Shown: piece after piece, positions 1-25,045 of the stretch
Numbering within the stretch: position 1 is the first letter of the stretch
Layout of the letters: each line of letters starts with the position of its first letter
From: a virus
DNA: 25,045 bases
Virus record (IMG/VR): IMGVR_UViG_3300042343_001366
Span: 1-25,045 of that record
Direction: 5' to 3' (one strand)
The notes under the pieces: model-generated
The model's database searches: none
What the model saw: only the letters and a program-made list of their open reading frames with translations
Told to the model about the DNA's origin: nothing
Made by a program: the position numbers and the translations under genes

Positions 1-205
1 CGATGCCAAGACCAATAAAGTCGTCGTATTTCTCTTCGAATCCAGGAAGCTGATAGGCACTGCAAGTAGGAGTGAAAGCACCAGGCAGACTAAAAATGAC
101 CACACGCTTTCCATTGAAAAGTTCGGAAGATGTACGAGTTACAAATTCACCAGATTCCCGAAATTCAAATTGAACTTCAGGAATAGTATAACCTTCGCTA
201 CGCAT
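1..205 (-). CDS. Peroxiredoxin, Prx5-like (N-terminal part, cut by window edge)
   Basis: Reading the complement from 205 gives 68 codons running off the window. Residues 35-49 read VVIFSLPGAFTPTCS, the signature of the Prx5/AhpE-type thiol peroxidases, with the peroxidatic Cys at position 48 and the conserved Thr of the PxxxT/SxxC motif. The family reduces hydrogen and alkyl peroxides using thioredoxin, glutaredoxin or a fused glutaredoxin domain; the resolving part lies outside the window. A strong ribosome-binding site (GGAGG, 6 nt before ATG) fixes the start. The gene follows hli, ferredoxin and hli genes, so a role in limiting light-driven peroxide damage during infection is a fair inference. 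Confidence 0.88.
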   Translation of the reverse strand, partial: MRSEGYTIPEVQFEFRESGEFVTRTSSELFNGKRVVIFSLPGAFTPTCSAYQLPGFEEKYDDFIGLGI

Positions 206-218
206 TTTAACCTCCATT

Positions 219-644
219 TTAATTTTTCTCCTTAATAGTTTTTGGTGGAATTATAGTATATCCCATTTCTTTTAAAAAATTAATAGCATTTTCTTCGGTT
301 CCACCCCAAATTTTATTTTCACCATTTTCTTTTCTAGTAACCCAACGAAGGTTTTCAACTCTATTATCGTGTCGTATCCTATTAATATGGTCTACTTGTT
401 CTTTACCTTCTGGATTAGGGAGGTATTTTTCAGCAACAAGTCTATGACCATCAATAGATTTACCATTTATGGTATATGACCGATATCCTTTTTTGTTTAT
501 CCAACCTTCTATTAGATAGCACTTATTTTTTCTAATGCCCCATATTTCACCATTTGATTTAATATGATATTCTACATTTTTATAAGTGCCTTTTTTACCA
601 GAATTCCAAGGTATATTTCCTTTGGGGTTTCCCTTCCCAGACAT
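219..644 (-). CDS. Free-standing HNH homing endonuclease
   Basis: The 141-aa protein has the NUMOD4/HNH_3 layout of phage homing endonucleases: an N-terminal NUMOD4-like half (IKSNGEIWGIR, about 28-38), then HRLVAEKYLPNP (67-78) and an HNH core with H86 in VDHIN, N94 and N98 in the N-R-V-E-N stretch, followed by LRWVT. Such enzymes cut a cognate site and copy their own gene into it. The gene sits between a 35-aa hli gene and the peroxiredoxin gene, interrupting an otherwise tight redox operon, which suggests insertion. Directly upstream lies a perfect 16-bp inverted repeat with a T4-type late promoter in its loop (see that entry). No good Shine-Dalgarno sequence precedes the ATG. Confidence 0.87.
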   Translation of the reverse strand: MSGKGNPKGNIPWNSGKKGTYKNVEYHIKSNGEIWGIRKNKCYLIEGWINKKGYRSYTINGKSIDGHRLVAEKYLPNPEGKEQVDHINRIRHDNRVENLRWVTRKENGENKIWGGTEENAINFLKEMGYTIIPPKTIKEKN

Positions 645-646
645 AG

Positions 647-696
647 TATTACGTAACTACTTTAAATTATTTATAAAAATAAGTAGTTACGTAATA
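647..696 (-). promoter_or_regulatory. 16-bp perfect hairpin enclosing a late promoter, ahead of the HNH gene
   Basis: Positions 647-662 (TATTACGTAACTACTT) and 681-696 are perfect reverse complements, separated by an 18-nt AT-rich loop. On the minus strand the loop contains TATAAATA, the T4 late-promoter consensus, at 675-668. A transcript starting there would begin near 662-661 and keep only the downstream arm. A read-through transcript from the operon promoters would carry both arms and fold just 2 nt before the HNH start codon. T4 homing endonuclease genes such as I-TevI are known to be kept silent in early transcripts this way; applying it here is inference. Confidence 0.72.
668..675 (-). 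promoter_or_regulatory. Late promoter (TATAAATA)
   Basis: Exact match on the minus strand to the T4 late-promoter octamer recognised by the phage sigma gp55. It lies 24 nt upstream of the HNH start, inside the hairpin loop. Distance to the start fits a short late mRNA. Confidence 0.65.
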
Positions 697-699
697 AAT

Positions 700-807
700 C
701 TACCAGATTCCGGGGATTATCTGACCAGTGGCAGCATAGCTACCCATCGCAGCAATAATACCGATCATTGCTGCCCAACCATTAATACGTTCTGCTCTTT
801 CGTTCAT
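700..807 (-). CDS. hli: High-light-inducible protein, short form
   Basis: A 35-aa ORF read from ATG at 807 to TAG at 700, with one chlorophyll-binding ELIP/HLIP-type helix: ERAERINGWAAMIGIIAA (residues 3-20) carries the E-R-x-N-G-x-x-A-M-x-G pattern. HLIPs bind chlorophyll and carotenoid and protect photosystems under stress; cyanophage copies are common. The start has a strong AAAGGAG site 6 nt upstream, and its ATGA overlaps the stop of the preceding 91-aa gene. At 35 aa it is at the short end of the family and contains little beyond the pigment-binding helix. Confidence 0.9.
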   Translation of the reverse strand: MNERAERINGWAAMIGIIAAMGSYAATGQIIPGIW

Positions 808-1079
808 TGTTTTTCTCCTTTGTAAGGGTGTTGTTGTTTAAGTTCTGGATTGGGTTGGGAGAAAACCATAGGACTTCTGGTTTTATTCTTGATAACAATA
901 AAAGCGTCGTTCTGGTAAGTTACGGTTCCAAATGGTTTCGCCCACTTTGCGTTTGCGTCTGGGTGAGTTGCAGTTCCAGTTACTGCTACGCCACCAATCT
1001 CAACAGAGAGTTCATCGTTGGCGTCCCATCCCAGTTCTTGAAGAGCGAGTGCGAACTGCCCAAGCATTCCAGCAGTCAC
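804..1079 (-). CDS. Hypothetical protein downstream of ferredoxin
   Basis: I do not recognise the family. The 91-aa product starts [19 protein letters not shown] and ends in a charged, Gln/Lys-rich tail. It has no signal peptide, membrane helix or cysteines, so it is probably soluble. The start is most likely GTG at 1079: an AGAGGA site sits about 6 nt upstream and the GTGA overlaps the ferredoxin stop by four bases. An internal ATG at 1067 is possible but has poorer ribosome-binding sequence. Its last codons overlap the start of the short hli gene, so the three are translationally coupled. An accessory role in the ferredoxin/hli module is only context inference. Confidence 0.7.
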
Positions 1080-1366
1080 AGATTTTCCTCTTGCTCAATG
1101 AGGATAACACAATCCGATTTAGGATATGCAGTACAAGTCAGAATAAATCCTTCTGCGAGTTGGTCATCATCAAGAAATGTTTGATCTTCGTTATCAACTG
1201 TCCCCTCAATTACTTTTGCTGCACAAGATGAACATGCACCTGCACGGCAGGAATATGGAAGATCGGCACCCACCTCTTCTGCTGCGTCAAGAATGTAAGT
1301 ATCCTCATCACACTGAATAATGGTTTCGGTGCCATCGGGAGAGCGGAGAGTAACATTGTACGTCAT
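1076..1366 (-). CDS. petF: Plant-type [2Fe-2S] ferredoxin
   Basis: The 96-aa product has the complete cluster ligand set of photosynthetic ferredoxins: C40, C45 and C48 in [15 protein letters not shown], and C78 in LTCTAYP. The acidic surface ([24 protein letters not shown]) is typical of proteins that dock with ferredoxin:NADP reductase and other partners. Its length equals host PetF, so it should be functional. Cyanophage ferredoxins are known and can feed electrons to reductases such as bilin reductases or ribonucleotide metabolism. A sigma70-like promoter at 1434-1462 lies just upstream, and the next gene overlaps its stop codon. Regulation by both this promoter and the hli promoter is likely. 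Confidence 0.95.
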
Positions 1367-1369
1367 AAA

Positions 1370-1456
1370 TTAATAAGTTTCTGAAAGTTGATTGACTGAG
1401 TGTGCCAGTAAAACAAAAAAGGCAACACTAGTCATTGTAAAGATAATTGAAGTCAT
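1370..1456 (-). CDS. 28-aa putative single-helix membrane peptide
   Basis: The ORF reads MTSIIFTMTSVAFFVLLAHS then VNQLSETY, a single hydrophobic helix with a short polar tail, similar in size and shape to the small subunits of thylakoid complexes. I cannot assign it to a named family. It lies 10 nt after the long hli gene and ends 3 nt before ferredoxin, fitting the operon's spacing. The ribosome-binding sequence is weak, and a good sigma70-like promoter overlaps its first codons, so the ORF could be fortuitous. Confidence 0.45.
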   Translation of the reverse strand: MTSIIFTMTSVAFFVLLAHSVNQLSETY

Positions 1457-1462
1457 TGTCAA
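1434..1462 (-). promoter_or_regulatory. Sigma70-type promoter for ferredoxin
   Basis: On the minus strand TTGACA (1462-1457), a 17-nt spacer and TACAAT (1439-1434). Expected start near 1427, about 60 nt ahead of the ferredoxin ATG. It overlaps the 28-aa ORF. Confidence 0.6.
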
Positions 1463-1465
1463 GTC

Positions 1466-1675
1466 TCAAATTACACCAAAAAACAGATTCCCTGTCAGGG
1501 CATAAGAGATAAAACCAGCCACGATCCCAAGCATAGCCCAGCGACCATTAGCAGATTCGGCTCGTTCAGCATAACTTTTCATCCCATACTTCTTTGCATC
1601 TTCATCAGAAATGTAAACAGGTGGCTCAATTGCCCACATGTTTTGTTGCCCACGATCATTAGTTGTTACAGTCAT
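1466..1675 (-). CDS. hli: High-light-inducible protein, long form
   Basis: From ATG at 1675 the product is 69 aa. Residues 36-50 read AERAESANGRWAMLG, the classic chlorophyll-binding motif of HLIPs, followed by a hydrophobic helix ending LTGNLFFGVI. The N-terminal 35 residues are hydrophilic with EPPVYISDEDAKKYG, as in typical cyanobacterial Hlips. The protein should sit in the thylakoid membrane and bind chlorophyll to quench excess energy. A longer in-frame extension to 1744 exists, but the sigma70 promoter (1703-1731) lies inside it, so the ATG at 1675 is preferred. First gene of the hli-ferredoxin-hli-peroxiredoxin unit. Confidence 0.93.
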   Translation of the reverse strand: MTVTTNDRGQQNMWAIEPPVYISDEDAKKYGMKSYAERAESANGRWAMLGIVAGFISYALTGNLFFGVI

Positions 1676-1702
1676 AATGGTTTTGTAAAGAACTGTTACA
1701 CA

Positions 1703-1731
1703 ATTATATAGGAAATCTAAAGAAAAAACAA
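1703..1731 (-). promoter_or_regulatory. Sigma70-type promoter for the hli/ferredoxin operon
   Basis: On the minus strand TTGTTT (1731-1726), a 17-nt spacer and TATAAT (1708-1703). The -35 hexamer is formed by the end of the pstS terminator, so stop and restart signals are physically merged. Confidence 0.62.
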
Positions 1732-1751
1732 GGGGGAAACCCACCCTTGTT
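1720..1751 (-). terminator. Intrinsic terminator after pstS
   Basis: On the minus strand, arms AACAAGGG (1751-1744) and CCCTTGTT (1734-1727) form an 8-bp stem with a 9-nt loop, followed by a T-rich run (overlapping the arm end) to about 1720. It lies 37 nt after the pstS stop. Confidence 0.75.
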
Positions 1752-1787
1752 AGAGAATTCTGACTTTAGTAAGTATAAATGCTTACA

Positions 1788-2750
1788 TTATTGACCGATA
1801 CGACCAACAGCAAGACGTGCTTTATTGAGAACACTTCCCGAAAGAGGAACATATCCAAGGTCATCAGCAATAGATTGTGCCTTAGTGCTTAAAGCATAAT
1901 TGATAGCGGCACGGATATCATTCGTTTTTGCACCATTACCTTTCTTATATGCAAGGATCCAAGTCAGGGTAGAAATGGGGTATGCATTTACACCAGCAGG
2001 ATTGGGGTTCTCACCAGCAAGGTTTGCATCTAGAGTAATACCATTCAGAGCAGCAGAGCCAGTCACAGCAGAAGGTCCAACGAACTTACCTGCTTTGTTT
2101 TGAAGAACTGCTGCTTGAAGTTTGTTGGCACGGACAAATCCTGTATTCACATAACCAATGCCACCAGGAGTGTTTTTGATAGTTCCAGAGACACCCTCGT
2201 TACCCTTGGCACCAACACCAACAGGCCAATTTACAGATTTACCAACACCAGGTTTCCAACCACCAAAAGCATCCAGAGAGTTAGTGAATGCATAAGTGGT
2301 TCCAGAACCATCAGAACGATGAACCACAGTCATAGGACCAGCAGTACATCCAACTTGGTTCCAGTTCTTAATGCGACCAGAAAAAATATCAACAGTTTGC
2401 TTCTGGGTTAGTTTCAGTTTGCATCCAGGCTTGTTATAAGCAACAGCAATCGTCCCACCAACCATAGGGATTTGAACGACACCACGCTTCACCTTTGCTG
2501 CTTCTGCTGGTTTGATTGGTTCGTCACTTGCTCCGAAGTCAACTGTGCCCGCAATAAATTGACGAACACCAGCGCCAGAACCAACGGACTGATAATTAAC
2601 CCTATTCCCAGAAGTTCGTGCATAATCTTGGAACCATCGTTGATAAATCGGTGCAGGGAAGGTAGCACCAGCACCATTCAGAGCAGGTCCAGCAAGAGCA
2701 GCAGCAGGAGCAGCAACTAGACCAATAGCAATAAAGTTTTTGAGTTTCAT
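1788..2750 (-). CDS. pstS: Phosphate ABC transporter substrate-binding protein PstS
   Basis: The 320-aa protein has a signal peptide (MKLKNFIAIGLVAAPAAALA, cleavage near residue 20) and then GAGATFPAPIYQRWF, VGSGAGVRQF, DFGASDEP and HRSDGSGTTYAFT, the phosphate-coordinating segments of PstS. It binds periplasmic phosphate for the host PstCAB transporter. Length matches the family, and no residues of the binding motifs are lost. Cyanophage pstS genes are well known and thought to keep phosphate uptake going in infected, P-starved cells. The leader has a Pho-box-like repeat, so host PhoB/PhoR may control it. It follows the porin gene but has its own control region, with a strong terminator between them. 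Confidence 0.96.
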   Translation of the reverse strand: MKLKNFIAIGLVAAPAAALAGPALNGAGATFPAPIYQRWFQDYARTSGNRVNYQSVGSGAGVRQFIAGTVDFGASDEPIKPAEAAKVKRGVVQIPMVGGTIAVAYNKPGCKLKLTQKQTVDIFSGRIKNWNQVGCTAGPMTVVHRSDGSGTTYAFTNSLDAFGGWKPGVGKSVNWPVGVGAKGNEGVSGTIKNTPGGIGYVNTGFVRANKLQAAVLQNKAGKFVGPSAVTGSAALNGITLDANLAGENPNPAGVNAYPISTLTWILAYKKGNGAKTNDIRAAINYALSTKAQSIADDLGYVPLSGSVLNKARLAVGRIGQ

Positions 2751-2785
2751 AAAAGAGTTTTAGAAGTGAATTGACTTCGTAAGTA

Positions 2786-2830
2786 ATAATACTGGAAGGA
2801 AACTTTAAAGTCCACTAAGATTTGGTTAAG
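2786..2830 (-). promoter_or_regulatory. Pho-box-like element and -10 for pstS
   Basis: Minus strand: CTTAACCA (2830-2823), 3-nt spacer, CTTAGTGG (2819-2812), 3-nt spacer, then a weak third repeat TTAAAGTT (2808-2801), followed by a -10-like TATTAT (2791-2786). Eight-base direct repeats of the CTTAACCT type at 11-nt period are the cyanobacterial PhoB site, and PhoB sites replacing the -35 have been described ahead of cyanophage pstS. The first repeat is a 7/8 match, the others degenerate. Confidence 0.6.
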
Positions 2831-2840
2831 GTTTGGTTTT

Positions 2841-2870
2841 CATAAAAAAGCACCCCAGAAAGGGGTGCTT
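2841..2870 (-). terminator. Strong intrinsic terminator after the porin gene
   Basis: AAGCACCCC (2870-2862) pairs with GGGGTGCTT (2856-2848) as a 9-bp GC-rich stem with a 5-nt loop, followed by a run of T on the minus strand. It separates the porin unit from the Pho-controlled pstS. Confidence 0.9.
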
Positions 2871-2893
2871 CCACTCATATTATGAGTAGTTTA

Positions 2894-4387
2894 TCAGAAA
2901 CGGAAAGTAGTTTGAACTACCCCACCATAGTTAGAGGAGGTATCTGCAAGTGCCTGATTGTTTGACACATAGAACACTGCAGGAGTAACTGTAATATTAT
3001 CGCTTACACGATACTTATAGAATACTTCCCACATCGTTGCGTCTTTCTCAAGACCTTCTGCATTACCAGGTTGACCGATAGCGAAGCCAGCAGAGTTGCC
3101 CTTAGCAAACACATCAGACCACTGGAGACCAGCATACCAAGTTTGCGAATCGGTAGCACCATTAGGAGTTGCTTGACCTTCAGCATTCAAGCTTACAGTG
3201 TTCCAACCGTAACCACCACTCACAGAAGGAATGATGCCAGACTTGGAAGGTTGCCAGTAAGCACTCAGAGCATAACCATTAGAGGTTTGACCAGGAGCAA
3301 GAGCACCAGAAGAACCAAGAATACCGTTGAAAGTGCGAACACGGGTGCCTTCAGTACCATAACGATAACCGAATGCAGCGCCATAATTAGGAGCACGATA
3401 ACCAATCTGAGCAAGAGTGTTCAGAGAACCCTTTTCGTTAAACTCACCTTTAGTGGAATCAGATCCACCTTGAGCAACATAGTTCAGACCAGCAACAAAA
3501 CCCTTTTTACCTTGGACCCACTGAGCACCGAAACCAGAACCAGTTGCCTTGTTATAGACACCAGGGGCACCAGCAAGTTGGAAGAAGTCCAGAACATCCG
3601 ACTTATAAGCAGAAGGAATCCAAGTCATCTCAGTGTTACGAACCAGAGCACCAGCAGTCAGAGTCACACCCTTAGCAAGTCCAGGGAAGCTGTAGTACAG
3701 ACGGTCAAGTTTCACAGCATCAGCAGTACTCTCTGCCTTGTCCAGTTTGAACAGGGAAGAAGAAGAACCAAAGGGTTGTGAAGAGAAGTTGCCAGAACGC
3801 AGACGAGTGCGGAGCAGGTCTTTACCAGTGAAAGAAGTATCAAGATTGATACGAAGATCGTAATTAAAAGCAGTATTACCAACATTGGTGCTTGCAGTAG
3901 AACCAGGGGTCCAAGCATTATCAACACCACCAAGAACGAAAGATGCTTCACCTTTCAGTTTAGTAGTGGTTGAGAATTGGGTTGCTTCAAGTTGTCCAAC
4001 CTGAGTTTCCAGTTTAGCAACAGAACCTTGAATAACAGTCAGTTCATTACGGAACTCATCAGCAAGACGCTTGAGTTCATCAGTATTTTCAGTTACACGA
4101 TCCAGGCAAGCATTCAGAAGTGCTGCTGCCTCATAGCGGGTCATTGCCTTACTGCCACCATAAGTGCCGTTGGCATAACCAGCAACGCAACCATAACGCT
4201 CTACGAGGTTGCTAAGTGCCTGATATGCCCAATCGGTTGGTTGCACATCAGAAAGTTGGTTGACGCTAGTAACCTGCTCAGAGGAATATTGATTGACTGC
4301 TGCCATATTAAGGTCTGCGGCATTCGCAGCAACAGGGGCAACCATTCCCAGAGCAACAGGTGCAAGCATCAGTTGTTTGAGTTTCAT
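2894..4387 (-). CDS. SLH-domain outer-membrane porin (OprB/SomA-like)
   Basis: The 497-aa protein is built like cyanobacterial porins. A signal peptide ends near residue 23 (VAANA). An SLH domain (about 45-97: DVQPTDWAYQALSNL, RYGCVAGYANGTYGG, TRYEAAALLN) binds peptidoglycan-linked polymer. A short coiled coil (about 98-135) follows, then a beta-barrel region rich in alternating Gly/aromatic residues that ends in VQTTFRF; the terminal Phe is the usual Bam recognition signal. Length matches host SomA/iron-uptake porins. Location is the outer membrane, where it would admit small anions. Placed next to pstS it may raise phosphate entry, or replace a host porin used as a receptor; both are inference. 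No clear Shine-Dalgarno. Confidence 0.92.
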   Translation of the reverse strand: MKLKQLMLAPVALGMVAPVAANAADLNMAAVNQYSSEQVTSVNQLSDVQPTDWAYQALSNLVERYGCVAGYANGTYGGSKAMTRYEAAALLNACLDRVTENTDELKRLADEFRNELTVIQGSVAKLETQVGQLEATQFSTTTKLKGEASFVLGGVDNAWTPGSTASTNVGNTAFNYDLRINLDTSFTGKDLLRTRLRSGNFSSQPFGSSSSLFKLDKAESTADAVKLDRLYYSFPGLAKGVTLTAGALVRNTEMTWIPSAYKSDVLDFFQLAGAPGVYNKATGSGFGAQWVQGKKGFVAGLNYVAQGGSDSTKGEFNEKGSLNTLAQIGYRAPNYGAAFGYRYGTEGTRVRTFNGILGSSGALAPGQTSNGYALSAYWQPSKSGIIPSVSGGYGWNTVSLNAEGQATPNGATDSQTWYAGLQWSDVFAKGNSAGFAIGQPGNAEGLEKDATMWEVFYKYRVSDNITVTPAVFYVSNNQALADTSSNYGGVVQTTFRF

Positions 4388-4413
4388 AAAATTTATTTCT
4401 TCTATAGAATATG

Positions 4414-4438
4414 AAAAAAACCTTAAGTTTCCTCAAGG
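4414..4438 (-). terminator. Intrinsic terminator between the glycan operon and the porin gene
   Basis: ACCTTGAG and CTTAAGGT (minus strand, 4438-4419) form an 8-bp stem, with one G-U pair and a GAAA tetraloop, followed by seven T. It ends the long glycan operon. It also directly follows the sigma70-like promoter at 4446-4475, whose start point would be at or inside the hairpin, so it may attenuate that promoter. Confidence 0.85.
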
Positions 4439-4445
4439 TCTGACT

Positions 4446-4475
4446 ATTTTAACACTCTCTTTGGGATCATGTCAA
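4446..4475 (-). promoter_or_regulatory. Sigma70-type promoter upstream of porin
   Basis: Minus strand TTGACA (4475-4470), an 18-nt spacer and TAAAAT (4451-4446). The -35 overlaps the last codons of the GT25 gene. A terminator hairpin follows at once (4438-4414), which makes its output to the porin gene uncertain. Confidence 0.45.
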
Positions 4476-5275
4476 GCATTTTGTTGTGGTGGGGGTGCAG
4501 AACTCTCAACGATTCTACCCAAATAAGGATCATAATTCATATGTTCCCTAATATCGATCGTAGCACCTTGTTGTTGCCAATAATTTAGCAAAGCATCGTG
4601 TGGTCCTTTATGGAAGATACTAAGGTGGTCAGTATGAATAGTAGACCCCATATTCAAGTTATACAAAAATAAAGGAATTGTATATGTCTTACCCGTTTCT
4701 AAAATTGTATCTTCAGAAACAGCCCTTGGTTTTACACCATTATCTAATTTAAATTTATCTCCACGAACATGATTTCTCATTAGTTTTGCAGCATGATGAC
4801 GAGTAATCAAATAAATTGCTGCAGAAAAATCATTAATAAACTTCAAATGCAATCTAACATGAATATCACCAGTACAGATAGTTGTTAGTTGCAAACAATC
4901 CCAATCATAAGGAGCAAGAGAGAAAAACTCTGTCCAAGTAAAGTTCCAATATTTTACAATATCAAAATTTACATCATCCTCAAGAATCAAACAATATTCA
5001 TCATCAGTCTCCTCATAAAAGGTTTTAATTGCCTTAAGATGAGACATACAACAACCAAGTTCATTTTGACTTACATTGTCAGGAATCCTTCCTTTAAGAT
5101 GACAAGCAACATCATCAACTCTACCATCATATCCAGAGATGCGAGTATGGTTTTCAATCTCCCAGTATTGGAACTGCTGCTCCATATACTCACGTCTTTC
5201 TGTATCGGCGTCTAAATTTAACCAGTAAATCTTCGGAAGACCTTTTAATTTATGTGCAGATTTATTTTTATCCAT
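4472..5275 (-). CDS. GT25-family glycosyltransferase
   Basis: The 267-aa product carries the LPS glycosyltransferase family 25 pattern: IYWLNLDADTERREYM (17-32) near the N-terminus, GCCMSHLKAIK, and YCLILEDDV with the acidic donor/metal motif EDD. GT25 enzymes move galactose or glucose from UDP-sugars onto lipooligosaccharide or glycoprotein. It is the last gene of the glycan operon, and its ATG lies 8 nt inside the preceding GT11 gene. The C-terminus (SSAPPPQQNA) is low-complexity and holds the -35 hexamer of the porin promoter. Sugar donor and acceptor cannot be told from sequence. Confidence 0.88.
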   Translation of the reverse strand: MDKNKSAHKLKGLPKIYWLNLDADTERREYMEQQFQYWEIENHTRISGYDGRVDDVACHLKGRIPDNVSQNELGCCMSHLKAIKTFYEETDDEYCLILEDDVNFDIVKYWNFTWTEFFSLAPYDWDCLQLTTICTGDIHVRLHLKFINDFSAAIYLITRHHAAKLMRNHVRGDKFKLDNGVKPRAVSEDTILETGKTYTIPLFLYNLNMGSTIHTDHLSIFHKGPHDALLNYWQQQGATIDIREHMNYDPYLGRIVESSAPPPQQNA

Positions 5276-6086
5276 TGGTAATTCTAGTCCAACTATCTGG
5301 GATTAAATCTTTAGTGTCATGATCTTTTGTGTATCCTTCCTTTCCAAACCACTGTGAAGGTGCAATGACTTTTTTATCTTCATTTGTTGATAACCAAGCT
5401 CCCCACCAAGAGAATGATGAGTTTGCAATAATAAAATCATCGCAAAGAGACATCAAACATAAGTCAACTCTGTTGTCTGTATTTTCGGAAATCATAAATC
5501 GATCATCAGAAAACAATTCTTGTTGGTTACACCAGGCAGGATCGTCAGAGAACACAATAACGTTTCTATCTTTATCAAAATGCTCCAATGCTGCCTCATA
5601 ATACTCCAAAGAACAAGGAGGATGATTTGCACTATTAGTTACATAATCTGTTCGACGAACATGTAAAGCAATCGGATTATCTACAGAAGAAATCATTTCT
5701 TTACAAGGAGAAAGAATTTCACCTTTAAAGGTAAACTCTTCTCTGATTTCATCTTCAATATGCTTGAAATATTTTTCTGTTTGAAAATATCCTTGAAGAC
5801 TTACGTGGTCTGGACAGAGATTAAAAAGTTCTTCATCAAAATGAAAAAATCTCTCATTAACAACAGGAGCGTGTCCATTGTTAAGGAGACCAACTTTTGT
5901 ATTCAGATTAAAAGAATCAAACAATTCAGTCCTTAATTTATTTCCAATTCCATCATCAACTACTTGAGTATGATTAGGGATACAAGTATCTGTTCCAATT
6001 TTTCTGGAAATACCTTTTAAGGCTGCATATTGGAACATCTGATTGGCAAACCTTCCCATTCGCCCAAGTGCATTAAATCCTATCAT
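5268..6086 (-). CDS. GT11-family glycosyltransferase (alpha-1,2-fucosyltransferase-like), copy 2
   Basis: The 272-aa protein has the three GT11 motifs: GRFANQMFQYAALKG (11-25), LHVRRTDYV (about 141-149), which binds the guanine nucleotide in the family, and DDFIIANSSFSWWGAWL near the C-terminus. Characterised relatives add L-fucose from GDP-fucose in alpha-1,2 linkage. It is paralogous to the gene at 6886-7740; the two share all three motifs but are clearly diverged. It is coupled by ATGA to the GT2-like gene upstream. No GDP-fucose synthesis gene is in the window, but a GDP-L-galactose-forming epimerase is, so L-galactose is a possible donor sugar. Confidence 0.9.
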   Translation of the reverse strand: MIGFNALGRMGRFANQMFQYAALKGISRKIGTDTCIPNHTQVVDDGIGNKLRTELFDSFNLNTKVGLLNNGHAPVVNERFFHFDEELFNLCPDHVSLQGYFQTEKYFKHIEDEIREEFTFKGEILSPCKEMISSVDNPIALHVRRTDYVTNSANHPPCSLEYYEAALEHFDKDRNVIVFSDDPAWCNQQELFSDDRFMISENTDNRVDLCLMSLCDDFIIANSSFSWWGAWLSTNEDKKVIAPSQWFGKEGYTKDHDTKDLIPDSWTRITNG

Positions 6087-6889
6087 TTCAATTGTGCTTT
6101 ACGTGTTTTTAGATAGTCTTGATTTTCATAATACTCTACCAATTGGTTTCTGTCAAATGTTTTAATTGTATTCCACAGAGTCCAATTGTTATTGAAGTTT
6201 GGATTACTAAACCAAGAGTTGTGAGTTCTACCGTGTTCCAAGTGATAGACATAGTTATCAATTCTTGCAATACGATTTCCCAAAGTACTCATACGAAAAT
6301 AAAACTCATCATCTTCGCATCCCCAGGAAACAAAGTTTTCATTCATCATATAGGAATCAATATACTTCTGCCTATTGATAAACTGTGTCCATCCAATTGT
6401 AGAGTTGGATAGTGTTTTATTTCTGTCAAGAACAGATATATCCAACTTATTCATAAAGTCTTCAAAGATATCCATATTGTATTCTGCTCTCCACTGATAG
6501 ATTCCACATCCATATGGATATACTACATCTGCATGTCCATCGTTAATTGCACCATATGCCTGGTGGTATGAAGACAGTGGAAGGATACAATCAGCATCAT
6601 AGTTTGCAACAACTTTTGTATCCGAAGCAACTATCAAATCATTTAAAACTTTACTCTTGCAGAATAAAGGATCATTATTTTCCTCATACAAATGAGTTAG
6701 ATTTTCTGTACTAACCCTTTTTTTAATCTCAGGTAGAGCTCTAAACTTAAATGTATTGCGACCAGAAACTTCCTTTACAATCACTTTTGCAGGAACGTAT
6801 GCAAGAAGATAAGAAACAGATGAAATAATATTTCTCAACCTATCTTCGGTTTCGATTCTAGTTGGAATTAAGAAAGTTAAATCCATCAT
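6083..6889 (-). CDS. GT2/GT7C-like glycosyltransferase
   Basis: The 268-aa protein begins DLTFLIPTR, the first strand of GT-A family transferases. It has an acidic DxD motif in VVANYDADC (about 110-118) and a C-terminal WGCEDDEFYFRMSTLG, the motif of the galactosyltransferase C-terminal (GT7C) region, followed by HLEHGRTH, whose histidines could bind metal. It should transfer a hexose or N-acetylhexosamine from a nucleotide sugar at the cytoplasmic membrane face. It is sandwiched between two GT11 genes with ATGA overlaps on both sides, suggesting ordered assembly of one branch. A sigma70-like promoter lies within its last codons (6128-6156). Confidence 0.82.
   Translation of the reverse strand: MMDLTFLIPTRIETEDRLRNIISSVSYLLAYVPAKVIVKEVSGRNTFKFRALPEIKKRVSTENLTHLYEENNDPLFCKSKVLNDLIVASDTKVVANYDADCILPLSSYHQAYGAINDGHADVVYPYGCGIYQWRAEYNMDIFEDFMNKLDISVLDRNKTLSNSTIGWTQFINRQKYIDSYMMNENFVSWGCEDDEFYFRMSTLGNRIARIDNYVYHLEHGRTHNSWFSNPNFNNNWTLWNTIKTFDRNQLVEYYENQDYLKTRKAQLK
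6128..6156 (-). promoter_or_regulatory. Internal sigma70-like promoter in the GT2-like gene
   Basis: Minus strand TTGACA (6156-6151), a 17-nt spacer and TATTAT (6133-6128), inside the 3' end of the GT2-like gene and about 40 nt before the downstream GT11 start. Good hexamers at ideal spacing, but in coding sequence, so chance is not excluded. Confidence 0.4.
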
Positions 6890-7740
6890 AGTCTTATAAT
6901 CTCTCTTTCAACAATATTCATACCAGGAACATAATATCCTTCAGTATCAATGTGAGAAAGAGCAGGTCCAAACCATGGTTTAGGAATAAAAATTTGCTTA
7001 TCCTTCTTTCCACCAACCCAAGCAATCCACCAAGAGAAAGTACTATTCGCAATAATGAAATCGTCACATAGAGTTCCAACAGCAAAATCAAAATGAGGTT
7101 TATACACATTTTCAGGTGCATCGTCATTGAATATAAAATTATCTCCAATAAAGACGGTTTTACACCATTCAATATCATCAGAAGTTATAACATATTGACG
7201 TTCCTTTCCAAGTTTTTCCATACACTCTCTATAGTATGATTCTACACAAGGAGGGTGATGATCTTGAAACTTAATGTAGTCACCCCGTCGAACACTTACA
7301 CATACAGGATTCTGGGTTCCTTTATCTTTATGAAACTTTGATGCTGCTTCAACTAGGTGCTCACGCACTACAAAGTCTTTACGGAGTTCTTCTTCAGCAT
7401 TTTTAAAATAGTGGTATGACTCAAAATGCCCAAGAAGACTTGAATTATCTGGACATTCATTAAAGAGTTCTTCACAAAATTCCGCTTGGTGTACATCAAT
7501 ATCATATCCATCAACTTCACCAAATCTACCATCCAGATAGTTCATCTCAAAAAGATGCTGAAGTTGATGATATACAGTTACAGTATTTCCATCAACTTGT
7601 TGATCAAACCAAGTTGCCTTTGAATGATCGGGAATACAGAAGTCATATCCCATATTCTTAGCAATCCCAACTAAAGCAGCATACTGAAATAATTGATTTC
7701 CCAGTCTACCCTTTTGTCCCAACTTATTCATACCAATCAT
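6886..7740 (-). CDS. GT11-family glycosyltransferase (alpha-1,2-fucosyltransferase-like), copy 1
   Basis: From ATG at 7740 the product is 284 aa, with a GGAG site 7 nt upstream; a TTG at 7746 is a weaker alternative. The GT11 motifs are GRLGNQLFQYAALVG near the N-terminus, CVSVRRGDYI for the nucleotide site, and LCDDFIIANSTFSWWIAWV near the C-terminus. Family members are GDP-fucose-dependent alpha-1,2-transferases. It follows the cupin gene and overlaps the next gene by ATGA. A paralogue lies two genes downstream (5268-6086), so two similar linkages or two acceptors are likely. GDP-L-galactose from the epimerase at 15998-17098 is a candidate donor. Confidence 0.9.
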   Translation of the reverse strand: MIGMNKLGQKGRLGNQLFQYAALVGIAKNMGYDFCIPDHSKATWFDQQVDGNTVTVYHQLQHLFEMNYLDGRFGEVDGYDIDVHQAEFCEELFNECPDNSSLLGHFESYHYFKNAEEELRKDFVVREHLVEAASKFHKDKGTQNPVCVSVRRGDYIKFQDHHPPCVESYYRECMEKLGKERQYVITSDDIEWCKTVFIGDNFIFNDDAPENVYKPHFDFAVGTLCDDFIIANSTFSWWIAWVGGKKDKQIFIPKPWFGPALSHIDTEGYYVPGMNIVEREIIRL

Positions 7741-7742
7741 AA

Positions 7743-8096
7743 TCAATCTCCTTTAATAATTCTGTAACTATCCTCATCAAAGTGCTGAGTAGAAAATTCA
7801 AATAATTCTGTATCCTCTAGAGCAATCATCTGATGACGAAGACCAGGATAAATGTGAAAATTATCTCCCTTCTTTAAGAAAATAATATTAGCAAGTTCTC
7901 TATTATCATTATCAGAATATAACAACTTTATGCATCCAGATTGAATGTAAAAAGTTTCATCTTTTAATTTATGATAATGCCAAGAGCATTTTCTTCCCTG
8001 TGCGAAGTATAAAAGTTTACCACAGTATTGCTCATTGTTTACAATCCATTTTTCAAATCCCCATCCCTTAGGGACAAATTTAATTGAAGAACTCAT
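7743..8096 (-). CDS. Cupin-fold protein, mannose-6-phosphate isomerase type II-like
   Basis: The start is ATG at 8096 (MSSSIKFVPKGWGFEKWIV), giving 117 aa; a longer ORF runs into the HAD gene and is less likely. The W-G-x-E-K-W start and the two cupin boxes, CSWHYHKLKDETFYIQSG and KKGDNFHIYPGLRHQMIALE, give the metal ligands H-x-H-x(5)-E and a later H. This resembles the C-terminal cupin of mannose-6-phosphate isomerase/GDP-mannose pyrophosphorylase proteins. It may isomerise a sugar phosphate or epimerise a nucleotide sugar. A mannose branch would feed GDP-mannose to the 3,5-epimerase, but this is inference. It overlaps the HAD gene by 17 nt. Confidence 0.75.
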   Translation of the reverse strand: MSSSIKFVPKGWGFEKWIVNNEQYCGKLLYFAQGRKCSWHYHKLKDETFYIQSGCIKLLYSDNDNRELANIIFLKKGDNFHIYPGLRHQMIALEDTELFEFSTQHFDEDSYRIIKGD

Positions 8097-8412
8097 TAGA
8101 ATTGATACCCTTATCGTCAATGTAAAAGTCGCCAGAGGGTTTACCCATGTGAAGTTCGTGAAACTTGCAACCCCAATTTATGAGTTGATTATAAGTTAGA
8201 TTATAAAATTCTTTATGTGCTAACATCCTAGAATCACCGTGCCTTCCCATACCTCTAGCAGTGAGATATACGATAGTATGTCCCTCTTCGTATAGTTTAT
8301 TTATTTTTTCAATTCTACCTGGGATTGGAACACTAATAGAGTAATCGCCATCGTGATGCATATTACTTGGTTTATCGCAAATTGTCCCATCAATGTCAAC
8401 AACGTATTTCAT
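8080..8412 (-). CDS. Small HAD-superfamily phosphatase
   Basis: The 110-aa product opens KYVVDIDGTICD, HAD motif I with nucleophile D6 and acid D8. Motif II is YLTARG, and motif III/IV lies in the conserved K-P-x-x-D-F-Y-I-D-D stretch. The protein is a minimal HAD with little cap, of the kind found in capsule and LPS loci. In a heptose pathway a phosphatase must remove the C7 phosphate from heptose-1,7-bisphosphate (GmhB role), and this enzyme lies directly after the nucleotidyltransferase, so that role is a reasonable guess; it is not close to GmhB by motifs. SD AAGGAG is 6 nt from ATG; it overlaps both neighbours by 17 nt. Confidence 0.85.
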   Translation of the reverse strand: MKYVVDIDGTICDKPSNMHHDGDYSISVPIPGRIEKINKLYEEGHTIVYLTARGMGRHGDSRMLAHKEFYNLTYNQLINWGCKFHELHMGKPSGDFYIDDKGINSNEFFN

Positions 8413-8800
8413 GAATTCTCCTTATAATATCAGTAGTAGAATATCCACCAACTCTATCTAAGAATCTTACTTCCTTAGCAAATTGTCTACCAACAACATC
8501 ACCATTTCTCCAGTCACCACCTACAAGGAGAATGTCTGGAGAATAAAGTTGAATTAGATTCTCAAGTTCTTGACGACTACCAAATGGAATTACAATATCA
8601 ATATGTTTATTTGATTCCAACATTGCCTTACGAAAAGACAATGAATTTACTGGACGATTAGGTCCTTTATCATTACGAACTTTTTGGTCCTCATCGATAC
8701 CAACAATCAAACGATTACCAAGAGATTTGGCAATCTTGAATAATTCCATATGTCCTGGATGCAATATATCAAAGCATCCATTTGTCCATACTGTAATCAT
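8396..8800 (-). CDS. Heptose-1-phosphate nucleotidyltransferase (HldC / HldE C-terminal-like)
   Basis: The 134-aa protein has TNGCFDILHPGHMELF (6-21) with the HxGH nucleotide-binding signature of the cytidylyltransferase-like superfamily, a conserved GIDEDQKVRNDKGPNRPV segment, VVIPF-like and LLVGGDW segments, and a C-terminal YSTTDIIRRI matching the S-T-T-x-I-I motif of RfaE domain II. The RfaE-II family joins heptose-1-phosphate to ATP (ADP-heptose) or a related nucleotide. Size equals a stand-alone domain (HldC type), not the fused HldE. The kinase half is encoded two genes upstream. ATGA overlap with the epimerase gene couples their translation. Confidence 0.9.
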   Translation of the reverse strand: MITVWTNGCFDILHPGHMELFKIAKSLGNRLIVGIDEDQKVRNDKGPNRPVNSLSFRKAMLESNKHIDIVIPFGSRQELENLIQLYSPDILLVGGDWRNGDVVGRQFAKEVRFLDRVGGYSTTDIIRRIHEIRC

Positions 8801-9579
8801 TTAAGGTAGTCCTCTACGGGCATAAACTTATAATCCCCCCATTCACATTTTGCTTTAGTGTAGTCTTGATACTTACCAACCAAATGGTCAGGGAAAGGAA
8901 TATAGTTAATATCACCATTATACTTCTTTGCAACACATTCTGCAACATGTTGGAAACTCACAGGATTGCTAGTTCCTAGATCATAGATTCCAGATCCTTT
9001 CTCATTGTTAAGGACAACATCAACAACGTCATTAACACAAATAAAATCTCTCAAAAACTTATCCGATCCTTCAAACAAATTAAGTTTTCCAGTCTCTTTT
9101 ATTTGCTTTGCAAATTTACTTACTGGACTTGCTTGGTCTCCCTTACTGTCTTCACCATTACCATAGACATTAAAATATCTAAAACCTTGTATCAAAGAGA
9201 AGTCATTAATATGATCCTGAACCCAATAATCTATTTGTAGTTTTGAAATAGCATAGTAGTTCAATGGATTGAAGATGCCTTGAAGATTTCCATAAACAGA
9301 TGCTGAGGATGCATACTTAACTGGAATTTTATATTCAATGGCTTTCTCAAATAATCTAAGCGTGAAATCAACATTATATTTGTGTATCTTGTTTATGTCA
9401 GTTTCAACTGTGCTTGAGATAGCACCCTGATGAAGTATTAGTTGCACTTTATCCCAGTCATTGTATTCATTTAAAAAATTAAATGCTCCACCAATACCAA
9501 CCCGATAAAGGTTCTCTTTATCAAGTTTATCCAAAAAAGCATTTCCAATAAATCCATTGTAACCAGTCAGAATAATCAT
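8797..9579 (-). CDS. hldD: ADP-glycero-manno-heptose 6-epimerase-like (HldD)
   Basis: The 260-aa short-chain dehydrogenase has the Rossmann GYNGFIGNA motif (6-14), HQGAISSTVETD, SSASVYGN, catalytic YYAISK (YxxxK), GFRYFNVYG and FEGSDKFLRDFICVNDVVDV; the last two blocks are diagnostic of HldD/RfaD. HldD converts ADP-D-glycero-D-manno-heptose to the L-glycero form using bound NADP. The protein is about 50 residues shorter than bacterial HldD (around 310), the deficit falling in the mid and N-terminal loops, but all catalytic blocks remain. It sits between the kinase and the nucleotidyltransferase genes, with ATGA overlaps on both sides, completing an ADP-heptose module. Confidence 0.9.
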   Translation of the reverse strand: MIILTGYNGFIGNAFLDKLDKENLYRVGIGGAFNFLNEYNDWDKVQLILHQGAISSTVETDINKIHKYNVDFTLRLFEKAIEYKIPVKYASSASVYGNLQGIFNPLNYYAISKLQIDYWVQDHINDFSLIQGFRYFNVYGNGEDSKGDQASPVSKFAKQIKETGKLNLFEGSDKFLRDFICVNDVVDVVLNNEKGSGIYDLGTSNPVSFQHVAECVAKKYNGDINYIPFPDHLVGKYQDYTKAKCEWGDYKFMPVEDYLK

Positions 9580-10307
9580 AGGACTGCTACTCCTTTTTGA
9601 GTTACTACTTTAGATGCACATTCATTTGCATATACAATACTCTTATCAATATTGTCTGTTTCTATAAATTTTACTACTAGTGCTGCCATGAAAGTATCAC
9701 CAGCACCAGATAGATCTTTAACTTCTACTTTTTTAGTTGGGTATCTTTTTCCTTTATACTCACATCCAAGACCCCCCATAGTATGGATGATCTTTTCCTT
9801 TATCTCACTTGTCAAATACTTTTCAGAATTACGATACTCATAATCATTGATTTTAATAAACCTTGCTTCCTTCACCCAATCACCAAGAATTTTCTTTGTA
9901 TCTATAAACACATTACTATGATTAGAACAAATATATGAAATGTCATCTTCAAGAAGAAACCCTTTATTATAATCTGAAATAACGACTAAATCATAATCCA
10001 AATCAAGATCTTTAACATTTAATCTAGGAGTTGGTTGTGTTGTATCTACTCGAAAGAACATATGATTACTCTCTCGATGCACATATCTTGTTTTTACAAT
10101 CTCATACCAATTAGAATTGGTTGTTATGTTAATTACCTTTCCAGAAAGACTCTCAATATTTCTACGAACATTACCAGCCATCCCAGGGTTTTCCCTCTGG
10201 TCTACAATATTCAGAACGGGAACAGGTGCTTCTGGGCAAAGTCTATTGGAATCACAATAGACAAATACATCTCTACAAGTCTCACCAATAACTAGTATAC
10301 TACTCAT
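9576..10307 (-). CDS. hldA: Heptose-7-phosphate 1-kinase (HldA / HldE N-terminal-like)
   Basis: The 243-aa PfkB-family protein opens ILVIGETCRDVFVY and continues CPEAPVPVLNI, GMAGNVRRNIESL and KTRYVHRESNHMFFRVD, the blocks that mark the RfaE/HldE kinase domain rather than ribokinase. VVISDYNKG and KDLSGAGDTFMAALV supply the phosphate-binding and catalytic GAGD motif. It should phosphorylate D-glycero-D-manno-heptose-7-phosphate at C1. It is about 70 residues shorter than the usual kinase domain, a compaction also seen in its HldD neighbour. It starts with an ATGA overlap on the GT9-like gene. GmhA, which makes its substrate from sedoheptulose-7-phosphate, is not in the window. Confidence 0.88.
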   Translation of the reverse strand: MSSILVIGETCRDVFVYCDSNRLCPEAPVPVLNIVDQRENPGMAGNVRRNIESLSGKVINITTNSNWYEIVKTRYVHRESNHMFFRVDTTQPTPRLNVKDLDLDYDLVVISDYNKGFLLEDDISYICSNHSNVFIDTKKILGDWVKEARFIKINDYEYRNSEKYLTSEIKEKIIHTMGGLGCEYKGKRYPTKKVEVKDLSGAGDTFMAALVVKFIETDNIDKSIVYANECASKVVTQKGVAVL

Positions 10308-11116
10308 GGTCTTCCAATGTATGGTTTATAAAATTGCTTTACTTCTTCGGGAGAATGTGGAAGGAATGCTCGAAATAACCAATTATTCCATCCAGTAAAG
10401 TTTGGTGATGTTTTAATAAACAAGTTTTCTTTTGGAAGTGCTTTTGCCGCAAGAATACTACAGAAAGAATCGCAACCAGCATAATAATTACAATTGGCAA
10501 CCAAGTCTTTTACTTTAATAATGGGTTCATTAATAAACTGCTCTTGATTCTCAATTGCAAGATCTACTTTATGATCGGAGATAATCTTGACACAATAACC
10601 AGTTTCTCTTGATAACTGATTCACAAACTCAACATCATCATCAGTAATGTGTGCGATGTCACTTCTTGGTCTGGTTGATGTTGGGTAATGAAAGACGATG
10701 TAGTTGTCATCAATTCTATCGGCGTGTTTGATAAAAGACGATTCTTGGAATGGTCTTGTGTCATCCAGAAACATACTTACAGCATCAACTATCTGAAGAT
10801 TTTGATTATCCCAATCACTCTCGATACCAAATAGTTTTAACCCAACTTTAAAGTTACGTTCAAAGTCAGGTCTAAAATGCCAAAAAGGGACAGCAATAGG
10901 ATCAAGCGTTGCCATTGCTGCCTTTCCAGTTTCATCATCAATAACATATTGAGAGATAAGATTTGGATATGATGGGTTATTCTCCAACAAATCTTTCATC
11001 ACATATCCAAATCTACATGCCCAATAGATTTCAGTTATGCTTTCTTTCTCATCTTTTGTAAGAATGGAATCGAGAAAAAATAAATCCCCGATTCCTAGGG
11101 ACACATATGTTTTCAT
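10304..11116 (-). CDS. GT9-like (heptosyltransferase-type) glycosyltransferase, copy 2
   Basis: The 270-aa protein begins KTYVSLGIGDLFFLDSIL, matching the G-x-G-D loop at the start of ADP-heptose:LPS heptosyltransferases. A C-terminal YAGCDSFCSILAAKALPKENL corresponds to their donor-binding G-x-D-S-x-x-x-x-x-A-A region. Two Rossmann-like halves fit a GT-B fold. It is a diverged paralogue of the gene at 13957-14664, which has GIGDVFFLQKV at the same place. Being next to the ADP-heptose genes, heptose transfer is the natural guess. Its ATG overlaps the TGA of the thiamine enzyme gene by one base. Confidence 0.7.
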   Translation of the reverse strand: MKTYVSLGIGDLFFLDSILTKDEKESITEIYWACRFGYVMKDLLENNPSYPNLISQYVIDDETGKAAMATLDPIAVPFWHFRPDFERNFKVGLKLFGIESDWDNQNLQIVDAVSMFLDDTRPFQESSFIKHADRIDDNYIVFHYPTSTRPRSDIAHITDDDVEFVNQLSRETGYCVKIISDHKVDLAIENQEQFINEPIIKVKDLVANCNYYAGCDSFCSILAAKALPKENLFIKTSPNFTGWNNWLFRAFLPHSPEEVKQFYKPYIGRP

Positions 11117-12324
11117 CAGTGGAACTTTTTGTGCTCTACAATCATCACAGGACCATCACTATCTTTGGCATACCTATACATATCCAAAGCTTCCTCTGGA
11201 GTTTGAGGGTCAAGAACAGGGAAATCTACCAACTCTTGGAATACTTTTGTAAAGTCCTGAGAATGAGTAGGTCCAGAATAGAACAGTCCACCATCATCAA
11301 CAACAGTTTTTAGAATGATAGGAACTTTAAATTCTCCGTGTGAGATTCTTTCAATTTTATCTACATGATTGCCAATGGCATCGGCAGCAACCAACATAAA
11401 GTCATGCCGTTCAAAATAAACAACTGGTTTAAAACCTTCAAATGACATACCAATTGCAAGACCAACCATTAGATTTTCTGCAACGGGAGTTTCAATCTTT
11501 TGGTCATCAGGAACATTCTTGAGAGTTCCCATTGCATCACCAGGAATGAGACTATATCCAATAAAGATTGCACCATCTTCACCAAGTTCAGTCATACCCT
11601 GAGTTACTGCATCCTTGAACTTTATATCAAGGGGATGATAATCAACTGGTTTTGGATACTCGCGCTTAGGAAGAAGAGGGAAATACTCCTCATCAGTTCG
11701 CATAATTTCCTTCATCACCTTCAAGTCGGCAAAGTTACCAGTACGAATGTGAGGGCGAGTCTTAGTGTAATGGTAGCGAACAACGCAAGAAGGCCAATCA
11801 AGGTCTTTATCAGTTCCCCAGCGACGTTCTTTTGGTGCTTCTACTGCCATTCTGTCATCTTCTATCACAAAGGTGCAGGGAAGATCGAATCCATCCACAT
11901 AACGCACTGCTTCTGCAAAGTGCCCAGTATCTTCAGTTCCATCACCAAGGAAGCACCAAACCTTTTGAGTTGATCCCTTACGCTTCAATGCCCAAGCAAT
12001 GCCTACAGCAATTGCAACAGGTCCACCAATAATAGCAGAGACGTAGAAGTTACGTTCACGATCAAACATAAACATACTTCGACCATTAAGAATTTTATTC
12101 TCAACTTCTTCTGGAGGAAGACCGTGCAACAAGGCATGGTACATATTTCTATGAGTGGATAAAACGTAATCCCCCTCATTAATGTTCGAAAAAATATCAA
12201 TCAATTGCTCTTCATTACCACCAGGAAGGTGGAGGGCAAAAGGCAAACGACCAGCATCGTGATGTTCTGCGATCTTATCTACAAAAGAACGAAGACCTTC
12301 AGGCGTCCAATCAGTTCCTCTCAT
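11116..12324 (-). CDS. Fused E1alpha/E1beta-like thiamine-diphosphate enzyme, compact
   Basis: The 402-aa protein joins two halves of 2-oxoacid dehydrogenase E1. Residues 50-230 resemble E1alpha, with the FDRERNFY region and the ThDP/Mg motif beginning GDG at 127-129 and ending EDD at 155-157, where relatives have NN. Residues 231-402 resemble E1beta's pyrimidine-binding domain, with E283 in TPVAENLMVGLAIG as the expected cofactor-activating Glu and THSQDF. The transketolase C-terminal domain that binds E2 is missing, and the total is far below alpha plus beta (about 650). No E2 or E3 gene is seen. A carboligase or decarboxylase acting on a sugar precursor is more likely than a dehydrogenase complex. 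Confidence 0.85.
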   Translation of the reverse strand: MRGTDWTPEGLRSFVDKIAEHHDAGRLPFALHLPGGNEEQLIDIFSNINEGDYVLSTHRNMYHALLHGLPPEEVENKILNGRSMFMFDRERNFYVSAIIGGPVAIAVGIAWALKRKGSTQKVWCFLGDGTEDTGHFAEAVRYVDGFDLPCTFVIEDDRMAVEAPKERRWGTDKDLDWPSCVVRYHYTKTRPHIRTGNFADLKVMKEIMRTDEEYFPLLPKREYPKPVDYHPLDIKFKDAVTQGMTELGEDGAIFIGYSLIPGDAMGTLKNVPDDQKIETPVAENLMVGLAIGMSFEGFKPVVYFERHDFMLVAADAIGNHVDKIERISHGEFKVPIILKTVVDDGGLFYSGPTHSQDFTKVFQELVDFPVLDPQTPEEALDMYRYAKDSDGPVMIVEHKKFH

Positions 12325-12327
12325 CTA

Positions 12328-13338
12328 TTATACTCCTATTTCGACAATAATTCTACCAGCATTTCCTGACTTAAGCAAGTCGAATGCATCATTTACTTCA
12401 TCTAGTTTGAAACGATGTGTAACAAATTGCTTGATATCTAACAAACCTTCTTTATGCATACGAACATAACGAGGGATATCTTCTGCAGGATTGGTCTTTC
12501 CACCTTGAGTTGCTTTAATACTTTGACCCATACCATTAAAAAGGTTAAGTGCATTCATAATCTCAATACCACGTCCAGGAGCTGGTTGCCCAACTAGAAC
12601 CATACGCCCTTTACCAGAAAGTTTTGATGCACACTCACTAATAACTTCAGGAATACCTGTAGTATCAATAATTACATCTACACTTTCCTCCAAATTGTTG
12701 ATAGAGTTAGTAAAGAGAGATGCTCCAGCAGTAAAGCAAAGATCTCTCTTTGTCACATTATTATCAATTGCATAGATTGGGCACGCACTCTTAAGTGCTG
12801 CTGCTTGAATCAAGTTCAATCCAACACCACCACATCCAACAACAGCAACGCTTTCACCAAACTTAAGATCAATCTCATTATCAATAATTCCCATTGCAGT
12901 CGTCAGAGCACAACCGAGAATTGCACACAAATCTTCTGGAGTATCTTGAGGGACAGTAGTTAGTCTATTTTCGGATACAATAGAATACTCACTTAAAGTA
13001 GTTACTTTACCACTACTCATCGATTTTCCATCGAGAACATATGATGGAAATGGTGCTTCAATTCCAGTTCCAGGTCTCCAATGCATCACAACCTTATCAC
13101 CAACTTTAACTGTGGTTACACCAGGTCCAACTTCTTCAACAATGCCACATCCTTCATGACCCATTAGATGAGGAAGAAACTTTGCATTTCCCTTATGACC
13201 ACGAATTTCATGGAGTTGTGCGCCACACAAACCACTTACAAGTATCTTAACAAGAACCTGACCCACCTTTAGTTCAGTCAATTCAACATCTCTAATCGCA
13301 AGAGGTGCATCAATTTTTTCTAATACAACAGCTTTCAT
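12328..13338 (-). CDS. Zinc-type medium-chain dehydrogenase
   Basis: The 336-aa MDR-family protein has catalytic zinc ligands C38 (SGLCGAQLHE) and H61-E62 (MGHEGCGIVEEVG), plus a Rossmann motif VAVVGCGGVGLNLIQAA (about 165-181). The four-cysteine structural zinc loop of classical alcohol dehydrogenases is absent, since the stretch after VMHW is P/G-rich without Cys. It should oxidise or reduce an alcohol/ketone with NAD(P). It begins with an ATGA overlap on the methyltransferase gene and is followed 3 nt later by the thiamine enzyme, so the two probably act in succession on one sugar or on a small acyl/ketol substituent. Confidence 0.88.
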   Translation of the reverse strand: MKAVVLEKIDAPLAIRDVELTELKVGQVLVKILVSGLCGAQLHEIRGHKGNAKFLPHLMGHEGCGIVEEVGPGVTTVKVGDKVVMHWRPGTGIEAPFPSYVLDGKSMSSGKVTTLSEYSIVSENRLTTVPQDTPEDLCAILGCALTTAMGIIDNEIDLKFGESVAVVGCGGVGLNLIQAAALKSACPIYAIDNNVTKRDLCFTAGASLFTNSINNLEESVDVIIDTTGIPEVISECASKLSGKGRMVLVGQPAPGRGIEIMNALNLFNGMGQSIKATQGGKTNPAEDIPRYVRMHKEGLLDIKQFVTHRFKLDEVNDAFDLLKSGNAGRIIVEIGV

Positions 13339-13964
13339 ACTTTTACTTTTTTAAAAACACAAGTCAAAATGTTAGATTCTTCTTCCTTATTTTTACGAAT
13401 AGTATCTTCTACATTGCTAGAAGATATAATTTCATATCCCATTCTGTTCATAAATGTAACCAATGATTTTTTATCAAAGTGCCAAAGGTGTTCATTTGGT
13501 CTCCTATGTTTCCAATTCTCAAACCACTCATCGTTTTTATAGTGGCAATGAGGAACAGAAATGCACACAGCACTACACTTCAAATCACGAACAAAATCAA
13601 TGTCTTCAAAGTGTTCGAGAGAATCAAAGAAAGTAATTACATCATAAAAATTTTCTGTAATACTTTCAACTTGAGTACATCCATTTGGAATAGGATAGGT
13701 TGAAATATCATACCCATAACATTCGGGAACAATATTATTACAGACTTTCAAAAAAGATCCATCACCATAACCAACATCAAGAATACTTTTTGGAACTCGA
13801 TTAAGAGATCCAATAATATTACCTAAACGCAAATATCCCATATAAGTTGGAAGTTCTCCATACTTAACATAGCGAGTATTCACATAATCTTTATCATAAT
13901 CGATGTGTTGTTTATCTACCTGATAGACAATTCCATCTATGTTCTTTGAATAATTTTCAAGCAT
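13335..13964 (-). CDS. Class I SAM-dependent methyltransferase
   Basis: The 209-aa protein has motif I SILDVGYGDGSFLKVC (about 60-75) and a motif II/III region VITFFDSLEHFEDI, followed by CISVPH, as in Methyltransf_23-type enzymes of polysaccharide and ubiquinone pathways. These O- or C-methylate sugars at an early or capping step. The N-terminal region (NTRYVKYGELPTYMGYLRLG) resembles sugar methyltransferases with an additional substrate-binding lid. It overlaps the upstream GT9-like gene by 8 nt and the dehydrogenase gene by 4. Substrate unknown. Confidence 0.85.
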   Translation of the reverse strand: MLENYSKNIDGIVYQVDKQHIDYDKDYVNTRYVKYGELPTYMGYLRLGNIIGSLNRVPKSILDVGYGDGSFLKVCNNIVPECYGYDISTYPIPNGCTQVESITENFYDVITFFDSLEHFEDIDFVRDLKCSAVCISVPHCHYKNDEWFENWKHRRPNEHLWHFDKKSLVTFMNRMGYEIISSSNVEDTIRKNKEEESNILTCVFKKVKV

Positions 13965-14664
13965 TTCTGTATTCAGTAACTTTGCTAAAGATGTCTATCA
14001 CATCTTTATATTGTCTCTCGTCCTGAGGATAATAGTATATCTCTCCTTTAGTGTCAATGACATCTATAATAAAACACATTCCTGTTGGAATAGTATGAAT
14101 TTCTTTTGCATTCTCCCATACTTTAATCCAATCAAATAAAGTATATTCTTCATAGATTTGATTAAAAATTGCAGGATACTTAAACTCCAAATTATTAAAT
14201 TTACCGGTCTTAACTATATTAGTATTGATAATATCGTTTACATAAACATATTCACTATCATCAGTAAGACCTAAAACTTCATAATAAAGTTTGTTTTCTT
14301 TTTCATAGTTGCGATTGAATTTAAAATACTTTCCCCAGTCAGTGTGATCAAGTCCAACTAAACCAAATTTTGCAGACATAATCCTTGTGGGATCAGTATT
14401 GAAAGTTCTATCTGCAGTTGAAGCATCTATGTAAATAAATTCATCCGTTTCACCAAATCCAGCATAATTAAACAACTCTTTTCCTGGAAACTGATCACTC
14501 AATTTATACCATTCAATATCAGGTATGTATTCAGAAACCCAGAAAATATCATCTCTAAGTGCCCAAATAATTTTGCAACCTTTTTCCCGATAAGTGTGTG
14601 CTACTTTTTGAAGAAAGAAAACATCACCAATCCCCGCAGGTTGTTTAATTATGCAAGGTTTCAT
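13957..14664 (-). CDS. GT9-like (heptosyltransferase-type) glycosyltransferase, copy 1
   Basis: Taking ATG at 14664 (MKPCIIKQPAGIGDVFFLQK), the protein is 235 aa. The GIGD loop followed by a hydrophobic helix is the N-terminal donor of the GT9 group, and IWALRDDIFWVSEYIPDI continues that fold. The C-terminal half (IHTIPTGMCFIIDVIDTKG) keeps the position of the G-x-S-x-x-x-x-x-D loop in degenerate form. It is shorter than bacterial heptosyltransferases (about 320-350 aa). The gene starts one base after the preceding stop. The paralogue at 10304-11116 argues for two similar additions. Confidence 0.62.
   Translation of the reverse strand: MKPCIIKQPAGIGDVFFLQKVAHTYREKGCKIIWALRDDIFWVSEYIPDIEWYKLSDQFPGKELFNYAGFGETDEFIYIDASTADRTFNTDPTRIMSAKFGLVGLDHTDWGKYFKFNRNYEKENKLYYEVLGLTDDSEYVYVNDIINTNIVKTGKFNNLEFKYPAIFNQIYEEYTLFDWIKVWENAKEIHTIPTGMCFIIDVIDTKGEIYYYPQDERQYKDVIDIFSKVTEYRNA
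14029..14057 (-). promoter_or_regulatory. Internal sigma70-like promoter in the GT9-like gene
   Basis: Minus strand TTGACA (14057-14052), a 17-nt spacer and TATTAT (14034-14029), about 65 nt before the methyltransferase start. Could boost the distal glycan genes; in coding sequence, so unproven. Confidence 0.4.
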
Positions 14665-14665
14665 A

Positions 14666-15208
14666 TCACTCGACGTAAGCAACTAAAACATAATCGTCCG
14701 TTGGATTAATAGACTTATAATACTTAAGCGTATAATCAGGATTTATTGAAAGTAGTTTCTCTTCCAATTCCTTTTCTTTACCAAGGAAATATACGGGGAT
14801 ATCATCAATCACAATGGTATGATTCTTGATTTCATTCTGTTCAATCAAATCAAGTTCTTCAAACGTAGGAACTCCACCACCCTCTCCGTGAGCATCTAGC
14901 CAAAAGCAAGTTCTTTTGTCCACTTGCTTCATCATATCAGCAAAGCAATCACTGGAATCACCCAACCAAAGATTTACATTATCATTGTCTTGGAATTTTT
15001 CCATACAATGCTGATAACGATCCTCCATAAATTCACAACTGTAAATTTGCTCAAACCCAAGATCCAAAGCAAACTGAACGCTACCACCAAAATGAGTTCC
15101 AGTCTCTACAAAATACTTACACTCTTTACCGATTCCAAGATCTCTAAAGATATAATAGCAAACAGGTCTACCTTCAGACACTGCCAAATCAAATACTTCT
15201 TTTGTCAT
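14666..15208 (-). CDS. SAM-dependent methyltransferase-like protein
   Basis: The start is ATG at 15208, overlapping the stop of the GT10 gene (ATGA), which gives 180 aa beginning MTKEVFDLA. FVETGTHFGGSVQFALDLG is a class I methyltransferase motif I variant (E-T-G-T-x-x-G), IYSCEF is the acidic end of strand 2, and FWLDAHGEGGG is the post-II motif. Proteins with the E-T-G-T-x-x-G and W-L-D-A-H signatures occur in O-antigen loci and act as sugar methyltransferases. The same pattern appears in TylF/MycF-like and FkbM-like groups; I cannot choose between them. Cytoplasmic, no membrane segment. Confidence 0.72.
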   Translation of the reverse strand: MTKEVFDLAVSEGRPVCYYIFRDLGIGKECKYFVETGTHFGGSVQFALDLGFEQIYSCEFMEDRYQHCMEKFQDNDNVNLWLGDSSDCFADMMKQVDKRTCFWLDAHGEGGGVPTFEELDLIEQNEIKNHTIVIDDIPVYFLGKEKELEEKLLSINPDYTLKYYKSINPTDDYVLVAYVE

Positions 15209-16011
15209 GCGAAATAATTCTCCCAAATAAAATCTTCAAGCACTTCCATTTTTTTAGCTTTTTCTAAGTTCTCTTCGATAGCATCCATTTTACTGTAGTA
15301 GATATCATCTGAGACCTCAAACTCTTCACTTAGATCAATGATGCCATCCTTATTAAAATAATCCCCAATATCAGGAGCACCATAATAAACGGGAATAGTT
15401 CCAGTGGCAAAACAATCTAAGATTTTTTCAGTAAAGTAAGTTTCGTATGAAGCGTTCTCAATTGCAATTGAGAACATATAATCACACAAACCTTCCTCCT
15501 TAAACTTAATTTCGGTCGGAAACCCACGACCATAGAAATCAACCTGATCCTTAAATCTTTCAACCCATTCAAGACGCTTTCTATGCCCCTCACACATTGT
15601 TTTATTTGAGGAAATCATCGAAATCATCTTAGACTTCTCATATACCTTTGGTTGTTTAATCCAAGTTCCCTGTGCAGGAACCCATTTAAATTTTTCTGGA
15701 TTAATCTTAATTAAGTCTTTGTTATGAGTAAAGATAATATCAAAAGAATTCAATACTCTTTCTCTGCCTGCACCTTTTACAAAATCAGTAATTTGTGGAA
15801 GAATTGCAGCAGACTCAAGAATCCAAGCATACTTTGGACCCTTAACATCATCATCAAATGCATAACCTATGGCAGCATCAATGTAAAAGGTTCCATCTCC
15901 ACCTTCACTTACCCATTCAGTTTTCTTCGACTCTTTACCCCAAACAGAACACTTTGGAGCATCGGCATAGTCAAAGGTATTGCCTACAAGATTAAACTTA
16001 TGCCTTGACAT
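15205..16011 (-). CDS. GT10-family glycosyltransferase (alpha-1,3-fucosyltransferase-like)
   Basis: The 268-aa product holds the GT10 signature in its C-terminal half: IAIENASYETYFTEKILDCF, then ATGTIPVYYGAPDIGDYFN, with the E-N-x-S/A-Y-x-x-Y-x-T-E-K core that binds the GDP-sugar. Relatives such as Helicobacter FucT transfer L-fucose from GDP-L-fucose in alpha-1,3/4 linkage. The N-terminal half, which recognises the acceptor, is diverged as usual. It starts 14 nt inside the GDP-mannose 3,5-epimerase gene. Because the epimerase makes GDP-L-galactose, which differs from GDP-L-fucose only at C6, L-galactose may be the natural donor sugar. Confidence 0.9.
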   Translation of the reverse strand: MSRHKFNLVGNTFDYADAPKCSVWGKESKKTEWVSEGGDGTFYIDAAIGYAFDDDVKGPKYAWILESAAILPQITDFVKGAGRERVLNSFDIIFTHNKDLIKINPEKFKWVPAQGTWIKQPKVYEKSKMISMISSNKTMCEGHRKRLEWVERFKDQVDFYGRGFPTEIKFKEEGLCDYMFSIAIENASYETYFTEKILDCFATGTIPVYYGAPDIGDYFNKDGIIDLSEEFEVSDDIYYSKMDAIEENLEKAKKMEVLEDFIWENYFA

Positions 16012-17098
16012 TTATTTGTTCCTCAATCCACCTATACGTTTTTGCGATTCCTTCTTCTAAGGTTTGGGAGTAATCCCATCCAAGTTTCTCACGAATTAAA
16101 TCGTTATTAGAGTTACGACCACGAACCCCAAGGGGACCATCAATATGATTCTTCTCCACATTCTTACCAGCAACTTTAGCAGCAGTTTCTACAAGTTGAT
16201 TGATGGTTACCATTTCCTCAGAACCAATATTCACAGGACCTTGGAAATTAGAGTCCATCAAACGACGGGTTGCTTCAATACATTCATCAATATACAGGAA
16301 GGAACGAGTCTGTTTTCCATCACCCCACACATCAATTGTGCCACCTTCTTTTGGAAGATATGCCACTTTACGACAAATTGCAGCTGGTGCTTTTTCTCTA
16401 CCTCCTTCCCAAGTTCCCTCTGGTCCAAAGATATTATGATACCGAGCAACCCTAACAGGAATACCATGGTTACGTGAATAAGCGAAAAACAACCGCTCTG
16501 AGAACAGTTTCTCCCAACCATATTCAGAATCTGGATTGGCAGGGTATGCTGATTCTTCACGACAATCTGGATTATCTGGGTCTAATTGATTGTGCTCTGG
16601 ATACATGCAGGCAGATCCAGAGTAGAAAATTTTAGTCTGGTAATCTAGAACAGGACGGTTACAATTAGTCCATTCTTTTTCAACACCATTAAATGTTTCA
16701 TTCAGTTGACGTTGTGCTTCAAGGACATTGAGGTTAATTGTTGCGGAGTTATGCATAATATCTGCATCGTTCTCTCCAGTGAACACAAATCCAGCACCAC
16801 CCATATCAGCAGCGAACTGATAGATCTCGTGAAAAGGAAGAATGTAACGATAAGGAACATTAGCGTAAAAATTACCTTGCTCTCCTTTGAATTCAAGAAC
16901 ACGGCGAACAAAACTCATGTCGCGCAAGTCTCCCTGAATAAATTCATCTGCTTCAGAGACAGAAAACTCAGGATACTTAAGGTCCACACCACGAACCCAA
17001 TACCCCTCTGATTTCAACCTCTTCACCATATGACTTCCAATAAACCCACCAGCACCAAGTACAAGTGCTGTTTTCGTATAATCACTCATAGATTGCAT
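15998..17098 (-). CDS. gme: GDP-mannose 3,5-epimerase-like
   Basis: The 366-aa protein closely follows plant GME: GAGGFIGSHMVKRL (16-29), the YSGSACMYPE segment with C164, YGWEK (Y193, K197), RYHNIFGPEGTWEGGREKAP with K236, then DGKQTRSFLYIDECIE, VNIGSEEMVTINQL and GPLGVRGRNSNNDLI. The Cys and Lys match the acid/base pair of the 3,5-epimerisation; Tyr and Lys are the dehydrogenase pair. GME makes GDP-L-galactose and GDP-L-gulose from GDP-D-mannose. Compared with plant GME there is extra sequence at about 71-85 and 131-153. The start is the ATG at 17098 with AGGGAG 5 nt upstream. First gene of the glycan operon. Confidence 0.9.
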   Translation of the reverse strand: MQSMSDYTKTALVLGAGGFIGSHMVKRLKSEGYWVRGVDLKYPEFSVSEADEFIQGDLRDMSFVRRVLEFKGEQGNFYANVPYRYILPFHEIYQFAADMGGAGFVFTGENDADIMHNSATINLNVLEAQRQLNETFNGVEKEWTNCNRPVLDYQTKIFYSGSACMYPEHNQLDPDNPDCREESAYPANPDSEYGWEKLFSERLFFAYSRNHGIPVRVARYHNIFGPEGTWEGGREKAPAAICRKVAYLPKEGGTIDVWGDGKQTRSFLYIDECIEATRRLMDSNFQGPVNIGSEEMVTINQLVETAAKVAGKNVEKNHIDGPLGVRGRNSNNDLIREKLGWDYSQTLEEGIAKTYRWIEEQINVKA

Positions 17099-17114
17099 TA
17101 AACTCCCTTTATAT

Positions 17115-17143
17115 ATTATACTAAAAAAGGTGGGTTTATGCAA
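17115..17143 (-). promoter_or_regulatory. Sigma70-type promoter of the glycan operon
   Basis: Minus strand TTGCAT (17143-17138), a 17-nt spacer and TATAAT (17120-17115). The -35 lies in the loop and downstream arm of the terminator hairpin that ends the previous unit. Start expected near 17108, giving a 10-nt leader to the epimerase ATG. Confidence 0.65.
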
Positions 17144-17150
17144 CCCACCT
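17121..17150 (-). terminator. Intrinsic terminator before the glycan operon
   Basis: AGGTGGGTT (17150-17142) and AACCCACCT (17136-17128) form a perfect 9-bp stem with a 5-nt loop, followed by a T run on the minus strand. Confidence 0.9.
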
Positions 17151-17177
17151 CGGTAACTCAGGCTCGCCACCAATTCT

Positions 17178-17264
17178 TTAACTGGAAATTGGAAACCAGG
17201 CGGAGAAAGAATTCCCCATCCGCACCACTTGCTCTTGAGGAAAAGCAAGAAACCAAGGGGTCAT
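17178..17264 (-). CDS. 28-codon small ORF with a clear ribosome-binding site
   Basis: The ORF reads MTPWFLAFPQEQVVRMG then NSFSAWFPISS. A GGAG sequence lies 6 nt before the ATG, and the start is 20 nt after the stop of the 75-aa membrane protein, so it would be co-transcribed. No family is recognised, and the peptide has no clear membrane helix. The stretch up to the terminator at 17150 is otherwise empty. It might be a real micropeptide or leader-like ORF. Confidence 0.35.
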   Translation of the reverse strand: MTPWFLAFPQEQVVRMGNSFSAWFPISS

Positions 17265-17284
17265 ATTGACTCCACCACCTAGTT

Positions 17285-17512
17285 TTACTTAACTAGGAAA
17301 AGTTGGATTAGTTTTGGTACTTCAATAGCAGCATAAAATCCACATAAGAAAAGTATATCCCAAAACTTATATTTGATTGCAAAGGGAACAACAAAAATAT
17401 TCCCAATACATTTTACAAATAATCCAATTTGCATATCTCCCCAAAGCAGGAAAAAATATCCCGACAAAAGAAGAATATTGCCAATGTATCTGAATAAATC
17501 AGATTTTGCCAT
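17285..17512 (-). CDS. Small membrane protein, unknown function
   Basis: The 75-aa product has two to three hydrophobic helices: about 9-25 (YIGNILLLSGYFFLLWG), about 27-44 (IGLFVKCIGNIFVVPFAI) and about 48-62 (FWDILFLCGFYAAI), with a charged start (MAKSDLFR) and Lys-ended tail. It is probably an inner-membrane protein. I do not recognise the family. The SD is weak (GGGAG, 13 nt from ATG). It follows the two small soluble proteins driven by the promoter at 18032-18061, after a 6-bp hairpin (17542-17560). Confidence 0.7.
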   Translation of the reverse strand: MAKSDLFRYIGNILLLSGYFFLLWGDMQIGLFVKCIGNIFVVPFAIKYKFWDILFLCGFYAAIEVPKLIQLFLVK

Positions 17513-17541
17513 AAAGGGGTTTGCTCCCGACCAGTGCTGTT

Positions 17542-17560
17542 ATAGACCATCCGTGTCTAT
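17542..17560 (-). other. Short hairpin between small genes
   Basis: ATAGAC and GTCTAT pair perfectly around a 7-nt loop, one base after the stop of the 78-aa gene. There is no U-run, so it is more likely an mRNA-processing or stability hairpin than a terminator. Confidence 0.4.
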
Positions 17561-17797
17561 TTAATCATCATCTCTAACGTAGCATGGAACTCTATCTGGG
17601 TCTAACCATTTCGCATATTCAATGTCTTCCATTGCAGTAGTACATTGTAAACCATTATCAAAGAGATAAATGTCATTCCAACGTTTGGTGTATTCATTTT
17701 GTTTTTGCATACGGTAATCAGGTTTACCGTTAATTTCAAGAATACCAACTTCTACAAAGCGATATCCTTCACGTTCAAAAAGAACTTTAGTCTTCAT
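17561..17797 (-). CDS. Hypothetical protein, 78 aa
   Basis: Soluble, mixed-charge product (MKTKVLFEREGYRFVEVG at the start, a very acidic VRDDD end). The first half is predicted to be beta-strand rich (REGYRFVEVGILEING, DYRMQKQN). It has no membrane segment or known motif. The ATGA overlaps the stop of the 71-aa gene upstream, so both are made together from the promoter at 18032-18061. I do not recognise the family. Early expression from a strong promoter fits a host-takeover protein, which is only inference. Confidence 0.7.
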   Translation of the reverse strand: MKTKVLFEREGYRFVEVGILEINGKPDYRMQKQNEYTKRWNDIYLFDNGLQCTTAMEDIEYAKWLDPDRVPCYVRDDD

Positions 17798-18009
17798 GCT
17801 ACTTCAACTGATTCAAGATCACTAGCGACGTATTCCATAAGCATTTCATAGTCATCAAGAGGATCACCAGAGAATACTACACCTTCGTTTTCGTAGTAGC
17901 GGCGAACCTTTTTGTATAGTTTCGGATTCTTTACATCAAGGTAGAAATCACCATTTGCTGCACCACGAAGGGTTTGCACATCTTTCTTGAATTTTGCTGT
18001 AAGAGTCAT
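17794..18009 (-). CDS. Hypothetical protein, 71 aa
   Basis: Begins MTLTAKFKKDVQTLRGAANG, basic at the N-terminus, and ends with an acidic helix-like EYVASDLESVEVA. No known motif, signal or membrane segment. It is the first gene behind a perfect TTGACA/TATAAT promoter and has an AAGG-type ribosome-binding site. I do not recognise it; the strong early promoter suggests an early phage function. Confidence 0.7.
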   Translation of the reverse strand: MTLTAKFKKDVQTLRGAANGDFYLDVKNPKLYKKVRRYYENEGVVFSGDPLDDYEMLMEYVASDLESVEVA

Positions 18010-18031
18010 TGTTTTGAATGTTGACCTTAGT

Positions 18032-18061
18032 ATTATAAGGGTTTGACAGGGATTCTGTCAA
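18032..18061 (-). promoter_or_regulatory. Consensus sigma70 promoter
   Basis: Minus strand TTGACA (18061-18056), an 18-nt spacer and TATAAT (18037-18032); both hexamers are perfect. It begins 2 nt after the 3' end of tRNA-Met and drives the 71- and 78-aa genes. Confidence 0.85.
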
Positions 18062-18062
18062 G

Positions 18063-18135
18063 TGCTCCTTGCGTGGATCGAACACGCCTCAGGCGAATTA
18101 TGAGTTCGCTGCATTCACCAGATTGCTAAAGGAGC
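18063..18135 (-). tRNA. tRNA-Met (CAU), probably elongator
   Basis: The 73-nt sequence has acceptor GCTCCTT/AAGGAGC, anticodon stem GCGAA/TTCGC, loop CTCATAA with anticodon CAU, and T-arm GCGTG-TTCGATC-CACGC. A G1-C72 pair argues against initiator tRNA. As an Ile-UAU tRNA is also present, Met is more likely than lysidine-modified Ile. No encoded CCA. Confidence 0.93.
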
Positions 18136-18139
18136 AAGG

Positions 18140-18211
18140 TAGGAGTACTGGGAGTTGAACCCAGACTACCCCGTTATAAGCAGGGCGCTCTAACCATTAA
18201 GCTATACTCCC
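18140..18211 (-). tRNA. tRNA-Ile (UAU)
   Basis: 72 nt. Acceptor GGGAGTA/TACTCCT (one G-U), anticodon stem CCCTG/CGGGG, loop CTTATAA with anticodon UAU, T-arm CTGGG-TTCAACT-CCCAG. UAU anticodons are rare because bacteria usually read AUA with lysidine-CAU. In an AT-rich phage it would serve the phage's AUA codons directly. Confidence 0.92.
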
Positions 18212-18218
18212 AAGAAAA

Positions 18219-18449
18219 TCACGAACCTTCTTCGTGGTCGGTGTGGAGACGTATCAATTCATCATCCACGTTAGATTCTATTGCGTACTTTATGGTTTCA
18301 TTGTAAGGAACTATCACAGCGTTTTTATTTCCATCTCGTATAATAAATGATTCACCGTTCTCAACTCTTTCTATAAGTTTGTCAAAATCTTTTTGAAACT
18401 CTTCAACTGTAAATGATTGAAGTTCGTTTAGTTCTTGATACATTTTCAT
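18219..18449 (-). CDS. Phd/YefM-like antitoxin-type protein
   Basis: From ATG at 18449 the product is 76 aa. Residues about 10-50 (LQSFTVEEFQKDFDKLIERV, then ENGESFIIRDGNKNAVIVPY) match the Phd/YefM fold: a Q/S-F-x-x-x-F start, an amphipathic helix, E-N-G-E, the strand FIIRDGNKNAVIVPY and a variable acidic C-terminus. Family members bind DNA as dimers and neutralise a Doc, YoeB or VapC-type toxin. No toxin gene lies beside it; neighbours are tRNAs. It may block a host toxin during infection. It lies between tRNA-Pro and tRNA-Ile, under the promoter at 18560-18588. The ribosome-binding site is poor; ATG at 18443 is an alternative. Confidence 0.75.
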   Translation of the reverse strand: MKMYQELNELQSFTVEEFQKDFDKLIERVENGESFIIRDGNKNAVIVPYNETIKYAIESNVDDELIRLHTDHEEGS

Positions 18450-18466
18450 AAAGTGATTTTTATGAG

Positions 18467-18538
18467 TCGGGGCGACAGGGATCGAACCTGTGACCTCTGG
18501 TTCCCAAAACCAGCATTCTACCGCTGAACTACGCCCCG
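18467..18538 (-). tRNA. tRNA-Pro (UGG)
   Basis: 72 nt. Acceptor CGGGGCG/CGCCCCG, anticodon stem CTGGT/ACCAG, loop TTTGGGA with anticodon UGG, T-arm ACAGG-TTCGATC-CCTGT. Its 5' end overlaps the stop region of the 41-aa membrane protein gene. Confidence 0.95.
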
Positions 18539-18654
18539 TTGTTCTTTGAATGTATGTATATAATACCAAGGATTGGAACTACTGTCAAGCCTGCTCCACA
18601 AAGACCCAACCAAATTGGACTTGCTGCAAGTGTTTCAACTAGATGAAAAATCAT
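18529..18654 (-). CDS. 41-aa small membrane protein overlapping tRNA-Pro
   Basis: ATG at 18654 overlaps the TGA of the 66-aa gene (ATGA), and its TAG lies inside the 5' arm of tRNA-Pro. The product, MIFHLVETLAASPIWLGLCG then AGLTVVPILGIIYIHSKNNG and Ala, has one or two hydrophobic helices between residues 13 and 34. The sigma70-type promoter for the tRNA (18560-18588) lies inside this coding sequence. Coupling to the preceding gene supports expression. No family recognised. Confidence 0.6.
   Translation of the reverse strand: MIFHLVETLAASPIWLGLCGAGLTVVPILGIIYIHSKNNGA
18560..18588 (-). promoter_or_regulatory. Sigma70-type promoter for tRNA-Pro and the Phd-like gene
   Basis: Minus strand TTGACA (18588-18583), a 17-nt spacer and TATTAT (18565-18560). 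Start expected about 15 nt before the tRNA 5' end. Confidence 0.7.
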
Positions 18655-18851
18655 CTTCCTCTCCAGTTCTTGTACTCATAATACAAGTATTGGTCCGCTT
18701 CGTCAAGCCCTGATAATGGAGCATTTACTTGCCAGTTAGACCATTCAGTGCAGAACTGCTTGATATCATGATTATGTATCACAGAGTATCCATACATTCT
18801 CACAAAAGCAGACATAGCAAAGTTATATCTTTGTTTATGGTTGGTATGCAT
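18651..18851 (-). CDS. Hypothetical protein, 66 aa
   Basis: A soluble-looking product rich in Trp, Tyr and His (MHTNHKQRYNFAMSAFVRMY at the start, ending EYKNWRGR). No motif recognised; the regular aromatic pattern suggests a small alpha-helical domain. Its ATG lies within the 3' end of the 30-aa membrane ORF, and its TGA overlaps the start of the 41-aa ORF, so it is part of the overlapping mini-gene cascade from 19537 to 18529. Confidence 0.65.
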   Translation of the reverse strand: MHTNHKQRYNFAMSAFVRMYGYSVIHNHDIKQFCTEWSNWQVNAPLSGLDEADQYLYYEYKNWRGR

Positions 18852-18927
18852 GGGTTAATCCCCAATAAATCCACAGACCAATCGTAGAAAAATATATGAT
18901 TGATAATAGAAAAAGTGTTTTAATCAT
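18835..18927 (-). CDS. 30-aa single-helix membrane peptide
   Basis: The ORF reads MIKTLFLLSIIYFSTIGLWI then YWGLTHAYQP, a single membrane helix with a short polar tail. Its ATG overlaps the end of the 38-aa acidic gene, and its 3' part overlaps the start of the 66-aa gene in another frame. Tight packing on both sides supports it as a real gene. Function unknown. Confidence 0.5.
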   Translation of the reverse strand: MIKTLFLLSIIYFSTIGLWIYWGLTHAYQP

Positions 18928-19036
18928 CTTCATCCTCGTCTTCGTAAGTTGATGGTTCTTCAAAGAGTTCATTCATTTTTTGCTGAAGAACTCTTTGTTG
19001 TAGTTCTCGTAAATCTTTTTCCGTTAAAGAAATCAT
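18920..19036 (-). CDS. 38-aa acidic peptide
   Basis: The product has a charged helix (SLTEKDLRELQQRVLQQKMN) followed by a highly acidic tail (YEDEDEDD). An AAGGA site lies 5 nt before ATG, and ATGA overlaps the 59-aa gene upstream. The acidic, DNA-mimic-like tail is notable but does not identify a function. Confidence 0.6.
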   Translation of the reverse strand: MISLTEKDLRELQQRVLQQKMNELFEEPSTYEDEDEDD

Positions 19037-19212
19037 TTGTCCTTGAGTAAGTCTTCTATTCTTTTACGCATATTTGCGCTGTCTTGTTTCATGTAATCAC
19101 GTAAAGAATAACCACGATGATTTCTCAAAATGCATGTTCCTTGATAGAACATGGTGGCAGCAAACACCAAAAGGAAAACTATTCCAATTAATTCAATGTG
19201 ATTTTGAGCCAT
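19033..19212 (-). CDS. 59-aa single-helix membrane protein
   Basis: Starts MAQNHIELIGIVFLLVFAAT, giving one membrane helix (about 6-22). A basic cytoplasmic domain follows (LRNHRGYSLRDYMKQ, NMRKRIEDLLKDK), probably helical. It overlaps the 67-aa gene upstream by 25 nt and the 38-aa gene downstream by 4. The start has no strong SD; coupling from the overlapping upstream gene is likely. No family recognised. Confidence 0.6.
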   Translation of the reverse strand: MAQNHIELIGIVFLLVFAATMFYQGTCILRNHRGYSLRDYMKQDSANMRKRIEDLLKDK

Positions 19213-19391
19213 GGCAGTAATGGTGGAATAACTCCAACTAATCTCAAAAGTCCCTCAGCAAATAAAGCAAGAACCACCCAACCGACGCACATACTAATGA
19301 TAGAAGCATTACGGTTGTGTCTTCGTATTGCGGCATCAATCATCTCCTGAACTTCAGAACGTGTAATAAATTCTTCTTGTTCATGCATCAT
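19188..19391 (-). CDS. 67-aa membrane protein
   Basis: An N-terminal acidic/charged helix (HEQEEFITRSEVQEMIDAAI) is followed by RRHNRN and then a hydrophobic segment (about 30-62: ASIISMCVGWVVLALFAEGL and LLRLVGVIPPLLPWL), likely one or two membrane helices. A GGAGATGAGAA sequence lies before the ATG at 19391, whose ATGA overlaps the stop of the 49-aa gene. Unknown function; size and topology would also fit a holin, but no direct evidence supports this. Confidence 0.65.
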   Translation of the reverse strand: MMHEQEEFITRSEVQEMIDAAIRRHNRNASIISMCVGWVVLALFAEGLLRLVGVIPPLLPWLKITLN

Positions 19392-19537
19392 TTCTCATCT
19401 CCAAGAAATTTTGCTAAAGGGTCTTTTTTTGTTTTTACAATTTCACACGCTCTATAATAAAACATGTTATTAGTGTTCCCAGACTCTTCAAAAGTTGCTT
19501 TGATTTTCACCCAATTCTCATAAGTATGTTGATCCAT
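19388..19537 (-). CDS. 49-aa hypothetical protein, head of the mini-gene cascade
   Basis: Reads MDQHTYENWVKIKATFEESG then NTNNMFYYRACEIVKTKKDP and LAKFLGDEK. It is soluble, helical and mixed-charge, with no known motif. The codon-level integrity and the ATGA overlap with the next gene support it. Upstream is a palindromic TAGTAGTACTACTA stretch and a weak promoter (19561-19591). Confidence 0.6.
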   Translation of the reverse strand: MDQHTYENWVKIKATFEESGNTNNMFYYRACEIVKTKKDPLAKFLGDEK

Positions 19538-19560
19538 TGGGATTTTAGTAGTAGTACTAC

Positions 19561-19591
19561 TATATACTAATCACGCAATTTTAAACGTCAA
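19561..19591 (-). promoter_or_regulatory. Weak sigma70-like promoter for the mini-gene cascade
   Basis: Minus strand TTGACG (19591-19586) and TATATA (19566-19561), with a 19-nt spacer, longer than ideal. Just downstream the DNA is palindromic (TAGTAGTACTACTA), which could be an operator. A 6-bp hairpin with a 4-nt loop lies upstream at 19601-19616. Confidence 0.33.
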
Positions 19592-19662
19592 TCAAATGTC
19601 AGTGTTTTGTAACACTACTATACAGAAAACTGAAGAAAATATTAAATCAGTATTCTATGTAA

Positions 19663-19747
19663 CGGAAAGGGTGGGATTCGAACCCACGGAAGCTTTCACT
19701 TCGCCAGTTTTCAAGACTGGAGCCTTCAACCACTCGACCACCTTTCC
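19663..19747 (-). tRNA. tRNA-Ser (UGA)
   Basis: 85 nt with the long variable arm of class II tRNA. Acceptor GGAAAGG/CCTTTCC, anticodon stem CCAGT/ACTGG, loop CTTGAAA with anticodon UGA, T-arm GTGGG-TTCGAAT-CCCAC. Confidence 0.95.
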
Positions 19748-19753
19748 AAAGAT

Positions 19754-19999
19754 TTAGCGAATTTCAAAATCCAATTTACGGACTTTTCGCTGTCTTCTTG
19801 CCTCTTGATAGGCAAGGTCTGATGATGAAAGAACATTTTTTTGTTCTTTCTGTGTAGAGTTTACCATAACCACTCTACTTAAGTCAACAGCAGATACACC
19901 ATCTCCCTTTACAGTCATCATATTTGAACAACCACAAGTTTGTGTTTTATTAGTGCTAGTTATTTCTCTATTGCAATCTTTGCATCTTACGATAATCAT
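19754..19999 (-). CDS. Hypothetical protein with zinc-ribbon-like start, 81 aa
   Basis: The N-terminus IIVRCKDCNREITSTN carries CxxC, and TQTCGCSN supplies a second CxC pair about 15 residues later, a plausible zinc ribbon (C6, C9, C22, C24). The C-terminal part is basic and helical (YQEARRQRKVRKLDFEIR). Zinc ribbons of this size often bind nucleic acid or transcription machinery. It starts 15 nt after the Dps-like gene and ends just before tRNA-Ser. Family not recognised. Confidence 0.65.
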   Translation of the reverse strand: MIIVRCKDCNREITSTNKTQTCGCSNMMTVKGDGVSAVDLSRVVMVNSTQKEQKNVLSSSDLAYQEARRQRKVRKLDFEIR

Positions 20000-20014
20000 A
20001 ATTCATAAATCCTG

Positions 20015-20449
20015 TCATTGCGTAAATGACCTTAACATCCAGATAAATTTGCCGTGTGCTTCATTTAAATCATCAACAAGGTTAATAGTTCCTTTTGACT
20101 TTTGAGTTTCTGCTTCTTCTGATACTTGAGTTAGAAGGTCAACAATCTTTTGGTGTCCTTCTAACAAGTCACGAACCATACCCATAGTATCTAGTCCACT
20201 ATTTGTTTCTGAGATATGGGATACTTCAGTAATTCTAGAAAGAGTAGGAACTGGTTTTACATTCAAGTATCTCATATGTTCAGTGATTCTGTCAATCTCA
20301 CCAAACATTGCTTCATATTGCTCTCCAAAGAGATCATGAAACTGTTTGAAATCATCTCCTACAACATTCCAGTGATATACCCAAGTCTTTTGAAACAGAA
20401 CAAAAAGACTTGCCTGAGTATCAGAAAGTAACTTATATAAGGTCTGCAT
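20015..20449 (-). CDS. dps: Dps-type ferritin-like protein
   Basis: The 144-aa product has the Dps fold signature: WVYHWNVVGDDFKQFHDLF and QYEAMFGEIDRITEHMR. The inter-subunit ferroxidase residues are all present at exact spacing: H26, H38, D53 and E57 (12, 15 and 4 residues apart, as in E. coli H51, H63, D78, E82). Dps dodecamers oxidise Fe(II) with hydrogen peroxide, store iron and often coat DNA. Length is near the 150-165 of the family, without the Lys-rich N-terminal DNA-binding tail, so DNA coating may be absent. AGAGTAAG lies before ATG. It could protect replicating phage DNA from light-driven Fenton chemistry. Confidence 0.88.
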   Translation of the reverse strand: MQTLYKLLSDTQASLFVLFQKTWVYHWNVVGDDFKQFHDLFGEQYEAMFGEIDRITEHMRYLNVKPVPTLSRITEVSHISETNSGLDTMGMVRDLLEGHQKIVDLLTQVSEEAETQKSKGTINLVDDLNEAHGKFIWMLRSFTQ

Positions 20450-20468
20450 CTTACTCTTTTTTAAGTAT

Positions 20469-21425
20469 TTAGATATTTAGTTCTTGTTTTGCTCTCCTAA
20501 TATATTCTTCTCTAATTTCTTCTCCGTATGATTTGTTTGAGTCTTCCCGTCTTTTACAACTACCAACTCCACAAAAACCACAGTTCTTTCCAATAATTAG
20601 ATAATCAAAAATTATTTTTTTATAAGTTTCAATTGGTGTCTTGTCATATAAGAATCTAATATCAATATCATTATACTGCAAAAGAGCAAGGATATTGATA
20701 ATAAAACTAATTCTGTTTGAAGAATGAGATAAAGAATTTAAATTACAAAACTCAGCGTATTGGTTTATGTCTGCTTTATATAAACTTTGAAGAACAGAAT
20801 ATACACTTCCAATCTTATGAGAAAGATCTGATGACTTAAAGATATCAGCAATATCTGTTACTTTTGATTTTGAGTTAATATCTGAGATTGAGTTTTTATC
20901 CCAAGGAAAATTCCAATCTTCCTGAATCATATAATCAAGCAATGTTCTAAGTTCTTTAGGATTTGGATTCGTCAAATAGTTATCTCTACCTTCTGGATAA
21001 TCAACCTTAAGATAGTATTGCTGGTTCTCCTCATCAATGGTTTGATATTCAAATACATCAATAGCACTTAACTCAAATCCACCTTCATCATATAAGTTCT
21101 CAAAGATATTGAGTTCTTTTACACCACAAGCACCAATCCAATCAGTAAAGTGGGTTTGGTATTTCTCTTGAAAGATACCATACTTTCCAGCGAAAGACTT
21201 TTTAGAGACTATATTACCAATATAGAAAACATCACAAACATCGATGAATTCATATTCATCAGACATATCTTCTGGTTGAATATGATGGCACTGATAAGGA
21301 AGACCTAATCCTTTGTAATAATATTTGTCACCTTTACTAACTCTACCATCTACATACTCTAATGTATCATTTACTTCTATGATATTTGATACATTGCCTT
21401 TGTTATCGTATACGTTGATTTCCAT
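20469..21425 (-). CDS. Hypothetical protein, 318 aa
   Basis: I do not recognise this protein. It is acidic and soluble, with a beta-rich N-terminal half (MEINVYDNKGNVSNIIEVND at the start, DVFYIGNIVSKKSF about 65-78), a helical middle, and a compact Cys cluster CGFCGVGSCKRRED near the C-terminus that could bind zinc. The KYGIFQEKYQTHFTDWIG and DWNFPWDKNSI segments look conserved in style. No signal peptide or membrane segment. It sits alone between tRNA-Val and the Dps-like gene with a weak ribosome-binding site. It is the largest unassigned gene of the window. Confidence 0.75.
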   Translation of the reverse strand: MEINVYDNKGNVSNIIEVNDTLEYVDGRVSKGDKYYYKGLGLPYQCHHIQPEDMSDEYEFIDVCDVFYIGNIVSKKSFAGKYGIFQEKYQTHFTDWIGACGVKELNIFENLYDEGGFELSAIDVFEYQTIDEENQQYYLKVDYPEGRDNYLTNPNPKELRTLLDYMIQEDWNFPWDKNSISDINSKSKVTDIADIFKSSDLSHKIGSVYSVLQSLYKADINQYAEFCNLNSLSHSSNRISFIINILALLQYNDIDIRFLYDKTPIETYKKIIFDYLIIGKNCGFCGVGSCKRREDSNKSYGEEIREEYIRRAKQELNI

Positions 21426-21441
21426 ATTACTATACCACTAA

Positions 21442-21513
21442 TGGGCGATGACGGATTCGAACCGCCGACCTACTCCGTGTAAAGGAGGCACTCTACCGCT
21501 GAGTTAATCGCCC
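21442..21513 (-). tRNA. tRNA-Val (UAC)
   Basis: 72 nt. Acceptor GGGCGAT/ATCGCCC; anticodon stem CCTCC/GGAGT with one mismatch at its base; loop TTTACAC with anticodon UAC; T-arm GGCGG-TTCGAAT-CCGTC. Confidence 0.9.
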
Positions 21514-21603
21514 GAAACAGGGGAGGCCATCCCCCTGACCTAGAAATATTCTAGGTTTTAGTTGGAAGGAGTGCTCTTGAGGTTATCGCAGGATCACTTC
21601 CAA
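21514..21603 (-). other. Structured spacer between tRNA-Asn and tRNA-Val
   Basis: No gene. Three hairpins: GGGGA/TCCCC (21520-21524/21530-21534), CCTAGAA/TTCTAGG (21539-21545/21549-21555, 3-nt loop) and a long-range GTTGGAAG/CTTCCAAC (21561-21568/21597-21604). The last includes the discriminator base of tRNA-Asn, so it could compete with tRNA end processing. Confidence 0.45.
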
Positions 21604-21676
21604 CTCCCCCACCTGGACTCGAACCAGGAACCCCAAAGTTAACAGCTTCGTGCTCTGCCAATTGAGCTATAAGGGA
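21604..21676 (-). tRNA. tRNA-Asn (GUU)
   Basis: 73 nt. Acceptor TCCCTTA/TGGGGGA with two G-U pairs, anticodon stem CGAAG/CTTTG, loop CTGTTAA with anticodon GUU, T-arm CCTGG-TTCGAGT-CCAGG. Confidence 0.92.
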
Positions 21677-21680
21677 ATGT

Positions 21681-21752
21681 ACCTCTGTCTAGGAATCGAA
21701 CCTAGTTTCCATGTGTGTTGTCCACCCGTCCTTACCAATAGACTACCAGAGG
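21681..21752 (-). tRNA. tRNA-like gene with Glu-type D-arm and abnormal anticodon loop
   Basis: Acceptor CCTCTG/CAGAGG (6 bp), D-arm GTCTATTGGTAAGGAC as in tRNA-Glu, and T-arm CTAGG-TTCGATT-CCTAG are normal. The anticodon arm is one nucleotide short. Its best fold, GGGTG-GACAACA-CACAT, has a G-A mismatch and an A where the universal U33 should be; the triplet at the anticodon position is CAA. Either a decayed tRNA or a tRNA-shaped RNA with another job. Confidence 0.5.
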
Positions 21753-21754
21753 AG

Positions 21755-21858
21755 GTGGTTTCCAATAGCCGTTCTTATCTCCCATAAGGAAGATGTAGGT
21801 ATCGAACCTACAAAGGACAGTCCCTAACGGAACTGCTGGGAATTCCACCCAGAACCAC
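21755..21858 (-). ncRNA. tRNA-like structured element with a perfect T-arm
   Basis: Contains a canonical T-arm GTAGG-TTCGATA-CCTAC (minus strand), preceded by an anticodon-arm-like hairpin CAGTT/GACTG with an 8-nt loop and a 5-bp hairpin CTGGG/CCCAG in the D-arm position. No 5' acceptor strand pairs with ATCTTCC. Instead the whole element is closed by GTGGTT/AACCAC (21853-21858/21755-21760). Not a functional tRNA as written. Confidence 0.35.
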
Positions 21859-21865
21859 ATTTTAA

Positions 21866-21879
21866 GAACCCGAAGGTTC
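21866..21879 (-). other. UUCG-tetraloop hairpin after tRNA-Gly
   Basis: GAACC-TTCG-GGTTC followed by TTAAAA on the minus strand, 2 nt beyond the tRNA-Gly 3' end. Either a weak terminator or a 3'-end processing/stability hairpin. Confidence 0.55.
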
Positions 21880-21881
21880 AG

Positions 21882-21953
21882 AGCGGAGTATCGGAATCGA
21901 ACCGACGACATCTAACTTGGAAGGATAGCGTTCTACCGCTGAACTAACTCCGC
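21882..21953 (-). tRNA. tRNA-Gly (UCC)
   Basis: 72 nt. Acceptor GCGGAGT/ACTCCGC, anticodon stem CTATC/GTTAG with one T-T mismatch, loop CTTCCAA with anticodon UCC, T-arm GTCGG-TTCGATT-CCGAT. Confidence 0.92.
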
Positions 21954-21963
21954 TTGTGAGACA

Positions 21964-21992
21964 ATCATAAACCTTTTGAGTTTGATTGTCAA
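21964..21992 (-). promoter_or_regulatory. Sigma70-type promoter inside the tRNA cluster (for tRNA-Gly onward)
   Basis: Minus strand TTGACA (21992-21987), a 17-nt spacer and TATGAT (21969-21964). The -35 starts directly after the tRNA-Leu 3' end. Nearly identical in both hexamers, flanks (GATTGTC) and spacing to the promoter at 22321-22349. Confidence 0.75.
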
Positions 21993-22077
21993 GTGCTCCA
22001 GAGAAGATTTGAACTTCCACGCTTTTTAAGGCGGCGGATTCTAAGTCCGCTGTGTCTACCGTTCCACCACTGAAGCA
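21993..22077 (-). tRNA. tRNA-Leu (UAG)
   Basis: 85 nt with a long variable arm. Acceptor TGCTTCA/TGGAGCA, anticodon stem GCGGA/TCCGC, loop CTTAGAA with anticodon UAG, T-arm TGGAA-GTTCAAA-TCTTC-type, slightly irregular. Confidence 0.9.
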
Positions 22078-22160
22078 TGATGGAGTAAGCGTAATATACC
22101 TCATAAGGATATAACAGAGGCTTACCCTCTATCACTTTTATATATGGAGATGAACTCCAA
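22078..22160 (-). other. Structured spacer between tRNA-Arg and tRNA-Leu
   Basis: No gene. GTAAGC/GCTTAC (22085-22090/22120-22125) encloses an imperfect inner hairpin, TATACC against GGATATA, forming a nested stem-loop. Confidence 0.4.
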
Positions 22161-22234
22161 CGACTCAGGAGGGACTTGAACCCCCGACCAACTGCTTAGA
22201 AGGCAGATGCTCTATCCAACTGAGCTACTGAGTC
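22161..22234 (-). tRNA. tRNA-Arg (UCU)
   Basis: 74 nt. Acceptor GACTCAG/CTGAGTC, anticodon stem (T)CTGC/GCAG(T), loop CTTCTAA with anticodon UCU, T-arm with GTTCAAG loop. UCU reads AGA, a codon favoured by AT-rich phage genes. Confidence 0.94.
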
Positions 22235-22320
22235 AAGAGACCTCCCTGTTTGTGCTTCTGTGAGAGGCATGGGAGGGGTAGGATTTACTTGAGGTTTGGA
22301 CCCTCAACACCCATGAGACA

Positions 22321-22349
22321 ATCATATCAGTTGAGGATTTGATTGTCAA
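22321..22349 (-). promoter_or_regulatory. Sigma70-type promoter inside the tRNA cluster (for tRNA-Arg onward)
   Basis: Minus strand TTGACA (22349-22344), a 17-nt spacer and TATGAT (22326-22321), immediately after the tRNA-Ile 3' end. Sister of the promoter at 21964-21992. The 22235-22320 stretch between it and tRNA-Arg holds no gene, only a CCTCCC/GGGAGG pairing. Confidence 0.75.
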
Positions 22350-22350
22350 G

Positions 22351-22424
22351 TGGGAAATCCAAGACTCGAACTTGGCACCTCACGATTATCAGTCGTGCGC
22401 TCTAACCAACTGAGCTAATCTCCC
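22351..22424 (-). tRNA. tRNA-Ile (GAU)
   Basis: 74 nt. Acceptor GGGAGAT/ATTTCCC, anticodon stem CACGA/TCGTG, loop CTGATAA with anticodon GAU, T-arm CCAAG-TTCGAGT-CTTGG. Together with the UAU species the phage covers all three Ile codons. Confidence 0.95.
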
Positions 22425-22596
22425 AGGTTGACCGTTTACCCGCAGCGGTCAAGGAAAAAATCTAAACCTCAAAGAGGAAAACATCGGAGCTATTTTACAA
22501 GATAATTCCCTAAATGCCGTGTGGTTGTGAATCTAAATCAATCCTTTTTGATAGGCGCCCCACTGCATCCTATCTCAAGTCTTGAACCACGGCAAG
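22425..22596 (-). ncRNA. Structured non-coding spacer between tRNA-Tyr and tRNA-Ile
   Basis: 172 nt without a gene. An outer stem pairs 22585-22594 with 22515-22526 (TGCCGTGGTT, 10 bp with a 2-nt bulge) around an inner GATAGG/CCTATC hairpin (22550-22555/22569-22574). A separate 7-bp hairpin TTGACCG/CGGTCAA lies just before the 5' end of tRNA-Ile. The nested design at the end of a tRNA transcript suggests a stable RNA or a processing element. Confidence 0.4.
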
Positions 22597-22678
22597 TGGG
22601 CAGGGAGGGATTTGAACCCCCGTAGGCAGAGCCAGCGGATTTACAGTCCGCCTCCATTAACCACTCGGACACCTACCC
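22597..22678 (-). tRNA. tRNA-Tyr (GUA)
   Basis: 82 nt with a long variable arm. Acceptor GGGTAGG/CCTGCCC, anticodon stem GCGGA/TCCGC, loop CTGTAAA with anticodon GUA, T-loop GTTCAAA-type. It starts 8 nt after the stop of the 135-aa gene, so it may be cut from the same transcript. Confidence 0.93.
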
Positions 22679-22686
22679 GATATATT

Positions 22687-23094
22687 CTATTTTACAGGTT
22701 CTTTAGGGCAATCGTCAACCCATGGAGCACATAGTCTCATTTCACCACCAAGTAATCTTTGAGCCTCTGAGCCATCTGGATCTTTCTCAATCAACCTGGG
22801 CAAAGGTACTCTAGGTGGTTCTGAGTCCTTTGTCAAGCGTTCATACTCTCTGATTGCTTTATCCACATCTCTCTCAACTCTTCTATCCACCACACCAGGG
22901 TCTTGGAGCAGGACATCGTTGATTATGGTGCCTGGGAACAGAGACCTCTGTACCTCGTCTAGAAGGTCCCAGAGCGCCTCCTGGGGCGCTCCTGTGCATT
23001 GGGAGAGGGTTGCTACGATACCACTGAGTATGACGCTTATAAGGATTATCTGCTTCTTATCTGGTTTCTTCTTTCCGAAGTTAAAATTAAACAT
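22687..23094 (-). CDS. Membrane-anchored protein next to the lysozyme
   Basis: The 135-aa product has a basic start (MFNFNFGKKKPDKKQ), one hydrophobic segment (IILISVILSGIVATLSQC, about 16-33) and a charged, Pro-rich periplasm-facing domain with DPGVVDRRVERDVDKAIREY. The LSQC at the end of the helix resembles a lipobox but has Gln at -1, so lipidation is doubtful. Position right after the lysozyme and this topology suggest a lysis accessory (spanin- or holin-like); that is inference. The ATG directly abuts the T-run of a terminator, and no normal Shine-Dalgarno precedes it. Confidence 0.7.
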   Translation of the reverse strand: MFNFNFGKKKPDKKQIILISVILSGIVATLSQCTGAPQEALWDLLDEVQRSLFPGTIINDVLLQDPGVVDRRVERDVDKAIREYERLTKDSEPPRVPLPRLIEKDPDGSEAQRLLGGEMRLCAPWVDDCPKEPVK

Positions 23095-23095
23095 A

Positions 23096-23125
23096 AAAAA
23101 AGAGGAGTAGCAACCGCTCTCCTCT
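23096..23125 (-). terminator. Intrinsic terminator after lysozyme, abutting the next start codon
   Basis: AGAGGAG (23125-23119) and CTCCTCT (23107-23101) form a 7-bp stem with an 11-nt loop, followed by a T run on the minus strand that merges into the next gene's ATG. The upstream arm is an SD-like sequence that the stem would mask. An AATAAATA late-promoter-like octamer (23132-23125) lies right at the stem's upstream edge. Confidence 0.72.
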
Positions 23126-23156
23126 ATTTATTATTCAGTTGTTATATTCTATTTTA

Positions 23157-23798
23157 TCAAACTTCTACCGTGATCAGTTTGGAAGCATAATCATGAGCAT
23201 ACGAAGTGCGAGCACCATGATGCCCCCAACCAATCCAACTATACGCATAGTCCATGTAACGATTGATAGACTTACCAGGAGTCTTCATCCTGTCCTCAAT
23301 TCGTTGCCATTGAACCTCAGTCGTTAGATAACGAAGTTGCGTATGAAGTGATGATGGAGAACCACCATACTTCTTAGCAAAATCACCCAATCCATAATAT
23401 CTGTTGGCAGATGTCCATTGAATCAGTCCGTAACCACGTCCGCAGTTACCCCAACTGGTTCTGCTACCACCTTCACAAATGTTAGGAACAAAAGTTGATT
23501 CCTGACGAATATTGCCCATGATGGTAGCAAGGGCGTTTCTGTCTTTAATACCACGTTCCTGGAAAAATGCCAGGGTAGCATTCTCATTTTCATTACACCC
23601 TTTACAAATTAACCTTGTCTCTTTAGGTTTTTCGGGAGCAACCTCTTTGGTCGCTGTCTTTGATGTAGGCTCCTCTTGAATAATAGCGAATGGTGGAGGA
23701 CCACTTACAGGGGGAGGAGGAAACACGCCAGGCAGTGTTGCCGTATTGGTTGTAACCGTTGCCACAAGAGGCAGGGCTACTGTAAAGAAATTTTGCAT
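23157..23798 (-). CDS. Phage tail-lysozyme-like cell-wall hydrolase
   Basis: The 213-aa protein has a hydrophobic N-terminus (about 3-20, signal or anchor), a Pro-rich linker (GVFPPPPVSGPPPF, 24-37), a TSKTATKEVAPEKPKE spacer and two cysteines (ICKGC). From about residue 70 it carries a Phage_lysozyme2-like domain: FFQERGIKDRNALATIMGNI, then RQES with E100 as likely catalytic acid, GYGLIQWTSANRYYGL, and the LHTQLRYLTTE helix. It should cleave peptidoglycan glycan strands. The N-terminus and linker suggest export to the periplasm for lysis or a tail role. SD CGGAG lies 5 nt before ATG. A long structured leader (23799-23930) precedes it. Confidence 0.85.
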   Translation of the reverse strand: MQNFFTVALPLVATVTTNTATLPGVFPPPPVSGPPPFAIIQEEPTSKTATKEVAPEKPKETRLICKGCNENENATLAFFQERGIKDRNALATIMGNIRQESTFVPNICEGGSRTSWGNCGRGYGLIQWTSANRYYGLGDFAKKYGGSPSSLHTQLRYLTTEVQWQRIEDRMKTPGKSINRYMDYAYSWIGWGHHGARTSYAHDYASKLITVEV

Positions 23799-23930
23799 TA
23801 ACTCCGATTGAACTCTACATCCTAATAGAGAAAGCGCACTTCCCCTTTCTCAAGGGGCAATCTCCTAGGCTCTAATTTCACACTCAATATCTCATAATGT
23901 GAAACCCACCTTTGAGGGGTGGGTTGTAAG
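23799..23930 (-). promoter_or_regulatory. Structured leader RNA of the lysozyme gene
   Basis: 132 nt without a gene, following a perfect sigma70 promoter. Minus-strand elements in order: hairpin AACCCACC/GGTGGGTT (23925-23918/23910-23903); TTTCACA/TGTGAAA (7 bp); CCCCTT-GAGA-AAGGGG; an overlapping alternative GAGAAAG/CTTTCTC; and CTCTA/TAGAG, sharing bases with the alternative. The last three cannot all form together, the hallmark of a switching leader. It matches no riboswitch class I know. Confidence 0.5.
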
Positions 23931-23931
23931 C

Positions 23932-23960
23932 ATTATAAGTTTTTATTTAGATTTTGTCAA
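23932..23960 (-). promoter_or_regulatory. Consensus sigma70 promoter for the lysozyme unit
   Basis: Minus strand TTGACA (23960-23955), a 17-nt spacer and TATAAT (23937-23932); perfect hexamers and spacing. The -35 overlaps the stop of the 57-aa gene. A CTAAATA late-like sequence lies in the spacer. Confidence 0.85.
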
Positions 23961-24130
23961 TCTTCAGGTTCTAAAGAGACAATTTCCAATTCATCATCTT
24001 CTGGTTCAATCCACTCATAGAACTCAGCAAGAATAGCACGAGCATCCATCTTAGAGATACTTTTATCTGCAGCACGGTCAAGAGACCATTCTCTTACATG
24101 TGCAACAATATCTTCAGTCTTTGTTGCCAT
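23957..24130 (-). CDS. Hypothetical acidic protein, 57 aa
   Basis: Start chosen at ATG 24130 (MATKTEDIVAHVREWSLDRA) because the perfect promoter at 24168-24196 lies inside the longer upstream reading frame. The product is helical and ends in a strongly acidic tail (WIEPEDDELEIVSLEPED). No motif recognised. It overlaps the GIY-YIG-like gene by 17 nt, yet has its own strong promoter, implying early, high expression. Confidence 0.7.
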   Translation of the reverse strand: MATKTEDIVAHVREWSLDRAADKSISKMDARAILAEFYEWIEPEDDELEIVSLEPED

Positions 24131-24557
24131 AATAGTCTTTTCGGAAGTATCTATTGAGGATGTTGCTATTATAGTACCTTGGGGTGCCGCTGTCAAGGGA
24201 TTCGGTGAGGACGTTATGGAAGAAGAGTTGTCGGGTCTCTTCAAAGTTTGTTTTGCCCTTTGTTTTATGTAATGATAAAATAATGCGCGTAAAATTCTCC
24301 CTACCATATTTGTCTACATCCTCTTTGAGTTCTGGACAGGATCCGTAATATGCTTTCCAATCAGACTCCGATTTAACTTTTCTAGATTTTCCTCTTGGTG
24401 TGCGGAAACTCCAGAAATACTTTCTACCAATATAGTCACGATTAGTTTGATTGCAATGAATATGATATACAAAGCCAAAATAATCTTGAATATCACTTGA
24501 ACCAAATACTTTTCCATTGTAGGTCCAAGGGTTTTCATAGTCAATATCTGTACTCAT
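24114..24557 (-). CDS. GIY-YIG-like endonuclease-type protein
   Basis: From ATG at 24557 the product is 147 aa. GFVYHIHCNQTNRDYIGRKY (28-47) fits the two GIY-YIG core strands as G-F-V-Y and Y-I-G, with the following Arg/Lys. YYGSCPELKEDVDKYG and a later FEETRQLFF, which provides the Glu position (107/108), continue the domain. Related proteins are common in T4-like phages as homing-endonuclease relatives. No separate DNA-binding domain is seen, so it may be a degenerate or stand-alone domain. It overlaps the 53-aa gene upstream by 17 nt and the 57-aa gene downstream by 17 nt. Confidence 0.6.
   Translation of the reverse strand: MSTDIDYENPWTYNGKVFGSSDIQDYFGFVYHIHCNQTNRDYIGRKYFWSFRTPRGKSRKVKSESDWKAYYGSCPELKEDVDKYGRENFTRIILSLHKTKGKTNFEETRQLFFHNVLTESLDSGTPRYYNSNILNRYFRKDYYGNKD
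24168..24196 (-). promoter_or_regulatory. Consensus sigma70 promoter for the 57-aa gene
   Basis: Minus strand TTGACA (24196-24191), a 17-nt spacer and TATAAT (24173-24168), all perfect. It lies within the 3' coding part of the GIY-YIG-like gene. Confidence 0.85.
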
Positions 24558-24702
24558 CAATTATATCAAGAACTTCGTTGAGATATTTATTGGCAAGTCC
24601 CCTCATATCCATATCGTGCCTAATGTGTTCTTTGTAAAGATTATTCTTTAATTTTAAAACACGAACCTTAAGTTCTTCTTTTGTTATTTGATTTTTTGGC
24701 AT
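24541..24702 (-). CDS. Hypothetical protein, 53 aa
   Basis: Reads MPKNQITKEELKVRVLKLKN then NLYKEHIRHDMDMRGLANKY and LNEVLDIIDEYRY: one long charged amphipathic helix pair, probably a small DNA- or protein-binding peptide. Its ATG follows immediately on the T-run of a terminator hairpin. The style (K/E-rich, helical) is that of small conserved phage ORFs; family not recognised. Confidence 0.65.
   Translation of the reverse strand: MPKNQITKEELKVRVLKLKNNLYKEHIRHDMDMRGLANKYLNEVLDIIDEYRY
24584..24591 (-). promoter_or_regulatory. Possible late promoter (AATAAATA)
   Basis: Minus-strand octamer one base off the T4 late consensus, 26 nt ahead of the GIY-YIG-like ATG, inside the 53-aa gene. The spacing matches the late promoter of the HNH gene. 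Confidence 0.35.
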
Positions 24703-24728
24703 AAAAAAAGGAGGCATAACCTCCTCTA
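24703..24728 (-). terminator. Intrinsic terminator abutting the 53-aa gene start
   Basis: On the minus strand AGGAGG and CCTCCT form a 6-bp GC-rich stem with a 5-nt loop, followed by a T run that runs into ATG at 24702. It ends the nrdB unit. Confidence 0.75.
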
Positions 24729-24739
24729 TCTATGAATGA

Positions 24740-24889
24740 TTAGTTGTCCATTCCCAACCATTCTTTGCAATAGTCATAATCACCGAACATAAACTCATCA
24801 CATTCCGCTGCTTCTTTATAAGCATTCATAATTTCTTGTTCGCACCATTCATCATAGTTTGAATCCTGAGAAAGTATTTTTGGTAACAT
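24740..24889 (-). CDS. Hypothetical protein, 49 aa, overlapping the nrdB end
   Basis: Reads MLPKILSQDSNYDEWCEQEI then MNAYKEAAECDEFMFGDYDY and CKEWLGMDN: acidic, aromatic and with three cysteines. It overlaps the last 38 nt of nrdB in another frame and stops just before the terminator at 24703. The uninterrupted, strongly acidic composition supports a real gene. The family is not recognised; coupling with nrdB would suggest a link to nucleotide reduction. Confidence 0.6.
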   Translation of the reverse strand: MLPKILSQDSNYDEWCEQEIMNAYKEAAECDEFMFGDYDYCKEWLGMDN

Positions 24890-25045
24890 CTTGTTTAATA
24901 CCACCGACTACGTATGATTCTACTTCCGTTTCCTGGGGAGCAACCTGGAGACCTTTAGAGGAAATCCAGTGCTGAGTCCAAGGTAGTGGATTGTTGTTTG
25001 CTGAAATATCATACTGGGGTTTAAGTCCGATTGCTTTTAGTCTAC
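24852..25045 (-). CDS. nrdB: Ribonucleotide reductase class I beta subunit, C-terminal part
   Basis: The last 64 codons are in the window. They read PWTQHWISSKGLQVAPQETE then VESYVVGGIKQDV and end FSGFKL, which is the conserved C-terminus of aerobic class I RNR small subunits; the terminal hydrophobic tail docks into NrdA. The enzyme reduces ribonucleotides to deoxyribonucleotides for phage DNA synthesis. The metal-binding core lies outside the window. Confidence 0.9.
   Translation of the reverse strand, partial: RLKAIGLKPQYDISANNNPLPWTQHWISSKGLQVAPQETEVESYVVGGIKQDVTKNTFSGFKL

Follow-up and report, generated by a model that had tools for sequence, protein, structure and literature searches.

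Genes annotated as LPS genes have been in print for cyanophages since at least 2010, with their function left open (PMC3037559). In the passages of Sullivan et al. (2010) on these genes, seven of them (T4-GC 260, 265, 266, 304, 305, 307 and 308) co-occur in P-SSM2, S-SM2 and S-SSM7; no pathway is given there, and the mini-HAD (GC 306) is outside the list (PMC3037559). According to the S-SM2 gene table, the seven correspond to GT11, epimerase, GT25, HldC, HldA, cupin and HldD. Heptose genes, including a phosphoheptose isomerase, have already been named in SynMITS9220M01 (PMC7378029), and a GDP-mannose 3,5-epimerase was reported in S-SCSM1 (PMC9602691). One marine virome paper uses GmhA as a marker gene for phages (PMC9238414).

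The window analysed here, a fragment of a phage genome, is a stretch of 25,045 nt (IMG/VR record IMGVR_UViG_3300042343_001366, positions 1-25,045). Its ORF listing contains 17 minus-strand ORFs that span 4472-17098 in one operon-like block (Table 1). A sequence-only reading had described this span as fifteen coupled glycan genes; the glycan block itself is confirmed, and the interpretation that went with it is partly supported. The genes are indeed coupled, since neighbouring genes share 1-41 nt at 15 of the 16 junctions and a gap of just 3 nt separates TPP from ADH at the remaining one, but fifteen was a miscount. The open frame of the last ORF starts with a TTG (17248), and the earlier end point is the ATG at 17098. 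As all 17 genes have orthologues in S-SM2 (65-91% protein identity), the block is no artefact of ORF calling. We read it as an auxiliary glycan operon of a T4-like cyanophage, of the kind seen in S-SM2. It is not new, because the published LPS cluster of S-SM2 is a longer counterpart with which it is colinear. The cluster had also been called unexpected. This does not stand, given the closely similar cluster in S-SM2 and the prior reports (the LPS co-occurrence of 2010, PMC3037559; PMC7378029; PMC9602691).

Table 1. ORFs of the glycan block, listed from its high-coordinate end.
Feature	Coordinates	Strand	Evidence
GME: GDP-mannose 3,5-epimerase homologue, 366 aa from ATG	15998..17098	-	PDB matches, motifs
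GT10 (fucosyltransferase-family) glycosyltransferase	15205..16011	-	PF00852 E 4.3e-10
Conserved protein, methyltransferase-like by eye only	14666..15226	-	orthologue SSM2_194, 76%
orfX2: probable GT-B transferase, GT9-like	13957..14682	-	predicted structure
Methyltransferase	13335..13964	-	PF13489 E 3.6e-19
ADH: zinc-type alcohol dehydrogenase family	12328..13338	-	PF08240 E 1.9e-16, PF00107 E 6.4e-11
TPP: fused mini-E1 thiamine enzyme	11116..12324	-	PF00676 E 5.4e-13, PF02779 E 1.3e-10
orfX1: predicted GT9-like transferase (heptosyltransferase fold)	10304..11116	-	predicted structure
HldA-like kinase (PfkB), 243 aa, short form	9576..10307	-	TIGR02198 E 7.6e-32, below cut-off
HldD-like epimerase, 260 aa	8797..9579	-	TIGR02197 E 1.4e-59, below cut-off
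HldC-like nucleotidyltransferase (CTP_transf_like)	8396..8800	-	TIGR02199 E 3e-34, 117.9 bits, below cut-off
Mini-HAD phosphatase, candidate GmhB substitute	8080..8412	-	EcbF-BcbF model E 1.1e-8, below cut-off
Metal-site cupin, candidate GmhA substitute	7743..8120	-	Cupin_2 E 1e-6
GT11 glycosyltransferase	6886..7746	-	PF01531 E 6.2e-25
GT7-like/GT-A glycosyltransferase (Glyco_transf_7C)	6083..6889	-	PF02709 E 1.9e-6
GT11 glycosyltransferase	5268..6086	-	PF01531 E 1.5e-30
GT25 glycosyltransferase	4472..5275	-	PF01755 E 5.8e-11

We propose, with a probability of about one half, that this S-SM2-type operon encodes a phage route to nucleotide-activated heptose together with a GDP-L-galactose arm. 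Sedoheptulose 7-phosphate, supplied by the host Calvin cycle, would be isomerised to heptose 7-phosphate by the PMI-like cupin (the GmhA step); the HldA-like kinase would then phosphorylate C1, the mini-HAD take off the 7-phosphate (the GmhB step), the HldC-like enzyme attach the nucleotide and the HldD-like enzyme epimerise C6, after which orfX1, with its predicted GT9-like fold, may transfer the heptose. Computation shows which genes are present, their homology, the conservation of catalytic residues, the fold as predicted, how tightly the genes are inherited together and how scarce GmhA and GmhB are in related virus records. The two steps given to the cupin and HAD are inferred, as are the substrates, which nucleotide is attached, which donor each transferase uses and what the acceptor is, be it host envelope or virion.

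The family matches support the earlier claim that the phage carries a glycan cluster in which a GDP-mannose 3,5-epimerase is accompanied by HldA/C/D-like genes. To reach the stated seven transferases from five families, orfX1 and orfX2 must be taken as GT9-like. One of two announced methyltransferases was recovered (PF13489), and the presumed second, ORF 14666..15226, is not confirmed, because a Pfam search gave no match to it even at E 1. For orfX1, neither Glyco_transf_9 in Pfam nor any PDB profile matched at E ≤ 1. Its AlphaFold2 model (mean pLDDT 92.7, pTM 0.90) retrieved WaaC, WaaF, TibC or 3tov, all GT9, in the best 30 Foldseek PDB rows (top E 3.0e-6), with a TMq to GT9 of only 0.40-0.50 and large rmsd; VIA gave Z 12.4 to WaaC (rmsd 3.9, 226 aligned), the first other row reaching 9.3. 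A GT9-like, heptosyltransferase fold is thus predicted from the model. The case of orfX2 is less clear: it had no meaningful Pfam match, its model (mean pLDDT 81.5) found GT9 3tov best in Foldseek (E 1.5e-5, TMq 0.53), and VIA gave Z 10.1-10.2 for TibC and 3tov but 10.2-10.9 for plant NDH-PSI chains. It is probably GT-B/GT9-like.

By its sequence, GME is a clear GDP-mannose 3,5-epimerase homologue, with predicted activity on GDP-mannose. In the PDB it is matched best by the GDP-mannose 3',5'-epimerase of Arabidopsis (E 2e-80, query taken from 17104), and the alignment keeps the SSAC, YxxxK, GGREKAP and RGRN motifs, including C, Y, K, K and R, which we take to be the catalytic residues. At E ≤ 1e-50, 37 phage records match it, and the S-SCSM1 gene annotated as GDP-mannose-3',5'-epimerase is 61.5% identical. 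Of 84 viral contigs, 21 carry both GME and GT10, 9 have GME alone, 5 have GT10 alone and 49 have neither. GME would turn host GDP-mannose into GDP-L-galactose for the GT10 and GT11 fucosyltransferase-family enzymes.

The kinase, nucleotidyltransferase and epimerase are, on homology, clear members of the HldA, HldC and HldD families. Every NCBIfam score is under its curated cut-off (Table 1), and the kinase and epimerase are short, which counts against a five-gene heptose route. Compared with Prochlorococcus HldE, the kinase has the RLxPxxPVPV motif positions and GAGD invariant; the epimerase, whose best PDB match is E. coli HldD (1eq2, E 2.4e-37), has Y109, K113 and K146 invariant. Both sets of residues presumably have catalytic roles. 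TIGR02199 outscored, though not decisively, the glycerol-3-phosphate cytidylyltransferase model on the HldC-like enzyme (117.9 versus 70.2 bits). The best PDB sequence match of this enzyme is an ethanolamine-phosphate cytidylyltransferase (E 7e-21); given this resemblance to cytidylyltransferases as well, adenine is only one candidate for the nucleotide of the product.

The prediction that the set makes ADP-heptose is not supported in that form: Pfam and NCBIfam searches of the block proteins for SIS/GmhA and GmhB homologues found none, the HAD matching EcbF-BcbF instead, so the block is not that pathway. GmhA was found in 1 and GmhB in 0 of 48 related virus records; as many of these are incomplete, GmhA could sit in a part they do not cover, and the window, too, covers just part of its phage's genome. 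Among 12 complete phages, SIS_2 matched one, SynMITS9220M01, under the cut-off. The use of GmhA as a phage marker and the isomerase named in SynMITS9220M01 likewise count against a replacement of GmhA. The likeliest reading is that the cupin would replace the isomerase GmhA and the mini-HAD the phosphatase GmhB. In the cupin, H48, H50, E55 and H96 are invariant across 18 homologues; its profile matches to lyxose/mannose ketol-isomerases are weak, and other cupins score equally or better. The listed start of the cupin ORF is a TTG, with an ATG at 8096. In the mini-HAD, D6, D8, T10, T51, K91, D95 and D100 are invariant in the aligned homologues, and the profile match is to 9iqw, "Capsule biosynthesis protein" (E 1.8e-21). 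Against the cupin as GmhA, one virus (L109) carries it together with a GmhA-like gene.

Alternatively, activated heptose could be made with GmhA and GmhB supplied by the host, while the cupin and mini-HAD act on another sugar, for example a keto-sugar, or mannose 6-phosphate for GDP-mannose. Some host-family genomes (L118, L172, L173) do carry a GmhB-HldE-HldD-GmhA island, yet GmhA matches are limited to 46 of 201 such genomes, with 1 over the cut-off and 45 under it. In S-SCSM1, the annotated mannose-6-phosphate isomerase shares 28% identity with the cupin across 92 residues; such an activity would supply GDP-mannose and hence GME. Cupins occur in other sugar pathways too (a NeuB fusion in L145); against this, the cupin is commoner than GME (48 versus 30 of the 84 contigs). 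Among host-family genomes, 3 have a HAD-GmhA fusion and 4 a HAD-HldC fusion that adjoins GmhA, which also disfavours this explanation. We regard it as rather unlikely.

What is new here is that HldA, HldC, HldD, mini-HAD and cupin travel together. HAD and cupin are both present in 46 of the 84 viral contigs and both absent from 36, with the HAD alone in 0 and the cupin alone in 2. When the 76 HldA-bearing contigs were collapsed to 29 lineages, the set of HldD, HldC, HAD and cupin was complete in 12, short of one gene in 3, partial in 2 and absent in 12; these last, which keep the kinase by itself, count against the unit, though some of the contigs are cut short. With at least 6 kb on each side of HldA (n=45), 30 contigs had all seven core genes and 7 had only ADH, TPP and HldA. 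One virus (L097) has HldA-HldC-HldD-cupin-HAD, with ADH absent in the 20.7 kb covered. The five genes also lie within a few kb of one another in P-SSM2, S-CAM1, S-SSM7 and Sf-FS3, partly by annotation only; kinase and epimerase sequences were aligned for P-SSM2 and S-SSM7 only. Some of these four loci have intervening ORFs and the epimerase on the opposite strand.

In the phage collection, all 31 kinase records (12 named phages, several with duplicate records, and 4 single-cell virus records) also match the cupin, which totals 35 records. Of the 4 with cupin and without that kinase, three were covered, from Bellamy (2) and SynMITS9220M01, and in these the cupin is flanked by genes for a GHMP kinase and a different NTP-transferase; the fourth is MH319741. 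That the genes are cargo filling large phage heads, or decayed functionless remnants, is very improbable: "stuffer DNA" was raised as a possibility by Sullivan et al. (2010; PMC3037559), whereas here 17 ORFs are intact at the identity to S-SM2 given above, catalytic residues are invariant in distant homologues and co-inheritance is near all-or-none.

The TPP enzyme fuses an E1 alpha-like domain (E1_dh) to Transket_pyr, with the transketolase C domain absent; GDG (127-129) and E283 are invariant among 15 aligned homologues. The gene was found in 57 viral loci, in most of which ADH adjoins it, as also in Prochlorococcus and Patescibacteria loci. Probably, the two are linked accessory genes that make or alter a sugar before the kinase. 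Another reading, which we consider improbable, is that the product is not plain heptose but a modified or branched higher sugar: ADH would oxidise, the TPP enzyme add a two-carbon unit, and kinase, nucleotidyltransferase and epimerase act on the product. E1-like enzymes, AviB1/AviB2, add two-carbon branches in avilamycin biosynthesis. In 15 of 84 contigs (7 of 45 when the flanks are long) and in Patescibacteria loci, ADH, TPP and HldA are present while the remaining four core genes are missing. Three enzyme types fill the TPP position, namely the fused mini-E1, a split transketolase (L109, L099) and separate E1 alpha and beta (L092, L108; also L100, where the alpha half alone was tested), which also fits a branched sugar. 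On the other hand, P-SSM2, S-CAM1 and S-SSM7 have Hld genes, while in the phage records a match covering 80% or more of the TPP enzyme is confined to S-SM2 and P-TIM68, and in L097 a TPP match is absent across the 51.6-kb record.

Returning to the heptose route, its fullest form is tentative: five self-contained enzymes leading from the Calvin cycle to heptose, with a PMI-like cupin for GmhA and a HAD of about 110 residues for GmhB, the heptose being put on virions or on the envelope of hosts whose LPS is normally heptose-free. Sequence does not favour either of the uses suggested earlier, superinfection exclusion or virion decoration. A review gives the LPS of Synechococcus WH8102 and CC9311 as lacking heptose (PMC4515613), so that the earlier statement on marine Synechococcus LPS is borne out for these two strains. 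Some picocyanobacteria do encode heptose genes. The five-gene unit makes a defined chemical prediction, from sedoheptulose 7-phosphate to activated heptose, and offers two candidate new enzyme functions. If true, it would tie phage glycan building to the host Calvin cycle, and a mark reported as absent from the LPS of two marine Synechococcus strains would make host surface versus virion directly measurable.

Set beside the known ADP-heptose pathway, the block has three of the five enzyme families plus a predicted GT9-like transferase, with cupin and mini-HAD where the pathway uses GmhA and GmhB. The plant GDP-mannose 3,5-epimerase is of the same family as GME, which in the alignment has insertions relative to it. 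Six of the seven gene clusters in the set of Sullivan et al. (2010) are present in the window. All 17 window genes are found, in identical order, in the S-SM2 LPS cluster (SSM2_192 to SSM2_216), which alone has further genes, with SSM2_201, 204-209 and 212 in its interior and 191 next to it, whereas in the window, unlike S-SM2, a porin lies directly behind the cluster.

Across the glycan block, 17 ORFs overlap at 15 of their 16 junctions. In order of transcription, they encode GME (a GDP-mannose 3,5-epimerase homologue), GT10, an unassigned product, orfX2, a methyltransferase, ADH (zinc-type alcohol dehydrogenase family), TPP (a fused mini-E1 thiamine enzyme) and orfX1, followed by HldA, HldD, HldC, HAD, a cupin, GT11, a GT7-like enzyme, a second GT11 and GT25. 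We propose that five of these genes, encoding the cupin, HldA, HAD, HldC and HldD, may form a route to nucleotide-activated heptose, in which the cupin would stand for the isomerase GmhA, and the mini-HAD for the phosphatase GmhB, of the known ADP-heptose pathway.

Features and their coordinates (in the window unless stated otherwise)
Feature	Coordinates	Strand	Remarks
OprB/SLH-type porin gene	2894-4387		directly behind the glycan cluster
Glycan block	4472-17098	minus	17 ORFs
orfX1	10304-11116	minus	predicted GT9-like transferase
orfX2	13957-14682	minus	probable GT-B transferase, less clearly GT9-like
tRNA genes	18062-22678		12 genes
ORF overlapping tRNA-Pro	18219-18569		in S-SM2, a gene annotated Phd-like antitoxin likewise
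318-aa ORF	20469-21425		no Pfam match (E <= 1), no PHROG match (E <= 0.001)
Second, host-type heptose operon of virus L109	9151-12203 (of L109)		GHMP kinase, GmhA-like, HAD-HldC fusion, SDR; behind the cupin-type unit

The kinase, nucleotidyltransferase and epimerase matched the HldA, HldC and HldD families, all under the curated cut-offs. The RLxPxxPVPV and GAGD positions are kept in the kinase although it is shortened, and Y109, K113 and K146 are kept in the epimerase. A role of the nucleotidyltransferase in TagD-like CDP-glycerol synthesis was judged less likely (117.9 versus 70.2 bits).

No meaningful sequence-family match was found for orfX1, the single Pfam row being Gam (E 0.027, under the cut-off), and neither orfX1 nor orfX2 gained a useful match when their profiles were searched against PDB sequences. 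The predicted model of orfX1 (pLDDT 92.7) had WaaC, WaaF, TibC or 3tov as its best 30 Foldseek rows, all heptosyltransferases or GT9, with a low TMq of 0.40-0.50 and a large rmsd, as would suit a protein whose two domains open differently. By VIA-align, WaaC was matched with a Z of 12.4 (rmsd 3.9, 226 residues), and the first other row stood at 9.3. The case of orfX2 is weaker, its GT9 and TibC rows (Z about 10) being level with plant NDH-PSI chains (10.2-10.9). L027 and L024, two viruses that lack HldC, HAD and the cupin, have a GT9 gene shortly after the kinase.

Co-occurrence was measured in 84 viral contigs, found by scanning with two window proteins, TPP and the kinase, and so biased to viruses bearing either one; 18 cellular loci (L114-L131) were excluded. 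With score thresholds of our choosing, all seven core genes (ADH, TPP, HldA, HldD, HldC, HAD, cupin) were present in 39 of the 84, and ADH, TPP and HldA alone in 15. Many contigs being cut short or near-identical, they were collapsed to 29 kinase lineages. When genes were pooled across the members of each lineage, the set HldD, HldC, HAD and cupin was complete in 12, lacked one gene in 3, was partial in 2 and wholly missing in 12. Among the 45 contigs with long flanks, 30 had the full seven and 7 the ADH-TPP-HldA trio only. One virus, L097, carries HldA-HldC-HldD-cupin-HAD, with no TPP match in its 51.6-kb record. The full seven-gene module was also seen in a contig titled Bifidobacterium breve (MAG; L116), a contig with a questionable title or binning.

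In the phage collection, the cupin was found in 35 records and the kinase in 31, all of them inside the 35; the 31 comprise 4 single-cell virus records and those of 12 named phages, several records standing for the same phage in some cases. The five genes lie side by side in P-SSM2 and S-CAM1, and are interspersed with other ORFs in S-SSM7 and Sf-FS3; in S-CAM3, the nucleotidyltransferase lacks an annotation. In Bellamy and SynMITS9220M01, the genes accompanying the cupin are a GHMP kinase and an NTP-transferase of another type, so that the cupin persists where the kinase has been exchanged.

GmhA and GmhB were searched for in 48 of the 84 contigs, chosen by us. GmhA was found in one (L109, 52 bits) and GmhB in none, many of these records being fragments. 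The broader SIS_2 model gave one sub-threshold match among 12 complete phage genomes, 11 of which carry the cupin. Fusions of the mini-HAD occur in host-family genomes, with a GmhA domain in 3 and with an HldC-like domain adjoining GmhA in 4, the latter type also in virus L109; the gene preceding GmhA was a GHMP kinase in both loci tested (one host, L109). These fusions tie HAD to heptose activation and make it a candidate for the phosphatase of the GmhB step.

The cupin mostly adjoins HAD in phage units, as GmhA does in the host-family fusion genomes, and the arrangement cupin-HAD-HldC of virus L092 equals the host one with the cupin in GmhA's place. The metal site of the cupin is complete. 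Profile searches gave weak matches to ketol-isomerases of lyxose and mannose, alongside other cupins, and the annotated MPI of S-SCSM1 was matched at 28% identity (profile comparison probability 94). Interconverting sedoheptulose 7-P and heptose 7-P is chemically the same as interconverting fructose 6-P and mannose 6-P, the sugars being homologous. A PMI-like cupin would thus be a natural stand-in for GmhA, and we infer that it takes over this step. Of ten phage regions (L174-L183), 9 have the gene in the place of HAD annotated as 'phosphoheptose isomerase'; the cupin is named 'cysteine dioxygenase' in 7 of them and 'putative nucleotidyltransferase' in 2. The names 'phosphoheptose isomerase' and 'cysteine dioxygenase' were judged wrong, as the domains of the window homologues do not fit.

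TPP and ADH were also considered as the GmhA replacement. The two genes are neighbours in most viral loci, and also in loci of Prochlorococcus and Patescibacteria. The Prochlorococcus island L118 has the pair alongside GmhB, HldE, HldD and GmhA, and Hld genes occur in phages without TPP, so this role was rejected. The TPP gene is a fused mini-E1 in 72 of the 84 contigs; a split transketolase takes its place in L109 and L099, and separate E1 alpha and beta genes do so in L092 and L108; L100 was examined for the alpha half only.

For the L-galactose arm, GME aligned with the Arabidopsis GDP-mannose 3,5-epimerase (E 2e-80), motifs included. GME and GT10 occur together in 21 of the 84 contigs, GME only in 9, GT10 only in 5 and neither in 49, which would fit fucosyltransferase-family enzymes using an L-galactose donor. 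Fisher p-values for such co-occurrence were set aside, as the contigs are not independent.

Host content was assessed in 201 genomes, the family of one Prochlorococcus genome, itself counted. With E-value limits differing between searches, 46 genomes had a GmhA match and 39 an HldC match, of which 1 and 3, respectively, were over the cut-off; HAD was matched in 11 (E <= 1e-5), TPP in 2 (E <= 1e-30) and the cupin in 10 (E <= 1e-8), one of the cupin matches being strong and lying on a viral-looking contig. Heptose genes are therefore patchy in hosts, not absent. One cyanobacterial-family genome contig (L163, L147; G106:C3) is rich in small ORFs, carries HldC and HAD beside a phage-type cupin, and looks like a phage contig. 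A review (PMC4515613) states that the LPS of Synechococcus WH8102 and CC9311 contains neither heptose nor KDO.

As to the target of the glycan, neither family matches nor a hydropathy scan revealed an exporter, polymerase or lipid carrier among the block's 17 proteins; the only proteins in which the scan exceeded 1.6, TPP and ADH, belong to soluble enzyme families. Porin homologues lie 85-104 bp past GT25 in 5 of the 84 contigs, one of which, the contig of L062, is near-identical to the window. A porin behind the cluster hints at the host surface, and the two may form a surface-remodelling pair. In P-SSM2, S-CAM1, S-CAM3, S-SSM7 and Sf-FS3, the unit lies near genes for tail fibres or the neck, which would point instead to the virion.

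Neither the five-gene pathway nor a cupin heptose isomerase was found in the open-licence literature searched, and either may still be in print. Individual genes have been named: heptose-related genes in SynMITS9220M01 (PMC7378029), rfaE in pelagimyophages (PMC7029224), and GDP-mannose 3,5-epimerase and mannose-6-phosphate isomerase in S-SCSM1 (PMC9602691); gmhA has served as a phage marker gene (PMC9238414). LPS clusters were reported in S-SM2, S-SSM7 and P-SSM2, with seven LPS gene clusters common to the three (Sullivan et al. 2010, PMC3037559). According to the S-SM2 gene table, the HldC, HldA, cupin and HldD genes are among those seven. S-SM2 is also the closest DNA match of the 25,045-base window in the phage collection. 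It has an orthologue for each of the 17 window genes, in the same order and at 65-91% protein identity, and carries genes 201, 204-209, 212 and 191 in addition.
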